From positions 1 to 64,000 of the forward strand of contig JAFQSY010000001.1 of assembly GCA_017409265.1 (NCBI GenBank): 64,000 nt of DNA. The letters run 5' to 3'. Every line of letters begins with the position of its first letter. The first letter of the stretch is position 1. The notes under the pieces are model-generated. The model saw only the letters and a list, made by a program, of their open reading frames with translations. It was not told the origin of the DNA and did no database searches. The translations under genes and the position numbers were made by a program. This stretch comes from Clostridia bacterium (GTDB lineage: Bacteria; Bacillota; Clostridia; Oscillospirales; Acutalibacteraceae). This document shows, piece by piece, positions 1 through 64,000 of this stretch.

Positions 1-468
1 ATCGGCGTTATTGCAATTGACTCTATTTATACACCCGTATTAAAGGTTAATTACACAGTTGAAAATACCCGTGTCGGTCAGATTACAGACTATGATAAGC
101 TGACTCTCGAGGTATGGACAAACGGAACCATCAACGCTATGGAAGCCGTTTCTCTCGGCGCCAAGATCCTCAACGAGCATCTCAACCTCTTTGGTGACCT
201 CTCCGGTGAGGCATACGATACAGAGGTTATGGTCGTTAAGAATGATAGCGGCAAGGAGAAAGTCCTTGAGATGACCATTGAGGAACTTGACCTCTCTGTG
301 CGTTCCTTCAACTGCTTGAAGAGAGCGCAGATTAATACGGTTGAAGATTTGATTAACAGAACCGAGGAAGATATGATGAAAGTCCGTAACCTCGGTAGAA
401 AGTCCCTTGATGAAGTTGTTGCAAAGCTTAATTCGCTTGGCTTTGACCTTCGCAGGGATGAGGACTAA
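1..468 (+). CDS. rpoA: RNA polymerase alpha subunit, C-terminal part (5' end outside window)
   Basis: The reading frame is open from base 1 and ends at the stop at 466-468, giving the last 155 residues of the alpha subunit. The first part is the end of the N-terminal assembly domain (motif [11 protein letters not shown], then LTLEVWTNG). The acidic/basic linker follows, and then the C-terminal domain with [14 protein letters not shown] and [12 protein letters not shown], the helix-hairpin-helix region that binds UP elements and activators. The gene lies directly upstream of rplQ, the usual end of the ribosomal alpha operon. The true start is not in the window. Confidence 0.97.
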
Positions 469-519
469 GAGTAACGAAAACCGATTTCGTTACACTACAC
501 GGTAAAGGAGTGTGAACTT

Positions 520-861
520 ATGCCCGGTACCAGAAAGCTTGGCCGCACAAGTGACCATCGCAAGTCGATGCTCAGAGGCCTTGTTACCTACCTTTTGGAA
601 AACGGCAGAATTGAGACCACCGTTACAAGGGCTCAGGAAGTTCGTGCAATGGCAGAAAAAATGATCACCATTGCTAAGGACGATTCTCTCCACTCAAAGC
701 GCAAGGTTCTTGCATACGTTACAAAGGAAGACGTTGTTAAGAAGCTCTTTGATGAGATTGCCCCCAAATATAAGGAAGTAAACGGCGGTTATTGCCGCAT
801 AATCAAGACAGGTCCCCGTAGAGGCGATGCTGCTGAAATGTGCATCATCGAGCTTGTCTGA
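520..861 (+). CDS. rplQ: 50S ribosomal protein L17
   Basis: A 113-residue protein beginning [14 protein letters not shown], the highly conserved L17 N-terminus. It continues with the LFDEIAPKY segment and ends close to the usual bacterial length. L17 sits near the exit tunnel of the large subunit. The start is supported by AAAGGAG about 9 bases upstream. It follows rpoA by 51 bases and is followed by a strong terminator, so it is the last gene of the operon. Confidence 0.97.
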
Positions 862-886
862 TTAGAACAGCTTTATAAATGAGAAT

Positions 887-917
887 ACCCTGCTCGGCTT
901 GAGCAGGGTGTTTTTTT
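887..917 (+). terminator. Intrinsic terminator of the rpoA-rplQ operon
   Basis: A 9-bp stem (ACCCTGCTC / GAGCAGGGT) with a 5-base loop is followed by a run of seven T. The T run lies only on the plus-strand side, so it ends rplQ transcription. The minus-strand gene that ends just beyond it would read through the stem without a U tract. Confidence 0.9.
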
Positions 918-927
918 GTTATTTTAT

Positions 928-1716
928 TTATGACATTTTTAAAACCGGTTCAACATCTTTCCAACTGAAATCGCAGATAAATGTGCCGCTGCGCTGCGGA
1001 TTTATTATATATTCGCTGATATAAAAGCTGATTCCGTCATCTGTCAGATAAAAGTTTTCAGCATTGAATGCGTCATGCACAAGCTGATGCTGTTCTTCAT
1101 TTGGCGTGCTGCCGTTGAAGAAATAAAAAACAATCTTCGGAAGAATAAATTTCTCCTCAACAAGCTTCTCAACATCTGCGATACTGTAATCTTCATGGGC
1201 TAAATCAAGAAGAGTGAGAGGTTCACCGTTTGAAATATCAAAGGTGACTGATTTAACAGAAGGCTCAACCTCTTCGCCGAGCATTGAAAAATACTCGTTG
1301 ATAATAAAGCTAACATAGCTGCCGTCGGAAAATTTGACTTCAAAATCAATTCTTTTTGACCAAGGAGAAGAGGAGCTGTTGCTGTCCATAAATGCTGCGG
1401 CGTTTGAAATGTTTTTTTCTGCAAACTCACAGGCATCGTTGAAAATCCCGAGAAAATAATTGTTTACATATTCCGCAAAGGCCTCGTCGGTATTTTTTAT
1501 AATCCTCGGAATATTTGCAGCAACGGTATAAACAACCCTTCCGTTTTCATCTTTAAATTCTTTTGATTCTTTGTAAGAATCAAAAACAGGCAGGGGCAGG
1601 GTCGTTTCAACCTCTTTTTCCGTTTCTGTTGTTTCGGGCTGTATTTCATCAGAGGAGCATGCCGCCAAAGAAAACAGAAGCATAAAAGCGAGCATCAATG
1701 ATATAAAGCGTTTCAT
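928..1716 (-). CDS. Lipoprotein with DUF3298/RsiV-like domain
   Basis: 262 residues. A lysine/arginine start, a hydrophobic stretch and the lipobox LAAC (Cys at about residue 20) mark it as a lipoprotein anchored outside the membrane. A Glu/Thr-rich linker follows, then a globular domain with a pattern close to DUF3298 (also found in RsiV): an SFIINEYFSMLG-type strand, a 'PLTLLDL' segment and a C-terminal ISFYISEY...DFSWKDVEP end. Ligand and role are unknown. GGATGA lies upstream of the ATG. It is transcribed alone, convergent to rplQ. The domain assignment is by pattern only. Confidence 0.75.
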   Translation of the reverse strand: MKRFISLMLAFMLLFSLAACSSDEIQPETTETEKEVETTLPLPVFDSYKESKEFKDENGRVVYTVAANIPRIIKNTDEAFAEYVNNYFLGIFNDACEFAEKNISNAAAFMDSNSSSSPWSKRIDFEVKFSDGSYVSFIINEYFSMLGEEVEPSVKSVTFDISNGEPLTLLDLAHEDYSIADVEKLVEEKFILPKIVFYFFNGSTPNEEQHQLVHDAFNAENFYLTDDGISFYISEYIINPQRSGTFICDFSWKDVEPVLKMS

Positions 1717-1798
1717 ATAATCATCCTAACTTTTTATTTAATGATATTCTATCAGCAATGGTGTTTTCAATCAAGCCTTTGAATATAAATTTTTGTTA

Positions 1799-1827
1799 TT
1801 GCAATTTTAATGTGGGTGTTATATTAT
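1799..1827 (+). promoter_or_regulatory. Sigma-A-type promoter for the rhamnosidase gene
   Basis: TTGCAA at 1799-1804 and TATTAT at 1822-1827 with a 17-base spacer. Transcription would start near 1834, downstream of an in-frame start at 1810. This argues for the ATG at 1855, which has GGAGG before it. Confidence 0.6.
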
Positions 1828-1854
1828 AAAAATAACAAGTTTTGGAGGTTTACC

Positions 1855-4032
1855 ATGAAAAATATACTTAATGCCCAGTGGATAAAAAGCCCAAAAAATT
1901 CTCTCGGAAGAGAGGTTGTTTTTTTTAGGGAATTTAAAATTGAAAAAGAAATTATTTCAGCTGAATTAGAAGTGACTGCACTCGGTGTTTATCTTGCACG
2001 TATCAACGGCGAGAGAGTCGGCGATTTTATTCTTGCGCCAGGCTGGACATCATATAAAAAACGCCTTCAGGTGGATACATACGACGTAACCTCAATGCTG
2101 AAAGAAAATAATTTAATCACTCTCGGCGTCGGACCCGGATGGAAGGCATTTAATTATTTCGGAATGCATTCCGGCGATTCATGTCTCGGACATAACGAAA
2201 TTGCGGCTATTTGTGCGCTGACAATCAGATATGCCGACGGAGAAACCGAAATTATTACCAGCGGAGGCGATTGGAATTGCGAAAACGGGAAATATGTTTA
2301 TTCAAACCTTTATAACGGCTATATTTATGACCCCGCATATAAGGACATCAGCCCCGCAAAGGCACAGGTTTTTGAAAAGGACAGAAAGATTCTGCTTGAC
2401 CGTCAGGGCGAAAAGGTTGTTGAGCATGAAAGACTTTCTCCCATAGAGATTATAATAACACCCAAGGGGGAAACGGTTCTTGATTTCGGTCAGAATATGA
2501 CGGGATATGTTGAGTTCAGAATCAAGGGTGAAAAGGGCGAAAGAGCTGTTATCAGCCATGCGGAAGTGCTTGACGCAGAGGGCAATTTTTACACCGACAA
2601 CCTCAGAAGTGCAAAGGCGCAAGCTGTATTTATCTGCGATGGCAAGGAGCATATTCATAAGCCCGATTACAACTTCTACGGCTTCCGTTATATCAGACTC
2701 GAGAATTGGAGCGACGAGGTCAAGAAAGAGAATTTTACTGCAATAGTTGTTCATTCCGATATAAAAAGAACAGGTTATTTCGAATGCTCTGATGAAAGAG
2801 TCAACAAGCTTTTTTCCAACATCATCTGGGGTCAGAAAAGTAACTTCCTTGATGTTCCCACAGACTGTCCGCAGCGTGACGAGCGCCTTGGCTGGACGGG
2901 TGATGCGCAGGTTTTTGTAAAAACCGCATCGTATAACTATGATGTCGAACGTTTCTTTATAAAATGGCTTGCCGACCTTCGGGCTGACCAGACCGATTGG
3001 GGAACGATTCCTCATGTAATTCCGGGTGTTTTTGGACCTGATGAGGATTGTTCCGCGGCATGGGCAGATGCAGCGACAATCTGTCCGTGGCAGATTTATC
3101 TGACCTATGCCAACAAAGAAATCCTCAAGGATTCGCTTGAATCCATGAAGGATTATATCGAGTTTATCGAAAGCCGTATGGATGACGGCATATGGAGCAG
3201 AAGCTGGCACTTTGGCGATTGGCTCAACCTTGACGGCAGCAGTCCCGAGGACTGCTCCAAGGGTACGGAGAAAAATCTTATTGCAACCGCTTATTATATT
3301 TATTCAAGCGAAATTCTTGCAAAAGCAATGGAGCTTTGCGGCGAGGATGCATCCGAACTGAAAGAAAAAAGAGAAGCATCAATAAAGGCTTTCAGACGCG
3401 AGTATATGAAAGACGGAAGAATTCTTCCCGAATATGCAACGCAGACAGCATGTGTTCTGCCTCTGCATTTCGGTATTACCGATAACGCAGATGAAACAGC
3501 AAAGCAGCTCAACGAGCTTGTGAACGAATGCGGACATCTTAAAACAGGCTTTGTCGGCACTCCGTATCTGCTTCATGCACTTACCGATAACGGCTATGCC
3601 GAAACCGCATACAGCCTTCTTCTGCGTGAAGAATATCCCTCATGGCTCTTCTCTGTCAAGATGGGCGCAACAACAATCTGGGAGCATTGGGACAGCGTGC
3701 GTGAGGACGGAACAATGTGGAGCACCTCAATGAACTCATTTAATCACTATGCATACGGTGCTGTTGCCGATTGGCTTTACGGCGATGCGGCAGGCATCAA
3801 GATTGACGAGAGCAAGCCGGGCTTTGAGCATATAATCTTTGCTCCGGTTACCGATGAAAGACTCACATTTGTGAAAGCTTCAATCGAAACTCGCAGGGGT
3901 CTTGTCAAATCCGAATGGAAAACCGAAAACGGAAAAACAACCTATGAATTTACCGTTCCCGAAGGCACAACCGCAACGGTTATCCTTGACGGAAAGTCAA
4001 CCGAAATCGGTGCAGGCAAACATATATTCTAA
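1855..4032 (+). CDS. Alpha-L-rhamnosidase, glycoside hydrolase family 78
   Basis: 725 residues, probably cytoplasmic because no signal peptide is visible. N-terminal beta-sandwich domains (AELEVTALGVYLARINGERVG pattern) lead into the (alpha/alpha)6 catalytic domain. Diagnostic segments are the DCPQRDERLGWTGDAQ block, which holds the general-acid glutamate region of GH78, and the later TTIWEHWDS block. A C-terminal beta domain ends the protein. GH78 enzymes release terminal L-rhamnose from plant glycosides and pectic or bacterial polysaccharides. An in-frame start 45 bases upstream lies inside the promoter and was rejected. It is a single gene ended by a terminator. Confidence 0.93.
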   Translation: MKNILNAQWIKSPKNSLGREVVFFREFKIEKEIISAELEVTALGVYLARINGERVGDFILAPGWTSYKKRLQVDTYDVTSMLKENNLITLGVGPGWKAFNYFGMHSGDSCLGHNEIAAICALTIRYADGETEIITSGGDWNCENGKYVYSNLYNGYIYDPAYKDISPAKAQVFEKDRKILLDRQGEKVVEHERLSPIEIIITPKGETVLDFGQNMTGYVEFRIKGEKGERAVISHAEVLDAEGNFYTDNLRSAKAQAVFICDGKEHIHKPDYNFYGFRYIRLENWSDEVKKENFTAIVVHSDIKRTGYFECSDERVNKLFSNIIWGQKSNFLDVPTDCPQRDERLGWTGDAQVFVKTASYNYDVERFFIKWLADLRADQTDWGTIPHVIPGVFGPDEDCSAAWADAATICPWQIYLTYANKEILKDSLESMKDYIEFIESRMDDGIWSRSWHFGDWLNLDGSSPEDCSKGTEKNLIATAYYIYSSEILAKAMELCGEDASELKEKREASIKAFRREYMKDGRILPEYATQTACVLPLHFGITDNADETAKQLNELVNECGHLKTGFVGTPYLLHALTDNGYAETAYSLLLREEYPSWLFSVKMGATTIWEHWDSVREDGTMWSTSMNSFNHYAYGAVADWLYGDAAGIKIDESKPGFEHIIFAPVTDERLTFVKASIETRRGLVKSEWKTENGKTTYEFTVPEGTTATVILDGKSTEIGAGKHIF

Positions 4033-4035
4033 CAG

Positions 4036-4070
4036 AAAAACCCCCGAAGGATGATTCCTTTGGGGGTTTA
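4036..4070. terminator. Bidirectional terminator between rhamnosidase and ABC exporter
   Basis: A long stem (AACCCCCGAAGGA with TTCCTTTGGGGGTT, 3-base loop, one G-U pair). It has a run of A on its left and a T-containing tail on its right. It sits between the converging genes ending at 4032 and 4074, and can serve both strands. Confidence 0.85.
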
Positions 4071-4073
4071 GTA

Positions 4074-6005
4074 TCAGTCAAGTTCAAACTGACCTGTATA
4101 AAGCTGATAATATTTGCCTTGCTGAGCAATGAGGTCGTCGTGGTCGCCGCGCTCGATTATTTCGCCGTTTTCAAGAACCATAATTGCGTTGGAATTGCGG
4201 ACTGTTGAAAGTCTGTGAGCAATAACGAAAACCGTTCTGCCCTCCATGAGCTTATCCATGCCTTTTTCGATAAGGCGTTCCGTTCTTGTGTCGATGGAGC
4301 TTGTCGCCTCGTCAAGAATAAGAACGGGCGGGTCTGCAACTGCGGCTCTTGCAATTGCAAGCAGCTGACGCTGGCCCTGCGAAAGATTTGCGCCGTCGCC
4401 CGTAATCATTGTGTCATAGCCGTCGGGGAGTCTGGTTATGAATGAATCCGCATTTGCAAGCTTTGCCGCTGCAACGATTTCTTCATCTGTTGCATCAAGT
4501 CTGCCGTAAGCGATGTTATCTCTGACGGTGCCTGTGAAAAGGTGGGTATCCTGAAGAACCATTGCCATTGAGCGGCGCAGCTCGGATTTTTTTATCTTCT
4601 TGATGTTGATACCGTCATATGTGATTTTGCCCTCGTCAACATCATAGAAACGGTTGATAAGGTTTGTGATTGTCGTTTTTCCTGCGCCCGTTGAGCCGAC
4701 AAATGCGATTTTTTCGCCTGGTCTTGCGTAGAGCGAAACATTTTTGAGAACGGTCTTTTTGCCGTCATAGCTGAAGGTTACGTCATGGAATCTTACATCG
4801 CCCTTCCACTCGGTATAGGTCAGCGTGCCGTCGCCGTGGGGATGCTTCCATGCCCAGATGCCCGTTCTCTCTTCGCATTCAACAATCGCACCGTTATCAA
4901 GCTTTCTTGCGTTGACAAGGGTAACATAGCCGTTATCCTCTTCAACGGGAGTGTCAATAATCTCAAAAATTCTTTCAGCGCCTGCAAGGGCGGCGATAAT
5001 GTTGTTGAACTGCTGTGAAATCTGGGTTATCGGTTGGAAGAACTGCCTTGTATAAATAAGGAAGGTGAAAAGCGCACCGACGGAAATTCCGAAAAAGTTT
5101 TCTTTGGGAACTGTCATTATCAGCAGCGAGCCGATTGTGGCTGTTGCCGCATAGGTGATGTATGACATGTTACCCATGATGGGCATAAGAATGCTTGCAT
5201 AGGTGTGAGCGTTTGTTGCGGCGTGGCGAAGATTGCCGTTGATAACGCCGAAGCCGCTGTTTGCGGCATCCTCATGGCAGAAAACCTTGATAACCTTGAG
5301 TCCCTCAATATATTCTTCGATATATCCGTTAACTTCGCCGACGCATTTCTGCTGCTGTCTGAAATATTTTGCGCTCTGTTTGCCGAGAGTTTTGACAACA
5401 AAGAAGGCAATAAAGAGCATTGCAATAACAAACAGAGTGAGCACGGGGCTGTAATAGAGCATCATTATGAATGTGCCGACAACCGTAACGGTTGACGAAA
5501 CAAGCTGAACAAAGCTCTGGCTTATGCATTCACGAAGAACGTCGGCATCGTTGGTGTAGCGGCTCATCAGCTCGCCGTGGGTGTGAGTATCAAAAAATTT
5601 GATGGGCAAATCCATCATGTGGTCAAATAAATCCTTACGGATTGTGTTGAGAGTTTTCTGTGCGACCTGAAGCATGATTCTCGAATAAGTGTAGGATGAA
5701 ACAACGCCGAGAATGTAGATAATTCCTAAAATTATGAGAGTTTTAACCAGCGGAGCGAGCAGCTCTTTGGTAATTTCAGAGCCGATAAGCGGGAGAAGGA
5801 AATCGTCGGTTATTGTTTCAACAAAGGAGGTGCCGATAATGCCTGCGAGTGCGCTGAACGCAACAAAAATGAAAACAAAAACAAGCATTATTTTAGATTT
5901 GCCGAGATAGCTGAGCAGCCTTGCAAAGGTTGCTTTGGTGTTTTTCGGCTTCTGAGGGTTGCCGGGACCGCCGCCTTTAGGCGGTTTTTTCATCTTCGGT
6001 GCCAT
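4074..6005 (-). CDS. ABC exporter half-transporter with consensus ATPase site residues
   Basis: 643 residues. A basic/proline-rich N-terminus precedes a six-helix exporter domain (residues about 35-330), then an NBD. The NBD shows Walker A GSTGAGKTT, a Q-loop (VLQDTHLF), the signature LSQGQ, Walker B with catalytic glutamate (LILDEATSS) and the switch histidine (IAHRLS). A segment of about 35 residues containing a Trp/His/Gly-rich stretch is inserted between the two domains. Its ATG overlaps the stop of the gene before it by one base (TAATG), so the two half-transporters are translationally coupled and very likely form a heterodimer. The substrate cannot be read from sequence; a drug or lipid is usual for the family. 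Confidence 0.93.
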   Translation of the reverse strand: MAPKMKKPPKGGGPGNPQKPKNTKATFARLLSYLGKSKIMLVFVFIFVAFSALAGIIGTSFVETITDDFLLPLIGSEITKELLAPLVKTLIILGIIYILGVVSSYTYSRIMLQVAQKTLNTIRKDLFDHMMDLPIKFFDTHTHGELMSRYTNDADVLRECISQSFVQLVSSTVTVVGTFIMMLYYSPVLTLFVIAMLFIAFFVVKTLGKQSAKYFRQQQKCVGEVNGYIEEYIEGLKVIKVFCHEDAANSGFGVINGNLRHAATNAHTYASILMPIMGNMSYITYAATATIGSLLIMTVPKENFFGISVGALFTFLIYTRQFFQPITQISQQFNNIIAALAGAERIFEIIDTPVEEDNGYVTLVNARKLDNGAIVECEERTGIWAWKHPHGDGTLTYTEWKGDVRFHDVTFSYDGKKTVLKNVSLYARPGEKIAFVGSTGAGKTTITNLINRFYDVDEGKITYDGINIKKIKKSELRRSMAMVLQDTHLFTGTVRDNIAYGRLDATDEEIVAAAKLANADSFITRLPDGYDTMITGDGANLSQGQRQLLAIARAAVADPPVLILDEATSSIDTRTERLIEKGMDKLMEGRTVFVIAHRLSTVRNSNAIMVLENGEIIERGDHDDLIAQQGKYYQLYTGQFELD

Positions 6006-7747
6006 TATTCCGCATCTCCTTCCTGCTGTGATTTATAAACCTCGCTGTAGATTTCATTTGTACCGAGCAGCTCATCATGCGAGCCGATTGCGTTGATTTT
6101 TCCGTCATCGAGAACGATGATTTTATCAGCGTGCTGAATTGAGCTTATGCGCTGCGCAACGATAATTGTTGTAACATCGCCGTGATTTGCCTTGAAGCCT
6201 TCGCGGATTTTGGCATCCGTTGCGGTGTCAACGGCGCTTGTGCTGTCGTCAAGGATAAGAACTTTAGGCGATTTGAGGAGCGCTCTTGCGATGCAGAGTC
6301 GCTGCTTCTGACCGCCCGAAAGGTTGACGCCGCCCTGACCGAGATATGTCTGATATCCGTCGGGGAAAGATGTTATGAAATCGTGAGCCTGCGCGATTTT
6401 GCAGGCTTTTTCGATTTCCTCCATGCTTGCATCAGCGTTGCCCCAGCGGAGATTTTCTTCGATTGTGCCTGAGAAGAGAAGATTCACCTGAAGCACCATT
6501 GCAACGGAATCGCGGAGATTTTTGAGAGTGTAATCGCCGACGGGTCTGCCGCCAACCTTGACAACACCCTCGGTTACGTCATAGAGTCTGGGAATCATCT
6601 GAACAAGGGTTGTTTTTGCCGAGCCCGTACCGCCGATAATTCCGACGGTTTCGCCCGATTTTATGTGAAGATTGATATTGTCAATAACGTTCTTTTTGCC
6701 CGTTTTCTTATATTTGAAGCAGACATTTTCCATGTCGATATCGCCGTTTGCAACGGTGAGAGTGGGGTCTGCGTTATCGTCGTTGATATCGGGAACCTCG
6801 TTTATGACCTCGGCAACGCGGTTGATAGATGCTCTCGACATAATTACCATGACGAAAATCATCGAAATCATCATCAGCGACATGAGAATATTATTGACGT
6901 AGGTGATGAAAGCCGTGAGGTCGGCAATCTGCATTGTGCCGCCGATAACAAGGTTGCTTCCGAACCAGAGAATGGAGATGATGCAGCCGTAAATCGTCAT
7001 CTGCATGAACGGACCCGAAAGAATAAGCAGCTTTTCTGCAGCAATTGATGCGTCTTTAAGCTCGTCATTTGAAAGCTTGAACTTATCTTTTTCGTGTCTT
7101 GCTCTGACAAAAGCCTTGACAACTCTTGCGCCGATGAGAGTTTCCTGAATTGATGCATTGAGTCCGTCATATTTTTTCATCAGCTTCTTGAATCTCGGCA
7201 GCGCAAGAGCGCCCATTGTTCCGAGAAGAATAAGAAGAATCGGAGCTGCAATGGCAAAAACCTTTGATAGATCTGCATTGATTCTGTATGCGTAGCTGAA
7301 TGCCATAACGAGCATTATCGGCGAACGGACAAACATTCTTATTATCATGGTATAGCCCATCTGAACGGTGTTGATATCCGTTGTCATTCTTGTTATGAGT
7401 GAGGGGGTGCTGAAGCGGTCAATGTTGGCAAAGGAAAAGTTCTGAATCCTTGCAAAAATTGCAGCTCTTACATTTGCACCAACACCCATGCCTGCTTGAG
7501 CCGCAAATCTTGCCGCACCTGCACCTGCGAGCAGCGAAATGAGCGCCATGACAACCATTTTGCCGCCCTCTTTAAGAATGTATTCGATTCCCGCGCCTGC
7601 AAGGATGCCGTTATTGACCATATCCGCCATAACAAAAGGAATCTGCACTTCCATATAAACCTCAACGATTATCAGAAGAGGAGAGAGCAGCGAAAGCAGG
7701 CGGTAGCCCTTGGTCTGCTTTAAAAGGGTTTTAATCATTTTTATCAT
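6005..7747 (-). CDS. ABC exporter half-transporter with degenerate ATPase site residues
   Basis: 580 residues: a six-helix membrane domain followed by an NBD. The NBD has Walker A GGTGSAKTT, the signature LSGGQ, and Walker B ending LILDDSTS, where Asp replaces the catalytic glutamate. The switch position reads VAQRIS, with Gln replacing His. This pair of changes is the hallmark of the degenerate-site subunit in heterodimeric exporters such as TM287/288 and BmrCD. With its partner downstream it would give one active and one degenerate ATP site. The start overlaps the end of the MarR gene by 17 bases, so the three genes form one operon. Confidence 0.93.
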   Translation of the reverse strand: MIKMIKTLLKQTKGYRLLSLLSPLLIIVEVYMEVQIPFVMADMVNNGILAGAGIEYILKEGGKMVVMALISLLAGAGAARFAAQAGMGVGANVRAAIFARIQNFSFANIDRFSTPSLITRMTTDINTVQMGYTMIIRMFVRSPIMLVMAFSYAYRINADLSKVFAIAAPILLILLGTMGALALPRFKKLMKKYDGLNASIQETLIGARVVKAFVRARHEKDKFKLSNDELKDASIAAEKLLILSGPFMQMTIYGCIISILWFGSNLVIGGTMQIADLTAFITYVNNILMSLMMISMIFVMVIMSRASINRVAEVINEVPDINDDNADPTLTVANGDIDMENVCFKYKKTGKKNVIDNINLHIKSGETVGIIGGTGSAKTTLVQMIPRLYDVTEGVVKVGGRPVGDYTLKNLRDSVAMVLQVNLLFSGTIEENLRWGNADASMEEIEKACKIAQAHDFITSFPDGYQTYLGQGGVNLSGGQKQRLCIARALLKSPKVLILDDSTSAVDTATDAKIREGFKANHGDVTTIIVAQRISSIQHADKIIVLDDGKINAIGSHDELLGTNEIYSEVYKSQQEGDAE

Positions 7748-8225
7748 CTCCGTTTCTTTGGTTTTTTATATAATTAATTACTTCCTTATCGCTTATGCCG
7801 TCGCCCGAAAGATTATTTGCTATTTTTGACAGCATATCCGAAAACTGCCCTATTTCATCATCGCTGAAGCCCGTGAACATGATTTTATCAACCTTGTCGC
7901 ATTCCGCTTTGCCTGCAAAAAAAACTTCTTTTCCTGCGGGAGTGATTTTAAGGCGGTTGATTCGGCGGTCGTTTTCATCAGGGGCTCTTTCAATAAAACC
8001 CGCCTTGCTCATGCGCTTGAGGCTTGTTGCGATTGATGCGGGCGAAACGCCGAGAGAATCGGCAAGCTCTTTTTGAGAGCAATCGCCGTGACTCAAAAGA
8101 TAGCCGAGAATTTCGGGCTGACCGCGATAAATCTTAAGACCCGACAGGGCAAGCATTATGCGATAACGGTTAAGAAGCGAAACACGGCATAAGTTATGCG
8201 CGGCTTTATGATATATATTATCCAT
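7731..8225 (-). CDS. MarR-family transcriptional regulator
   Basis: 164 residues from the ATG at 8223-8225, which has AAAGGA 6 bases upstream. A TTG start six codons earlier would place the ribosome binding site inside the gene. The winged helix is clear: GDCSQKELADSLGVSPASIATSLKRM (recognition helix), then the wing with APDENDRRINRLKIT. Flanking helices would form the dimer. It is the first gene of the exporter operon, so it most likely represses that operon and itself in response to an exporter substrate, as is common for MarR-ABC pairs. Confidence 0.93.
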   Translation of the reverse strand: MDNIYHKAAHNLCRVSLLNRYRIMLALSGLKIYRGQPEILGYLLSHGDCSQKELADSLGVSPASIATSLKRMSKAGFIERAPDENDRRINRLKITPAGKEVFFAGKAECDKVDKIMFTGFSDDEIGQFSDMLSKIANNLSGDGISDKEVINYIKNQRNGDDKND

Positions 8226-8248
8226 AATTTTTCCTTTCGACAAATTGT

Positions 8249-8275
8249 TTAATCGTTTAATAATTAATCGGTTAA
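8249..8275. promoter_or_regulatory. Tandem operator-like repeats upstream of marR-ABC operon
   Basis: Two directly repeated 12-mers, TTAATCGTTTAA at 8249-8260 and TTAATCGGTTAA at 8264-8275, differ at one position and have a 15-base period. Each has the form TTAA-N4-TTAA, so each is itself a symmetric half-site pair. They lie 24-50 bases upstream of the marR start codon, where an autorepressor would bind. Assigning them to this MarR protein is inference. Confidence 0.55.
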
Positions 8276-8289
8276 CAAATTAATATTGT

Positions 8290-8318
8290 AAAACCCCTTG
8301 GCATTTATGTCAAGGGGA
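8290..8318 (-). terminator. Minus-strand hairpin upstream of marR
   Basis: CCCCTTG (8294-8300) pairs with CAAGGGG (8311-8317). Read on the minus strand the stem is followed by TTTTA. It lies downstream of the phosphoesterase gene that ends at 8347 and separates it from the marR promoter. Confidence 0.75.
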
Positions 8319-8346
8319 ATAATGTAAATATTTATAAAAGCAGAGC

Positions 8347-9039
8347 TTATCTCTGAACCTCACCTGTTATTGCGTTGATAACATTTTGGAAAACTGCAAC
8401 GTGAGAATTTGAGATGTATTTATCGAGATGCATTGAGCCGAAAAACCAGCGTCTGAACTGACAGACCTCGGAAAGCTCTTCAAGGTAGGTATTAAGACCC
8501 GTAACACTTGCGGTTTCGCTGTCCTTGAGCTTTAAAAAGCTCTTTATTTTAACGGGGGGCTCGTGAGTGATAACGTAATCAACGCGGCAATTAAGCTTTT
8601 CAAGGTTTGAGGCGCCTTCAAGAAGCTCATCGCGGCTCGGGAACTCGAATTTTGACCACGCATTTTCTTCAAAACGGATATCAATATCAGGGCTTTCGCC
8701 GCCGCCCATGGTGAAGAAGGTCATGTTGTCAATCTTGAAAATCTGACCTCTCATCAGGTGATATATATTGCCGCAGATGTGGTGAACCTTTCCGCCGTTC
8801 CATGTTGTTACGGGGTAGGCGTTGAGCAGCTCAAAATTTTCATGAGTGCCGTCAATGAAGCAAATATTGAATTTTTTTCCGCCGAGCTTTTTGAGAATTT
8901 TCTGCTCGATTTTGCTGTTATCCCAGACAAAGCCGAAATCACCGCAGATGATGAGCGTATCTCCTTTTTTCAGCTGCTTTATTGCGGGGGAATCAAATCT
9001 GGAAAGATCTCCGTGCATATCGCCGGTTATATAGACCAT
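8347..9039 (-). CDS. Calcineurin-like metallophosphoesterase
   Basis: 230 residues with the metal-binding order of this fold: GDMHGD (DxH), GDFGFVWD, GTHEN (usually GNHE), THEPP and GSMHLD (usually GHxH). Two of the five motifs are therefore variant: Thr replaces the usual Asn, and Ser-Met stand within the last motif. It is cytoplasmic. The start is supported by AAAGGAG. Proteins of this group include phosphodiesterases and nucleotidases; the substrate is unknown. It is a single gene with a terminator after it, divergent from the carboxypeptidase gene. Confidence 0.85.
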   Translation of the reverse strand: MVYITGDMHGDLSRFDSPAIKQLKKGDTLIICGDFGFVWDNSKIEQKILKKLGGKKFNICFIDGTHENFELLNAYPVTTWNGGKVHHICGNIYHLMRGQIFKIDNMTFFTMGGGESPDIDIRFEENAWSKFEFPSRDELLEGASNLEKLNCRVDYVITHEPPVKIKSFLKLKDSETASVTGLNTYLEELSEVCQFRRWFFGSMHLDKYISNSHVAVFQNVINAITGEVQR

Positions 9040-9153
9040 GCCAACGGCTCCTTTGTTTTTTATCTTAAATTAATATACTTTATTTTAAGAAAAAAATCAA
9101 GGCGTAAGAGGTAAATTCAATATTTACCTGTGCTTTTGTTCAATATTTTTACA

Positions 9154-9182
9154 TTTACAAAAGTATTTTTTTATGTTATACT
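9154..9182 (+). promoter_or_regulatory. Promoter for D-Ala-D-Ala carboxypeptidase
   Basis: TTTACA (9154-9159), a 17-base spacer and TATACT (9177-9182). The start of transcription would fall about 30 bases before the ATG at 9223. Confidence 0.55.
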
Positions 9183-9222
9183 GTCATTTAATTATGAAAT
9201 TTATTTTTTGACGGTGTGAAAT

Positions 9223-10593
9223 ATGAAAAGATTTTTGAGTATATTTTTTACCGCTGTACTTCTTTTGAGTGCGGTTTTCTGTGTTCCTGCAGTGGCATCA
9301 TATGACGAGGTTATGGAGTCAATGAAGCTTCATTCGGATTGTGTTTTGCTTGTGAGTGCGGATAATTCAGAGGTTATTTTTGCAAAAAACGAGGGCAAGC
9401 AGACTTCGCCTGCAAGCCTTACAAAGGTTATAACCGCAATGGTTGTTCTCGAAAACTGTGAGAACCTCAATCAGCTTGTAACGGTCTCCGAATCTGCAAT
9501 CAAGGAGCTTGACGGTACAGGAAGCTCGCTCGGCGGACTTCAGGCAGGCGAGCAGGTCAGTGTTTACGATTTGCTTTGCAACCTGCTTATGCAGAGTGCA
9601 AACGAAGCAGCAACAACCCTTGCCGATTTTATTTCGGGCAATGACAGAGATAAATTCATTTCTATGATGAATGAGGTTGCGGAAAGACTCGGCTGCAAAA
9701 ACAGTCATTTTGTAAATCCACACGGTCTTGATGACGATGACCAGTATGTTACCGCAGAGGATATGGCAAAATTTGTTGCCCACGCAATGACTTTTCCCGT
9801 TTTTGAAGAGATTTTCGGCAGGGTTACATACACTCTTAACGCAACCAATCTCCAGGAAGAACGTATTATCCGCAACACCAACAATATGATGAACAGCGCT
9901 TATAAAGACTATTACTGCAAGTATGTCAAGGGCGGTAAAACAGGCTCAACATCAATTGCGGGCAGATGTGTTGTTGCGGTTGCGTCGAATGACGGCTATA
10001 ACTATATCGGCGTTGCGCTCAACTCGACCATGAGCGATGTTGACGGCGACGGCGTAAACGAAAACGGAGCATTCCTTGACTGCAAGGAGATGTTTGACTG
10101 GGCATTCAAAAATATTGAGCTTGTCGCTATTTCGGACACAACGAAGATTGTCGGTCAGGTGCCCGTCAAATACGCAAAAACAACCGATTATCTTACTCTT
10201 TCACCTGCCGAAACGGTTTACAGCCTTGTGCCTGTCGGCACGGATTCGGGAAGTCTGCTTGTTGAACCGGTTGAGGATACCTTGCCAGAATTTGTAAAGG
10301 CTCCGATAAAAAAGGGTGAAAAGATTTGCAAGGCAAAGGTGCTTTATGCAGGCAGAGTCATAAAGGAGATTGACCTTGTTGCAAGCATGGATGTTGAAAT
10401 GGGTATTTTTTCATTTCTCGGCACTCTTGCAAAAAATCTTGCCTCTTCATGGCCGTTCAGAATAGTTGCAATTCTTGTTATAGCTGCGCTGATAATTCTT
10501 CTTTTCATGCGCCGTAAAAAGAACCGAGCAAAAGCAGCGGAAAAGAGCAATTACAGAGTTCTCAACTATAACGATTTTATGAGACTCAGATAA
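9223..10593 (+). CDS. D-alanyl-D-alanine carboxypeptidase (low-molecular-weight PBP, DacA/DacF type)
   Basis: 456 residues. A signal peptide (about residues 1-25, ending VPAVAS) is followed by the penicillin-binding fold with active-site S65-L-T-K68, an SAN triad (QSANEAAT) and KTG (GGKTGSTS). A C-terminal beta domain and then a membrane anchor (WPFRIVAILVIAALIILLF) with a basic tail follow. It trims the terminal D-Ala from peptidoglycan stem peptides at the outer face of the membrane. A C-terminal transmembrane helix rather than an amphipathic helix resembles the DacF/DacB-type clostridial enzymes. The next gene starts 12 bases later and is probably co-transcribed. Confidence 0.93.
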   Translation: MKRFLSIFFTAVLLLSAVFCVPAVASYDEVMESMKLHSDCVLLVSADNSEVIFAKNEGKQTSPASLTKVITAMVVLENCENLNQLVTVSESAIKELDGTGSSLGGLQAGEQVSVYDLLCNLLMQSANEAATTLADFISGNDRDKFISMMNEVAERLGCKNSHFVNPHGLDDDDQYVTAEDMAKFVAHAMTFPVFEEIFGRVTYTLNATNLQEERIIRNTNNMMNSAYKDYYCKYVKGGKTGSTSIAGRCVVAVASNDGYNYIGVALNSTMSDVDGDGVNENGAFLDCKEMFDWAFKNIELVAISDTTKIVGQVPVKYAKTTDYLTLSPAETVYSLVPVGTDSGSLLVEPVEDTLPEFVKAPIKKGEKICKAKVLYAGRVIKEIDLVASMDVEMGIFSFLGTLAKNLASSWPFRIVAILVIAALIILLFMRRKKNRAKAAEKSNYRVLNYNDFMRLR

Positions 10594-10605
10594 GAGGTAA
10601 TATAA

Positions 10606-11769
10606 ATGGATTTTTATAAGGGAAGAGGAACAAAAGCTGACGAAGAGCAGCTTCTTGAAGTGATTGATGATGTTTTCTTTTCTGATGACGATGAGGAAAC
10701 AAAACGAAATTTTAAAGACCTTCTGCCGAAGCTTTATAAAGAGCAGTATAATCCGGGCTATAATAATGTTATGATTAAAGAGGACGGCAAAATCAAGGCG
10801 GCAATCGGATGTTTCCCTCTGGAAGCGACCGTCGCAGGCAGAAAGCTTAAGGTTATGGGCATAGGCAATGTTGCCGTGGCAAAGGATTCACGCCGTAAGG
10901 GATATATGGTTGAGCTTATGAATTTGGCTCTCGATATCATGAAAGAAGAGGATTATGACTATTCTCTCCTCGGCGGCGACAGACAGAGGTACGGCTATTT
11001 CGGCTATGAGCCCGTAGGTGCAGAGCAGCATTTTTCAATCAACAGACAAAACATCAAACATGTTGCAGGCAAGGATTTTCAGACAACCTTTACCGCAAAG
11101 GAAGTCACCGAAGATGATATCGAAACCGTCGATAAAATTCTTGAGCTTTATAAGTCTTTGCCCTATTATATGGACAGAAACCGCGAAAACTGCATTGATG
11201 TTCTCAAAAGCTGGAGAAGCGTACCCTATGCAGCATTTGAAAACGGCGAATTTAAAGGATATTTTGCTGTTCAGAAATTCGGCGGACTTCAGGAAATCAA
11301 GGCAGTCAATGTTGAGGATACAGTCAATCTTATTGTCTGCGCCATGCAGATTATCGGCTCTGACGGCGTTGACTTCAACATCCCCGTTTTTGATACGGAA
11401 TTTTGCGATTATATGGCAAAAATCTGTGCAGGCTCATCAATCTGCCCCGTGGATATGGTAAATATTTTCAACTTTGCAAAGTTTATTGAGGCGTTTCTTT
11501 CAATCAAGGCACAGAGAATGAATCTTTGCCCGGGCACTCTGAATATTCTTATTCACGGCTTTAAGAAAGACGAAAAGATAGCTGTTACCGTTGACGGAAA
11601 AAACGTTACCGTTACCGAAACCGATGCAGAGCCAGACCTTGAGCTTGAGCATCACAGAGCAATAGATATGCTTGGCGGAATGTTCTCAAAGGATAGAAAC
11701 AGCCTGCCCGCATTCGCTCAGGGCTGGTTTCCCCTCGATTTCTTTGCCTACGGACAAGATAATGTTTAA
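10606..11769 (+). CDS. GNAT-family N-acetyltransferase, Eis-like
   Basis: 387 residues. The N-terminal GNAT domain holds the acetyl-CoA segment GNVAVAKDSRRKGYMVEL (the Q/RxxGxG/A region appears as RRKGYM). A second GNAT-like part and a C-terminal SCP2-like domain with DLELEHHRAIDMLGGMF follow. This three-part plan matches the Eis family, which acetylates amines such as aminoglycosides or protein lysines; the native substrate here is unknown. It follows the carboxypeptidase gene closely and ends at a terminator. Confidence 0.85.
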   Translation: MDFYKGRGTKADEEQLLEVIDDVFFSDDDEETKRNFKDLLPKLYKEQYNPGYNNVMIKEDGKIKAAIGCFPLEATVAGRKLKVMGIGNVAVAKDSRRKGYMVELMNLALDIMKEEDYDYSLLGGDRQRYGYFGYEPVGAEQHFSINRQNIKHVAGKDFQTTFTAKEVTEDDIETVDKILELYKSLPYYMDRNRENCIDVLKSWRSVPYAAFENGEFKGYFAVQKFGGLQEIKAVNVEDTVNLIVCAMQIIGSDGVDFNIPVFDTEFCDYMAKICAGSSICPVDMVNIFNFAKFIEAFLSIKAQRMNLCPGTLNILIHGFKKDEKIAVTVDGKNVTVTETDAEPDLELEHHRAIDMLGGMFSKDRNSLPAFAQGWFPLDFFAYGQDNV

Positions 11770-11780
11770 TTAATAAAAAT

Positions 11781-11810
11781 AAAAGGAACGGTCGAAAAAC
11801 CGTTCCTTTT
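11781..11810. terminator. Bidirectional terminator between acetyltransferase and lexA
   Basis: A perfect 12-bp stem (AAAAGGAACGGT / ACCGTTCCTTTT) with a 6-base loop. Because the arms begin and end in A4/T4, it works on both strands between convergent genes. Confidence 0.88.
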
Positions 11811-11822
11811 CTGCGTTGTAAA

Positions 11823-12413
11823 TCAATAATATCTGTAGCTTGCAATGACCTTGCCGAGAATGATAACCTCATCAACGATAATCGGCTCATATGCATCATT
11901 TTCGGGCTGGAGTCTGAAATGTCCGTTTTCCTTATAGAAAGTCTTAACGGTTGCGGAGTCATCAATCAGGGCAACAACCATCTCACCGTTGCGTGCGGTC
12001 GGAGTTCTTTCAACGATAACAATGTCGCCGTCAAGAATGCCTGCCCAGAGCATGCTTTCGCCCTTGACCTTGAGGGCAAAAAGCTCCTTATCCTGTGCAC
12101 CGGGCATTGAAAACGGAAGATAGCCCTCGATATCCTCAACCGCAAGAATGGGTGAGCCTGCAGTTACCGTGCCGAGAAGGGGGACATGGGTAACGTTATC
12201 TGCCTGACCTACGATTTTGATGCATCTTTTGAGCATGGGCGGTCTTTGAATATATCCTGCCGCTTCAAGTGCATCGAGGTTTGCCTGAACTGAAGATGTT
12301 GAGCGCAGGCCGACGGCAGCTCCGATTTCTCGAACGCTCGGGGTCATGTTTTCTTTTGCCATTTCGAGAAGAAATTCATAGATTTTCTGTTGAATGGGAG
12401 TGATAGGTTTCAT
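11823..12413 (-). CDS. lexA: SOS-response repressor LexA
   Basis: 196 residues. The N-terminal winged helix (TPSVREIGAAVGLRSTSSVQANLDAL) binds the SOS box. The linker leads to the self-cleavage bond A85-G86 (TVTAG). The catalytic dyad is S120 (KGESM) and K157 (ATVKTF). RecA-stimulated cleavage would release repression after DNA damage. The length is close to typical (about 200). It is a single gene; two LexA-box-like sequences lie in its own upstream region, indicating autoregulation. Confidence 0.96.
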   Translation of the reverse strand: MKPITPIQQKIYEFLLEMAKENMTPSVREIGAAVGLRSTSSVQANLDALEAAGYIQRPPMLKRCIKIVGQADNVTHVPLLGTVTAGSPILAVEDIEGYLPFSMPGAQDKELFALKVKGESMLWAGILDGDIVIVERTPTARNGEMVVALIDDSATVKTFYKENGHFRLQPENDAYEPIIVDEVIILGKVIASYRYY

Positions 12414-12482
12414 TTTTTAACCTCATTTCAGCATTGATTTATGTGATTTTGGAATATAAAACACCTCGCTGACCCTATTATA

Positions 12483-12515
12483 GCACAAATGTTCAGAAAA
12501 TGCAAACATTTGTTT
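12483..12515. promoter_or_regulatory. Pair of LexA-box-like sites upstream of lexA
   Basis: GCACAAATGTTC (12483-12494, read as GAACATTTGTGC on the minus strand) and AAACATTTGTTT (12504-12515) both resemble the Gram-positive SOS box GAAC-N4-GTTC. Their centres are 21 bp apart, two helical turns, so two dimers would sit on the same face. They lie 70-102 bases upstream of the lexA start and also 105-138 bases upstream of the divergent serine hydrolase gene. Confidence 0.5.
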
Positions 12516-12620
12516 GATGTTTTTTAAAAAATTTTTTCGCATATAAGTATTTAATTGTTTAATAATATATGTTATAATAATCTAATAAATATTTTTTGAA
12601 ACAGACAGGAGGTCGCTGAA

Positions 12621-14216
12621 ATGGCAGATATTGACAGAAAAAGCATTCCCAATGCCGATTTCCCCGAGCAGGTTGGCATCAGCTCAAACGAGATTGAAGC
12701 TTTTATAAAAGATATCGAGGCGAGCGGAATCGAAGCTCATTCAATGAAGATTATCCGTCACGGCAAAACCGCTTTCGAATGCTACCGCCATCCCTATAAC
12801 AGCGAAACTCCTCATATAATGTATTCGGTCAGCAAAAGCTTTACCTCGGTTGCAATGGGATTTGCAATTGACGAGGGGCTCGTTAAGCTTGACACTAAAG
12901 TTATCGACATTTTCCCCGAATACAGACCGAAGAAATACGATGATAACCTTGAAAAAATGACGGTTTACCATCTTCTGACCATGACGGCAGGTAAGGATGT
13001 AAGCCTTATCAGCGACAAAACAAAAGGCGATTGGGTCGGTCAGTTTTTCTCATCAAGGTGGGGCTTTGCGCCGGGTGAGGGCTGGAAATATATCAGCGAA
13101 AACACCTATATGTGCTGTGCCATCATAAAGAGACTGACAGGTATGGGTGTTATTGATTATCTCAAGCCCAAACTTTTTGAGCCTCTCGGAATAACAAGGC
13201 GCCCCTTCTGGGAGAGTGACCCCGAGGGTCTTGAAGCAGGCGGCTGGGGCCTTTTCATAACAACCGATGAGCTTGCGCGTTTTACGCTCTGCCTTCATCA
13301 GGGCGGCGTTTATGACGGCGTTCAGGTTATTCCTGCGTGGTATGTTGAAGAGGCAACAAAAAAGCAGGTTGAAAATCCGCAGTATTCCGACAGAGATGCA
13401 TGCTGCGGCTACGGATATTTCTTTTGGCTTAACGATTTAAAAAACAGCTACCGTTCAGACGGAATGTTTTCGCAGTTCGGCATTTCATTTGCCGATTATG
13501 ATGCTGTTCTTGCGTTTACCTGCAGCGAGGTTTTCGAACAAAAGGCGAGGGACTGCATCTTCCGCCATTTTCCGCACATGTTTATTGATGAATGCGAAAC
13601 CGAGCCCGAGGATGCGGTCAAGGAGCTTTCGCTTTTGCCTCTTTCTCCGATTGAAGCCGCACCGAGAAGCGTTCTTGAAGAATTTGTTGCGGGAAAAATC
13701 ATTCATTTCGGCAAAAACCTTATTCTAAACGCTGCAGGCTGGCCCGTTTCGATGCTCCCGATGGCAGTTGTCTATATGTCCGCAAACAGAGCAGGCAATA
13801 TTGATAACGTCATTCTTGAATTTAATGAAAATGAATGCACCATGACCTGGGATGAGGGCAAGGAGCATAATACCGTTGTCTGTGGTATGGACGGAAAAGA
13901 GCGGTACAGCAAAATCCGTCTGGGCGAAATAAAATTTACTGCAGTTTCATCTGCCGCATGGCGGAGCGACAGCGTTCTTGAAATAAGAATGCGTCCGCTT
14001 GAGTCAATATGCGAAAGAAGAATAACGCTTGAGTTCAAGGGTCAGAATGTAACTCTTACACCCTCAAGCAGCCCCCCGCTTTCAACCATTGCGGACAGTC
14101 TTAAGGATATCGTTAAAACTTTTCTTCCCAATGAAAAAATTGCCGAAATAGGCGGAAAAGCCTTTGTAAAGCTCGAGGCTGTTGTTGAAGCACCGCTTTT
14201 CGGAAAAATGGTATAA
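12621..14216 (+). CDS. Serine hydrolase of the class C beta-lactamase fold
   Basis: 531 residues. The N-terminal 330 residues carry the SxxK nucleophile motif (YSVSKSFTS), a Tyr motif (KYISENTYM) and the usual helices (LLTMTAGKD, FEPLGITRRPFW). The family covers beta-lactamases, esterases and D-amino-acid peptidases. The last 200 residues form a beta-rich domain of unknown function. No signal peptide is visible, so it is probably cytoplasmic. AGGAGGT precedes the ATG. It is the first gene of a pair with the anchored protein that follows 16 bases later. Confidence 0.85.
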   Translation: MADIDRKSIPNADFPEQVGISSNEIEAFIKDIEASGIEAHSMKIIRHGKTAFECYRHPYNSETPHIMYSVSKSFTSVAMGFAIDEGLVKLDTKVIDIFPEYRPKKYDDNLEKMTVYHLLTMTAGKDVSLISDKTKGDWVGQFFSSRWGFAPGEGWKYISENTYMCCAIIKRLTGMGVIDYLKPKLFEPLGITRRPFWESDPEGLEAGGWGLFITTDELARFTLCLHQGGVYDGVQVIPAWYVEEATKKQVENPQYSDRDACCGYGYFFWLNDLKNSYRSDGMFSQFGISFADYDAVLAFTCSEVFEQKARDCIFRHFPHMFIDECETEPEDAVKELSLLPLSPIEAAPRSVLEEFVAGKIIHFGKNLILNAAGWPVSMLPMAVVYMSANRAGNIDNVILEFNENECTMTWDEGKEHNTVVCGMDGKERYSKIRLGEIKFTAVSSAAWRSDSVLEIRMRPLESICERRITLEFKGQNVTLTPSSSPPLSTIADSLKDIVKTFLPNEKIAEIGGKAFVKLEAVVEAPLFGKMV

Positions 14217-14232
14217 AAAATAAGGAATAATC

Positions 14233-15123
14233 ATGACAGAGATAAAAGCTCAAAACAGAACAGCGGAACATAACGGTAACAGGAAGCCTCTTGTTGCCGC
14301 GGTCTGTGTTGTTCTTGTGCTTGCTGCTCTGCTGATTGTTTTCCTTGCAGCGAAAAATCCGATTTTCTTTGCTGCAGCGCAGAAAAAGACTGAAAACGGC
14401 GATTTTTTATCGGCAATGGAGCTTGTCGGGAAGGCTGACGGCGATGATGCACGCATACTTGAAGAATATATTGCATTGAGAGTAGATATCAACAACTGTT
14501 ATCCTGCGCTTCTGACGGAATTTAATTCAAGGAAAATCCGTGAATGGAGCGGAATTGCCGCATCGGTAAACGAAAAAAGAGATGTTTTGGGGGAAGAAAT
14601 ATCTGCAGATGTTCAGGAGCTTTCCGAAACGCTGAATGCGGTGGTTACCGGAGTAACGGGATACGAAGCCTTGAGATACGACGTACTTTCAATGATGAAT
14701 GTTTTCCTCGAAATCAACCGTCTGCATACAAAGGGCGATGACGGCAAGAATATCGGCTTCACCGTTGCCGAGGAGAGAGAAAAAATCCGTATGTGGGAGA
14801 ATCAGTGCGCTTTGGTTGAGGAATATGCATTGAGTATTCCTAACCCCGAAAGCGCTTATCTTCTCAATTATCTTATAAAAGAAGTTCAGGGCGAATGCTT
14901 TGATTTGAGCGATGCAATAGACTCCGTAATCGAAAGCGGATACAGCGAAACGGATAAGGTGCGCTTCAGCGGTGAGGGAAGAAAAACCTATCCCGATATG
15001 CGCAACAGTAACGGAGAATCCGTAAATCTTCTCGAAAAAGATACATATGAGCTTTTTGTTTACGAAGGGGTTTGCAGAGCTTTTGCCGAAAGCCTCGGCG
15101 AATACTATATGCCTCAAAATTAA
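14233..15123 (+). CDS. Membrane-anchored protein of unknown function
   Basis: 296 residues, not recognised. A short cytoplasmic N-terminus is followed by one transmembrane helix (about residues 19-40, LVAAVCVVLVLAALLIVFLA). The rest is predicted helical and outside the cell, with many Glu/Asp residues. A segment with 'KTENGDFLSAMELVGKA' could be a degenerate TPR-like helix pair. It is probably co-transcribed with the upstream serine hydrolase, so it may be its extracytoplasmic partner; that is inference. Confidence 0.7.
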   Translation: MTEIKAQNRTAEHNGNRKPLVAAVCVVLVLAALLIVFLAAKNPIFFAAAQKKTENGDFLSAMELVGKADGDDARILEEYIALRVDINNCYPALLTEFNSRKIREWSGIAASVNEKRDVLGEEISADVQELSETLNAVVTGVTGYEALRYDVLSMMNVFLEINRLHTKGDDGKNIGFTVAEEREKIRMWENQCALVEEYALSIPNPESAYLLNYLIKEVQGECFDLSDAIDSVIESGYSETDKVRFSGEGRKTYPDMRNSNGESVNLLEKDTYELFVYEGVCRAFAESLGEYYMPQN

Positions 15124-15146
15124 ACATTTGTTGAAGTTTAAACCCA

Positions 15147-15175
15147 TTGACATCCAATTTCACATATGGTAAAAT
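15147..15175 (+). promoter_or_regulatory. Strong sigma-A promoter of the riboswitch-ATPase unit
   Basis: TTGACA (15147-15152), exactly 17 bases, TAAAAT (15170-15175). The transcript would begin near 15182, just before the conserved 5' part of the riboswitch aptamer. Confidence 0.8.
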
Positions 15176-15188
15176 ATAGTGCACAAGT

Positions 15189-15330
15189 TAAAGGGGAGTA
15201 GCTTTAGGGCTCCGTCCCGAGCCGATTGTCAACAACCGTTGCTTAAAGCATCTGGCAAACGGCCCGATTCATGGAAGCAAGACCTTTGACAGAGACTGTA
15301 TTTATAGCTCTCTGCCGAAGGTTTTTATTT
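15189..15330 (+). ncRNA. yybP-ykoY (manganese) riboswitch with terminator-type expression platform
   Basis: The leader begins with AAAGGGGAGTAGCTTTAGGG and later has GGAAGCAAGACCTTTGAC. These match the two conserved ends of the yybP-ykoY aptamer, which binds Mn2+. The 3' part can form a terminator: CCTTTGACAGAGA (about 15283-15295) pairs with TCTCTGCCGAAGG (about 15309-15321) and is followed by TTTTT. The aptamer and the terminator share the ACCTTTG segment, so ligand binding would favour the antiterminated form. The element lies about 42 bases upstream of a P-type cation ATPase, a classical target gene of this class. Confidence 0.88.
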
Positions 15331-15371
15331 ATATAACGAAGTATTTAATAATTCTGAAAGGAATGAAATGA

Positions 15372-18053
15372 ATGAAGTTCTATCTTGAACAGGTTGATTC
15401 CGTCTTTTCGCATGTCAAAAGCTCCGAAGCAGGTCTAACTGCCGCCGAAGCTAAAAAAAGACTTGCCGAAAACGGAAAAAACAAGCTTGAAGAAGGCAAA
15501 AAGAAAACAACCTTCCAGCGTATCCTTGAGCAGCTTTCCGACCCGATGATTATCATTCTTATCATTGCTGCCGTTATTTCGGCAGTTACCGAGTGGTTTG
15601 AGGGCGGCAGCTTCCACTTCGTTTTCCCCACAGATACAGTTATCATTCTTGTTGTTGTTGTTATCAACACAGTTCTCGGCGTTGTTCAGGAGAGCAAGGC
15701 TGAAGCTGCGATTGAAGCTTTGCAGGAAATGAGCGCCGCAACCTCAAAGGTTATGCGTGACGGTAAGCTTGTTTCCGTTCGCAGCGAGGATCTTGTAGTC
15801 GGCGACGTTATTGTTCTTGAAGCAGGCGATGCTGTTCCCGCTGACTGCCGTATCTTTGAATGCGCAAGCATGAAGATTGAAGAAGCAGCTCTTACAGGCG
15901 AATCTGTTCCCGTTGATAAGGTTATCGCTCTTCTTAAGGGCGGCGATAACGGCGAAGTTCCCCTCGGCGACAGAAAGAACATGGCTTACATGGGCTCAAC
16001 CGTTGTTTACGGACGAGGCAAGGCTGTTGTTGTTGCAACAGGCATGGATACCGAAATGGGTAAAATTGCCGATGCTATCGCACAGGCTGAAGAAGGTCAG
16101 ACACCCCTTCAGATTAAGCTTGCACAGCTCTCAAAGATTCTCACATGGCTTGTTCTCGGCATCTGCGTAGTTCTTCTTGCATATCAGACTATTACCGCAT
16201 ATTTCGGCAGCGGCTTAAGCTTCGGTGTTTTCCTTGAAAGCTTTATGGTTGCCGTTTCACTTGCTGTTGCAGCTATCCCCGAGGGTCTTGCAGCGGTTGT
16301 TACAATCGTTCTTTCCATCGGTGTTACCAACATGTCAAAGAAAAATGCGATTATCAGAAAGCTTACAGCTGTTGAGACTCTCGGCTGTGCACAGATAATC
16401 TGCTCCGATAAAACAGGTACCCTTACCCAGAACAAGATGACTGTTGTTGACCATTACGGCGATGATGAGGCTCTTATCGCAAAGGCAATGGCTCTTTGCT
16501 GCGATGCTGAAATCGACGCTGACGGCGAAGTTACCGGCGAGCCCACAGAGGCTGCACTTGTTAACTACGCAAACGCACTCGGTTTCAACAAAAACGACCT
16601 TGTTGCAAATGCTCCCAGAATCGGCGAAGCACCCTTTGATTCGGGCAGAAAGATGATGTCAACCGTTCACAAGACTGCTGACGGTATCATTCAGTATACT
16701 AAAGGCGCACCCGACGAAATCCTCAAGAAGTGCACACTTGCTCTCATCGACGGCAAGGAAGTTTCTTTCACAGATGACGTTAAGGCTGCAATCCTTGCAG
16801 ACAACAAGAGAATGGCAGACCAGGCTCTCCGCGTTCTTGCCGTTGCTTACAGAAAATATGATTCAGCTCCCGCTGACTTTGCTCCCGAGGCACTCGAAGG
16901 CGAGCTTGTTTTCATCGGTCTTACAGGCATGATTGACCCTGCACGTCCCGAGGTTAAGGCAGCTATTGAGGAGTGCCGCTCCGCAGGTATCACTCCCATC
17001 ATGATTACGGGCGACCACAAGGATACAGCTGTTGCAATCGCAATCCAGCTCGGCATCATTGAGGATGCATCAAGCGCAATCACGGGCGCACAGCTTGACG
17101 AAATCAGCGACGAAGATTTTGCAGAAAGAGTTATCGAGTTCAGAGTTTATGCACGAGTTCAGCCCGAGCACAAAACAAGAATTGTCAACGCATGGCGTGC
17201 ACGCGGCATGATTACCGCAATGACAGGCGACGGCGTTAATGATGCTCCCTCTATCAAGAGCGCAGATATCGGTGTCGGCATGGGTATCACAGGTACAGAC
17301 GTTACAAAGAACGTTGCAGATATGGTTCTTGCAGACGATAACTTTGCAACAATCGTTTCCGCGGTTTCGGAAGGCAGAAGAATCTATGACAACATCAGAA
17401 AGGCTATCCAGTTCCTTCTCGGCTCAAACCTTTCAGAAGTTCTCTCAATCTTCATTGCAACAATCCTTAATTTCACAATACTCAAGCCCGTTCATCTTCT
17501 TTTCATAAATCTTGTAACAGACAGTATTCCCGCTCTTGCGCTCGGTCTTGAAAGACCCGAAAGAGATATCATGCAGCGTAAGCCCCGTGACAGCAAGGAA
17601 GGCGTTTTCGCAGGCGGCATGGGCTTTGACGTATTCTATCAAGGCGCTCTTGTTACAATTCTTACTCTCGCAGCATTCTTTATCGGCGAGTTTCTTGAAA
17701 CAGGCCATTGGCAGTTCACAAACATTGCAGACTGTAAGGAAGGCATGACCATGGCATTCCTCACAATGTCAATGTGTGAAATCTTCCATTCATTCAACAT
17801 GCGTTCGCAGAGAGGTTCTGTTCTCGGCATGGCATTCGGTCAGAAGTCACACAACTGGGTTCTTTACGGCGCAATGGTGGCTTCTCTCGCTCTCACCACA
17901 GCTATTATCGAAATTCCCTTCCTCGCAAACATGTTTGACTTTGCTCACCTTGATGCAACGGCATACGGCATCTCAATCGGACTTGCATTCCTTGTTATTC
18001 CCATCGTTGAGGTTATCAAGGCAGTTCAGAGAGCAATTGCAAAGAAGAACTGA
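15372..18053 (+). CDS. P-type cation-transporting ATPase (P2A type), probable Mn2+/Ca2+ exporter
   Basis: 893 residues: an N-terminal cation ATPase domain, the actuator domain with TGES (ALTGESVP), and the phosphorylation site DKTGTLTQNK. The nucleotide-binding domain has KGAPDEIL, the hinge reads MTGDGVNDAPS, and six C-terminal membrane helices follow. The ion-site residues of the P2A group are visible in PEGLAAVV (helix 4) and NLVTDSIPALALG (helix 6), as in SERCA-like Ca2+ and Mn2+ pumps. The manganese riboswitch in its leader makes Mn2+ export the more likely role, as for L. lactis YoaB. It is a single gene with its own terminator. Confidence 0.93.
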   Translation: MKFYLEQVDSVFSHVKSSEAGLTAAEAKKRLAENGKNKLEEGKKKTTFQRILEQLSDPMIIILIIAAVISAVTEWFEGGSFHFVFPTDTVIILVVVVINTVLGVVQESKAEAAIEALQEMSAATSKVMRDGKLVSVRSEDLVVGDVIVLEAGDAVPADCRIFECASMKIEEAALTGESVPVDKVIALLKGGDNGEVPLGDRKNMAYMGSTVVYGRGKAVVVATGMDTEMGKIADAIAQAEEGQTPLQIKLAQLSKILTWLVLGICVVLLAYQTITAYFGSGLSFGVFLESFMVAVSLAVAAIPEGLAAVVTIVLSIGVTNMSKKNAIIRKLTAVETLGCAQIICSDKTGTLTQNKMTVVDHYGDDEALIAKAMALCCDAEIDADGEVTGEPTEAALVNYANALGFNKNDLVANAPRIGEAPFDSGRKMMSTVHKTADGIIQYTKGAPDEILKKCTLALIDGKEVSFTDDVKAAILADNKRMADQALRVLAVAYRKYDSAPADFAPEALEGELVFIGLTGMIDPARPEVKAAIEECRSAGITPIMITGDHKDTAVAIAIQLGIIEDASSAITGAQLDEISDEDFAERVIEFRVYARVQPEHKTRIVNAWRARGMITAMTGDGVNDAPSIKSADIGVGMGITGTDVTKNVADMVLADDNFATIVSAVSEGRRIYDNIRKAIQFLLGSNLSEVLSIFIATILNFTILKPVHLLFINLVTDSIPALALGLERPERDIMQRKPRDSKEGVFAGGMGFDVFYQGALVTILTLAAFFIGEFLETGHWQFTNIADCKEGMTMAFLTMSMCEIFHSFNMRSQRGSVLGMAFGQKSHNWVLYGAMVASLALTTAIIEIPFLANMFDFAHLDATAYGISIGLAFLVIPIVEVIKAVQRAIAKKN

Positions 18054-18065
18054 TAATCAAATAGT

Positions 18066-18092
18066 AACCCCCGTACACGTGGTACGGGGGTT
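18066..18092. terminator. Terminator between P-type ATPase and a small minus-strand gene
   Basis: AACCCCCGTAC pairs with GTACGGGGGTT around a 5-base loop (11-bp stem), then GATTTTAT. It serves the ATPase transcript and lies immediately beyond the stop of the small gene on the other strand. Confidence 0.85.
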
Positions 18093-18096
18093 GATT

Positions 18097-18249
18097 TTAT
18101 TTAACGATAAAATTAAGCGCTTCCATGATTTCCGCATATCCGTTGCTGAAGAAATCAAGAAAAGCTGAAGTGTCAGCTCCTGTAATCTTTGAGATAAGCT
18201 CTGCAATATACCAGGGGATATCGCTGAGAATTGCAATAATTGAAAGCAT
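18097..18249 (-). CDS. Small protein of 50 residues, unknown function
   Basis: An open frame of 50 codons starts at ATG 18247-18249 with AAGGAG 8 bases upstream; that site overlaps the stop codon of the pseudouridine synthase gene. It starts MLSIIAILSDIPWYIAELIS and ends with a second hydrophobic/acidic helix before TAA at 18097. The whole peptide can form one or two amphipathic helices. It is the last gene of the minus-strand unit and stops just before the terminator, which supports a real gene. I do not recognise it. It could be a small membrane-associated peptide. Confidence 0.6.
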   Translation of the reverse strand: MLSIIAILSDIPWYIAELISKITGADTSAFLDFFSNGYAEIMEALNFIVK

Positions 18250-18261
18250 GTTTTTTTCTCC

Positions 18262-18909
18262 TTAAACATTAAATTCATTCCACGGAAATTCTTCGAAATC
18301 GGGCTTTGCCGAAAAAGAAAGGTTTTCTCCGTTTTTAGGATGTGTAAATTCAAGCGTGTGTGCGAAAAGCGCAAGCTTTCCGCTGCCGCCGCCGTATCTG
18401 CCGTCGCCGACAAGAGGCATTTTTCTGCTCGCAAACTGAACTCTTATCTGGTGAGTTCTGCCTGTATGAAGCAGAATGTCGAGAAGTGAAAGACCGCGGT
18501 TTTCACCGATAACGGAATATTCAAGCGATGCATCGCGCACGCCCTTACGCATGCGGCTTACAACATATGTTTTGTTTTTTTGCTTGTCCCTGAAAAGCAA
18601 ATCCTTAAGAACTCCGCTTTTTTCCGAGGGACAGCCCTGAATGACGGAATAATAGCGTTTTTTTATTTTATTTTGCTCTGCCTGCTTTGAAAGCGCAGCC
18701 GCCGCAAAAGAAGTTTTTGCATAAACCATGATTCCCGATGTTTCTCGGTCAAGTCTGTGAACAGGGTATGTGGTTGCTTTTTCGCCGTTTTCTTCAAAAT
18801 GAGCGTTCAGCAGTGCAATCATGTCGCTTCCGCCGTCGCTGCTCTGGCTTATTATTCCCGCAGGCTTTATGCAAACGGCGATATGGTTATCCTCAAACAA
18901 TATTTCCAT
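18262..18909 (-). CDS. RluA-family RNA pseudouridine synthase
   Basis: 215 residues from ATG 18907-18909; a TTG two codons earlier is the alternative. The catalytic motif is HRLDRETSG with the essential Asp. It is followed by KRYYSVIQG, the GRTHQIRVQ segment and VGDGRYGGG, all typical of RluA-type enzymes. No S4 domain is present, so this is a short member. It isomerises uridines in rRNA or tRNA; the exact site cannot be told. The start overlaps the end of the TetR gene by 17 bases, so translation is probably coupled. Confidence 0.92.
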   Translation of the reverse strand: MEILFEDNHIAVCIKPAGIISQSSDGGSDMIALLNAHFEENGEKATTYPVHRLDRETSGIMVYAKTSFAAAALSKQAEQNKIKKRYYSVIQGCPSEKSGVLKDLLFRDKQKNKTYVVSRMRKGVRDASLEYSVIGENRGLSLLDILLHTGRTHQIRVQFASRKMPLVGDGRYGGGSGKLALFAHTLEFTHPKNGENLSFSAKPDFEEFPWNEFNV

Positions 18910-19480
18910 TTTCAATTCTGTTTTCCACTCTTTTTTCGCTTCTCTTGAGAGATTCTTTGATGTTGCCCGAAATCAGCCAGAGCTGGCTGCCGAGATGAAG
19001 CGGGTCCTCACGCATTCCCGTTCTGAACCACTCGGAAATAATGCCGAGAAAAGCGTATTCATAAAAAGATGCAATAAAATTAATGTCATCTTCGGGAATG
19101 TTCATACCCTCTGCGCTGACCTGCACAAAGTCAACGATGATGTGCTTGCAGGCTTTATACATATAGTTTTCAAAATAATCGTAGCTGCGTGACGAGCAGA
19201 TGTTTTTGATTATTCTTTTGTGGCTGTAAGCAATGTTTGCGATTTCTCCGAATGCAAGAAGCCAGGGAGAACCGTTTCTGTGAGCATCGACAAGGAGCTT
19301 GAGCTCCTTTGCAAAAATTTCTTCCAAGAGGTCGTAAATATCGCTGTAATAATAATAAAAAGTGTTACGGTTGATGCCGCAGGTTTCAACTATATCCTTA
19401 ACCGTGATTTTATCAAACGGCTTTTTCTCGAGCAGTTCAATAAAAGTGTCAAAGATAAGCTTTTTCTTATCGCTTTGCAT
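18893..19480 (-). CDS. TetR-family transcriptional regulator
   Basis: 195 residues with an N-terminal helix-turn-helix (KITVKDIVETCGINRNTFYYYYSDIYDLLEEI), very typical of TetR proteins. The C-terminal ligand domain has the pattern of the clostridial DhaS-like group (FYEYAFLGIISEWFRTGM). GGAGGT lies 7 bases before the ATG. It heads a minus-strand unit with rluA-like and the 50-residue gene. Its target is unknown; autoregulation is usual. Confidence 0.9.
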   Translation of the reverse strand: MQSDKKKLIFDTFIELLEKKPFDKITVKDIVETCGINRNTFYYYYSDIYDLLEEIFAKELKLLVDAHRNGSPWLLAFGEIANIAYSHKRIIKNICSSRSYDYFENYMYKACKHIIVDFVQVSAEGMNIPEDDINFIASFYEYAFLGIISEWFRTGMREDPLHLGSQLWLISGNIKESLKRSEKRVENRIENGNIV

Positions 19481-19604
19481 ACTTTTTACCTCCGTTAATT
19501 TCCCCTTTTATATAATAAGTGTCGAAAATAATCAAAATTGTTGCACGGAGATTATAACATATCGGAAAAATTTTTACAATACCCCATATTTTGTAACGTC
19601 TGCA

Positions 19605-19634
19605 ACAAAAAACGGATGCCGCAAAGCATCCGTT
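19605..19634 (-). terminator. Intrinsic terminator of the DUF4830 gene
   Basis: On the minus strand AACGGATGC pairs with GCATCCGTT around a short loop and is followed by a run of six T. It lies 14 bases past the DUF4830 stop codon. Confidence 0.85.
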
Positions 19635-19647
19635 AAAACTAAAAATA

Positions 19648-20187
19648 TTAATTTTCTGTTGTTTCGGGCTCTGACACAATTGCGCTGACGGGTGCCGCCG
19701 TCGTCTGCGGAACAGACGGAAAATCAAATCCGTGAAGGAATCCGCCCGTGTCAAGCGAACAGACATCTCCGCCGATGACTTTGCCTTCAAAAATAAGCAG
19801 GTTTGCCTGAACACCGTCTTGATTTTCAAGTCCCGGGTAGTTCAGCACGGCATATGTCCACCGTTTTGCCCGCATTCCCTTATAGGGTTCAAGGTCAAGT
19901 CCCTGCGCCTTGTTCATCTCGGCATATTCAAGATAGCCCGCATTAAAATCCTGCGGAATGATAACTTCGCTGATTTCAACGGGGTCATCGGATATCTTCC
20001 AGCCGAACTGCGAAAGAAATGCCGCTCTTTCCGCCGCATTTTCTGCTTTATAGCTGATTGCCGAATCGTTTGCGGCAGGCTCTTTTCCCTTGCCCATGAC
20101 CATTGCAATTGCAATTATTATTGCCGCAAGAGCAAGGATAAGCGCCGCGATTTTTGCCTTTGAGGTTTTAACCGAATATACAAACAT
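19648..20187 (-). CDS. DUF4830-type membrane-anchored protein
   Basis: 179 residues from ATG 20185-20187, preceded by GGCGGTGAG; a TTG seven codons earlier lacks a ribosome site. One N-terminal transmembrane helix (about residues 12-30) is followed by an extracytoplasmic domain. That domain has FLSQFGWKISDDPVE, VIIPQDFNAGYLEY and GYDLEPYKG-like segments, a pattern I associate with DUF4830 of Oscillospiraceae. The C-terminus is a low-complexity Thr/Pro/Glu tail. Function unknown. Confidence 0.75.
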   Translation of the reverse strand: MFVYSVKTSKAKIAALILALAAIIIAIAMVMGKGKEPAANDSAISYKAENAAERAAFLSQFGWKISDDPVEISEVIIPQDFNAGYLEYAEMNKAQGLDLEPYKGMRAKRWTYAVLNYPGLENQDGVQANLLIFEGKVIGGDVCSLDTGGFLHGFDFPSVPQTTAAPVSAIVSEPETTEN

Positions 20188-20232
20188 AAACTCACCGCCT
20201 GAAATCAATGTATGTTCAGACGGTGAAATTTA

Positions 20233-20691
20233 TTACAGCTTCATTTTCAGAAGCATTATTCCGTTCGGAGTTATGTCAATTGCACCGTATTCGCCGTTCA
20301 TTATGCTGCCGGGATTCATAACATAGAGCCCGTCAATATATTCCGTCACGCTTTGATGAGTGTGACCGTATAATGCAATGTGGGCACCCATGCGCTGTGC
20401 TTTGTTAATGAGAACACCGTTTCCGTGCTTGACCAATTCCGAATGACCGTGGGTGCAGAAAATCTTTTTGTCCGAAGCGGTGACAAACTCGTTATCGGGC
20501 AGCATGGAATAAAAATCGCAGTTTCCGCATACCTGAACGGTTCTGCGCCCTGCAATTTCCTCGTCAAGCGCCGTAAAATCCCGTTCGCCGTCGCCGAGAT
20601 ATATTATCATGTCCGCTTCGGGGTGATTCATGATTGCCGTTCTCATTTTGTATGTTGCGCCGTGCGAATCCGAAAAAACAAGAATCCTCAA
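20233..20691 (-). CDS. YfcE/MJ0936-type metallophosphodiesterase
   Basis: 152 residues with the full motif set: FSDSHG, YLGDGERD, VCGNCDF, CTHGH and YGHTH, then the NPGS end typical of the YfcE/YsnB group. The start is TTG at 20689-20691, placed 5 bases after GGAGGGG. No ATG lies before the metal-binding DSH at residues 8-10, so the TTG start is well supported. It acts on phosphodiesters in the cytoplasm. It is divergent from the small-protein operon beginning at 20761. Confidence 0.9.
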   Translation of the reverse strand: MRILVFSDSHGATYKMRTAIMNHPEADMIIYLGDGERDFTALDEEIAGRRTVQVCGNCDFYSMLPDNEFVTASDKKIFCTHGHSELVKHGNGVLINKAQRMGAHIALYGHTHQSVTEYIDGLYVMNPGSIMNGEYGAIDITPNGIMLLKMKL

Positions 20692-20760
20692 ATGAGCCCC
20701 TCCGTTCTACCGTGAGTTATTTCAACATATCTATTATAGAAGAAAAAGGCGGTGTTTGCA

Positions 20761-20979
20761 ATGAGTAAAGACAATTTTTCAATCGAAGAGATGCTCCGTC
20801 TTGCAAAGGCGGCAAATGCAAAAAAGCCCGAGGATTTGCTCGGTGCGGTGCAAAGCAAAGTGCCGAACGATAAAATTAATGAAATAAAAAGAATCCTCGG
20901 AGATAAAAAAGCGCTTGAGGATATTTTAAACAGCGAGCAGGCACAGAGGCTCATGCGGCAGTTCAGAAACGGAAAATAA
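20761..20979 (+). CDS. Small helical protein of unknown function (72 aa)
   Basis: 72 residues starting MSKDNFSIEEMLRLAKAANA; a GTG three codons earlier is also in frame, but AGGCGG is better spaced for the ATG. It is highly charged, with no signal or membrane segment, and predicted entirely helical. It ends in a basic RQFRNGK tail. I do not recognise it. It is the first of three tightly packed small genes, so the products may work together. Confidence 0.7.
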   Translation: MSKDNFSIEEMLRLAKAANAKKPEDLLGAVQSKVPNDKINEIKRILGDKKALEDILNSEQAQRLMRQFRNGK

Positions 20980-20997
20980 ATTTTGCGGGTGGAGCTC

Positions 20998-21354
20998 ATG
21001 GACAGCATAAACGATATTTTATCAAGTCTTTCCGATGAGGATATGGAAAATCTGAGAGCGGCGGCAGAAAATCTTTTTTCGCAGGATAACGGACCGAAGG
21101 AGCAATCTTGCGGTCCGGATTTTTCCGTGCCCGATTTTTCGGATTTGCTCGGCAATGCACAGATGATAGCGAAGCTCGGTTCGATAATGGGTGCGATGAA
21201 CAAAAAAGACGACCGCACTCATCTTATCGAAGCCTTAAAGCCCCTTTTGAGCGAAAAACGCAGAAGAAAGGCAGATGAAGCCATGCAGATGATGAAGCTT
21301 TTTGAGCTTTTGCCGATGATAACGCAGATTATGGGAAACGGTGACGGAAAATGA
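20998..21354 (+). CDS. Small helical protein of unknown function (118 aa)
   Basis: 118 residues from ATG 20998, preceded by GGTGGAG; a TTG start five codons upstream lacks a site. The N-terminal acidic part has LSSLSDEDMENLRAAAENLF. A Pro/Ser/Asp linker follows, then a helical C-terminus rich in Met and Leu with a central basic patch (LSEKRRRKADEAMQMMKLF). No catalytic motif is visible. It starts 18 bases after the preceding stop, and its own stop overlaps the next start (ATGA). Confidence 0.7.
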   Translation: MDSINDILSSLSDEDMENLRAAAENLFSQDNGPKEQSCGPDFSVPDFSDLLGNAQMIAKLGSIMGAMNKKDDRTHLIEALKPLLSEKRRRKADEAMQMMKLFELLPMITQIMGNGDGK

Positions 21355-21521
21355 ACGAAAATCTTTTAAGACTTATTCTTCCTGTGAAAAAAGCAGAATA
21401 CAGGTTTTCTCAAGGCAGAGCAGATTCAGACAGGGAGATAATCCTGCCGATAGTTATATTGCTTATGGCTGAAAAATGCGATTTTTTTCTTATATTTTCT
21501 TTGCTTTATATACTTATGTAA
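21351..21521 (+). CDS. Small hydrophobic protein of unknown function (56 aa)
   Basis: An open frame of 56 codons whose ATG overlaps the previous stop as ATGA, the classic sign of translational coupling. It begins MNENLLRLILPVKKAEYRFS. A charged middle is followed by two hydrophobic stretches (EIILPIVILLMAE and FFLIFSLLYILM), so it may be a small hairpin-like membrane protein. It is too short to assign by sequence. The start overlap and the promoter that follows mark it as the end of the three-gene unit. Confidence 0.6.
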   Translation: MNENLLRLILPVKKAEYRFSQGRADSDREIILPIVILLMAEKCDFFLIFSLLYILM

Positions 21522-21529
21522 ACTGTATC

Positions 21530-21558
21530 TTGCAAAAAACGTAAAGATATTGTAAAAT
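21530..21558 (+). promoter_or_regulatory. Promoter for the TSCPD-domain gene
   Basis: TTGCAA (21530-21535), a 17-base spacer and TAAAAT (21553-21558). It lies 31 bases upstream of the ATG at 21589. Confidence 0.55.
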
Positions 21559-21588
21559 AATAAAAAACAAAAGACAGGAGTGAACCGC

Positions 21589-21840
21589 ATGGTTTATAAA
21601 TACAAGACGAGCGGCACATGCTCTCGCTCGATTGATTTTGAAATCGACGGCGATGTTGTAAAAAACGTGCGATTTGAGGGCGGCTGCAACGGCAACCTCA
21701 AGGGAATCGCTGCTTTGGTTGAAGGCATGAAAGTTAATGACGTTATCGAAAGGGTAGAGGGAATCCGCTGCGGCTTCAAGAGCACCTCATGCCCCGACCA
21801 GCTTGCAAAGGCATTGAGAAAGGTTGTTGAAAATGGATAA
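21589..21840 (+). CDS. TSCPD-domain protein (TIGR03905 family)
   Basis: 83 residues from ATG 21589 with AGGAG 8 bases upstream. The family pattern is clear: YKTSGTCSRSIDFEID, then FEGGCNGNLKGI and finally the eponymous TSCPD near the C-terminus (KSTSCPDQLAKAL). Conserved cysteines at GTC, GGC, IRC and SCP could bind metal. The same domain occurs at the C-terminus of some B12-dependent ribonucleotide reductases; the stand-alone role is unknown. It overlaps the next gene by 8 bases. Confidence 0.88.
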   Translation: MVYKYKTSGTCSRSIDFEIDGDVVKNVRFEGGCNGNLKGIAALVEGMKVNDVIERVEGIRCGFKSTSCPDQLAKALRKVVENG

Positions 21841-22273
21841 GAAAAATATGAAGCTGACGTTCTACGTTGTCTGCGGACTTCTTCTCGGAGCTCCCTACAT
21901 ATGGCGTCTTATAAAAATTGTTCCCGAAATCTTTGAAAAGTTGCCCAACGCAAAGGAAATTCTTTCCGCATCGGGTTATGCAATTCTCGTTATCGCATCA
22001 ATCGTCATTGCTTTCAAACTCGGCGAAGCTCTCTGGTTGCGCATAGTCAGCATTTATTCATCGGTCGGACTTGCCGTCTGTATAATAACAATGATGACAA
22101 GGGCTCTCGGCGCATCGGAAATTTTTGAAGTTCTCTATGAGCTTGTCTGTGCTCCTTTCTTCGGTGTTGAATCCCCCATGGCGGTAACCGTGCTTATGCT
22201 TGTGCTTTCAATAACGGCTTATGTTTTTCTCAACAAGATGCCCGCAAAGCCCAAAACAGGCAGCGAAAGTTAA
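21833..22273 (+). CDS. Integral membrane protein of unknown function (four TM)
   Basis: 146 residues from ATG 21833, inside the end of the TSCPD gene. About four transmembrane helices can be seen: FYVVCGLLLGAPY, ASGYAILVIASIVIAF, IVSIYSSVGLAVCIIT and VTVLMLVLSITAYVFL. A short polar C-terminus follows. No family was recognised. Overlap with the TSCPD gene implies co-expression. Confidence 0.7.
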   Translation: MDKKNMKLTFYVVCGLLLGAPYIWRLIKIVPEIFEKLPNAKEILSASGYAILVIASIVIAFKLGEALWLRIVSIYSSVGLAVCIITMMTRALGASEIFEVLYELVCAPFFGVESPMAVTVLMLVLSITAYVFLNKMPAKPKTGSES

Positions 22274-22300
22274 AATAATGTTAAGCAGATAATTTTATGC

Positions 22301-22329
22301 TTGCATTTACGGCAGTTTTATACTATAAT
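22301..22329 (+). promoter_or_regulatory. Promoter of the Ala/Thr-rich lipoprotein gene
   Basis: TTGCAT (22301-22306), 17 bases, perfect TATAAT (22324-22329). It gives a 5' leader of about 80 bases before the ATG at 22416. Confidence 0.7.
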
Positions 22330-22342
22330 TGTTTCATACGCG

Positions 22343-22375
22343 AATATGACAGGGTTCGAGTAAATCCGTCATATT
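22343..22375 (+). promoter_or_regulatory. Stem-loop in the 5' leader of the lipoprotein mRNA
   Basis: AATATGAC (22343-22350) pairs perfectly with GTCATATT (22368-22375) around a 17-base loop, and GG/CC can extend the stem inside. It sits a few bases from the transcript start, where such stems often stabilise abundant mRNAs. No T run follows, so it is not a terminator. Confidence 0.45.
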
Positions 22376-22415
22376 GAAATTTTAAAAAACACAGACATTT
22401 TAGGAGGAAAAAACC

Positions 22416-23333
22416 ATGGCAAAGAAAATTCTTGCAATTCTTCTTGCACTCTCACTTGTATTTGCTTTCGCAGCATGCGGCGGCAAAGGCGATGATGTAA
22501 CAACAACCGCTCCCATTGAAACAACAGAAGATCCGTTTGCAGCTGGTGACGAAACAGATGCTCCTGCAACAGAAGCTACTGTTGCTGATGAAACTGCTGC
22601 TGCAACAGAGGCTGCATCAGATGCTGCTGAAGAAACAACCGCTGCTGATACAAGCGACGTTTCGGTTGAAGAAACAACAGAAGCTGCAAATGCAATGCCC
22701 GAAGGCAAGGCTGCAATCGTTGAATATTACAACACTGCAATCAACAATGCAAAGAAAAACTCAAAGAGCATTCATTCAAACTACATGAAGCATGCAGTTG
22801 CAGGCGAAATCACAGGTATCCCCAGCGCTCTTGATTCAATTGGTCAGAGCCTTATCAAGGATAACATGGGCGAAGACGACAGCAAGAAGAACGTTACATG
22901 GACTTCAGCTGCTGACAAGAACGCATATTTCCCCGTTGAAGGCGAAACATATGCAAGCAAGCTCACAGCTGCTGACGTTAAGGATGCAAAGATCGTTGAG
23001 AAAGACGGCAAATGGATTATCAGAATCACAACAGTTGCTGACCCCCGTTCAGAAGGTTATTCACACAGCAACGGCCATGCTCCCAAGGCATTCAACGCAG
23101 TTCTTCCCGGTATCATTGACGGTTATATCCCCGGTATCGTTAAGAGCATGTTCAGCGTTGGCACAGTTGCAACCGGCTATCCCTCAAGCACAGTTCAGGT
23201 TACCGTTGACCCCGCAACAGGCAATGTAACTCATGCTAACTATATGCTTTACTGGACTCTTTACATTCCCCTTAGCGGAACAGACGTTGTTCTTCCCTTC
23301 TCAACAGAGAACGATTATAACATCAACTGGTAA
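22416..23333 (+). CDS. Abundant-type secreted lipoprotein with Thr/Ala/Glu linker, unknown function
   Basis: 305 residues. Signal and lipobox are clear (LVFAFAAC, Cys at about residue 21). A linker of roughly 70 residues rich in Thr, Glu and Ala follows, then a globular C-terminal domain with 'IVEYYNTAINNAKKN' and a beta-rich end (TVQVTVDPATGNVTHA). AGGAGG, a consensus promoter, a leader stem and a restricted codon choice (GCA, CTT, GTT, AAC) suggest high expression. The domain was not recognised. It is a single gene with a strong terminator. Confidence 0.8.
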   Translation: MAKKILAILLALSLVFAFAACGGKGDDVTTTAPIETTEDPFAAGDETDAPATEATVADETAAATEAASDAAEETTAADTSDVSVEETTEAANAMPEGKAAIVEYYNTAINNAKKNSKSIHSNYMKHAVAGEITGIPSALDSIGQSLIKDNMGEDDSKKNVTWTSAADKNAYFPVEGETYASKLTAADVKDAKIVEKDGKWIIRITTVADPRSEGYSHSNGHAPKAFNAVLPGIIDGYIPGIVKSMFSVGTVATGYPSSTVQVTVDPATGNVTHANYMLYWTLYIPLSGTDVVLPFSTENDYNINW

Positions 23334-23342
23334 TTAATATTA

Positions 23343-23371
23343 AATGGTGACCGTTTTTTGCGGTCACCATT
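23343..23371 (+). terminator. Terminator of the lipoprotein gene
   Basis: AATGGTGACCG pairs with CGGTCACCATT (11 bp) around a T-rich loop. The following T run is weak (ATTG), so efficiency is uncertain. Confidence 0.7.
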
Positions 23372-23413
23372 ATTGCGTTGTTAAAAATTTATTATAATAA
23401 AAGGTGATTTACT

Positions 23414-23986
23414 ATGAAAAAGGAAGTTCTTGTTGAAACTTCAGCACGCCACGTTCACGTAAGCCGTGCAGATCTCGACGTTCTTTTCGGCGAGGGTTAT
23501 GAACTCACACACAAAAAAGACCTTTCACAGCCCGGTCAGTTTGCCTGCGAAGAAAGAGTAGCCGTTGTCGGCGAAAAGGGTAGCTTCCCCGCTGTTTCAA
23601 TCCTCGGTCCCATCCGCCCCGCAACTCAGGTTGAGCTTTCACTCACAGATGCACGCAGCATCGGTGTTGCAGCTCCCGTAAGAGAGAGCGGCGATATCGC
23701 AAGCACGGGCGCATGTAAGCTCGTAGGCCCCAAGGGTGAAGTTACAATTGACTGCGGTGTTATCTCTGCAAAAAGACATATCCATGCTACTCCCGCAGAT
23801 GCCGAAAAGTACGGCCTTGAGGATAAGCAGACTGTTTGCGTTAAGGTTGAGTCAGACGGCAGAAGCCTTATCTTTGATGATGTTGTTGTCAGAGTTAACC
23901 CCAATTTCGCACTTGCAATGCACATTGATACAGACGAATCAAATGCAGCAGGCGCAAAGCCCGGCATGATGGGTGAAATTCTTTAA
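23414..23986 (+). CDS. pduL: Phosphate propanoyltransferase (PduL-type phosphotransacylase)
   Basis: 190 residues with the two zinc-binding beta-barrel halves of PduL: ETSARHVHVSRADL at the N-terminus and ISAKRHIHATPADA in the second half, each giving metal-binding histidines. The N-terminus lacks a microcompartment targeting helix, and no shell genes are nearby. It therefore probably serves as a general acetyl/propionyl-CoA phosphotransacylase in fermentative metabolism. It is a single gene with its own terminator. Confidence 0.92.
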   Translation: MKKEVLVETSARHVHVSRADLDVLFGEGYELTHKKDLSQPGQFACEERVAVVGEKGSFPAVSILGPIRPATQVELSLTDARSIGVAAPVRESGDIASTGACKLVGPKGEVTIDCGVISAKRHIHATPADAEKYGLEDKQTVCVKVESDGRSLIFDDVVVRVNPNFALAMHIDTDESNAAGAKPGMMGEIL

Positions 23987-24000
23987 TTTACATGTTTTTT

Positions 24001-24029
24001 AACGGACAGCTTCGGCTGTCCGTTTTTTT
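24001..24029 (+). terminator. Terminator of pduL
   Basis: ACGGACAGC-TTCG-GCTGTCCGT, a 9-bp stem capped by a stable TTCG tetraloop, followed by seven T. Confidence 0.93.
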
Positions 24030-24053
24030 GAATGATTTGTGCTGACACACGAT

Positions 24054-24130
24054 GTTAAGTGAAGAGTAAAAAACGAAGAGAGAAGAGTTTTGGATAGGCT
24101 CCGCCTATGACCGAGTATATAATTATTATC
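24054..24130 (+). repeat. Partial copy of a MITE-like interspersed repeat
   Basis: This stretch has GTGAAGAG-type short repeats followed by the palindrome ATAGGC-TCC-GCCTAT (24094-24108) and GACCGA. The 23-base core matches the core of the element at 49519-49633 at all but one position. This copy has the left arm and core but I cannot see the right inverted arm, so it looks truncated. With the AT-rich stretch after it, it fills the gap between pduL and rpe. Confidence 0.65.
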
Positions 24131-24183
24131 AGCTTTTACGTTTATATATATTATTAATTATATATAAACTTATATCTAAATTA

Positions 24184-24212
24184 TTGACCTTGATATTTAA
24201 AAATGGTATAAT
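24184..24212 (+). promoter_or_regulatory. Promoter of rpe
   Basis: TTGACC (24184-24189), 17 bases, TATAAT (24207-24212), followed by GGGGAGG and the ATG at 24242. Confidence 0.78.
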
Positions 24213-24241
24213 AATATGAATTATTATGGGGAGGATTAACC

Positions 24242-24907
24242 ATGATTAAAATTTCTCCGTCGGTGCTTGCGAGCGACTTTTCTGCCCTCGGAGCAGAGAG
24301 CGCAAGAATGGAAAAATGCGGTGCGGATTATCTGCATCTTGACGTTATGGACGGCAGATTTGTGCCCAACATAACCTTCGGTGCTCCCGTTATCAAAAGC
24401 ATCCGAAGCAAAACAGACCTTATCTTCGACGTTCATCTTATGATAGATGAGCCGCTTAAATATATTGAAGACTTCAAAAAGGCAGGAGCGGATATCATAA
24501 CCTTCCATGCCGAAAGCTCATCGCCCGTCGGTGAAACGGTTAATAAAATCCTTGCTTGCGGCTGTAAAGCAGGAATAAGCATCAAACCGAATACTGCGGC
24601 AGAGGTTGTTTTTCCTTATCTTGATAAGCTTTCAATGGTGCTTGTCATGACTGTTGAGCCCGGCTTCGGCGGTCAGTCATTTATGCCTGAAACAATGGAA
24701 AAAATAAAGACCCTGCGCAGAGAAATTGAGCGCAGAGGCCTTGATACCGATATTCAGGTTGACGGCGGAATCAACGAAAAGACCGTTGAAACAGCCGCAT
24801 CGGCAGGTGCGAATGTTTTTGTTGCGGGAAGTGCGGTTTTCGGTGCAGAGGATGCATCGACGGCAATTGAAACTCTCCGCCGTCTTGCGCAGAATGCTAT
24901 GAATTAA
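24242..24907 (+). CDS. rpe: Ribulose-phosphate 3-epimerase
   Basis: 221 residues, a TIM barrel with the family motifs: ISPSVLASDF at the N-terminus, LHLDVMDGRFVPN (metal His/Asp), FDVHLMI, MTVEPGFGGQSF and IQVDGGIN. It interconverts ribulose 5-phosphate and xylulose 5-phosphate in the pentose phosphate pathway. The length is standard. Its 3' end overlaps the 3' end of the convergent MecA-like gene by 11 bases, and no terminator separates them. Confidence 0.96.
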   Translation: MIKISPSVLASDFSALGAESARMEKCGADYLHLDVMDGRFVPNITFGAPVIKSIRSKTDLIFDVHLMIDEPLKYIEDFKKAGADIITFHAESSSPVGETVNKILACGCKAGISIKPNTAAEVVFPYLDKLSMVLVMTVEPGFGGQSFMPETMEKIKTLRREIERRGLDTDIQVDGGINEKTVETAASAGANVFVAGSAVFGAEDASTAIETLRRLAQNAMN

Positions 24908-25460
24908 GCAGATTCTCAATTGCGGTCTCTGATGCAAGCAAGCGCCAATGCTCTTTGGTATGGTCGCAGGCGAGCTTGCCGCAGCTTTTAACCTTGCAAA
25001 ATTCGGAAAGGATGCCTTTCAGAATTTCCGAGGTACAGTTTAAAATAAGGCGGTATGTTCCGTCAGATTCAAAAAGGCTGCTTTGCGCGTCGCTTCCGAA
25101 ACGTTTGATTTCCTGCGCGGCTCTGAAAAGATTATCGAGGTTTTCAAAGTCGCAGATGATGTTTTCACTTTGCTTTTTAAGCAGATGCTTTTGTGGAAAC
25201 GGTTTTTTCTTTCCGTCAAGAATGGTGAAGCTCAGAATGCATCCGCCTTCGTTTTTCGGTGTTGCTTCAATAATCATTCTGCGTGAAGGGTCAAGCTCAC
25301 GTCCGAGGATTTTTCCAGCTTCGTCAAGCACGGTCCATATAACACGCCGTGTTTCGATAGTGGAATAATCCATATCTTCGTATGTAATATCAAGCTCAAG
25401 CATATCGTTTTTGCTTAAATCAACAATGATTTTGTCTTCGGCAGGTGAATTGATTTTCAT
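24897..25460 (-). CDS. MecA-family adaptor protein
   Basis: 187 residues. The N-terminal substrate-binding part reads KIIVDLSKNDMLELDITYEDMDY and the C-terminal part holds LFESDGTYRLIL and ends EHWRLLASETAIENLL; both follow the MecA plan. MecA adaptors bring substrates to ClpC for degradation. The linker is short. It is divergent from the Rnf-like operon and convergent with rpe. The substrate is unknown. The assignment is by overall pattern, because MecA proteins diverge strongly. Confidence 0.78.
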   Translation of the reverse strand: MKINSPAEDKIIVDLSKNDMLELDITYEDMDYSTIETRRVIWTVLDEAGKILGRELDPSRRMIIEATPKNEGGCILSFTILDGKKKPFPQKHLLKKQSENIICDFENLDNLFRAAQEIKRFGSDAQSSLFESDGTYRLILNCTSEILKGILSEFCKVKSCGKLACDHTKEHWRLLASETAIENLLNS

Positions 25461-25552
25461 GGTTTGCCTCCTTTGCGTTCATATTAATATAATATGTTCT
25501 TCGGACTCGGTATGCAATGCTTAAATATTGGGAATTTAAGAGGTGACAACTC

Positions 25553-26515
25553 TTGGCAAATAAACCCCAAAAACAAAATAAAGTCAAAGCCTCGCAGATT
25601 TTCGGGGATTATATCGTCATGCTCATTGCGCCGTGCATAGTTTCCGTTATGTATTACGGAACAAGGGCGGCATGGGTTGTTCTTGTCAGTATTTTAAGTG
25701 CGGTTATCTGCGATATGGCTGCAAGCCTGATTTTGAGAAAAAATTTCTCATTCAGAGATACAAGCAATGTTTTCATCGGAGTCGCAATTGCGATGATGAT
25801 GCCTGCGGGAGTGCCTTTTTATGTACCTGCGGTTGCATCGGCGGCAGCTGTTCTGACTGCAAAAATACCCTTTGGCGGCTCTCACAAAGCACCGTTTGTC
25901 CCTGCGGCGGCAGGCTTTGCAATTGCAAGCGTATGCTTTAAGGAGCAGGTGTTTAATTATACGGAAAGCACCGCCGATAAGCTTCTCGGTGCACAGTCGC
26001 TCGGCTCGCTTCTCGCAAACGGCAATTCCGTGCAGCTCAATCTCGGCAACACGTTTGATATCCTTGTCGGCAACATCTCGGGCCCCATGGGCACGGGCTG
26101 CGGAATACTGATGCTTGTTTGCTGCTGCTATCTTTTTGTGCGCAGAAAGAGTGCATTGCTTGCAACGGCAGGCTTTATCGGCGCATGCGTGGTTTATGCA
26201 ATGCTTTTCCCGAGAATAAACGCATCTGTTTTTTCAAGCATTGTTCTTGAGCTTTCGGCAGGCTCTCTGCTTTTTGGTGCTGTCTTTCTTATAACTGACC
26301 CCGCAACGCTTCCAAAGGGCGGCATCAGCCGAGTAATTTACGGCGCGGTTTGCGGAATAATATGCATGATGATGCGTGCAGTCGGAACATATGAAGAAAC
26401 CGTCTGCTTTGCGATTCTTTTTACCAACGGATTTTCGCCCGTTATTGAAGCCGTTCTGAATTATTTCGGGTCCCTCTCGCTTACCAAAGGAAAGGGGGCG
26501 CTGAAAAATGAGTAA
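25553..26515 (+). CDS. RnfD/NqrB-like membrane protein lacking the flavinylation threonine
   Basis: 320 residues, about nine transmembrane helices. The start is TTG at 25553, 8 bases after AGAGGTG. It follows the RnfD plan: GDYIVMLIAPCIVSVMYYG at the start and GAVFLITDPATLPK in the second half, as in RnfD/NqrB. The usual covalent FMN site, an (S/T)GAT sequence after 'AD', reads here AD-KLL-GAQSL (residues 141-150), so Gln148 stands where Thr should be. The GSxGE motif reads GPMGTG. It heads a D-E-A operon without rnfB, rnfC or rnfG in this window. The redox role is doubtful. Confidence 0.8.
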   Translation: MANKPQKQNKVKASQIFGDYIVMLIAPCIVSVMYYGTRAAWVVLVSILSAVICDMAASLILRKNFSFRDTSNVFIGVAIAMMMPAGVPFYVPAVASAAAVLTAKIPFGGSHKAPFVPAAAGFAIASVCFKEQVFNYTESTADKLLGAQSLGSLLANGNSVQLNLGNTFDILVGNISGPMGTGCGILMLVCCCYLFVRRKSALLATAGFIGACVVYAMLFPRINASVFSSIVLELSAGSLLFGAVFLITDPATLPKGGISRVIYGAVCGIICMMMRAVGTYEETVCFAILFTNGFSPVIEAVLNYFGSLSLTKGKGALKNE

Positions 26516-27377
26516 TAATATTTCTTTTAAAGACGTATTTATCAAAGGTGCGGTGATTTATAATCCCGTGCTGATTCAGCTTGTCGGTCTTTGCCCCGTT
26601 GTTGCGGCGTCAACAACTCTTGCAAGGGCAGCGATTCTTTCACTCATTCTTTGCTTTGAGCTTACGCTGACCTGCGTAATTGCAAGTGCCTTTCTCAAAA
26701 AAACTCCCAGATGGGTGAGAGTACCGCTCTATCTTATTATCGGTATTGCGGTTATATGCCCCATTCTCTGGTTTATCGAAACGCAGACTCTTATGAACCT
26801 GAGCCTCGGCATGAAAATTTATCTCCCGATGATTGCGGTCAATTCAATGACTGCCGTTCACTGCGAGCAGTTTGCGGTTAAAAACAGCGTTAAGCTTTCG
26901 TTTTATGATGCGGCGGCTGTCAGCATCGGTGCTTCGATAATTTTTGTTATCGTCGGTGCAGTCAGAGAGCTTCTCGGCAATTCAACCCTCGGAGGAATGC
27001 CCGTTAATCTTCCCGTAACCTTCAAAGGAATGGCCCTGCCTTTCGGATGTCTTATCATGCTCGGCTTTATGGCGGCGGGTTTAAAAGCATATGTTTCCCG
27101 AAGATATCCCGATTTTGTTGAGGACAGAGAGCCTGAAGTCAAGCCCGAACCCGTCGCTGATGCTTCTGATGAAATGACAGAGGTTGAAGTTTTTGATGAG
27201 TTCTGGGAAGAAGAAGCAAAGGAAGAAGCTCCCGAGGAAATTGTTGAAGAAAATACGCAACAACCCGAAGAGTCTGAAAAGAAAAAGGAAGAGCATTCCT
27301 TCGGCTCGGTTGAGGAAATCGAGGAATTTTTCAAATCTCTCGGTCTTGATGTTGGCACAAAGGGGGATGAGCAATGA
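26508..27377 (+). CDS. RnfE-like membrane protein with acidic C-terminal extension
   Basis: 289 residues. The first 200 form six membrane helices in the RnfE/NqrD pattern: YNPVLIQLVGLCP (Cys29 kept), RVPLYLIIG and QFAVKN. The second Fe-S ligand, normally the Cys of 'VNC', is Ser113 here (AVNSMTAVHC). Residues about 203-289 are an added tail rich in Glu, Lys and Val with a final short helix (VEEIEEFFKSLGLDVG), not part of known RnfE. The start overlaps the RnfD-like stop by 8 bases. Confidence 0.8.
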   Translation: MSNNISFKDVFIKGAVIYNPVLIQLVGLCPVVAASTTLARAAILSLILCFELTLTCVIASAFLKKTPRWVRVPLYLIIGIAVICPILWFIETQTLMNLSLGMKIYLPMIAVNSMTAVHCEQFAVKNSVKLSFYDAAAVSIGASIIFVIVGAVRELLGNSTLGGMPVNLPVTFKGMALPFGCLIMLGFMAAGLKAYVSRRYPDFVEDREPEVKPEPVADASDEMTEVEVFDEFWEEEAKEEAPEEIVEENTQQPEESEKKKEEHSFGSVEEIEEFFKSLGLDVGTKGDEQ

Positions 27378-27967
27378 GAATGATAACCGAACTGCTTATA
27401 ACCGCCCTTTATACGGTTTTTGCACAAAATCTGGTGCTTACGACAGGTCTCGGAATGAGCGAGGCAATCAGAGTTTCAACAAAGCCCGGCACCTTCGGTA
27501 AATTCGCTCTGATGATTTCGGGCTTTTCGGTTGTGACAAGCGCAATCTGCAGCCTTATAGATTCAATCTCCGCAATTTCAACCATGCCTTATGCCGTCAG
27601 AGCTGCAATATATGCGGCTGTGCTTACGGCGGTCTATCTGATTGTCGCGGCAGTTTTTCATTTTGCTTTGGGCTCATCAAAAAAGGTGATGGGAACTCTC
27701 GGTATTGCTGCGCTCAACACTCTTGTTCTTGCCGTTCCGCATATTAATCATTCGGCGGCATATTCGTTTGCGGGCAGCATCGGCTCGGGAATCGGCGCAG
27801 GCATTGCTTTTGTACTTGCGGCGGCACTTATCAGCAATGGCTCGCAGAAGCTTGCCGAAAACGAGGATATTCCCGACATTTTCAAAGGCACGCCGTCAAT
27901 GTTTATTTATGTTGCGATGCTTTCGCTTGCGTTTGCAGGCTTTACGGATTCCAACATTTTCGGTTGA
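27374..27967 (+). CDS. RnfA-like membrane protein without Fe-S cysteines
   Basis: 197 residues, six membrane helices. The fold pattern is RnfA: QNLVLTTGLG near the start, GSGIGAGIAFVLAA late, then IFKGTPSMFIYVAMLSLAFAGF at the C-terminus. The two cysteines that bind the intramembrane 2Fe-2S cluster in RnfA/RnfE pairs are absent: the 'LGICP' site reads LGMSE (Ser29) and the 'TNC' site reads LNT (Thr116). The gene overlaps the RnfE-like stop by 4 bases (ATGA). Confidence 0.8.
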   Translation: MRMITELLITALYTVFAQNLVLTTGLGMSEAIRVSTKPGTFGKFALMISGFSVVTSAICSLIDSISAISTMPYAVRAAIYAAVLTAVYLIVAAVFHFALGSSKKVMGTLGIAALNTLVLAVPHINHSAAYSFAGSIGSGIGAGIAFVLAAALISNGSQKLAENEDIPDIFKGTPSMFIYVAMLSLAFAGFTDSNIFG

Positions 27968-27980
27968 GAAAGGAAATATT

Positions 27981-28211
27981 ATGCCCAAAACAGGAAAAAT
28001 AGAAAAAACGCTAAAGCCATCCGAGCGCAAGAGCATAACCGATTTCTCAAACCGTTTCGGTTCGGGTCCGACCTATGAGGAAAGAGTAAGAGGCAAAAAA
28101 ATTGCTTCGGCAATACTGATAACCGCAGGCATCCTTGCGCTTATCGGGCTGGGTTATTTCTTTGCGGATGTGCTTATAAAGATAACCGAATTACCTTATA
28201 TTCCGCAATAA
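27981..28211 (+). CDS. Small single-pass membrane protein downstream of the Rnf-like genes
   Basis: 76 residues. A basic, polar N-terminal half (KTLKPSERKSITDFSNRF, then YEERVRGKKI) precedes one transmembrane helix (IASAILITAGILALIGLGYFF) and a short external tail. AAAGGA lies 8 bases before the ATG, and the gene starts 13 bases after the RnfA-like stop. It probably belongs to the same operon and may be an accessory subunit. Not recognised. Confidence 0.7.
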   Translation: MPKTGKIEKTLKPSERKSITDFSNRFGSGPTYEERVRGKKIASAILITAGILALIGLGYFFADVLIKITELPYIPQ

Positions 28212-28232
28212 TTCACATTAAGGAAATGACAG

Positions 28233-30095
28233 ATGGAATTTATACCCTATAATTCAAGATTAACTTATCATAAAAGCCCCTTCGGCGCGGTCAGAGAAGG
28301 CGAGGAAATTGTTTTTCGCATAGTTTTGCCCCGTAGTCTTTGCTGCACGGGAGCAAGTCTTGTTATTGAGGCTGACTGCGGCAACCCCGAGCTTCTTTCC
28401 ATGACGTGGGACGGAATGGAGGGCTATGACGAGGAATGGTGGCGCGTCAGCTTCGTTCCCGAGAAAAAGGGACTTTATTGGTATCATTTTGCCGTTGCTC
28501 AGAAAGACGGCGGCAATGTCATAACAAGATTTGACAACTCAACAGGCAGGCTCTCTGCTGACGGAGAGCGTTTTCAGCTGACCGTTTATTCAAAGGATTT
28601 CGAAACTCCCGATTGGATAAAGGGCTCGGTTATATATCAGATTTTTCCCGACAGATTCTGCAATTCCGGCAAAGAAAAAAGAGGTGTTCCCAAGGACAGA
28701 ATCCTGCGCTCCGATTGGGGTGGAGAACCGGTGTGGGAGCCCGATGCTGACGGCAGAATCACAAAATACGATTATTTCGGCGGCGATTTCAAGGGTATTG
28801 AGCAGAAGCTTGATTATCTTGAATCTCTCGGTGTCGGATGTATCTATCTCAACCCCGTGTTTGAGGCACACACAAACCATCGTTATGACACGGCAAACTA
28901 CGAAAAAACCGATTCGCTTCTTGGTACGGCAAAGGATTTTTCCGATTTGTGTAAGGCAGCAAAAGAAAAGGGCATCGGCATAGTTCTTGACGGCGTTTTC
29001 AGTCACACGGGAGCTGACAGCATATATTTCAACAAAAACGGAAGATATAAAAACGACGGAGCTTATAACAGCAAAAGCTCACCCTATTATGAGTGGTACA
29101 AATTCGGCGAATACCCCGATGAATATTCAAGCTGGTGGGGTGTTGATATTCTGCCCGAGGTTGATGAAGAGAATGACGGATATATTGAATATATCGCAGG
29201 CGAAAAGGGTATTCTGCGCAAATGGCTCAAGGCGGGTGCAAGAGGCTGGAGGCTTGACGTTGCGGATGAGCTGCCCGATAAATTCCTTGATGCGCTTCGC
29301 TGTGCAGTAAAGTCGCAGAAATCCGATGCATTCATTCTCGGCGAGGTGTGGGAGGATGCGTCAAATAAAATCAGCTACGGCAAAAGAAGGCGCTATCTTC
29401 AGGGCGCACAGCTTGACAGTGTGATGAACTATCCGTTTGCCGACTGTCTTGTTGATTTCGCAATAAGTGCAAGAGCAGAGGGCTTCAACGACAGAATATC
29501 GGAGATTTGCGAGAATTATCCGAAGCCTGCCGTTGACTGCCTTATGAATCATATCGGAACTCATGACACCTGCAGAATTTTGAGCAGGCTTGCAACCCTC
29601 GGCGATTATCACGGTTCACATCTCAACCGTTTCAAGGGAGGACTGACCGAGGAACAGACCGAATTTGGCAAAAAACTCTTAAAGCTTATTTCAACAATGC
29701 AGTTTACTCTTCCCGGAGTGCCCTGCATTTATTACGGCGATGAGGCGGGTCTTGACGGCGGAGAGGACCCATTTAACAGAGGCTGCTATCCCTGGGGAAA
29801 AGAGGATAACGAGCTTATTGAGCATTACCGTTTCCTCGGAAAGCTTCGAAAAGAGCATGATGTTTTTGCCGACGGCGAATTTGTTCCCGTTTCGGCGGCT
29901 ATGGGTTGTGTCGCATACGAAAGACGAGGCAGGGGAGAAAGAATAATGACCGTTGCAAATCGCAACAGCCATTCGATTGTTTATATACTTGCAGAGGAGG
30001 GCTTTGAGGCGTTGACTGGCGGCATCGTCAACGGCAGAGAGCTTTATCTTGAAAAAGAAACTGCGGCAATTCTCATAAAAAAATCAGAACGGTGA
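28233..30095 (+). CDS. Glycoside hydrolase family 13 (neopullulanase/alpha-amylase type)
   Basis: 620 residues, no signal peptide. An N-terminal beta domain of about 120 residues, similar to that of neopullulanases, precedes the barrel. Catalytic motifs are DGVFSHTG (region I), GWRLDVADE with nucleophile Asp342 (region II), LGEVWED with acid/base Glu371 (region III) and NHIGTHDT with Asp445 (region IV). It hydrolyses alpha-1,4 (and perhaps alpha-1,6) linkages of intracellular maltodextrins. It starts 21 bases after the preceding small gene and may be co-transcribed. Confidence 0.93.
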   Translation: MEFIPYNSRLTYHKSPFGAVREGEEIVFRIVLPRSLCCTGASLVIEADCGNPELLSMTWDGMEGYDEEWWRVSFVPEKKGLYWYHFAVAQKDGGNVITRFDNSTGRLSADGERFQLTVYSKDFETPDWIKGSVIYQIFPDRFCNSGKEKRGVPKDRILRSDWGGEPVWEPDADGRITKYDYFGGDFKGIEQKLDYLESLGVGCIYLNPVFEAHTNHRYDTANYEKTDSLLGTAKDFSDLCKAAKEKGIGIVLDGVFSHTGADSIYFNKNGRYKNDGAYNSKSSPYYEWYKFGEYPDEYSSWWGVDILPEVDEENDGYIEYIAGEKGILRKWLKAGARGWRLDVADELPDKFLDALRCAVKSQKSDAFILGEVWEDASNKISYGKRRRYLQGAQLDSVMNYPFADCLVDFAISARAEGFNDRISEICENYPKPAVDCLMNHIGTHDTCRILSRLATLGDYHGSHLNRFKGGLTEEQTEFGKKLLKLISTMQFTLPGVPCIYYGDEAGLDGGEDPFNRGCYPWGKEDNELIEHYRFLGKLRKEHDVFADGEFVPVSAAMGCVAYERRGRGERIMTVANRNSHSIVYILAEEGFEALTGGIVNGRELYLEKETAAILIKKSER

Positions 30096-30100
30096 TTTAA

Positions 30101-30976
30101 GTGGCAAAAAAACCTAAAAATATAATGTTCCGAACGCAGAGGCAAAGCAGCGACAGAGGCTTTAAAAAATTCTCTGCAATTTTTTCCGTCTGCGTTCTGG
30201 CGGTTCTTCTCGTTTCGTGTCTTGCGATTCTTAATAAGTATGATTTTGATGTGCGCAAGGCTATGGGCGGCGACCCCGTAACAACAACACAGCCTGTTTC
30301 GCAGCAGACATCTCTGCCGCAGATGCAGGCGGATAAAACTTATTTTTTCTGGTGCGCAGATTCGGAAACAAAGCAGCTCTGTTTTGCGTGGTTGGTTAAT
30401 TTCAGACTTCCCGAAACGGCGGTTTCCGTGTGTGCTCTGTCGCCCGAAATGCTTCTTTCGGACAGCGGAGAAACACTGGCGTCCGTGCTTAAAAAATCGG
30501 GTGAAAATGAAGCTGTCAGAAGGCTTGAGCAGCTTGTCGGATATCCGATTGACGGCTACATAGGCGCGGACGACGAGGATTTCAGAGCAATGATAAATTA
30601 TTTCGGCGGCATGGATATAACCGTTCCCGAGCAGATTGAATACCGCGGAGACGAATTTACGGTTATCCTCGTTAAGGGAAAGCAGAATCTTAAGGCGGAC
30701 AGTCTTTATAAATATCTGCGCTATCTCGGAACGCTCGGCTCAAGAGGCAAAAAGCTTCAGTCGGCGGCGCTGTTTGAGATGTTTGACAGAGTTTTCAGAC
30801 CCGAAAATCTTGAAAAAAGGTCAAGATATTTCTCGAAGCTTTCAAACACACTCAAAACCAATCTTTCAATAGTTGATTTTTCAGCGGCGGAAGAGGGAAT
30901 AAAGGTGTTTATGCAAAACGGTATCAAGGATAGAAATACCGTCGATTCTCCGCAGGAAATCAAAACAGAAAAATAA
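30101..30976 (+). CDS. LytR-CpsA-Psr-like membrane protein with degenerate active site
   Basis: 291 residues. The start is GTG at 30101 with GGTGA upstream. A basic cytoplasmic N-terminus, one transmembrane helix (about residues 27-45) and an external domain follow. Its pattern matches the second half of LCP proteins: LVGYPIDGYIGADDEDF, INYFGGMDITVPEQIEY and GKQNLKADSLYKYLRY. The usual catalytic Arg-Asp of 'PRD' and the RxxRQ motif are not seen (here ALSPEML and RGKKLQ). It may bind lipid-linked glycans without transferring them. Confidence 0.65.
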   Translation: MAKKPKNIMFRTQRQSSDRGFKKFSAIFSVCVLAVLLVSCLAILNKYDFDVRKAMGGDPVTTTQPVSQQTSLPQMQADKTYFFWCADSETKQLCFAWLVNFRLPETAVSVCALSPEMLLSDSGETLASVLKKSGENEAVRRLEQLVGYPIDGYIGADDEDFRAMINYFGGMDITVPEQIEYRGDEFTVILVKGKQNLKADSLYKYLRYLGTLGSRGKKLQSAALFEMFDRVFRPENLEKRSRYFSKLSNTLKTNLSIVDFSAAEEGIKVFMQNGIKDRNTVDSPQEIKTEK

Positions 30977-30996
30977 AAATCCAACGGAGGGCAGGC

Positions 30997-32169
30997 ATGA
31001 AGAAATTCATTTCTTTTTTGTTAAAAGCAGCATTTACGCTGGCTTTGTGCGCTGTTATTCTGGCTGTCGGTCTTTCTGCTTTCCGTTCTTCGGATTACTA
31101 CAAATGGTATCAGACCGAGGCGGCGGAAACTGCTGATTTCGGCAGCCCGCATAAGTTTTATTTCAAGAAGCTTAACAACATTGAAAAGCATGCATATAAC
31201 GAAATCTTAACCCAAATTTACACCATGCCCGAAAGTGTTGAAATTCCTGCAATTGATGCAAAACAGCTTGACAGAGTTTTTTCTGCCTTGCTCTATGATA
31301 ATCCGGATTTGTTCTTTGTCGGCAGAAAATGCACTCTTTCTTCGTATATGCTGAAAACCCTTTGTTCGGTTGAATATATAGTTGAAAAAGAGGAATATGA
31401 ATCTTTCCGCAGCGAGCTTATGAGCAAGGCGGAGAGTGTGATATCAAGTCTTACAAAGCCCGATGATGAATGGCAGACGGAGCTTGAAATTCACGATTAT
31501 ATAATTGAAAATTGCCGGTATGAGCTTGACGAGCCTAAGCTTGTGCGTTCTTCGGCTTACGGCGCACTGGTCGAGGGTCGAGCGGCGTGCGAGGGATATT
31601 CAAAGGCGGCAAAGCTGCTTTTTGACATGGCAGGGATTGAAAGCGCACTTGTCAGCGGAGATGCAACCGATTCTGACGGTTCACGCAGCGCACATATGTG
31701 GAATGCGGTTAAGATTAACGGTGATTTTTATTATCTTGACTGTACCTGGGATGACCCTGTAAACGAAGAAAAAAAGGATATAAAGATTTATTCATATTTT
31801 AATGTCAATCACAAAATGATTTCCGAAACCCATTCCGATTTTTCATATCCGTTCATTTGCACGGCGACTGCAGAAAATTATTATGTGAAAACAGGGAGCT
31901 TTTTCGAGAAGTATGACCGTTCGCAGGAAAATGCCGTTGCAGAGCTGATAGCAAAGGAAATTGACAGCGGAAATTGGGAGATTCAGCTGCGTTTCGGCAG
32001 TAAGAAAGCCTATAAAAAAGCGGTTGAGGATTTGATTGATAACGGAAGAATTTACAGCGTTCTTTCAGAAGCAGACGAAAAAACAAACAAAAGAATTTCG
32101 CTTAAGTCAATAGGTTATTATAAAGACCCGGGGCAGCTTATGCTGACCCTTATCCCCGAAAGCAAGTGA
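30997..32169 (+). CDS. Membrane-anchored transglutaminase-like protein
   Basis: 390 residues. An N-terminal membrane helix (about residues 7-27) anchors an external protein. The transglutaminase/protease core has Cys198 ([11 protein letters not shown]), His233 ([10 protein letters not shown]) and Asp248 (YLDCTWDDP), a complete catalytic triad. The family includes cysteine peptidases and cross-linking enzymes acting on the cell wall or surface proteins. It starts 20 bases after the LCP-like gene; both probably act at the envelope. Confidence 0.88.
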
Positions 32170-32185
32170 AAGGCAGGTGCTTATA

Positions 32186-32749
32186 ATGGATAAGCAGAGA
32201 ATAGAGGCGGCTGTGAGAGAAATACTCATTGCCATCGGTGAGGACCCCGACAGAGAGGGACTTGTTGAAACTCCCGCAAGAGTTGCCAGAATGTATGAGG
32301 AAATTTTTTCGGGTCTTGAGGATGACCCCACAAGGCATCTCAAGCTTTTTAACGAAAACGGAAACGATGAGATGGTAGTTGTCCGTGATATTCCTCTTTA
32401 TTCAATGTGTGAGCATCATCTTATTCCGTTTATGGGTAAGGCGCATATCGCCTATATTCCTTCTGACGGAAAGGTTATCGGGCTTTCAAAGCTTGCAAGG
32501 ATAGTTGAGTCCTTTGCAAAAAGACCCCAGCTTCAGGAGCGTCTGACGGCGCAGATTGCGGATTTTCTTGATGAAAACCTTAATCCGATGGGCGTTGCGG
32601 TTGTTGTTGAGGCGGAGCATCTTTGCATGACAATGCGCGGTGCAAGAGCATCCGGCGCACAGACAAGAACTTCTGCGCTCCGCGGAACAATGCGCAGCAA
32701 CGCAAAAACAAGGGCGGAAGCGCTTTCACTTCTCACCGGAGGAAGATAA
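32186..32749 (+). CDS. folE: GTP cyclohydrolase I
   Basis: 187 residues from ATG 32186, with CAGGTG just upstream. Motifs are [24 protein letters not shown] (zinc Cys and His), [16 protein letters not shown] and HLCMTMRGA (second zinc Cys). It makes 7,8-dihydroneopterin triphosphate, the first step of folate synthesis. It is the first gene of the folE-folP-folB-folK cluster. Confidence 0.96.
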
Positions 32750-32750
32750 A

Positions 32751-33581
32751 ATGTTCAAAGCAGGAAAGCACGAGTTTCCCCTCGGCAAACGGACATATAT
32801 CATGGGCATTCTTAACTGTACGCCCGATTCGTTTTCCGACGGCGGACTTTATAACACCCCGCAGACAGCATTGGAGCATGCACTCGAAATGCAGGAGCAG
32901 GGTGCGGATATAATAGATATCGGCGCAAATTCAACCCGACCCGATGCGGTTATTCTTACCGCTGAAGAGGAAAAGGCGAGGCTTATGCCCATTCTTGAGG
33001 CTGTCTGCCCGAAGATTTCTGCAGCGGTTTCGGTTGATACTTTCTATCAGTCATGTGCGGAGGCGGCGCTCTCAATGGGCGCGGATATAATCAACGATGT
33101 CAGCGGTGTTTTTAACCCTGAAATAGCGGCTCTTGCCGTAAAACACGGCGCAGGCTATGTTGTTATGCATAATCCGTGCGGAGCTGCGGTTGCGGCGGAA
33201 TATCCGAAGGGTGTTGTGACCGCGGTGCGCGAGTTTTTTCTTGATGCATTGAGGCTCGCAGCTGAATGCGGACTTCCGAAAAGCAATCTCTGCCTTGACC
33301 CCGGCCTCGGTTTCAGCAAAACTGCACAGGATAATCTTGCTCTTCTGCGCGAAACCGAGTGGCTCAAATTCAAGGGGGTTGCGCTTCTGGCGGCAGGCTC
33401 GAGAAAAAGATTTATCGGTCAGGCAAGCGGCGTTGAGGACTCCCGAATGAGAGATTACGGAACTGGCGCGGCGCATACGGCGGCAATTGCAGGCGGTGCG
33501 GATATAATCCGTGTCCATAACGTTGCGGCGGCCGTGCAGAGCGCAAGGGTAGCTGATGCGATTTTCAGAAAGGCAAAATAA
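32751..33581 (+). CDS. folP: Dihydropteroate synthase
   Basis: 276 residues from ATG 32751, 8 bases after GGAGG, one base after the folE stop codon. A longer in-frame start inside folE has no ribosome site. Motifs are MGILNCTPDSFSDGG, DIIDIGANSTRP, VSVDTF, NDVSG, LDPGLGFSKT and a GSRKRFIG phosphate-site end. It joins dihydropterin pyrophosphate to p-aminobenzoate and is the sulfonamide target. Confidence 0.96.
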   Translation: MFKAGKHEFPLGKRTYIMGILNCTPDSFSDGGLYNTPQTALEHALEMQEQGADIIDIGANSTRPDAVILTAEEEKARLMPILEAVCPKISAAVSVDTFYQSCAEAALSMGADIINDVSGVFNPEIAALAVKHGAGYVVMHNPCGAAVAAEYPKGVVTAVREFFLDALRLAAECGLPKSNLCLDPGLGFSKTAQDNLALLRETEWLKFKGVALLAAGSRKRFIGQASGVEDSRMRDYGTGAAHTAAIAGGADIIRVHNVAAAVQSARVADAIFRKAK

Positions 33582-33584
33582 ACC

Positions 33585-33959
33585 ATGGATAAGATATTGG
33601 TCAGAGGACTTAAAATTTTTGCATATCACGGAGTCAACGAAGAAGAAAAAATCAATGGACAGAATTTTATATTCGATATAGATGCGTTTGTTGATATCCG
33701 TATTCCCTGTGAAAGTGATGATGTTGAAGACACGGTAAGCTATGCAAAAATTATAAAAGAAACAACGAGAATATTCACATCTCAAAAGGATGATTTGCTT
33801 GAAAGAGCAGCCGAAAGGGTAGCACAGGGTCTTTTTGAAGCTTTTGATAAGATTCAGAGCCTGCGGATACTTCTTAAAAAGCCCGAGGCTCCCATAAAAG
33901 CGGATTTTGAATATGTCGGTGTTGAAATTTACAGAAACAGAGGAAACGGCAATGAGTGA
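33585..33959 (+). CDS. folB: Dihydroneopterin aldolase
   Basis: 124 residues. Motifs are AYHGVNEEEKINGQNFIFDID at the N-terminus, then DTVSYAKI and LLERAAERVAQ, and the final LKKPEAPIKADF segment. It converts dihydroneopterin to 6-hydroxymethyl-dihydropterin. It starts 3 bases after folP and overlaps folK by 8 bases. Confidence 0.94.
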   Translation: MDKILVRGLKIFAYHGVNEEEKINGQNFIFDIDAFVDIRIPCESDDVEDTVSYAKIIKETTRIFTSQKDDLLERAAERVAQGLFEAFDKIQSLRILLKKPEAPIKADFEYVGVEIYRNRGNGNE

Positions 33960-34452
33960 GGCAGTAATTGCGCTGGGAACAAATCTCGGCAATCGAATCG
34001 AAAACATCAATACTGCCGTCAGGGCAATAGCAAAGCTCGGCGGTGTTAAAATCCTCAAGGCATCGGGTGTTTATGAAACAGAGCCCGTCGGCTGTGATGA
34101 AAAAGACAAATTTCTGAATGCGGCACTGCTTGTCGAAACCTCGGTTTCGCCTGCCATGCTTCTCGGCGAATGCCTTGGAATTGAAGCCGCAATGGGCAGA
34201 GTCAGGGAAAAGAAAAACGGGCCGAGGATAATCGACCTTGACCTAATCCTTTATGAGGGATTCAAGGCGGAGAGCTATGAGCTTACTCTTCCGCACCCCA
34301 GAGCGCTTGAAAGAGCGTTTGTTATGGCTCCGCTTCTCGAGCTTTACCCCGAAGGACGGGCCCCGGGAATGTTCTTTGCTCCTCATTTGAGAGATGTCGG
34401 AATGGACGGAGTTATCAAAACCGAAAAAGAAATTATAATACCCATTTATTAA
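33952..34452 (+). CDS. folK: 2-Amino-4-hydroxy-6-hydroxymethyldihydropteridine pyrophosphokinase
   Basis: 166 residues from ATG 33952. An upstream in-frame start would lie deep in folB. Motifs are ALGTNLGNR, VYETEPVGCDEKDKFLNAA, GPRIIDLDLILY (metal aspartates) and LPHPRALERAFV. It pyrophosphorylates the pterin substrate of FolP. The last gene of the fol cluster; no folC is seen nearby. Confidence 0.95.
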   Translation: MSEAVIALGTNLGNRIENINTAVRAIAKLGGVKILKASGVYETEPVGCDEKDKFLNAALLVETSVSPAMLLGECLGIEAAMGRVREKKNGPRIIDLDLILYEGFKAESYELTLPHPRALERAFVMAPLLELYPEGRAPGMFFAPHLRDVGMDGVIKTEKEIIIPIY

Positions 34453-34465
34453 GAGGTGAAGTGCG

Positions 34466-34648
34466 ATGGCAGGCTCATCCATATGCGAAAACTGCGCATA
34501 TTACGATTATAACGAAGAGTATGAGTACTACGAGTGCCTTGTCAATCTTGATGAGGACGAGCTTTACAGATTCATGCAGGGCGGTCAGTTTGAATGCCCG
34601 TATTTTAACCCCTATGATGAATATAAGGTAGTCAGAAAACAAAATTGA
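34466..34648 (+). CDS. Small cysteine-containing protein, DUF6472-like
   Basis: 60 residues with four cysteines in the order CENC, YYEC and ECPY, and many Tyr, Glu and Asp. This spacing could bind a metal ion. The pattern (CENCAYYDYNEEYEYYEC, ending with a YKVVRKQ tail) matches small clostridial proteins I associate with DUF6472; function unknown. AAGAGGTGA precedes the ATG. It lies between folK and the foldase-like gene with short gaps. Confidence 0.75.
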   Translation: MAGSSICENCAYYDYNEEYEYYECLVNLDEDELYRFMQGGQFECPYFNPYDEYKVVRKQN

Positions 34649-34658
34649 GGTGATGTCA

Positions 34659-36305
34659 ATGAGCAAGAAAAAGCAACCGCCTAAAATGCAGAAAAAGAAG
34701 GCAGAACAGGTCGGAAAACAGCCTGAGAAGAAACCCGTCAAGGGAATAATCATTGCTGTTGCAGCAATAATTCTTGTTGCTGCTGCGGTGCTTACAGCAG
34801 TTTTTCTTATCAAGCCTTCGTCGAATACCAACATAGAAACAACCACCGACCCGAAAGATAAATACAGAGTTCCGGGTTCGGAAGGATATACTTATGTCGA
34901 TTACAAAGGCGCACAGCTTCCGCAGGAATTTGTTGATGTTCTTAATCAGGCGGAGCTTGACAGCGAGGCGGCCTGCAAGGCGCAGGGAGTCGCTCTTGAA
35001 ATCGGCGACATAAAAATCTCAATGCCCGAATTTATGTCATATTATTATGACCAGTACAGCTTAAAAAAAACCGAAGTCCAGTATTCAATTGAACAGAAGG
35101 GCATGAATATGACGGGCTTTGACCCTGAAATTATGCCCGATGAGCAGAATTGCCTTAACAAAGGCTACACGTGGGCAGAGGACTTTACACGAAAAGCGAT
35201 TGCAGTAGTTCAGGGGAATTACAGGGATTTTGAAAGAGCACTTGAAACCGGAGTAAGCATGACAGATGATGAGGTTACCTATGTTATTTCTCAATTCAGT
35301 GTTCTTGAAACCGCGAGCAAGTTTCAGCAAAAAAGCATAGAAGAACTTCTTGAAGCGATTTACGGGGAGGGGTTTACAGCAGATATGTTCAAGGCGAGAG
35401 AAATCATGCTTGCTTATAAGCAGAAATATGAAGAAAACGAAAAGCAGAAGCTTGCTGAAGGCTATTCCGATGAAGAGCTTAAAAAGCAGCTTGAAAGCAA
35501 CCCCGATGAGTATACGGTTATAGTCGGCAGGGTTTATCCTATTGAGGGCGACTTTGATGCTGTTGAGGTTTCAAAAATCAATACGGAAGAAGAATTCCTC
35601 GAATATGCAAAAAACAACTTCCCTGGAGAAAACTACAATGCAGAAATAAGAACGCAGTGCAATTTTGCTGACAAAAAGACAATCGCAGAAACTTTCGGCG
35701 GCGAGGTTGCCGAATGGATGTTCAGCGATGAACGCGTTGAGGGTGAGATCGGGCTTGTTCAGGGTCAACTTTTCAAATATCTTGTTTATATCGAAAAGAA
35801 GCCTTACCTCAATTTAAGCAGAAAAATTATCTATTACGGTACCGAATATACCGAAGGCATCACCGAGGACGAAAAGAAATTGCAGCTTGACGGCGTTCAG
35901 GCTGAATACGATGCATGGAAAGCCGGAGAGGCTACGGCAGAATCCTTTGAGAAGATGTGTATGGATTTGAGCGGCGGTGCGGTTTATGATGTGAGAATAG
36001 GTGATTTCTATTACTCCTTTGAGGAGTGGATTTTTGACGATGCACGCAAGGCCGGCGATAACGTTCTCATAGATTCGGATGTCGGCTGCGGGATTATCTA
36101 TTATATGGGTGAAAACGAAGGCGATTATGACTGGGAATTTAATATGCGCATTGATAAGAGCGAAGAGGATTATCTTGCTGCATATGAAAAGGATATCGCC
36201 GAAAATTATAAAGAAGACCGCAAGGACAGCGTTATAAAGAAAGTGCAGAAAGAAGTTAATGTAATAATCACAAGAAAGCTTGCGGAAGAAAAGAAGAATA
36301 AATAA
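34659..36305 (+). CDS. Membrane-anchored PrsA/SurA-like foldase, tentative
   Basis: 548 residues from ATG 34659, 6 bases after GAGGTG. A basic, Lys/Pro-rich N-terminus precedes one membrane helix (about residues 28-52) and a long external, mostly helical, acidic region. The plan resembles SurA/PrsA peptidyl-prolyl isomerases: a paired helical chaperone domain and a central weak isomerase-like part (EVSKINTEEEFLEYAKNNFPG). No clear parvulin active site could be confirmed. It may be only a chaperone-like surface protein. Confidence 0.6.
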   Translation: MSKKKQPPKMQKKKAEQVGKQPEKKPVKGIIIAVAAIILVAAAVLTAVFLIKPSSNTNIETTTDPKDKYRVPGSEGYTYVDYKGAQLPQEFVDVLNQAELDSEAACKAQGVALEIGDIKISMPEFMSYYYDQYSLKKTEVQYSIEQKGMNMTGFDPEIMPDEQNCLNKGYTWAEDFTRKAIAVVQGNYRDFERALETGVSMTDDEVTYVISQFSVLETASKFQQKSIEELLEAIYGEGFTADMFKAREIMLAYKQKYEENEKQKLAEGYSDEELKKQLESNPDEYTVIVGRVYPIEGDFDAVEVSKINTEEEFLEYAKNNFPGENYNAEIRTQCNFADKKTIAETFGGEVAEWMFSDERVEGEIGLVQGQLFKYLVYIEKKPYLNLSRKIIYYGTEYTEGITEDEKKLQLDGVQAEYDAWKAGEATAESFEKMCMDLSGGAVYDVRIGDFYYSFEEWIFDDARKAGDNVLIDSDVGCGIIYYMGENEGDYDWEFNMRIDKSEEDYLAAYEKDIAENYKEDRKDSVIKKVQKEVNVIITRKLAEEKKNK

Positions 36306-36309
36306 AAAA

Positions 36310-36340
36310 TCACGGCTGTTCAAATTGCGGACAGCCGTGA
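36310..36340 (-). terminator. Terminator of the ddl-argS minus-strand operon
   Basis: TCACGGCTGT pairs with ACAGCCGTGA (10 bp). Read on the minus strand it is followed by six T. The plus-strand side has only ATATTTATAT, so it may also help end the foldase gene. Confidence 0.85.
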
Positions 36341-36344
36341 ATAT

Positions 36345-36836
36345 TTATATCTTTTTAGTTATTTCATCAACGCATTCTTCGGGGGAAAGACCCGTGCAGT
36401 TGACGGTTATGTCGGCATATTTCTCATAAAGCGGCGCACGCTCGGCATAAAGCTCTGCGATGGTCGTACCGTCTTTCATGGCAATGCCTCTTGTGTGAAT
36501 ATTATTTATGCGTTTTTCAAGCTCCTGCGGCTCAACTTTAAGATAAACAGCGACACCGCTTTCTTTGAGCTTTTTCATCGCTTCTTCGCCGTAGACAGCG
36601 CTGCCGCCTGTTGCAACCACGCAGTTATGAAACTCCGAGTGACATATGACATCATTCTCGATTTTCAGAAACTCATTTATCCCGCGTTCCTTGATTATTT
36701 TGCAGAGCGCGGAAGAGTGTTTTTTCTGAATTATCAGGTCGGTATCCGCAAAATCCATAAGCATGGATTTTGCAAGCAGAACTCCGATTGTGCTTTTTCC
36801 TGCGCCCGGCATGCCGATAAGAATAATATTTTTCAT
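36345..36836 (-). CDS. Shikimate kinase-family P-loop kinase, substrate arginine absent
   Basis: 163 residues with Walker A GMPGAGKST, the DTD pair (Asp31, Asp33), TGGSAV (Gly-Gly) and the late ERAPLYEKYAD arginine, all as in shikimate kinase. The conserved 'FRxxE' that places the shikimate-binding arginine reads FLKIE (Leu57). Shikimate phosphorylation is therefore not certain; it may use another small alcohol, or the binding may have shifted. It starts 4 bases after argS and is the last gene of that operon. Confidence 0.75.
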   Translation of the reverse strand: MKNIILIGMPGAGKSTIGVLLAKSMLMDFADTDLIIQKKHSSALCKIIKERGINEFLKIENDVICHSEFHNCVVATGGSAVYGEEAMKKLKESGVAVYLKVEPQELEKRINNIHTRGIAMKDGTTIAELYAERAPLYEKYADITVNCTGLSPEECVDEITKKI

Positions 36837-36840
36837 AATC

Positions 36841-38586
36841 TTACATGCTTTCGGGAACGGTGATGCTGAACATTGTGAGAATGTTTCTCAAAACATTCTT
36901 TACACAAAGGCAGAGGCTGATTCTTGCCTGCATGAGAGCCTCATCTTCGCAGTTGACGCGGCATGCGTTATAGAACTTGTGGAAGAGGGTTGCAAGGTCA
37001 ACTGCATAGCGTGTAATCTTTGCGGGGTCATAGTTCTTTGCGGAGTTTATGATTTCATCGGTAAGCGATGCAAGGTGTCTGATAAGCTCTTTTTCCTCGG
37101 GTGCGTTGAGAAGAACAAGCTCGGGGATTGTGCATTCTCTGGGCTCTTTGCCCTCACCTGCAAGCTTTTTGAGAATGCTGCAGATTCTTGCGTGCGCATA
37201 CTGGCAGTAATAAACTGGATTCTGTGAGCTCTGTTCAACTGCAAGGTCAAGGTCGAACTCCATCTGTGAACCGGGCTCTCTCATGTTGAAGAGGAAACGT
37301 ACGGCATCGATGGGGATTTCTTCAAGCAGGTCAACAAGAGTGATTGCCTTGCCCGAACGCTTGCTCATACGTACAACCTCGCCGTTGCTTGTAAGGCGCA
37401 CAAGCTGCATGAGAATGATATCAAGGTCATCGCCGTTGCAGCCGATTGCATCGAGAGCGCCCTTCATTCTTGCGACATGTCCGTGATGGTCTGCGCCCCA
37501 GATATCAATTGCTTTCGCAAAGCCTCTCATCTGAAGCTTGTTGCGGTGGTAAGCGATATCGGCGGCAAAATATGTGGGATTGCCGTTTGTTCTGATAAGA
37601 ACCTCGTCTTTGAGCTCAAGGCGTTCGATTTCTTCGGGAGTTTTGCCCTCTTTTGCAAGTCTTGCGCCGAGAACTTCCTTGTTCTTATACCAGACAGCGC
37701 CGTCCTTTTCGTATGTAAGACCCTTGTTTTTCATGATTTCAAGGGTTTCTGCAAGCTCTCCGTTGTTGTGAAGAGTGCTTTCAAGGAACCATGTGTCGTA
37801 TTCAATGCGGTACTTGGTGAGGTTTTCTTTCATTGCTGCAATGTTCTTGGGAAGTGCGTATGCAATGAGAGCCTTTCTGCGCTCATCCTCTGAAGCATTG
37901 ATATATTTATCGCCGTTGATTTCGGCAAATTCCTTTGCTCTTGTGATGATATCCTCGCCGTGGTAGCTGTCCTCGGGCAGCTCGGGAGCATTTTCGCCGA
38001 GATAGAGCTGCTGATATCTGATATCGAGAGAAAGACCGAATTTTTCAATCTGGTTGCCAGCGTCATTGACATAAAATTCACGGCTTACATCGTAGCCTGC
38101 AAAGTCCATAACCGAAGCAAGACAGTCGCCGAGTGCGCCGCCTCTTGCGTTACCCATGTGCATGGGTCCGGTGGGGTTTGCGGAAACAAATTCTATGTTG
38201 ATTTTCTTGCCTTCGCCGTAATCGGAACGACCGTAGTTATCGCCCTTTTCGAGTATATCCTGAATAATGCAAGCGTTGAAGCTTTCCTTGAGATAGAAAT
38301 TCATGAAGCCGGGACCTGCAATTTCGCATCTGTCAAAGAAGGTGTCGCAAAGCTCAAGTCTGTCGGCAATAGTCTGTGCGATTTTGCGGGGAGCATTTTT
38401 TAAATCTCTTGCCCATGCCATTGCGCAGTTTGACGAATAGTCGCCGTTATCTCTGTTTGCGGGAACTTCAATTATAAAATCGCTTAAGGGAGCTTCGGGG
38501 AACTCGCCGTCAGCAACTGCTCTGCCTGCGGCTTCCATAATTGCTGTGCGAAGCTCTTTTATTGTCTGTTTAACTAAAACTGACAT
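36841..38586 (-). CDS. argS: Arginyl-tRNA synthetase
   Basis: 581 residues from ATG 38584-38586, with AGGAGG upstream; a longer frame has no ribosome site. The class I signature HIGH reads HMGN (NPTGPMHMGNARGG), and the second site is RMSKRSG. The N-terminal additional domain (VPANRDNGDYSSNCAM) and C-terminal DALR anticodon domain with the end VPESM are present. It charges tRNA-Arg. It lies between the DUF1934 gene and the shikimate-kinase-like gene in one operon. Confidence 0.96.
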   Translation of the reverse strand: MSVLVKQTIKELRTAIMEAAGRAVADGEFPEAPLSDFIIEVPANRDNGDYSSNCAMAWARDLKNAPRKIAQTIADRLELCDTFFDRCEIAGPGFMNFYLKESFNACIIQDILEKGDNYGRSDYGEGKKINIEFVSANPTGPMHMGNARGGALGDCLASVMDFAGYDVSREFYVNDAGNQIEKFGLSLDIRYQQLYLGENAPELPEDSYHGEDIITRAKEFAEINGDKYINASEDERRKALIAYALPKNIAAMKENLTKYRIEYDTWFLESTLHNNGELAETLEIMKNKGLTYEKDGAVWYKNKEVLGARLAKEGKTPEEIERLELKDEVLIRTNGNPTYFAADIAYHRNKLQMRGFAKAIDIWGADHHGHVARMKGALDAIGCNGDDLDIILMQLVRLTSNGEVVRMSKRSGKAITLVDLLEEIPIDAVRFLFNMREPGSQMEFDLDLAVEQSSQNPVYYCQYAHARICSILKKLAGEGKEPRECTIPELVLLNAPEEKELIRHLASLTDEIINSAKNYDPAKITRYAVDLATLFHKFYNACRVNCEDEALMQARISLCLCVKNVLRNILTMFSITVPESM

Positions 38587-38600
38587 TTTTATTCCTCCTG

Positions 38601-39023
38601 TCACTCTGTTTTTTCGGCAACGGTAATGCAAAGCTCGTTTTCCGATGCCGGAACGTTGTTGAAATCAATCGTATATGCAAATCGGAGCGTTCCGCCCGAT
38701 TCGTTCATATCGCAGTTTATAAATTTGCAGTAAATGCCCATGAGCATTTCGCCGTATGGCGTTGAATAATAGCAACTGTGGCGGCGCTCAAGCTCGATTA
38801 TCATTTCTGTGTTGTATTTTCCGGAGCGGATCATGCTGATTCTGCTGCCGCTGTCAACCGTAAGGGTTGTAACGCAGTCAAGCAGTTCTTCATCTGTTTC
38901 GCGGTAGATGATTTTGCAGCCGTTTTCACAGAGCTCATATTCGCCCGAGGTTGTCAGTTCGCTGGTGTATTCCTCGCCGTCCTGAAGATGACGGTCCGTT
39001 ATTTTAATTATTGCGTTTTTCAT
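38601..39023 (-). CDS. DUF1934 (YwiB-like) beta-barrel protein
   Basis: 140 residues with a beta-rich pattern and no signal. The N-terminal KITDRHLQDGE and the central 'GEMLMGIYCKFINCDMNESGGTL' type strands fit DUF1934, a lipocalin-like fold. The B. subtilis homologue ywiB also lies next to argS, which supports the call. Function unknown. It starts 3 bases after the ddl stop codon. Confidence 0.82.
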   Translation of the reverse strand: MKNAIIKITDRHLQDGEEYTSELTTSGEYELCENGCKIIYRETDEELLDCVTTLTVDSGSRISMIRSGKYNTEMIIELERRHSCYYSTPYGEMLMGIYCKFINCDMNESGGTLRFAYTIDFNNVPASENELCITVAEKTE

Positions 39024-39026
39024 ATT

Positions 39027-40085
39027 TTATCTTTCCATTGCAAGAGTCAGCAGCTTGTCAAGCAGTTCGGGATAGGGGATGCCCGATGCCGCAAAAAGCT
39101 TGGGATACATGCTGATTGAAGTGAATCCGGGGATAGTGTTTGGTTCGTTGAGCTTGATTGTACCGTCATTGCAAACGAAGAAATCAACTCTTGTGAAGCC
39201 TTCGCAGCCGAGTGCTCTGTATGCTCTGACAGCTTCTGCCTGAACGGCTTTGAGCATCTCATCTGAAAGACGTGCGGGAATGTGAAGCTCGCTTTCGTTT
39301 GCGAGATATTTTGCATCGTAATCGTAAAATTCATTGCAGGGAACAACTTCGCCGACAACCGATGCAATGGGCTCTTCGTTGCCCATAACGGCAACCTCAA
39401 CTTCCATGCCGATAATACCTTCTTCAAGTACAACTTTTTTGTCATGCCCGAAGGCCTTTTCGCATGCCGCCTCGAGCTCTTCAAGGTTTTTAGCTTTGCT
39501 GATGCCTACCGAAGAGCCTGCGTTTGCAGGTTTAACGAAAATCGGGAAGCCGAGCTTTTCTGCGGCATCTGACAATAAAGCCGTTTTATTGCCCAAATAA
39601 GCGTGTTTGTCAAAGGCGGTCCATTTTGCCTGTGCGATACCCGAAAAGTCCGCCATGGCGTTTGTAACGGCTTTATCCATGCAAATTGCGCTTGCTGCCG
39701 TACCGCAGCCGACATAGGGGATGCCAGAAATCTCAAACAGACCCTGCATTGTGCCGTCCTCGCCGTTTTTGCCGTGAAGCACGGGGAATGCAACATCAAC
39801 CCTTTCGATTTCAGCACTGTTTGCAAGACGGATTATGCCGTGATGCGAGCGGTCACATGAGATAACTGCGGGTTCAAGATTTTCTTTATCCTCAAGCCAC
39901 TTACCCTCGGGGAGCATATCGGGTGAGCCGTTGTAAATATAGCATCTGCCGTCTTTGGTGATGCCCATTTTGATTACGTCATATTTTTCCGACGGAATGT
40001 TTTTGATTACGGAGCAGGCAGAGTTCAGCGAAACATCGTGTTCGCTTGAAACACCGCCGAAAAGAACGAGAACTTTCTTTTTCAT
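39027..40085 (-). CDS. ddl: D-alanine--D-alanine ligase
   Basis: 352 residues from ATG 40083-40085, 9 bases from AAGGAG; another ATG nine bases earlier touches the ribosome site. ATP-grasp plan: LFGGVSSEHDVSL at the N-terminus, LHGKNGEDGTMQG, FVKPANAGSSVGISK, EFYDYDAKY and the metal-site NEPNTIPGFTS. The Tyr in FYDYDAKY is as in D-Ala-D-Ala enzymes rather than D-lactate or D-Ser types. It supplies the dipeptide for peptidoglycan precursors. First gene of the four-gene operon. Confidence 0.95.
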   Translation of the reverse strand: MKKKVLVLFGGVSSEHDVSLNSACSVIKNIPSEKYDVIKMGITKDGRCYIYNGSPDMLPEGKWLEDKENLEPAVISCDRSHHGIIRLANSAEIERVDVAFPVLHGKNGEDGTMQGLFEISGIPYVGCGTAASAICMDKAVTNAMADFSGIAQAKWTAFDKHAYLGNKTALLSDAAEKLGFPIFVKPANAGSSVGISKAKNLEELEAACEKAFGHDKKVVLEEGIIGMEVEVAVMGNEEPIASVVGEVVPCNEFYDYDAKYLANESELHIPARLSDEMLKAVQAEAVRAYRALGCEGFTRVDFFVCNDGTIKLNEPNTIPGFTSISMYPKLFAASGIPYPELLDKLLTLAMER

Positions 40086-40251
40086 AATCTGCATCTCCTT
40101 AATAATTGTCGCTACAATCCCATTATAGTTATTTTATGATTTATTATGATATCACAGCATTATTAATTAGTCAACAGCCGAAACTCCGTCATTTCCCACA
40201 AATTATAACTGATTATGTATTTTATTTCTATATTTAACTATTATTATATAG

Positions 40252-40279
40252 TTGACTTTTTATAGAAATATGTTATAAT
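40252..40279 (+). promoter_or_regulatory. Promoter upstream of the gyrase region
   Basis: TTGACT (40252-40257), 16 bases, TATAAT (40274-40279). It probably drives the 294-residue gene and gyrB-gyrA, because no terminator is seen between them. Confidence 0.72.
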
Positions 40280-40317
40280 AAACTATAATTATATTTATAT
40301 ATTAAGGAGTTTTTGTC

Positions 40318-41202
40318 ATGGCTGATATTTATGCAATTCTTGCCGACATTAACAGCGGTCTGAATGAAGCACTCAAAGATTGCGGATTTACCGCCGTTAT
40401 CCCTGAAGGAGTTGAAAAAGGAGAGCTTCCCGCAGTTACCGACTCGGGCAGAATAACAATTGAATATAAAGGCGAAAACAAGGCGCTGAAGCTTGAGCAT
40501 TTCAACAATAAAATCTCCATTCTCGGAGCAAGCAAGGAAGGCGAAATCATCAGCAGTGATTTTTCACAGATTTCTCTTTCGCTTCTTGATGCCGAAACTG
40601 CAGATTCCAAGGACGTAAAATATATCGTAAATGAGTTTTCCGAAACTCTTGTTGAGTATTTCGGTGCACAGGCAAAGAAGCCCGTCAAGGCAAAGCTTCC
40701 CACCCCCGTTTCAAAGGCGGCGGCAAAGAGCGGCTCCGTTTCATACGACCCCAACACCCTTGCAAACCGCTTTACCACCATCTATACAGATCTTCGTGAG
40801 GAGTATAAAGCAAACTGCGAAAAATACGGTCAGTTTCTTCCCGAAGAATTTTTTATAAATCACGGAACTCCCGCAGTTCTTGAAACTATAAAAGAGAACA
40901 ACCCCGCAAAGATGAAGAGGCTTTTCAACCTTCTCAATGAAATTTATGAGGACGGCACCAACGAAACCCAGAGCCTTATTGCGGTAACAATTCTCGGCGC
41001 AATGAATAACGACCAGGAGATGCTTGCTGCATGCGTTGATTATATGAGCGACGATATGATGAGCCCCGTAATCAATGTCAACAAATATCTCGCATCTTCA
41101 AGCGGCAAGGGTGCAAAAATGCGACTTGCAAATCCTCCGCAGTATAAGCCCAAGAAGGCAAAGAAAAAAGGCATGATGTCAATGCTTGGAAACGGAAATT
41201 AA
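40318..41202 (+). CDS. Unknown protein upstream of gyrB
   Basis: 294 residues, not recognised. The N-terminal ~115 residues look alpha/beta (ITIEYKGENKALKLEHFNNKI). A Lys/Pro/Ala-rich linker (about 122-142) follows, then a helical C-terminal domain (NRFTTIYTDLREEYKANC, PAKMKRLFNLLNEIYEDG). It ends with a strongly basic PKKAKKKGMMSMLG tail that could bind nucleic acid or membrane. AAGGAG precedes the ATG. It lies 9 bases before gyrB, where other bacteria carry recF or related genes. Confidence 0.75.
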   Translation: MADIYAILADINSGLNEALKDCGFTAVIPEGVEKGELPAVTDSGRITIEYKGENKALKLEHFNNKISILGASKEGEIISSDFSQISLSLLDAETADSKDVKYIVNEFSETLVEYFGAQAKKPVKAKLPTPVSKAAAKSGSVSYDPNTLANRFTTIYTDLREEYKANCEKYGQFLPEEFFINHGTPAVLETIKENNPAKMKRLFNLLNEIYEDGTNETQSLIAVTILGAMNNDQEMLAACVDYMSDDMMSPVINVNKYLASSSGKGAKMRLANPPQYKPKKAKKKGMMSMLGNGN

Positions 41203-43221
<2,019 letters not shown>

Positions 43222-43239
43222 GGAAAGGACTGATTGAAA

Positions 43240-45762
43240 ATGAGTTTTGGCGACGCAAGAGATACCCAGAAAATTATAAATGTTGACCTTAACAAAGAAG
43301 TGCGTCAGGCTTTCCTTGATTACTCGATGTCGGTTATCACTTCACGTGCTCTTCCCGATGTCAGAGACGGCTTAAAGCCTGTTCACCGCAGAATACTTTA
43401 CACAATGCACGAAAACGGACTGACTCCCGACAAGGCATACAGAAAGTGTGCCGACACCGTCGGTTCGGTTCTCGGCAGATATCATCCCCACGGCGACGCA
43501 TCGGTTTATGATGCGATGGTACGTCTTGCCCAGACCTTCTCGATGAGATATATTCTTGTTGACGGTCACGGCAACTTCGGTTCGGTTGACGGCGACCCCC
43601 CTGCTGCATACCGTTATACCGAGTCAAGAATGAGCAAAATGGCTCTCCGTATGCTTACGGATATCGACAAAGATACAGTCGATTTTACTACCAACTACGA
43701 TGACCGTCTTAAAGAGCCCGTTGTTCTTCCTTCAAGGTTCCCCAATCTTCTGGTAAACGGCTCTGTCGGTATCGCTGTCGGTATGGCAACAAACATTCCG
43801 CCCCACAACCTCGGCGAGGTTATCGACGGCATGTGTGCCATGATTGATGACCCCGAAATAAGCCTTGAAGAGCTTATGGAGCATATCAAGGGACCTGATT
43901 TCCCCACAAAGGGTGTTATCATGGGCAGAGCGGGCATCAGAGCCGCTTACGGCACGGGCAGAGGCAAAATCACTCTGCGTGCAAAGGCAGAAATTGTTGA
44001 AAAGAAAAACGGCAGATTTGAAATTCAGGTAACTGAAATTCCTTATATGGTCAACAAGGCAAGGCTTATAGAGAGCATTGCAGACCTTGTTAAAGAAAAG
44101 AGAATCGAAGGTATTTCCGATGTAAACGACTATTCGTCAAAGAAGGGTATGCTCATTTCGATTGACCTTAAAAGAGATGCAAACCCGCAGGTTGTTCTCA
44201 ATCAGCTTTTCTCTTTCACACAACTTCAGACAACCTTCGGCGTAATCATGATTGCGCTTGTCAACGGTGAGCCCAAGCAGCTCACTCTCAAGGAAGTTCT
44301 CGGCCACTATATCAGGTTCCAGGAAGAGGTTATAACCCGCAGAACAAGATATGACCTCAAAAAAGCGATGGACAGAGCGCATATCCTTGAAGGTCTTGCA
44401 AAGGCTATTGATATCGTTGACGATATTATCGCAACAATCAGAGCATGTAAGGGCGGTCAGGCGGAAGCAAAGACAGCTCTTATGGAAAAATTCGATTTTG
44501 ACGAACCTCAGGCAGCGGCTATCGTTGCGTTCCGTTTAGGTCAGCTCGCAGGTCTTGAAATTCTCAAGATTACAAACGAGCTTGATGAGCTTAAGGCAAA
44601 GATTGCAGAGTTCAACGAGATTCTTTCCGATGAAGCAAAGGTTCTTGAAATCGTCAAGAACGAGGCTATGGCAGTCCGTGATAAGTTTGCTGACGAAAGA
44701 AAGACAGAAATCGTCAATGTTTCGGGCGAGGTTGACATTGAGGACCTCATTCCCGAAGAAACCTGCGTTTATACTCTCACAAACATGGGCTATATCAAGC
44801 GTATCCCCATGGATGAATATAAGCAACAGAACAGAGGCGGCAGAGGTGTCAAGGGTCTTACAAGAAGAGATGAGGACGTTGTAAAAACAATGTTCACCTG
44901 CTCGACCCACGACTATATCATGTTCTTCACCACAAAGGGCAAGACTTACAGACTCAAGGGCTATGAAATTCCCGAAGGCTCACGCCAGAGCAAGGGCATG
45001 AACATAGTCAACCTTCTCCCTGTTGAAGAGGGCGAAAAGGTTTCCGCAATGATAAGAGTTCCCGAATTTGGTGAGGATAACTATTATCTCTGTATGCTCA
45101 CAAGAAACGGTATTATCAAGCGTACAGAGCTTGATGCTTATAAGAATGTCCGCAAAAACGGTGTTATCGCAATTAATCTTGACGATGACGATGAGCTTGT
45201 ATGGGTAAAACTCACCGAGGGTGGCGAAAATCTGATTATCGCAACCAAGAAGGGTATGTCGATTGCCTTCCGCGAGGATGACGCAAGAGTTATCGGACGT
45301 ACCGCAAGAGGTGTGCGTGCGCTCAAGCTTAAAGAGGGTGACTGCGTTGTCGGTATGGATATACTGACCGAGGGCAAGAAAGTCCTCACCGTCAGCGAAA
45401 CAGGCTACGGCAGATTGAGCGAAATCACCGATTACAGACTCCAAAACAGAGGCGGTTCGGGTCTTACAAACTATCATGTTGCAAAGTACGGCGATGTTGC
45501 TGCAATCGAGGTTGTCAACCCCGAGGATGACCTTATGCTCATTTCGTCGGACGGCATTATTATCAGAATCCCCATGGAGGCTATCAGACTCTGCGCAAGA
45601 CCCTCAAAGGGTGTGCGTGTCATGAAGGTAACGGAAGGCGAAAGACTTATAACCGCAGTTTCTGTCCCACGTGAAGAGGGTGAGTCTCATGACGCAATTC
45701 CTGCGGATGAAGGAGAAGCGGAAGAAACTGTAAACGAAGTACCCGAGCAGAACGAAGAATAA
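43240..45762 (+). CDS. gyrA: DNA gyrase subunit A
   Basis: 840 residues from ATG 43240; a TTG two codons earlier is possible. The breakage-reunion domain has the catalytic Tyr126 (AAYRYTESR). The quinolone region reads [12 protein letters not shown], so Ala87 stands at the position of E. coli Ser83 while Asp91 (E. coli Asp87) is kept. The C-terminal half has six GyrA blades, including the GyrA-box-like [11 protein letters not shown] segment, which marks gyrase rather than topoisomerase IV. An acidic C-terminal tail ends the protein. Confidence 0.97.
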
Positions 45763-45793
45763 AAATCCGACAAAAAAACCAAAAAAATTTTTA

Positions 45794-45830
45794 ACAAGTA
45801 CTTGTCAGATGTGTTCGGATTTGCTATTAT
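45794..45830 (+). promoter_or_regulatory. mgsA promoter with a palindrome over the -35 box
   Basis: TTGTCA (45802-45807), 17 bases, TATTAT (45825-45830). A perfect 12-bp palindrome ACAAGTACTTGT occupies 45794-45805 and overlaps the -35 element. A dimeric regulator bound here would block the polymerase. Its identity is unknown. Confidence 0.6.
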
Positions 45831-45858
45831 ATTTCAGTAAAGTACAGAAGGAGGCGTA

Positions 45859-46269
45859 ATGATGAATATTGCTTTAATCGCTCATGATGCAAAAAAAGAG
45901 CTCATGATACAGTTTTGCATTGCCTATTGCGGCGTGCTCAGCAGACATAATATTTATGCAACGGGAACAACCGGAAAAATGGTTGCAGAGGCAACCGGTC
46001 TTGATATTACCAGATTCCTAAGCGGTACCCAGGGCGGCGACCAGCAGATTGCATCAAGAATCGCCTGCAACGAAATTGACCTTCTGCTGCTTTTCCGTGA
46101 CCCCTTAACGGCAAAGCCCCACGAGCCCAACGAAGCAACGCTTCTCAGGCTCTGCGATGTTCACAATGTCCCTGTTGCAACGAATATTGCAACGGCTGAG
46201 GCACTCATACATTCACTTGCCAGAGGCGATCTTGATTGGCGTGAAATCGTCAATCCTTCGAAGATTTAA
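45859..46269 (+). CDS. mgsA: Methylglyoxal synthase
   Basis: 136 residues, with AGGAGG before the paired ATG codons. Motifs are [51 protein letters not shown] and [13 protein letters not shown]; they hold the catalytic aspartates and histidine of this enzyme. It converts dihydroxyacetone phosphate to methylglyoxal and is usually controlled when phosphate is scarce or sugar uptake is excessive. It has its own promoter and is followed by a terminator. Confidence 0.95.
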
Positions 46270-46316
46270 AGTCTTCCGACAGACGCTCCTGCCAGGCAAA
46301 AATTCAGTTATTTTCG

Positions 46317-46350
46317 GGGTCGTCTTTGTGGGACGACCCTGTATTTTTAT
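46317..46350 (+). terminator. Terminator after mgsA
   Basis: GGGTCGTC (46317-46324) pairs with GACGACCC (46332-46339), followed by TGTATTTTTAT. It lies 47 bases beyond the mgsA stop and just before hisS, so it could also act as an attenuator in a hisS leader. Confidence 0.75.
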
Positions 46351-46367
46351 AAAAGGATGATATAAAA

Positions 46368-47711
46368 ATGGCACTTGTTACCAAAGCCATCAAGGGCACA
46401 CAGGATATAATGCCCGATGAGGTATATAAAAATCAGTTTATCGAGCAGACTGTGCTTGATATTGCAAGAAAGTTCGGTTTCCGTGAAATCAGAACTCCCG
46501 TTTTTGAACATACTGAGCTTTTCCAGAGAGGTGTCGGCGAAACAACCGACGTTGTTCAGAAGGAAATGTATACCTTCGACGATAAGGGCGGGCGCTCAAT
46601 CACTCTTCGACCCGAGGGTACCGCAGGTGCAGTAAGGTCATTTCTTGAGCACGGACTTTTCAATGAAGCCCTGCCCCAGAAGCTCTGCTATATTCTCAAC
46701 TGTTACAGATACGAAAAGCCCCAGGCAGGCAGATGGAGAGAATTTCAGCAGTTTGGTGTTGAGATGCTCGGTGCAGGCGCTCCTGCTGCTGATGCCGAGG
46801 TAATCTCGCTTGCAAACGAAATTTTTGCTTTTCTCGGCGTTGAGGGGCTTGAGCTTCAGCTCAATTCAATCGGCTGCCCTGAATGCCGCAAGAATTATCA
46901 TAAGGCACTCAAAGAGTATTTCGAAACAAAGAAAGACGAGCTTTGTCCCACATGTCTGGGCAGACTTGAAAAGAATCCCATGAGAATCCTTGACTGCAAG
47001 AGCCCCGTCTGCTCCGGAATTGGCAAGGATGCTCCCGCAATTCTCGATTATATCTGTGAGGATTGCTCCGCACACTTTGAGAGTGTCAAGAAGTATCTTG
47101 ACAAGATGAATATTGAATATACCGTCAATCCACGAATCGTAAGAGGACTTGACTATTATACACGTACCGTTTTCGAGTTTGTTTCAACTCAGATCGGCGC
47201 ACAGGGAACAGTTTGCGGCGGCGGACGCTATGACGGACTCGTTGAAGAGCTCGGCGGACCGCACATTCCCTCGCTCGGCTTCGGTATGGGCACGGGTAGA
47301 CTCCTCATGCTCCTTGAAGCACAGGGAATTGAACTTCCCAAGCCCTCGGGCTGCGATATTTATATTGCTCCCATGGGCGAAAATGCATCTTTTGAAGCGG
47401 CAGCAATCGTTGCCGACCTTCGTGCAGGCGGCATCAGCGCACAGACAGACGTTGTCGGACGTTCACTCAAGGCGCAGATGAAATATGCCGACAAAATCGG
47501 CGCTAAATATACAATGGTACTCGGCGATGACGAAATCGCAGGAGGCAAGGCAAAGGTCAAGAATATGGACAGCGGCGAAAGCACCGAAATGGAGCTTGCT
47601 GAAATTGCCGATAATTTTATGGAATTTCTCGTAAGGCAGGAAACTGCCGCTCTCGGCGAATCGCTCAACCTTGAGGGTGTTGATCTCTCTTCAATTCTCG
47701 GACAGATATAA
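46368..47711 (+). CDS. hisS: Histidyl-tRNA synthetase
   Basis: 447 residues, class II. Motifs are KGTQDIMPDE at the N-terminus, motif 2 region CYRYEKPQAGRWREFQQFGVE, the histidine signatures GLDYYTRTVFEF and GGGRYDGL, motif 3 (SLGFGMGTGRL) and the C-terminal anticodon domain. The extra zinc-finger-like insertion with four cysteine pairs (CPECRKNY, CPTCLGRL, KSPVCSG, CEDCSAH) in the middle occurs in many Firmicute HisRS. AspS follows 19 bases later. Confidence 0.96.
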   Translation: MALVTKAIKGTQDIMPDEVYKNQFIEQTVLDIARKFGFREIRTPVFEHTELFQRGVGETTDVVQKEMYTFDDKGGRSITLRPEGTAGAVRSFLEHGLFNEALPQKLCYILNCYRYEKPQAGRWREFQQFGVEMLGAGAPAADAEVISLANEIFAFLGVEGLELQLNSIGCPECRKNYHKALKEYFETKKDELCPTCLGRLEKNPMRILDCKSPVCSGIGKDAPAILDYICEDCSAHFESVKKYLDKMNIEYTVNPRIVRGLDYYTRTVFEFVSTQIGAQGTVCGGGRYDGLVEELGGPHIPSLGFGMGTGRLLMLLEAQGIELPKPSGCDIYIAPMGENASFEAAAIVADLRAGGISAQTDVVGRSLKAQMKYADKIGAKYTMVLGDDEIAGGKAKVKNMDSGESTEMELAEIADNFMEFLVRQETAALGESLNLEGVDLSSILGQI

Positions 47712-47730
47712 CAATAAAGGATGATATATT

Positions 47731-49515
47731 ATGGATTTTATGACAGGACTTAAGCGTACCCATTACTGTGGCGACCTTCGTCTTTCGGATGCAGGTAAAA
47801 CCGTTACCGTTGCAGGCTGGGTACAGCGTCAGAGAGACCTCGGCGCACTTATTTTCATCGACCTTCGCGACAGAGAAGGCATTGTTCAGCTTGCTTTTGA
47901 CGAATCAACCGCAAAGGAAGTTTTTGAAAAGGCTGCATCGGCAAGAAGCGAATATGTTCTCATGGCACAGGGTACAGTCAGAGAGCGTTCCGCCAAGAAT
48001 ACGGAAATCCCCACGGGCGAAATTGAAATCGAGGTAACAGATCTTCGTGTTCTCGCAAAGAGCGAAACACCGCCCTTTGAAATCATTGAGGACTGCCAGA
48101 CAGCGGAGCTTACAAGACTCAAATACCGTTATCTTGACCTTCGCAGACCCGACCTTCAGAAGAATATTCTTCTCCGCCACAAGATAACAAAAATCACAAG
48201 AGATTATTTTGATGAAAACGGTTTCATCGAAATCGAAACTCCCATTCTTATCAAATCAACTCCCGAGGGCGCAAGAGACTATCTTGTTCCCAGTCGTATC
48301 CACAAGGGCAAGTTCTATGCTCTTCCGCAGTCACCCCAGCTTTACAAGCAGCTTTCGATGGTTGCAGGCTTTGACAGATACATGCAGATTGCACGCTGCT
48401 TCCGTGACGAGGATTTGAGAGCGGACCGTCAGCCCGAATTTACCCAGATTGACCTTGAAATGTCGTTTGTTGACATGGAGGATGTTCTTGCAATCGGCGA
48501 AGGCTATATGGAAAGAGTTTTCCGTGAGGCGCTCGGCGCAGAAATCAAGCTTCCTCTTCCCAGACTTACTTATAAAGAGGCAATGGAGCGTTACGGCAGC
48601 GATAAGCCCGACACCCGCTACGGCATGGAAATCTATGATTTGAGCGAAACCGTCAAGGGCTGCGGCTTCGGCGTTTTCACCGGTGCACTTGAAGCAGGCG
48701 GCAGCGTAAGAGGTATCACCGCAAAGGGTGCTTTCAATACTCTTACAAGAAAAGAAATTGACAAGCTTACTGAAATGGTAAGAGGTATCGGCGCAAAGGG
48801 TCTTGCATGGGCAAGACTTGCTGATGACGGCTCGGTTGCATCTTCATTTGCAAAGTTCCTCACAGAGGACGAGATGAATGCTCTTCTCGAAAAGGCAGAT
48901 GCAAAGGCAGGCGACGTTGTTCTTATCATCGGTGACGGCAAAAATTCAACCGTTCTTTCAGTTCTCGGCGCACTCCGTCAGTCTGTTGCCAAAAAGCTTG
49001 ACATTATTCCCGAAAATCAATATAATCTTCTTTGGATAACCGAATTTCCATTCTTTGATTGGGATGAGGATAGCCAGCAGTATGTAGCAATGCATCATCC
49101 GTTCACATCACCCATGGATGAATGCCTTGATTATCTTGAAACCGACAAGGGCGCAGTCAGAGCAAAGGCATATGACCTTGTTCTCAACGGCGTTGAGCTT
49201 TGCTCGGGTTCAATCAGAATAACAAATCCCGACCTTCAGGCAAGAATTTTCTCGCTTCTCGGTCTTTCCGATGAAGAGGCTCACAACAAGTTCGGCTATC
49301 TTCTCGATGCATTCAAATACGGTGCACCCCCTCACGGCGGCATGGGTATCGGTCTTGACAGACTTGTTATGCAGATGCTCGGCTGCGAGTCGCTCCGAGA
49401 TGTTATCGCATATCCCAAGGTTCAGAACGCAAGCGAACCTATGACGGAATGCCCCGCAACTGTTGACGGCATTCAGCTTGATGACCTCGGAATCGCAATA
49501 AATGCAGAAGAATAA
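47731..49515 (+). CDS. aspS: Aspartyl-tRNA synthetase (bacterial type)
   Basis: 594 residues. An N-terminal OB-fold (VAGWVQRQRDLGALIFIDLRDREG), class II motif 2 (CFRDEDLRADRQPEFTQID), the GAD insertion and motif 3 (HGGMGIGLDRLVM) show the bacterial enzyme. The residues that mark relaxed enzymes (His after the RRRD segment) are not seen; Leu stands there, as in enzymes that charge only tRNA-Asp. Pairs with hisS as in many Firmicutes. A MITE-like repeat begins just after the stop. Confidence 0.96.
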   Translation: MDFMTGLKRTHYCGDLRLSDAGKTVTVAGWVQRQRDLGALIFIDLRDREGIVQLAFDESTAKEVFEKAASARSEYVLMAQGTVRERSAKNTEIPTGEIEIEVTDLRVLAKSETPPFEIIEDCQTAELTRLKYRYLDLRRPDLQKNILLRHKITKITRDYFDENGFIEIETPILIKSTPEGARDYLVPSRIHKGKFYALPQSPQLYKQLSMVAGFDRYMQIARCFRDEDLRADRQPEFTQIDLEMSFVDMEDVLAIGEGYMERVFREALGAEIKLPLPRLTYKEAMERYGSDKPDTRYGMEIYDLSETVKGCGFGVFTGALEAGGSVRGITAKGAFNTLTRKEIDKLTEMVRGIGAKGLAWARLADDGSVASSFAKFLTEDEMNALLEKADAKAGDVVLIIGDGKNSTVLSVLGALRQSVAKKLDIIPENQYNLLWITEFPFFDWDEDSQQYVAMHHPFTSPMDECLDYLETDKGAVRAKAYDLVLNGVELCSGSIRITNPDLQARIFSLLGLSDEEAHNKFGYLLDAFKYGAPPHGGMGIGLDRLVMQMLGCESLRDVIAYPKVQNASEPMTECPATVDGIQLDDLGIAINAEE

Positions 49516-49518
49516 TAA

Positions 49519-49633
49519 GTAAAAAGTGAAGAGTTAAGAGTGAATAGTTAAGGATAGGCTCTGCCTATGACCGATTATAATAAAAGCGTCGCAGACCCGA
49601 AACTTTTCACTGTTCGCTTTTAACTTTTCACTA
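49519..49633. repeat. MITE-like interspersed element with inverted ends
   Basis: About 115 bases between aspS and serC. The left arm has AGTGAAGAGTTAAGAGTGAA and the right arm, read in reverse, begins AGTGAAAAGTTAAAAGCGAA, so the ends are inverted repeats. The middle holds ATAGGC-TCT-GCCTAT then GACCGA. The core repeats that of the partial copy at 24054-24130. No coding potential is seen. The layout is that of a small non-autonomous element or a REP-like repeat family. Confidence 0.7.
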
Positions 49634-49683
49634 TAAAACACATATCATATATTGTAAAATTTTCCTTGGAAGGATGATATATA

Positions 49684-50763
49684 ATGGCAAGAGTTTATAA
49701 TTTTTCGGCAGGTCCCTCAATGCTTCCCGAAAGCGTTCTCAACAGAGCAGCTGCGGAGATGCTCGATTATAAGGGCAGCGGACAGTCCGTGCTTGAAATG
49801 AGCCATCGCTCAAAGGTTTATGAGGAAATCATTTTCGGCGCCCGTGACCTTTTTAAAGAGGTCATGAATATCCCCGATAACTATAAGGTTATCTTCTGCC
49901 AGGGCGGCGCATCAACACAGTTTGCAGCAATCCCTCTCAACTTCCTTAACGGCAGCGGCAAGGCTGACTATGTTCTTTCGGGTCAGTTCTCAACAAAGGC
50001 ATATAAAGAAGCCTGCAAATACGGCGATATCAAGGTTGTCGGCTCATCAAAGGAGCAGAATTTCTCCTGCATTCCCGAGCTTGATAAGGCAAACTTTACT
50101 CCCGACGCAGACTATTTCTACATCTGCCAGAACAATACAATTTACGGTACACGCTTCGCAGAGCTTCCTGATACAGGCAATGTTCCCCTCGTTGCTGACG
50201 TTTCGTCATGCTTCCTTTCGGAGCCCATGGACGTTTCAAAATACGGCGTTATCTACGGCGGTGCACAGAAAAACGTTGCTCCCGCAGGTCTGACCGTTGT
50301 TATCGTCCGTGAGGACCTTCTCGGAAACGCAAGGGATTACACTCCCACAATGCTTGACTATAAGACCCTCGCTGATAACGATTCGATGTATAACACACCG
50401 CCCTGCTATTCAATCTACATGTGCAAGCTTGTTCTTGAATGGATTAAAACTCTCGGCGGTCTTGAAGCAATGAAGCTCCATAACGAAAAGAAGTGCTCAA
50501 TTCTTTATGATTTCATTGATAACAGCAAGATGTTCAACAACCCCGTTAAGAAGAGTGACCGTTCAATGATGAATGTTACCTTCGTAACAGAGAGCGATGA
50601 GCTCAACGCAAAGTTTGTCAAGGAAGCAACCGAAGCAGGCTTTGTAAACCTTAAGGGTCACCGTTCAGTTGGCGGCATGAGAGCTTCAATCTATAACGCA
50701 ATGCCCATTGAAGGCGTTGAAAAGCTTGTTGATTTCATGACAGAGTTTGAAAAGAAAAACTAA
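49684..50763 (+). CDS. serC: Phosphoserine aminotransferase
   Basis: 359 residues, class V aminotransferase fold. Motifs are YNFSAGPSMLP, EMSHRSKVY, FCQGGASTQF, DVSSCFLS and GGAQKNVAPAG with the PLP lysine. A final GGMRASIYNAMP phosphate-binding arginine segment completes it. It makes 3-phosphoserine from phosphohydroxypyruvate. The AAGGATGATATA stretch before the ATG recurs before hisS and aspS. serA follows 14 bases later. Confidence 0.96.
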   Translation: MARVYNFSAGPSMLPESVLNRAAAEMLDYKGSGQSVLEMSHRSKVYEEIIFGARDLFKEVMNIPDNYKVIFCQGGASTQFAAIPLNFLNGSGKADYVLSGQFSTKAYKEACKYGDIKVVGSSKEQNFSCIPELDKANFTPDADYFYICQNNTIYGTRFAELPDTGNVPLVADVSSCFLSEPMDVSKYGVIYGGAQKNVAPAGLTVVIVREDLLGNARDYTPTMLDYKTLADNDSMYNTPPCYSIYMCKLVLEWIKTLGGLEAMKLHNEKKCSILYDFIDNSKMFNNPVKKSDRSMMNVTFVTESDELNAKFVKEATEAGFVNLKGHRSVGGMRASIYNAMPIEGVEKLVDFMTEFEKKN

Positions 50764-50777
50764 TTGGGGGAATTAAC

Positions 50778-51905
50778 GTGTTTAATATTTTAACTTTAAA
50801 TAAAATCTCCAAAAACGGTCTGGACCGTCTTGACAGCGCAAAGTTCGCATGCTCCGACAGCATCGAAAATCCCGATGCAATCCTTGTTCGCTCAGCTTCC
50901 ATGCATGAAATGGAGCTTTCGGAAAATACAGTTGCAATCGCAAGAGCAGGCGCAGGTGTCAACAATATTCCCATCCCTGCATGCAGCGATAAGGGTGTTG
51001 TTGTTTTTAACACTCCCGGCGCAAATGCAAATGCAGTTAAGGAGCTTGTTATCTGTTCGCTTTTCCTCGCTTCAAGAAAGGTTGCAGCATCTCTCGATTG
51101 GTGCAAGACTCTTAAGGGCGAGGGCGAAAACGTAGGTAAGCTTGTTGAAAAGGGAAAGAGCAATTTTGCAGGTCCCGAAATTCTTGGCAAGACTCTCGGT
51201 ATCGTCGGTCTCGGCGCAATCGGCGCACTTGTTGCGCAGAGCGCAGCTGCTCTCGGCATGAAAGTTATCGCATATGACCCCTTTGCAGCGGGCAAGACAG
51301 ATATCGAGCTTGTTGAGCTTGACGAAATCTTTGCAAGCAGCGACTATATCACTCTTCATGCTCCTCTCAACGACGGTACAAGAGGCATGATTAACGCAGA
51401 ATCGCTCGCAAAGATGAAAGACGGAATAAGAATCCTCAATTTCGCAAGAGGCGAGCTTGTTGATTCAAAGGATATCATTGATGCTCTTGCAAGCGGCAAG
51501 GCAGCAGCTTATGTTACCGATTTCCCGACTGATGAGCAGCTCGACGCAGAGGGTGTAACAGCTATTCCCCATCTCGGTGCATCAACTCCCGAAAGCGAGG
51601 AAAACTGCGCAATGATGGCGGCTGACGAGGTTTCCGCTTATCTTCTTAAGGGCGAAATCAAAAATTCGGTAAATCTTCCCAACACCTGTCTTGCAGAAAG
51701 TTTTGCAGTGCGTACCTGCTTTATTCACAAGGAAAATGCAGACGAATTTGCAGCAAAGGCTGAAGCCGCCGCAAAGGCATCAGGTGCAAGCGTTACCGCA
51801 ATCTTCACCGCCAACAAAAAGGATATGGGATATACCGTTATCGATACCGATAAAGCCTTTGATGCAAGCGGAGTTGCAGGCGCAATCAGAGTAAGAACTA
51901 TATAA
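50778..51905 (+). CDS. serA: D-3-phosphoglycerate dehydrogenase (SerA family)
   Basis: 375 residues. The start is GTG at 50778, 7 bases after a G-rich site. Motifs are the NAD site GLGAIGALVAQSAAALGMKV, the catalytic FARGELVD arginine region, and HLGASTPESEENC with the catalytic histidine. The C-terminal ~75 residues after VNLPN form a small ACT-like piece, shorter than in E. coli SerA, so serine feedback may be altered. It converts 3-phosphoglycerate to phosphohydroxypyruvate and forms an operon with serC. Confidence 0.92.
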   Translation: MFNILTLNKISKNGLDRLDSAKFACSDSIENPDAILVRSASMHEMELSENTVAIARAGAGVNNIPIPACSDKGVVVFNTPGANANAVKELVICSLFLASRKVAASLDWCKTLKGEGENVGKLVEKGKSNFAGPEILGKTLGIVGLGAIGALVAQSAAALGMKVIAYDPFAAGKTDIELVELDEIFASSDYITLHAPLNDGTRGMINAESLAKMKDGIRILNFARGELVDSKDIIDALASGKAAAYVTDFPTDEQLDAEGVTAIPHLGASTPESEENCAMMAADEVSAYLLKGEIKNSVNLPNTCLAESFAVRTCFIHKENADEFAAKAEAAAKASGASVTAIFTANKKDMGYTVIDTDKAFDASGVAGAIRVRTI

Positions 51906-51912
51906 AATTTAT

Positions 51913-51940
51913 GGCGGCTTGACCTCAAGCCGCCGTTTTT
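51913..51940 (+). terminator. Terminator of the serC-serA operon
   Basis: GGCGGCTTGA pairs with TCAAGCCGCC around CC (10-bp stem), followed by G and five T. Confidence 0.92.
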
Positions 51941-51955
51941 CTTCGAGGTAAACAT

Positions 51956-52564
51956 ATGGACAGATTCAGCTTCATAAAAGACGAAAAACTGCAAAAACAG
52001 ATAAAATTTGCAATTGTTATCGATGAAATGAAAAATATATTCCGCCGAAATCTTATTATTAACGGTTCAAGGCGTGAAAACGATGCGGAGCATTCATGGA
52101 ATCTTGCGATGCTTGCCATGCTTTTTGAAGAGTACAGCACTGAAAAGGTAAATATTGAAAAGGTTCTTAAAATTGCCCTTGTTCACGACCTTATAGAGGT
52201 CTATGCGGGGGATACATTCGCATATGATGCAAAGGGATATGAGGATAAGCTTCAGCGCGAGCTTGAGGCGGCAGATAAGCTTTTCGGCATTCTTGACCCT
52301 GTTCAAGGAGCGGAAATCCGCGCCCTCTGGGATGAATTTGAGGCAAAAGAAACACCCGAATCCAAGTATGCCAACGCAATTGACAGGATTCAACCGCTGA
52401 TAAACAACTATATGACCGATGGCCACACATGGAAAGAGGGAGATGTTCACGCACCGCAGATTTATAAGCGTATGGATATCATCCGCACAACAACTCCCGC
52501 GCTTTGGCCGATTGTTGAGGGAATAATCAACACTTCTATCGAAATCGGAATATTAAAGCCGTAA
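51956..52564 (+). CDS. HD-domain phosphohydrolase (YfbR/HDDC2-like)
   Basis: 202 residues with the HD metal motifs: RRENDAEHSW (His), LVHDLIEVYAGD (His-Asp) and the late AIDRIQPL aspartate. This short form resembles YfbR and HDDC2, which remove phosphate from 2'-deoxynucleoside 5'-monophosphates. GAGGT lies 6 bases before the ATG. It starts 51 bases after serA, past a terminator. The substrate is inferred from the family. Confidence 0.85.
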   Translation: MDRFSFIKDEKLQKQIKFAIVIDEMKNIFRRNLIINGSRRENDAEHSWNLAMLAMLFEEYSTEKVNIEKVLKIALVHDLIEVYAGDTFAYDAKGYEDKLQRELEAADKLFGILDPVQGAEIRALWDEFEAKETPESKYANAIDRIQPLINNYMTDGHTWKEGDVHAPQIYKRMDIIRTTTPALWPIVEGIINTSIEIGILKP

Positions 52565-52582
52565 AAATTGTCGGAAAGCGTC

Positions 52583-52632
52583 TTGAATAATAAAACATAA
52601 TGGGGTATAATTTTAGCTGTAAAAATTTACAG
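52583..52632 (+). promoter_or_regulatory. Promoter with downstream palindrome ahead of DUF1295 gene
   Basis: TTGAAT (52583-52588), 17 bases, TATAAT (52606-52611). Just after it CTGTAAA-AA-TTTACAG (52617-52632) is a near-perfect palindrome that covers the expected start of transcription and touches the AGGAGG at 52631. It could be an operator, or an RNA hairpin that hides the ribosome site. Confidence 0.55.
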
Positions 52633-52643
52633 GAGGATTCAAT

Positions 52644-53450
52644 ATGTCTGTTGTTCCCTTTACTTTTTGGCTGCTCTTCGCAGCGGCAATGCTCATAAGT
52701 TCAATCGGCTTTTACAAGTATGTTTATTTTATTTCGCTCGGCTACGGTTTTTCAATTGCGGGTCTCGGCGCTCTGATGCTGATTATGTTCCGCAACAATT
52801 TAAGTGTCGGAACGGTTCTTGCCTGTGTTCTCTTTATTATTTACGGCATCCGTCTCGGCGGATATCTTCTCATCCGTGAGCTTAAAAGCGCAGCTTACCG
52901 CGGAGCGATGAAAAGAGAAATCAAAGATGGTTCAACAATGAAGTTTGGCGTTAAATGTGCAATCTGGATAACCTGTGCAGCTCTTTATGTCACGCAGGTG
53001 CTTCCCGTTTTCTATCGTTTGCTCAACGGCGAAAAGACAGACGGCTGCTGCATTGCGGGTATTATTATCATGGCGTTCGGAATCATCTTTGAATCGGTTG
53101 CCGATATGCAGAAAAATGCATCAAAGAAAAAGAACCCCAACCGATTCTGCGATACGGGACTTTATAAATTCGTCAGATGTCCCAACTATCTCGGCGAAAT
53201 GATTTTTTGGACAGGTGTCCTTATTTCCGGCGCAAATGTCCTTGAAGGTGCCGGTCAGTGGATTCTCGCTCTTATCGGTTACATAGGCATTATCTTTGTA
53301 ATGTTCAGCGGTGCACGCCGTCTTGAGCTTCGCCAGAATAAGAACTACGGCGATGATCCCGAATATCAGAAATATGTTAAGACCGTGCCTATCATGGTGC
53401 CGTTTATCCCTCTTTACAGCGTTGCAAAATATAAGTTCCTTGTAGCGTAA
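52644..53450 (+). CDS. DUF1295 membrane protein (steroid 5-alpha-reductase-like fold)
   Basis: 268 residues with about seven membrane helices. The family signature is in the second half: FCDTGLYKFVRCPNYLGEMIFWTG, as in DUF1295 and the wider isoprenylcysteine methyltransferase/5-alpha-reductase fold. It ends with RRLELRQNKNYGDDPEYQKYVKTVP, also typical. Members may act on lipids with NADPH or SAM; substrate unknown. It has its own promoter and a terminator. Confidence 0.85.
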   Translation: MSVVPFTFWLLFAAAMLISSIGFYKYVYFISLGYGFSIAGLGALMLIMFRNNLSVGTVLACVLFIIYGIRLGGYLLIRELKSAAYRGAMKREIKDGSTMKFGVKCAIWITCAALYVTQVLPVFYRLLNGEKTDGCCIAGIIIMAFGIIFESVADMQKNASKKKNPNRFCDTGLYKFVRCPNYLGEMIFWTGVLISGANVLEGAGQWILALIGYIGIIFVMFSGARRLELRQNKNYGDDPEYQKYVKTVPIMVPFIPLYSVAKYKFLVA

Positions 53451-53479
53451 CTAAGGAATAATTATTCTACATATAAACT

Positions 53480-53522
53480 AAATTGACTTGAACAGGATGA
53501 ATTCCCATTCAAGTCAATTTTT
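53480..53522. terminator. Bidirectional terminator at the start of the AT-rich island
   Basis: AAATTGACTTGAA pairs with TTCAAGTCAATTT (13 bp). It lies between the convergent DUF1295 and GT-C genes, and both sides carry A/T tails. Confidence 0.82.
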
Positions 53523-53525
53523 GAT

Positions 53526-55379
53526 TTAATTATGTTTGAAATTTCTCACTGTGAGAAGAACACCATTTGACAAATCTTCTTTTGTAAAATCAAATAACTC
53601 ATTTGCTATAACCATAATATTTTTTTTAAAATCAGGGTCATATTTATTGTCATATTCAGTTGAATCAATATAGATATATTCAGGAATTTTATCAGGGTTT
53701 TCTTTATAATATGTCATTAAAAGATCCTGATGAAATTCTTCGCTGTACCATGCTGTATAAGAAGCGACAGGCTGTTCAATATACATATACATCCAATTAT
53801 GATAGGATAGAATTAACACAGGTGATTTTTCTGTGCAACGATTTTTGATTAAATCTAAATCATCAATTGATTTTGTGTAATCATCATATTGTTTTTCTGT
53901 CATATATACCCCTGAAAAAGGGCCTACAGTTGCTTTAACCGCATCTTTTCCGGGCCACTGTTTATACTGATAAAAAAGCCCGTGAAAAACTATCTGAAGA
54001 CATAGCCCGATGCATAGCACAGAACGTCCGACCACAACAGCCTTTTTCTTTTTGGAGAATTCTTCTGTCGGTTTTTGACGCATTTCTTTGAACAAATCGC
54101 CGACAAAGAATACACCTGCAACATTGTTGGTTATAAACACTACACTTATTGCTACCAGATGCGCATTAGAAGCAAAGAACTGAAAAAGAGCACCTATCAA
54201 GCAGGGGATCCACATGAAGTTAAATAACTTTTTGTTTTTTTTATCGGTTAGGATGTAGCTGACTGTAGAAAAAATTGCGAAAGGTAGCTCAACAACATTA
54301 AAAGCAGAACTGTCATAGTTGTAAAACATGCTAACCATATACATTATTGATAAAATTAGAGAGAATAAAAGATAAAAACATCTGTGAGAGTTAACTTTTC
54401 GATTTCCGTCGATAAACAATAATATATACAATATCGGTAAGAAATATGACATTCCAAAGCTTAATTTGTTGAAATAAAAATCCGCATTTATCAAGTTCGT
54501 TATTGTTTTTTTCAAGAAAGAAGACTCTACTTTATATTCGCTACTCATTAAAAGGTTGTTTATGTTATTGAACAGGGAGGAAAAGGTTCCGCCAGTAAAT
54601 AAGAAGAAAGCAACAGCAAAAACTGCTATGATTAAGATTCCGACAGATATATAAACAACGGCTTTTTTAGTAAAAAAACAATTGTAATTTTTTGTGTTGC
54701 AAAAAACATCAGTTTGTTTTTGATTGTAAACAGCCTTTTCTGTTTTTGATGAATTATCGGATGTGGAATTGATTAATGCTTTTTTGGGTGGATGTTTGCC
54801 CGACCAGAAAAGAAAAACAATAATATATAAAGCGAAAGCTATGCAAAAAAACGGGTTGCAAATACAGCATAATCCGTAGCAAATTCCTGCAAAAATATAA
54901 AAACGGGTGTTGCCACGATTATGAATTGAGATAATGCAAAGTGAGAGAAGAAGCAAAAAAACAACAAACATAGAATGATAGCTTATTGAGAGAAATCTGT
55001 GAGTTGCTTGGGTAAAATACATGATTGCAGCCGCAACAGCCCATATCTTATACTTTCTGAAAAAGACATATATTAAAACCGTCAAGGATGTATGGATTGA
55101 AAGATATACACACCTTGAAAAAACAACAATTCCTTCGGCAGAGCCCTTCAGGTCAAACCATATACGCATAGGTAAATAAGAAAACAGGGAAGAAAATTGA
55201 GTGAGATGCCATTCGTCCTGAACCAAGCTGTCACCGTTTACAAGCCGGAAAGGAACAGTTAAATAAAATGTTTCGTCAGGAGCATATGGATAGATAAAGA
55301 TAAAAATTCCGAGCAGCAAAAGCCCGAAACATAGTGCAGTGACAAACAAGAAATCTGTATTTTTAAGCCTTTTTTTCAT
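53526..55379 (-). CDS. GT-C-type membrane glycosyltransferase-like protein
   Basis: 617 residues from ATG 55377-55379. About 10-12 membrane helices fill residues 10-475, with a cytoplasmic-type basic loop in the middle (about 200-240). A C-terminal soluble domain follows (SPVLILSYHNWMYMYIEQPVAS). The first external loop contains PYAPDET (Asp35-Glu36), where the catalytic Asp/Glu of PMT/ArnT-type GT-C enzymes lies. Such enzymes move a sugar from a polyprenyl phosphate to a surface acceptor. It is divergent from the five-gene operon and shares its AT-rich base use. The donor is not known. Confidence 0.65.
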   Translation of the reverse strand: MKKRLKNTDFLFVTALCFGLLLLGIFIFIYPYAPDETFYLTVPFRLVNGDSLVQDEWHLTQFSSLFSYLPMRIWFDLKGSAEGIVVFSRCVYLSIHTSLTVLIYVFFRKYKIWAVAAAIMYFTQATHRFLSISYHSMFVVFLLLLSLCIISIHNRGNTRFYIFAGICYGLCCICNPFFCIAFALYIIVFLFWSGKHPPKKALINSTSDNSSKTEKAVYNQKQTDVFCNTKNYNCFFTKKAVVYISVGILIIAVFAVAFFLFTGGTFSSLFNNINNLLMSSEYKVESSFLKKTITNLINADFYFNKLSFGMSYFLPILYILLFIDGNRKVNSHRCFYLLFSLILSIMYMVSMFYNYDSSAFNVVELPFAIFSTVSYILTDKKNKKLFNFMWIPCLIGALFQFFASNAHLVAISVVFITNNVAGVFFVGDLFKEMRQKPTEEFSKKKKAVVVGRSVLCIGLCLQIVFHGLFYQYKQWPGKDAVKATVGPFSGVYMTEKQYDDYTKSIDDLDLIKNRCTEKSPVLILSYHNWMYMYIEQPVASYTAWYSEEFHQDLLMTYYKENPDKIPEYIYIDSTEYDNKYDPDFKKNIMVIANELFDFTKEDLSNGVLLTVRNFKHN

Positions 55380-55502
55380 GATTTGCAACCCTTTTTCTCT
55401 GTTTTAAATAATAATATCATAAAGCTTATACAAAGTCAATTTGCAAGAGATTTATCAAACCAAAAGCAACAAGCAAATATCTTGTTGAAAGACAAAAAAA
55501 TG

Positions 55503-55531
55503 TTGAATTTACATGTTCTCTATGATATAAT
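55503..55531 (+). promoter_or_regulatory. Promoter of the nucleoside/glycan operon
   Basis: TTGAAT (55503-55508), 17 bases, TATAAT (55526-55531). It lies 28 bases upstream of the ATG at 55560, with GGAGAT in between. Confidence 0.75.
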
Positions 55532-55559
55532 TAAAAAAATATATGGAGATACATAAAAA

Positions 55560-57014
55560 ATGAATAAAATTATGTTGCTGTATCCGCCGGGAAAGGCGTA
55601 TCAAAGAAGTGAAGACCGTGCGCAATGCAATATTGATGATTCGGCGGTAGCTACAATTCATGCTTGCAATGATATTGGTTATGCTGCCGCAGTGCTGAAT
55701 AATCGAGGTTATAAAGTTCTTTTAAGAGACTATCAAACCGAGAAAACAGGTTATGAAGAGATTAAAAAAGAAATATTATCTTTTTTGCCCGATATAATTG
55801 TCATTAGCATTACAAACGCAACAATTCTGAATGATATAAATTTTATTAATTGGATTAGTTGCTTTCATTCCTGTGAATTTATTCTAAAGGGTGCAATTTT
55901 TTTTGACGTTCCTTCACATATTCTTGAAACACTGGATTTACACAATGCAAATTATCTCATTGGAGGAGAAATTGATACAGTTATCGGAGACCTGGTTGAT
56001 TGTATTCTTTTGAATAAAGGGTCTATTGACAATGTTAACGGCATTTTATATAAAAAAGATGGTGTATTTAAAAAAACAGATTTTAGCAAATGGTTTGATA
56101 ATTTAGATGAAATACCTTTTCCTGCAAGAGATCTTATGAGAAACGAGTTGTATCCGAGACCGGATACAGGTGAACCGATGGCGACCATACAGGTATCCCG
56201 CGGATGTCCATGTCATTGCACATACTGTCTTACGCCAATAATTTCCGGAACAACGGTCCGAAAAAGAAGTATTGAGAATGTTTTTGCAGAAATAGAAGAA
56301 TGTTATTATAAATACGGCATCAGAAATTTCTTTTTTAAAGCTGACACTTTTACCATAGATGCCCAATGGGCAATGGCTTTGTGTGATAAAATAATCAGTT
56401 CCGATTTGCATGGAAAGATTGAATTTACCGTCAATTCAAGAGCAAAGCCTCTTGAAGCGGAACTGCTTAAAAAGCTTAAAAAGGCAGGCTGTTTTATGCT
56501 TGCTGTTGGTTTTGAAAGCAGTAGTGATGATACATTAAGGAAAATCAAAAAAGGAACAACCCGAGAGGATAATATCCGTGCCGCAAAATTAATCAGAGAA
56601 CACAAGTTGCCTTTGCTTGGATTCTTTATGATAGGTTTTCCTTGGGAAACCAAACAGGATATGCTTGAAACTCTCGAGTTTATTTTTGAAATTGATCCCG
56701 ATTTTATAGAAATTCATGTTGCTCTGCCATATTTTGGCACAGAGCTGAATTTACAATGCGAACAATACAGCACCGTAAAATCAGCATCGTGGGGTAATGA
56801 CTATTTTTCGCCTAACACCATAGGCACCCAAACTGTATCCTTGGATGAAATTCAAAAAATCAGAAATAACTACCTTCTCAAGTTTTATTTGAGGCCAAAA
56901 TACATTGCTAAAAAAATGATATACTGCTTGCAAAAGCCTATTACACTGAAAAATTATTTCGTACATGGTCTGAAGTTGTTAAATTCAGTATTCAAAAAAA
57001 CGGATAACGGGTGA
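55560..57014 (+). CDS. B12-binding-domain radical SAM enzyme
   Basis: 484 residues. The first 150 form a cobalamin-binding-type Rossmann domain (ALLYPP-like start, FLPDIIVISITNATI, then YLIGGEIDTVIGDLV) without an obvious DxHxxG base-off motif. The radical SAM core follows with RGCPCHCTYC (Cys216, Cys220, Cys223), VNSRAKPLEAELLKKL and AVGFESSSDDTL. The group includes BchE, HpnJ and HpnR; the chemistry here is unknown (methyl transfer, ring change or adenosylation are all possible). It is the first gene of the operon and would produce 5'-deoxyadenosine or an adenosyl product. GT2 starts 6 bases after it. Confidence 0.85.
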   Translation: MNKIMLLYPPGKAYQRSEDRAQCNIDDSAVATIHACNDIGYAAAVLNNRGYKVLLRDYQTEKTGYEEIKKEILSFLPDIIVISITNATILNDINFINWISCFHSCEFILKGAIFFDVPSHILETLDLHNANYLIGGEIDTVIGDLVDCILLNKGSIDNVNGILYKKDGVFKKTDFSKWFDNLDEIPFPARDLMRNELYPRPDTGEPMATIQVSRGCPCHCTYCLTPIISGTTVRKRSIENVFAEIEECYYKYGIRNFFFKADTFTIDAQWAMALCDKIISSDLHGKIEFTVNSRAKPLEAELLKKLKKAGCFMLAVGFESSSDDTLRKIKKGTTREDNIRAAKLIREHKLPLLGFFMIGFPWETKQDMLETLEFIFEIDPDFIEIHVALPYFGTELNLQCEQYSTVKSASWGNDYFSPNTIGTQTVSLDEIQKIRNNYLLKFYLRPKYIAKKMIYCLQKPITLKNYFVHGLKLLNSVFKKTDNG

Positions 57015-57020
57015 CTCAAA

Positions 57021-57962
57021 ATGTTTAATGATAAAAAGCATATATCTGTTGTTGTACCGATTTACAACGAGGTTTCCATGCTTCATGAAATATATGACAG
57101 AATTACTGCTGTATTCAAAGGCTTGGACAACTATACATATGAAATAGTTTTTTTTGATGACGGTTCTACTGACGGAACACGTGATGCTGTTGAAGAGCTC
57201 TGCGCAAAACACGACGAAGCAAAATGTGTTTTTTATACAAAAAATTTCGGTTATTTAAAAAACACGTTTTATTGCATGCAGCAGGCAAAAGGCGATTGTG
57301 CCATTATTGTTCATGCTGATTTGCAAAACCCTCCTGAAATTATTCCGGAGTTTATAAAAAAATGGGAAAACGGTGCCCAAGTGGTTCTCGGAGTAAAAAA
57401 CAAAAGCAAAGAGAACAAAGTTCTTTATTTCTTGAGAACTGTGTTTTATTTTCTCATGATTAATTTTTTTGGTGTCAAATTAACTCCTCATGCTACCGAA
57501 TTTGAACTGTTTGACAGAAGCTTTATTGAAATATTAAAAAAAATAAAAACAAACGCACCTTTTTTGAGAGGAATTGTAAAAGAATATGCATCGTCAATTG
57601 ACTATGTATATTACACGCAGGATTCAAGAAAAAAAGGCAAATCCAAATTCAATTTTAACAAATACTATGATTTTGCATTGTGTGGCATAACACAATATTC
57701 GACTTGTTTGCCTAGAAAAATCATACTTTTCTCTGTTATAGCACTTATTGCTCTTGCAGCAGAATTTTGTTTTGTTATAGTGCCTAACATAGCCCAAACA
57801 GAATTAATTACAATCGCAAACTCTATAATTATAAGATGTGTTCTAGCGGCACTGTGCGTGTTAATTATTGTTGTATGCATAATGTTTGAATATATTATTT
57901 CCATAAATAACAAAAAGGATGAAAAACCTTTTATTGTTGAAGAGAAAAGAATTGACTATTAA
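57021..57962 (+). CDS. GT2-family polyprenyl-phosphate glycosyltransferase (GtrB/DPM1-like)
   Basis: 313 residues. The GT-A domain has VVVPIYNE, FFDDGSTDGT (Asp46, Asp47), HADLQNPPE (usually DADLQDPPE; His98 replaces the first Asp) and FLRGIVKEYASS. Two C-terminal membrane helices (about residues 225-250 and 265-295) are as in GtrB and dolichol-phosphate-mannose synthases. It would move a sugar from a nucleotide donor to a polyprenyl phosphate at the inner membrane face. The next gene starts 31 bases later. Confidence 0.9.
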   Translation: MFNDKKHISVVVPIYNEVSMLHEIYDRITAVFKGLDNYTYEIVFFDDGSTDGTRDAVEELCAKHDEAKCVFYTKNFGYLKNTFYCMQQAKGDCAIIVHADLQNPPEIIPEFIKKWENGAQVVLGVKNKSKENKVLYFLRTVFYFLMINFFGVKLTPHATEFELFDRSFIEILKKIKTNAPFLRGIVKEYASSIDYVYYTQDSRKKGKSKFNFNKYYDFALCGITQYSTCLPRKIILFSVIALIALAAEFCFVIVPNIAQTELITIANSIIIRCVLAALCVLIIVVCIMFEYIISINNKKDEKPFIVEEKRIDY

Positions 57963-57993
57963 TAAATATATTTAAGTAACAGGATGAATTGCA

Positions 57994-58719
57994 ATGAAGG
58001 AAACAGCTCAGATAAAACTGCTTAATGAAACAGGATTTGCAAAAACCGTTATTATGCCGGGGGATCCGATCAGAGCAAAAATGATTGCCGAAACATTCCT
58101 TGAAAACGCTGTTCTTGTTAATAATGTAAGGGTTGCACAAGGTTATACTGGATACTATAAAGGTAAAAAAATCTCGGTTATGGCAAGCGGAATGGGAATG
58201 CCTTCAATGGGAATATACTCCTATGAACTGTTCAATTTTTTTGATGTTGAAAACATAATCAGAGTCGGCACTGCGGGTGGTTTGACCGAGGATGCAAAGC
58301 TGAAAGATGTTGTTGTTGGTCTTGGTGCAAATACAGATTCAAATTATGCAAATCAGTTTTGTGTTAACGGAACAGTTGCGCCGGTTTGTTCATATGAACT
58401 CCTTTTATGTGCTGTAAAAGCTGCAGAAAAGCTTAACATTAAGCTTAAGGTTGGCAATTTTTATTCAACTGATGTGTTTTACAATTTTGATAAGACTGCA
58501 AACGAAAAATGGGCTGCTCTCGGCTCCGTTGCAGTAGAAATGGAATCGGCAAGTTTGTATCTGAATGCGCTGAAATGTAAAAAAAGAGCTCTTGCAATCT
58601 GTACTATATCCGATCTTCCGTTAGTTGACGGTTGTCCCGGCTGTACTGTTGAGGAAAGAGAAAACACCTTTACCGATATGATAAAAATTGCACTTGAAAT
58701 TGCTGCGGAAATACAATAA
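57994..58719 (+). CDS. deoD: Purine-nucleoside phosphorylase (DeoD type)
   Basis: 241 residues with the hexameric PNP plan: VIMPGDPIRAKM, SGMGMPSMGIYSYEL, RVGTAGGL, VEMESASLYL and TISDLP (Ser206-Asp207), then EERENTFTDM. It phosphorolyses purine ribonucleosides to base and ribose 1-phosphate. In this operon it sits before an adenosine-type deaminase and a nucleotidyltransferase, so its sugar-1-phosphate product may be kept for glycan synthesis rather than salvage. The base preference and 5'-position tolerance cannot be read off. Confidence 0.92.
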   Translation: MKETAQIKLLNETGFAKTVIMPGDPIRAKMIAETFLENAVLVNNVRVAQGYTGYYKGKKISVMASGMGMPSMGIYSYELFNFFDVENIIRVGTAGGLTEDAKLKDVVVGLGANTDSNYANQFCVNGTVAPVCSYELLLCAVKAAEKLNIKLKVGNFYSTDVFYNFDKTANEKWAALGSVAVEMESASLYLNALKCKKRALAICTISDLPLVDGCPGCTVEERENTFTDMIKIALEIAAEIQ

Positions 58720-58731
58720 AAGGAAAATCAT

Positions 58732-60015
58732 ATGAAATACAGAATAAAAAACGGGCACTTGCTTCTTTATTCAGACAATAAATTTCAAATAAAAAAAGAT
58801 GATTTGTTTGTTAACGGAACAACAATTGAAGCTGTTGGCGGAAATAGCATTAAGGATCATGAAAAATATGAAGAGATTGATGCTGACGGCAATTTGGTTA
58901 TGCCCGGACTTATAAATTCACATACGCACGCATATATGAATTTTATGAAAAATTCTGCCGATGACATGCCCTTCGACAAATGGTTATTTAACAAAATTTT
59001 TTCTGTTGAATCTAAAATAAGCAGGCCTGATTTTTATTGGACAACATTGCTCGGATGCATTGAAATGATAAAGACAGGCACGACATGTTATCTTGATATG
59101 CATATCTGTGAAGATGAGTGCGCAAAGGCAGCGAAAGATTCTGGTATGCGCGCTTTTATCGGAAAATGTATTGTCGGAACAGATTTGTATGCCGATGGTT
59201 ATGATAGCTTCAAAAAAGCACTTAACGAAAAAGACACATATGAAAGCGATTTGTTGAAATTCGTATTGTCTCCGCATTCTGTGTATGCTTGTTCTTCTGC
59301 TTTGCTTAAACAAATATCAAACGAATCGCAAAAAAGAAACATGTTGAAGCATATACATCTTTCCGAAAGTAAAAAAGAAGTAGAGGATTGTTTGGCTGAA
59401 CATGGAAAAACTCCGGTTGAACTGTTAACTTCAATAGGTTTTCTTGACAGTAAAACAATTTCTGCTCATTGTGTCAATTTAAATTATAACGACATTTGTG
59501 CTTTAAGAAAAAATCAAGCCAGCGTTGTTTTGTGTCCGTCCAGCAATGCTAAATTAGGCAACGGTATTGCACCCGCTTCAAATATGCTGAAAGATGAAAT
59601 TAATGTTTGCTTGGGAACGGATTCATCAGCAAGCAACAACACTCTTAATATGTTCAGAGAGATGTCCGTTTTTTCATTGATAAACAAAGCAGCAAATGAA
59701 ACTGCAACAGGTTTTTCTGCAAATACTGTCCTTGAATGTGCTACGATAAACCCTTCAATTGCACTCAACATGAAGAATAAAATCGGTGTAATATCCGAGG
59801 GCGCATGTGCAGACTTGGTTTTTGTTGATTTAAAATCACCCTCAATTTTCCCCAACAATAATATGGTTTCTTCTCTTTGTTATTCCGCAAACGGCAGCGA
59901 AGTTAAATCAGTTATGATTAACGGGAATTTTGTTATGAGAAACGGAGTTTTAACAACAATTGATTCTGAAAAGGTATATTACGAAATAAACCGTATAGTT
60001 AATACATATTTATGA
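58732..60015 (+). CDS. Amidohydrolase, MTA/SAH/5'-deoxyadenosine deaminase type
   Basis: 427 residues. Metal site NSHTHAYMN (His64, His66), HLSESKKEVED, SAHCVNL and CLGTDSSASNN follow the MtaD/DadD group of the amidohydrolase superfamily, which deaminates the adenine of S-adenosylhomocysteine, 5'-methylthioadenosine or 5'-deoxyadenosine. Deamination would make the inosine-type nucleoside that the adjacent PNP could split. It starts 12 bases after that gene. Guanine or cytosine deamination is less likely. Confidence 0.85.
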   Translation: MKYRIKNGHLLLYSDNKFQIKKDDLFVNGTTIEAVGGNSIKDHEKYEEIDADGNLVMPGLINSHTHAYMNFMKNSADDMPFDKWLFNKIFSVESKISRPDFYWTTLLGCIEMIKTGTTCYLDMHICEDECAKAAKDSGMRAFIGKCIVGTDLYADGYDSFKKALNEKDTYESDLLKFVLSPHSVYACSSALLKQISNESQKRNMLKHIHLSESKKEVEDCLAEHGKTPVELLTSIGFLDSKTISAHCVNLNYNDICALRKNQASVVLCPSSNAKLGNGIAPASNMLKDEINVCLGTDSSASNNTLNMFREMSVFSLINKAANETATGFSANTVLECATINPSIALNMKNKIGVISEGACADLVFVDLKSPSIFPNNNMVSSLCYSANGSEVKSVMINGNFVMRNGVLTTIDSEKVYYEINRIVNTYL

Positions 60016-60027
60016 GAAGATGAAAAA

Positions 60028-60759
60028 ATGATTGGAATAATACTTGCAGGCGGTGATGGGCGCCGGCTAAAAGACAGCTTTAATAATGATTGTTGCAAGC
60101 CGTTGGTTACAGTTAACAATAAAAAGTTGATAGAATATGCTCTTGAAAATCTGATTGAACTTGACATCAACATGGCTTACATTGTTGTTGGCAAAAAGAG
60201 TGATATGATAATAAAAACCATCGGCAATGAATATAAAAATCTGAAAATCCGTTATGTTTATCAACCTGAACAAAAAGGGCTTATCAATGCCGTTGTTCAG
60301 GCGCTCAACGACATGACATGTGATGAAACTGTTGTTTTGCAGTTATCAGATGAAATTTTTATTGATTTAAAAACGGAAACAATTAAAAGAAATATTGAAT
60401 CGGGGGATTACGATTTTTATTGCGGTGTTACTATTGAAGAAGATCCCCAAAAAATCAAGAGCAATTTTTCTGTTGAAATTGATGACAGTCTTAACATAAA
60501 AAAATGCACAGAAAAGCCTCTTGTTGTCACGAACGACCTAAAGGGTACCGGATTTTGCGTTTTTAATAACACCATGTTGCAAATGTTGAAAAGTCACTAT
60601 AACGACGAAAACAACACTCCCTACGATTTATGCGATTATATCAATTGGTTAATAAAGGAAAATAAAAAAGGATTAGCTTTACCTGTTGCAAAAAGAGAGT
60701 TTAATATTAACACTTTGGAAAACTTGATTGAAGCACAAAATTATTTTATGGCGATATAA
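60028..60759 (+). CDS. Sugar-1-phosphate nucleotidyltransferase-like protein
   Basis: 243 residues of the nucleotidyltransferase fold. The N-terminal GIILAGGDGRRLKD loop and KPLVTVNNKKLIEYALENL are those of GT-A pyrophosphorylases. VLQLSDEIFID stands where the metal Asp of the LGDNIF-type segment lies. The end (INTLENLIEAQNYF) is also typical. It would activate a sugar 1-phosphate with an NTP; the sugar cannot be told by sequence. It is the last gene of the operon, 12 bases after the deaminase, and a strong terminator follows. Confidence 0.88.
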   Translation: MIGIILAGGDGRRLKDSFNNDCCKPLVTVNNKKLIEYALENLIELDINMAYIVVGKKSDMIIKTIGNEYKNLKIRYVYQPEQKGLINAVVQALNDMTCDETVVLQLSDEIFIDLKTETIKRNIESGDYDFYCGVTIEEDPQKIKSNFSVEIDDSLNIKKCTEKPLVVTNDLKGTGFCVFNNTMLQMLKSHYNDENNTPYDLCDYINWLIKENKKGLALPVAKREFNINTLENLIEAQNYFMAI

Positions 60760-60814
60760 GCAGAATAGAATTGTACGAAGTCATGGTGAAATCACATTAG
60801 AATAATTAATTATT

Positions 60815-60849
60815 CAAAAGCCGACGGGGTTTTAATCCGTCGGCTTTTG
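60815..60849. terminator. Terminator of the nucleoside/glycan operon
   Basis: CAAAAGCCGACGG pairs with CCGTCGGCTTTTG (13 bp, 9-base loop). The T4 arm serves the plus strand and the A4 arm would serve the minus strand. Confidence 0.92.
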
Positions 60850-60850
60850 A

Positions 60851-61027
60851 ATTGGTGCGATTAAATTATCCGATAACTACCGAAAAAACATAGTTGAGGA
60901 GTTTTGTGAGTCCGTCCATTTTCCAGTTGAGGCAATCCCAGATGAAGTAGAAGAATCTGCAAGAGAGGCACGCCATAAAATTTTGTGTAAAAAGACTTTG
61001 GATAGTCAAAGAAAAAGGCTGATATGA
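60851..61027 (+). pseudogene. Gene remnant without a start codon
   Basis: A frame of 58 codons opens right after a stop at 60848-60850 and closes with TGA at 61025. It has no ATG, GTG or TTG near its beginning and no ribosome site. It encodes protein-like sequence (KNIVEEFCESVHFPVEAIP, EESAREARHKILCKKTLDSQ). It looks like the surviving 3' part of a gene cut by a rearrangement at the island edge. The parent gene was not recognised. The gap from 60850 to 61377 otherwise holds only the hairpin at 61118 and the TetR promoter. Confidence 0.4.
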
Positions 61028-61117
61028 TGTAGCTTGAGCAAATCCTACTTTGAAGAGAGGGTTCGGATTTTCTTTTGGTGGTCAGAGTGCATAGGTTCGA
61101 ACTACGGGCTTCGCGGT

Positions 61118-61154
61118 CCCAAATTTTAGCGATTAAGATTTGGGGCTGTTTTTT
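61118..61154 (+). terminator. Hairpin terminator in the island-edge spacer
   Basis: CCCAAAT-TTT and AAG-ATTTGGG form a stem with one G-T mismatch, then GCTGTTTTTT. It would end transcription coming from the remnant region before the TetR promoter. Confidence 0.7.
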
Positions 61155-61304
61155 ATATCCAAAATCAAGGAATATCAACGGTTTTCATTCCTCTGAAGTC
61201 CACGGAATTTCATGCCTGTTTAGTCACTGAACAGGTATTATATACAGACAACTTTTTACAAATAATTTATTTGAACAACCTTTAAGATTTTTAAATAATT
61301 TGTA

Positions 61305-61333
61305 TTGACAATCATTAGTATGAATGCTAAACT
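61305..61333 (+). promoter_or_regulatory. TetR promoter with 16-bp operator-like palindrome
   Basis: TTGACA (61305-61310), 17 bases, TAAACT (61328-61333). TTAGTATGAATGCTAA at 61315-61330 is a palindrome with one mismatched pair. It lies in the spacer and into the -10 box, a classic autorepressor position. Assignment to the TetR gene at 61378 is inference. Confidence 0.6.
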
Positions 61334-61377
61334 GTACTTGTACTAAAATTGGAAAATATGATGTTACAGGGGAAAAT

Positions 61378-62088
61378 ATGGCAGAATTAAGAAAATCCAA
61401 ACTAATAAAACACGAAATAATCAAGACGGCAACCGCATTGTTTCTTGAAGGCGGCTATTCAAAAACATCACCGCAGATGATAGCGAAGGAGCTCGGAATT
61501 TCAACCGGAAACCTTACTTATCATTATCCCACAAAGGAGCATCTGCTTGCGGTGCTTGTTGAGATGCTTTGTGAATTTCAGGAAAAGCTGATCGGGTACG
61601 AGGCGGACAAAGGTCTGGGGCCGGCAATGTCAATATGTATTGAGTTAATGACAGTTGCGGCAGCCTGTGAAGAAAATGAGGCTGCAAGAGATTTCTTTGT
61701 TTCAACCTTTCAAAGTTCTATGTGTCTTGATTATCTTCGCAAAAGCCATGTTGAGAGGGCAAAAAGAATTTTTGCCGAGCAATGCAAAGACTGGACTGAC
61801 GAGCAGTTTATTGAGGCTGAAATTCTTGTTCATGGCATTGATTATGCAACAATTATATCAAGCAATGCTTTGCTGCCGCTTGATGTGAGAATAGCAGGTG
61901 CATTAAATCAAATATTGAACATATATAATGTACCCGAAGAAATACGCAGAGAAAAGATTGAAAGGGTTCTTTCTATGGACTGCCACGGATTGGGCGAACG
62001 GGTTCTTAAAGAATTTATTTCTTATGTTGAAAACACAATTGACGATGCGTTTGATGAAATGATAAACAACAGGAAGAAAAAAGATTAA
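61378..62088 (+). CDS. TetR-family transcriptional regulator
   Basis: 236 residues from ATG 61378, after AGGGGA; a frame open from 61324 would start inside the promoter. The N-terminal HTH reads SKTSPQMIAKELGISTGNLTYHYPTKEHLL. The C-terminal domain (about 70-236) is helical and was not recognised; it may bind a small effector. It lies just upstream of the large secreted protein gene and may control it or itself. Confidence 0.88.
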   Translation: MAELRKSKLIKHEIIKTATALFLEGGYSKTSPQMIAKELGISTGNLTYHYPTKEHLLAVLVEMLCEFQEKLIGYEADKGLGPAMSICIELMTVAAACEENEAARDFFVSTFQSSMCLDYLRKSHVERAKRIFAEQCKDWTDEQFIEAEILVHGIDYATIISSNALLPLDVRIAGALNQILNIYNVPEEIRREKIERVLSMDCHGLGERVLKEFISYVENTIDDAFDEMINNRKKKD

Positions 62089-62160
62089 GGCAACAAAAGC
62101 GTTACCGCTTTCATATACATTAATATATTCTTATAATCAATTCCTCACGGAGGTGTTTTG

Positions 62161-64000
62161 ATGAAAAACAAATTAAAAGCAAAAATCAAAGGAATGAGCA
62201 AAAGGACGCTTTGCGGCATTCTGTCGATGGTCATTGTGCTCAGCAGCGTAAGTGTGGGTATCGTGATATCCGCTTCGGGCAATTATATTTCAATGCCAAG
62301 CCTGCCTCAATATCACGTTATGCCTATGGCAATGTCGGAAGATGGCAATCTGTTTTCTAAATTCGATAACGCCGAGCGTTATTTTTACAATCAGAGCACA
62401 AGCAACAATATAAAGCCTACCGACGTGTTTGAATCCCAGAACAGGAAGCCGGGCAAAGAAGGTCTTTCTGCCCTGACGCTTTCCACAAGAGGAGCAACTA
62501 TATATAAGATGTGCGTCAACCTCGGAACAAGCAACATTGTTCCCGTACTCCGGTTTTCCGGATCAAACTACGGCTTATTGGATACAACGCAGCTTCAAAG
62601 CAGAATTTTCGGATACGGCTCGATGAGAACCGTAAAAAGTTATCACGAAAATTATCCGGAATTCTCGAAATATACCGGTCACAGAGATTCGGGCTGGTCA
62701 GAAAAATACGGCGGAGCAAAGCTTTCTGTTGACACTTTTGCAGAAATTTCCGATTTTATGGTAATTGCAAGAGATGCGGTTATGCCTGTTCGCAGTTATG
62801 CATCAATGAACCTGAAAAATGACGTTCCCGTTTTTCATCTCGCTTTTTCTGAGGCTATTCGTGTCTGTGCAGCCGAAACAGTCAACTCCGAGGTGCTCGA
62901 AACCATGAAGCTCCGCATTCTGCTTGTTCCGAGAAAAGATCAGGCTGCAACACCGATCGCAGTAACGGCAAGGGCAACCGACTTAAGCTCACCGACAATC
63001 ACATTTGAAATTGATGATACCGATGAAAACAAGGCTCTCTATAAAGAGATTTCAAGGGATGAAAACCACAAAGGTTACAGCTTCATTGCAAGCGATGAAG
63101 CGGCGGGCATTGAATGGGTTGGCTACGAGGAACTTCTCAATGAGGAATGGAAGGTTCTTTATGTAAGCGATATCAGCGAATACGGCTCATATCCCATTCA
63201 GACAACCGCAGGTGTTATTGAAGGATATAATGTTACTCTTCCCATTACCGACTATGTCGGTAATCAGATTTCTCTCCCCGACAACTGGGATTTAAGAAGC
63301 CGCGACATAACTCTTGATGCAGTCAATCCTTATGCAGCGCTTGTTCAGATGAGCGGAACATCAATCAAGGCTGAAAGCGACAAAACAAACCTTGAAGAGG
63401 ATAAATGGCCCGAAGATATCGAAAGAGCCGATTTGTTCTCGGGCATTGGCGATACGGTTGACGCTGATATTGTTATGTCCGAAACCGTAAGACTCGGTCA
63501 GGGAAGCCTTGGAGATGTCAAAATCGAATGGAGCATCAGCGATGCTGACGGAAATCCGATAACAACTTCGCTTAAATCCATTGACGGCCACAGAGAAACC
63601 GTTAACTCCGCTGTTGTTTCAAAGCTTAACTTTGAAAGCTTTACAATAACCGAGGATATGCAGTTTAACGGCATGCAGATAAAGCCTTTGAGAATTATAA
63701 ACTGCTCATATATTTATGACGGCAGCAATAACAAAATGAAAGAGGATACGGAAACCGAAAAATTCTTTGAGCCCGTTATCAGCCATCAGTCTTTCCTTGA
63801 TATCAAAGGACCTACGGTTGAGATTGTTGATGGCGGAGTTTTCAAGGTTAACGATTCCGCATACACTCCCGCTTCAAGCGACGAGGTTTACTACATAATC
63901 GGTCTTGAGATTTCGGACAGCAAGGTGAAGGGCGCAGAGGATGCCGTAACCTACGGCTCTGGTATCACCGCAGAATGGCCGAGCTTCGTCGGACTCACAA
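62161..64000 (+). CDS. Large secreted surface protein (3' end outside window)
   Basis: The frame is open for 613 codons from ATG 62161 (GGAGGTG 7 bases before) to the window end. A long signal peptide (basic residues 1-16, then GILSMVIVLSSVSVGIVISASG) precedes the external part. That part is beta-rich, with repeating domains of the bacterial Ig-like or adhesin kind (ITLDAVNPYAALVQMSGTS, ISDADGNPITTSL). No anchor or catalytic site is visible yet. The function cannot be assigned from this part. Confidence 0.8.
   Translation, partial: MKNKLKAKIKGMSKRTLCGILSMVIVLSSVSVGIVISASGNYISMPSLPQYHVMPMAMSEDGNLFSKFDNAERYFYNQSTSNNIKPTDVFESQNRKPGKEGLSALTLSTRGATIYKMCVNLGTSNIVPVLRFSGSNYGLLDTTQLQSRIFGYGSMRTVKSYHENYPEFSKYTGHRDSGWSEKYGGAKLSVDTFAEISDFMVIARDAVMPVRSYASMNLKNDVPVFHLAFSEAIRVCAAETVNSEVLETMKLRILLVPRKDQAATPIAVTARATDLSSPTITFEIDDTDENKALYKEISRDENHKGYSFIASDEAAGIEWVGYEELLNEEWKVLYVSDISEYGSYPIQTTAGVIEGYNVTLPITDYVGNQISLPDNWDLRSRDITLDAVNPYAALVQMSGTSIKAESDKTNLEEDKWPEDIERADLFSGIGDTVDADIVMSETVRLGQGSLGDVKIEWSISDADGNPITTSLKSIDGHRETVNSAVVSKLNFESFTITEDMQFNGMQIKPLRIINCSYIYDGSNNKMKEDTETEKFFEPVISHQSFLDIKGPTVEIVDGGVFKVNDSAYTPASSDEVYYIIGLEISDSKVKGAEDAVTYGSGITAEWPSFVGLT

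Follow-up and report, generated by a model that had tools for sequence, protein, structure and literature searches.

A clostridial operon predicted to make a lipid-linked sugar donor from an adenine nucleoside

Introduction

In a 64,000-nucleotide stretch of clostridial DNA (hereafter, the window), we describe an AT-rich island whose operon probably builds a sugar donor, linked to a lipid, from the ribose moiety of an adenine nucleoside. A deaminase would convert an adenine nucleoside into the corresponding hypoxanthine nucleoside, from which a DeoD-type phosphorylase would release hypoxanthine and a pentose 1-phosphate; a sugar nucleotidyltransferase would activate the latter as an NDP-pentose, and a GtrB-type glycosyltransferase of the GT2 kind would transfer it to give a polyprenyl-phosphate pentose. 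The likely user of this donor outside would be a membrane protein, DUF2142-like in the window and of a type that we call c1 in other loci. The substrates would most likely be 5′-modified nucleoside leftovers of SAM use (5′-deoxyadenosine or 5′-methylthioadenosine) rather than adenosine, and a radical SAM enzyme encoded in the same operon would make an optional change to the sugar or to the sugar's carrier. Our comparison shows gene content, co-conservation and altered residues; all the reactions, the identity of the sugar and its acceptor we infer. No description of this gene set was found in the literature searched.

Gene content of the island

Five genes lie on one strand, separated by gaps of 6, 31, 12 and 12 bases, and the gene of the membrane protein diverges from them, as read from the open reading frames of the window. 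The GC content of the island is 34.1%, whereas 93 overlapping upstream segments of equal length average 45.4% (sd 1.0%). The AT-rich island of five close-set genes and a divergent one, as originally proposed, is confirmed; the first gene past the island is also low in third-position GC (0.36). Two promoter-like sites, both recognized by consensus match only, precede the divergent gene (55411..55439, minus strand; TTGACT-17-TATTAT) and the operon (55503..55531, plus strand; TTGAAT-17-TATAAT, with TG before the -10 element). As a class, such sites are as numerous as chance predicts (30 found, 31.3 expected), and the two in the island are therefore favoured by their position alone. An intrinsic terminator hairpin at 60812..60852 of the plus strand, which was not picked up in the signal scan and emerged on separate folding, has a folding energy of −27.2 kcal/mol when folded alone (z −5.8).

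An empty site was sought in 12 congeners, among which only G755 (locus L039) carries the flanking DUF1295 gene; synteny ends at that gene, and hence the comparison gives no insertion boundary for the island. Viral contigs searched with the deaminase gave no match, and the 66 plasmid records that match the radical SAM protein are all below 60% identity, with 24-27% in the five listed.

The predicted adenine nucleoside deaminase (58732..60015, plus strand) is an amidohydrolase (Pfam Amidohydro_1, 240 bits, over the cut-off), probably of the MtaD/DadD/TM0936 type, carries the motifs HTH, HIH, AHC and GTD, and is the only copy found in the host genome at E 1e-5. Its equivalog scores are 306 bits with DadD (cut-off 522) and 262 bits with MtaD (cut-off 779). 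The phosphorylase (57994..58719, plus strand; Pfam PNP_UDP_1, 123 bits, over the cut-off) is of the DeoD type, being over the NCBIfam cut-offs of TIGR00107 (258.5 against 232.25) and PRK05819 (287.8 against 230), and under that of PRK13374 (277 against 338). The sugar 1-phosphate nucleotidyltransferase (60028..60759, plus strand; Pfam NTP_transferase, 86 bits, over the cut-off) combines an RmlA/GalU/GlmU fold with the LAxGxGxR nucleotide motif. The GT2 protein (57021..57962, plus strand; Pfam Glycos_transf_2, PF00535, 91 bits, over the cut-off) matches GtrB (PDB 5ekp) with 124 bits (E 6e-35, residues 7-297) and ArnC with 73 bits; its GT2 domain is followed by a short membrane part, with four hydrophobic segments in the window protein and two to three in the orthologs by a crude count. 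This GtrB/ArnC-type architecture makes it a predicted polyprenyl-phosphate sugar synthase.

The divergent gene (53526..55388, minus strand) encodes a polytopic, DUF2142-like membrane protein (PF09913, 22.5 bits, below the cut-off of 30.1). A crude count gives nine hydrophobic segments, and 12 in the ortholog of locus L011, plus a C-terminal part; that ortholog is 47% identical and also divergent from the radical SAM gene, and a fragment occurs in L010. The structural model (pLDDT 37) is too poor for fold comparison. We regard the protein as a candidate acceptor-side transferase of putative GT-C nature, and from the two glycosyltransferases announced in the original prediction one, the GT2, is upheld by Pfam, whereas the second is this membrane protein and a glycosyltransferase only putatively.

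A four-gene core and its distribution

The proposed chain is supported by locus L062, from a genome of another genus in the same family (G187), where the four enzymes needed recur as one operon. The GT2 (72% identical), the phosphorylase (68%), the deaminase (63%) and the nucleotidyltransferase (53%) follow one another there in the same order as in the window, with gaps of 13-18 bases, and the phosphorylases of the two loci form one clade (support 100/98). No DUF2142-like or c1 homolog was found near this operon, and neither a radical SAM homolog nor a CxxxCxxC reading frame occurs in the 19.5 kb read at this locus.

Among 371 genomes of the family, eight carry an ortholog of the nucleotidyltransferase; the deaminase lies 12-200 bases from it in six of the eight, and the GT2 within 5 kb in five. 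Counted wherever it lies in the genome, such a deaminase (E 1e-60) is present in 68 of 398 genomes and in seven of the eight with the nucleotidyltransferase, a difference with P about 2e-5, to be read with the caveat that genomes are not independent and that the sets of 371 and 398 differ slightly. Locus positions were obtained for 30 of these deaminase matches, and wider stretches from 16 regions. Half of the 14 nucleotidyltransferase loci compared have no deaminase alongside, three of these seven being contigs under 10 kb, and 12 of the 14 have no phosphorylase of the DeoD type, the one searched for. The expectation that the genes would co-occur in other genomes was borne out by the four-gene set in one further genome and by the pair of deaminase and nucleotidyltransferase in five more loci.

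The deaminases linked to the nucleotidyltransferase split into two separate clades (support 100/99 and 95/89), so that the association either has two origins or was kept through the exchange of one deaminase for the other. That deaminases of two clades adjoin the same nucleotidyltransferase is a second argument for the chain. The sequence from nucleoside through pentose 1-phosphate and NDP-pentose to polyprenyl-phosphate pentose, as originally put forward, gains from both observations, whereas the radical SAM enzyme turned out not to belong to the core.

The nucleotidyltransferase could also act on a hexose or heptose 1-phosphate, as an HddC- or RmlA-like enzyme next to nucleoside genes that are adjacent by chance or otherwise. 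Its top NCBIfam score is with AglF (105 bits, cut-off 400), it reaches 48 bits with the HddC equivalog (cut-off 300), and the best 50 solved structures listed as its relatives all use hexose 1-phosphates, although the lack of a pentose 1-phosphate enzyme among those 50 carries no weight. A GmhA-like gene (L024) and an HddA-like kinase gene (L025), both below curated cut-offs, follow the pair of deaminase and nucleotidyltransferase. Such neighbours were found in two species of one genus, g73 (G073 and G184), among seven nucleotidyltransferase genomes searched, a set that left out G043 and G187; in G000, G162 and G746 the matches are on contigs that do not carry the nucleotidyltransferase, whereas G060 and G098 have none. 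This confinement to one genus among the seven genomes searched, together with a deaminase link seen with two deaminase clades, makes the hexose or heptose reading improbable, and as a general reading the heptose pathway was rejected.

The optional radical SAM enzyme

The first gene of the operon (55560..57014, plus strand) encodes a radical SAM enzyme (Pfam Radical_SAM, 86 bits, over the cut-off) that is HpnJ/AprD4-like by score and has no B12 domain by Pfam. Its AprD4 score (102.6 bits in NCBIfam) is below the cut-off of 500. Orthologs of 52-62% identity occur at 14 other loci, and 12 of the 15 loci, the window included, have the nucleotidyltransferase in the same stretch, with none in the stretch read at L010, L013 and L023. 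Conversely, the radical SAM gene is present in 12 of the 14 nucleotidyltransferase loci. Genomes G187 and G043 are absent among the radical SAM matches listed, and locus L099 has deaminase, nucleotidyltransferase, GT2 and c1 without the radical SAM pair, which in its congeners L015 (genome G162) and L034 sits between the nucleotidyltransferase and the GT2. An unrelated radical SAM gene lies near this set in L099, in convergent orientation.

As an obligatory member, the radical SAM enzyme is ruled out by its absence from the stretch read at L062, and L099 is also without this family. Since the four-gene operon of L062 does without it, the enzyme is optional and lies outside the core, where we predict for it a tailoring role.

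The set of a radical SAM enzyme, a phosphorylase and a GT2 resembles hpnG/H/I/J in outline, and the original prediction had a second model in which the radical SAM enzyme adenosylates a lipid in the manner of HpnH; the adenosylated lipid would then be trimmed by the nucleoside enzymes as by HpnG. In NCBIfam, the radical SAM protein indeed matches HpnJ best, but the 161 bits are far under the cut-off of 577.6, and HpnH is absent among the best 25 of 36 matches listed. The phosphorylase, of the DeoD type, scores only 25 bits with HpnG (cut-off 187), and the four-gene set of L062 exists without a radical SAM gene in the stretch read, all of which leaves this model with very little probability.

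The frequent company of a radical SAM gene at the nucleotidyltransferase loci would also suit a role in by-product disposal, where deaminase and phosphorylase only clear the inhibitory 5′-deoxyadenosine left by surface-sugar radical SAM enzymes, and nucleotidyltransferase and GT2 handle an unrelated sugar. Radical SAM enzymes are inhibited by 5′-deoxyadenosine (PMC6079011, PMC8102628). However, in L062 deaminase and phosphorylase share an operon with GT2 and nucleotidyltransferase with no radical SAM frame in the 19.5 kb read; in L099 deaminase and nucleotidyltransferase are transcribed divergently and the radical SAM pair is missing (the convergent gene being unrelated); and the host genome has the Pfs nucleosidase available for clearance. 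We find such disposal rather unlikely, and prefer a chain in which the released sugar is activated and kept.

Altered residues and the identity of the sugar

The island phosphorylase is the second DeoD-type copy of its genome, which has a deoC-deoD-cdd set for salvage and a Pfs nucleosidase besides, a point in favour of the proposed chain; the salvage copy, on contig C86 (L035), has the usual His4. The window enzyme keeps Asp204, Arg217 and Glu181 and has Gln for His4, so that the full DeoD set is incomplete. Gln occupies this position in both operon-linked phosphorylases (window and L062), and His in 7 of 7 other aligned DeoDs, that of Escherichia coli included. In DeoD enzymes, His4 may contact the 5′-hydroxyl of the nucleoside. 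One structural report describes His4 as bonding sugar hydroxyls, and the 5′-hydroxyl of adenosine as usually contacting waters, or Arg43 in one complex (PMC3434127); on that account, Gln for His4 is only a candidate determinant of the 5′ specificity.

The phosphorylase of G187 has a further change, Asn at the position of Asp204. In trimeric phosphorylases, an Asn residue has a recognized role. No further DeoD-type phosphorylase was found in G187 at E 1e-10, and so its operon copy may double as a salvage enzyme. The Asn could mean lost activity, by analogy with the E. coli Asp204Ala/Arg217Ala double mutant, which kept about 0.1% of activity (PMC13057136).

In the deaminase, the usual Arg at residue 145 is replaced by Lys in 6 of 7 linked proteins, the window's among them, and in 1 of 27 unlinked ones, a count made on seven linked loci and 27 other proteins that are a subset of the 68 genomes with matches; the L099 deaminase, though linked, keeps Arg145. 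In TM0936, Arg136 and Arg148 have recognized roles. An MtnA-like isomerase gene, whose product is above the PRK05720 cut-off and below that of TIGR00512, adjoins the deaminase or sits one gene off in all four second-clade sisters fetched (L108, L109, L110 and L112), and an inosine/guanosine-type phosphorylase gene stands in the deaminase row of L110, L112 and, one clade further out, L111. In five of nine first-clade relatives fetched, the neighbour is ahcY. The substrates described for MtnA are 5-methylthio- and 5-deoxyribose 1-phosphate (PMC6079011, PMC10986504).

These observations bear on a simpler version of the chain, otherwise the same, where plain adenosine yields ribose 1-phosphate and the lipid-linked donor carries ribose. 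Ribonucleosides are the normal substrates of DeoD, the ahcY product releases adenosine, and the contact of His4 with the 5′-hydroxyl is not clear from PMC3434127. Yet the exchange of His4 for Gln in both linked phosphorylases, that of Arg for Lys in deaminases that are linked, whichever their clade, and the MtnA-linked sister deaminases all point away from adenosine, and we hold the ribose version to be quite improbable. Our tentative proposal, possible rather than probable in this detailed form, is a dedicated route that would capture 5-deoxyribose (or 5-methylthioribose), a waste sugar of SAM chemistry, as its 1-phosphate and convert it first to its nucleotide-activated and then to its polyprenyl-phosphate form, for use in a surface glycan; in some genomes, a radical SAM enzyme would edit it and yield more such waste.

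Relation to known pathways

Arsenosugar synthesis (ArsS, a phosphorylase and glycosyltransferases) and hopanoid synthesis by HpnH, HpnG and HpnJ also use a phosphorylase to make a glycoside or lipid from an adenine nucleoside derivative, although with other radical SAM families and, as far as is known, no deaminase and no GtrB-type enzyme. The closest known kind, to judge from its description, is the methylthioxylose (MTX) capping of mycobacterial lipoarabinomannan, whose MtxS is a GT2. In that system, with the proteins MtxS (Rv0539) and MtxT (Rv0541c), MtxS forms the lipid-linked sugar, and a polyprenyl-phosphate-linked pentose from a SAM-derived adenine nucleoside is used outside by a GT-C enzyme (PMC11127046, PMC8780516); the reaction beyond lipoarabinomannan assembly was called unclear in 2024 (PMC11127046). 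In contrast, the island has a deaminase, a DeoD-type phosphorylase and a sugar nucleotidyltransferase, with an optional radical SAM step, and belongs to gut Clostridia. A nucleoside-derived lipid-linked pentose was known before for one mycobacterial sugar; if our reading is true, gut Clostridia would have such a route built from other enzymes, a by-product of SAM chemistry would be put to use, and some gut bacteria would be predicted to carry undescribed sugars on their surface.

Three-component pentofuranose systems (PPPRS, flippase and GT136) and mycobacterial decaprenyl-phosphate ribose/arabinose likewise provide a pentose on a lipid carrier as a donor for reactions outside the cytoplasm (PMC11127046). 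Those pentofuranose systems start from PRPP, and their PPPRS is unlike GtrB, whereas the lipid-carrier enzyme of the island is of the GtrB type and, with the nucleotidyltransferase, points to an NDP-pentose. Finally, 5-deoxyribose salvage by the DHAP shunt (MtnP or MtnN plus MtnK, MtnA and an aldolase) and the formation of 7-deoxysedoheptulose also obtain a pentose 1-phosphate from 5′-deoxyadenosine or 5′-methylthioadenosine, as described in PMC6079011, PMC10986504 and PMC8102628; these routes isomerize the sugar and then cleave or excrete it, whereas the island would activate the sugar and keep it.

The AT-rich island and its putative pathway

The island at 53526..60849 comprises a DUF2142-like membrane protein on the reverse strand followed, on the forward strand, by a radical SAM gene, a GtrB-type GT2, a DeoD-type phosphorylase, an MtaD/DadD-type deaminase and a sugar 1-phosphate nucleotidyltransferase (NTP). 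These six genes, their spacing and their low GC, all put forward in the original prediction, were borne out by the window sequence, as was the terminator, which folds into a good hairpin. GC is 34.1%, versus an upstream mean of 45.4% (sd 1.0%, 93 overlapping windows of equal length), and third-position GC is 0.28-0.34 across the six genes, 0.43-0.52 in the four preceding ones and 0.36 in the TetR gene that follows. The promoter sites are well positioned, but such sites are no more frequent than expected by chance. The radical SAM gene is missing from all six listed genomes of the same genus, so the block has a patchy distribution and was probably acquired. Two genes ahead of it (51956-52564) lies an HD_3/YfbR-like, 5'-deoxynucleotidase-like gene with a third-position GC of 0.44, which has no homolog in L062, the locus of a genome of another genus of the family (G187).

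In the proposed route, the deaminase would convert an adenine nucleoside into a hypoxanthine nucleoside, from which the phosphorylase would yield a pentose 1-phosphate; NTP would then form an NDP-pentose and GT2 a polyprenyl-P-pentose, whose sugar the membrane protein, a candidate transferase, would move onto an acceptor outside. The genome has a separate deoC-deoD-cdd salvage set and Pfs, and the island copies are therefore extra.

A four-gene core with and without radical SAM genes

The predicted neighbourhood recurs in part in G187, reached through a phosphorylase search of 200 Acutalibacteraceae genomes: GT2, phosphorylase, deaminase and NTP keep the window order (72, 68, 63 and 53% identity; gaps of 17, 18 and 13 bases), and the radical SAM gene is absent. 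The 19.5 kb read there contain neither a homolog of the radical SAM queries nor an open CxxxCxxC frame, nor a homolog of the DUF2142-like protein or of c1, its likely counterpart in other loci, and G187 is missing from the matches of two radical SAM searches. Its operon copy is the sole DeoD-type phosphorylase found (E 1e-10). Both islands lie slightly downstream of homologs of serC-serA.

Judging from gene order, loci gain and lose the radical SAM cassette as a module, since it is absent from the sets of G187 and L099 (genome G043; NTP, GT2 and c1 grouped, deaminase divergent, no radical SAM between NTP and GT2) and present in congeners of G043 (G162, locus L015, and G746, locus L034), with two radical SAM genes between NTP and GT2. 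A gene of L099 at 4604-5695, convergent with the c1 end of the locus, encodes an unrelated protein of radical SAM-like type that has the motif CNLHCAGC.

The radical SAM gene occurs in 7/398 family genomes, own genome counted, and, among 394 genomes of the order searched at E 1e-80, in the own genome and G098 only. A scan of GTDB contigs gave 11 loci, of which 8 hold orthologs and three are remote (27-28%); the family and GTDB sets overlap by one contig (G162 = L015). NTP shares the stretch in 12 of the 15 radical SAM loci read, the others being two short contigs (L010, L013) and L023 (14.8 kb, with radical SAM, GT2 and c1). A B12-type radical SAM protein and c1 also appear in many of these loci; the window protein has no Pfam B12 domain, and its L011 neighbour has one. 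Single stretches hold six (L023) or three (L066) copies of c1, as if a transferase family were expanding. The sugar islands of L014, L024 and L066 carry several radical SAM homologs in tandem, which are long (about 630-690 aa, with one reading frame of 1290); the one examined with Pfam matched the B12 domain below the cut-off.

Genomic links of the deaminase

NTP was found in 8/371 family genomes (E <= 1e-35, own genome counted), and deaminases of this kind in 68/398. The two genes are 12 or 13 bases apart within the operon in the own genome and G187; a divergent deaminase lies 137, 61, 200 and 65 bases from NTP in G043, G073, G162 and G184, respectively. It is distant in G098, and a search at E 1e-60 showed none in G060 (82% complete). 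With GTDB contigs and G746 counted, the deaminase adjoins NTP in 7 of 14 loci. Against the pathway stand its absence by NTP in the other seven (three of them contigs <10 kb) and the lack of a DeoD-type phosphorylase, within the stretch read, in 12 of the 14; moreover, GT2 lies within 5 kb of NTP in only 5/8 family genomes, and in one genus a GmhA-like or HddA-like gene adjoins the pair. The missing membrane-protein gene near the G187 operon counts against it too.

In the tree, the seven linked deaminases split into two clades (support 100/99 and 95/89) with starred branches between them. In the first, ahcY adjoins the deaminase in 5 of the 9 other members fetched (L098, L100, L101, L102, L105); L098 has consecutive deaminase, DeoD phosphorylase, second deaminase and ahcY genes (7186-11784). 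In the second, an MtnA-like isomerase (above the PRK05720 and below the TIGR00512 cut-off) lies close to the deaminase in each of the four sisters fetched, adjoining it in L108, L110 and L112 and one gene off in L109, at the position that the nucleotidyltransferase takes in NTP loci. In the DHAP shunt, MtnA is described as acting on the 1-phosphates of methylthioribose and deoxyribose (PMC6079011, PMC10986504). An inosine/guanosine-type phosphorylase stands in the same row in L110, L112 and L111 (next clade out), and about 3 kb away in L108. In L110 (8579-11783), L112 (1616-4819) and L111 (7552-10692), the genes for a trimeric purine nucleoside phosphorylase, a nucleoside deaminase and an MtnA-like isomerase line up in a row, which represents a putative deaminase-first salvage of 5'-methylthioadenosine (MTA) or 5'-deoxyadenosine in relatives.

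Altered residues and the sugar

In an 11-row tree, the window and G187 operon phosphorylases form a single clade (100/98) that falls within the salvage DeoDs of genus g4 rather than next to the own genome's salvage copy. Both carry Gln in place of His4, which is His in 7/7 other aligned DeoDs; the copies of G073 and G043 keep His there. The hydroxyl bonded by His4 may be the 5'-hydroxyl. Passages of PMC3434127 have His4 of the adjacent subunit bonding sugar hydroxyls, and give water, or Arg43 in one complex, as partner of the 5'-hydroxyl. In Synechococcus, 5'-deoxyadenosine is apparently not handled by ordinary purine phosphorylases (PMC8102628). The G187 enzyme also has Asn in place of Asp204. 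This change, in one sequence, could fit a deaminase-fed phosphorylase or, equally, reduced activity; trimeric phosphorylases carry Asn at this place. They are described as accepting 6-oxopurines only (PMC13057136).

Deaminase residue 145 (window numbering) is Lys in 6/7 linked and 1/27 unlinked enzymes, and Arg in 21/27 unlinked ones; the Arg to Lys change is seen in both linked clades. The matching Arg of TM0936 is presumably near the 5' side chain. Because of the MtnA link and these altered residues, a 5-modified sugar is favoured over ribose as the pentose of the putative pathway.

Related routes and loci

PMC11127046 describes lipid-linked pentofuranoses that derive from PRPP, and names methylthioxylose (MTX) of mycobacterial lipoarabinomannan as a differing case that starts from methylthioadenosine, calling it unclear whether the reaction exists beyond lipoarabinomannan assembly. 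The names MtxS and MtxT come from a legend of PMC8780516. The island route, if our reading is true, would likewise be nucleoside-derived, with different enzymes, and would be a further route of the MTX sort. No description of this gene set was found in the literature searched. A second sugar locus of the own genome (L067, contig C31) has HddA-like kinase, cupin-like, 413-aa nucleotidyltransferase-like and SDR-like genes, and encodes a 629-aa protein homologous to radical SAM proteins of the B12 type.
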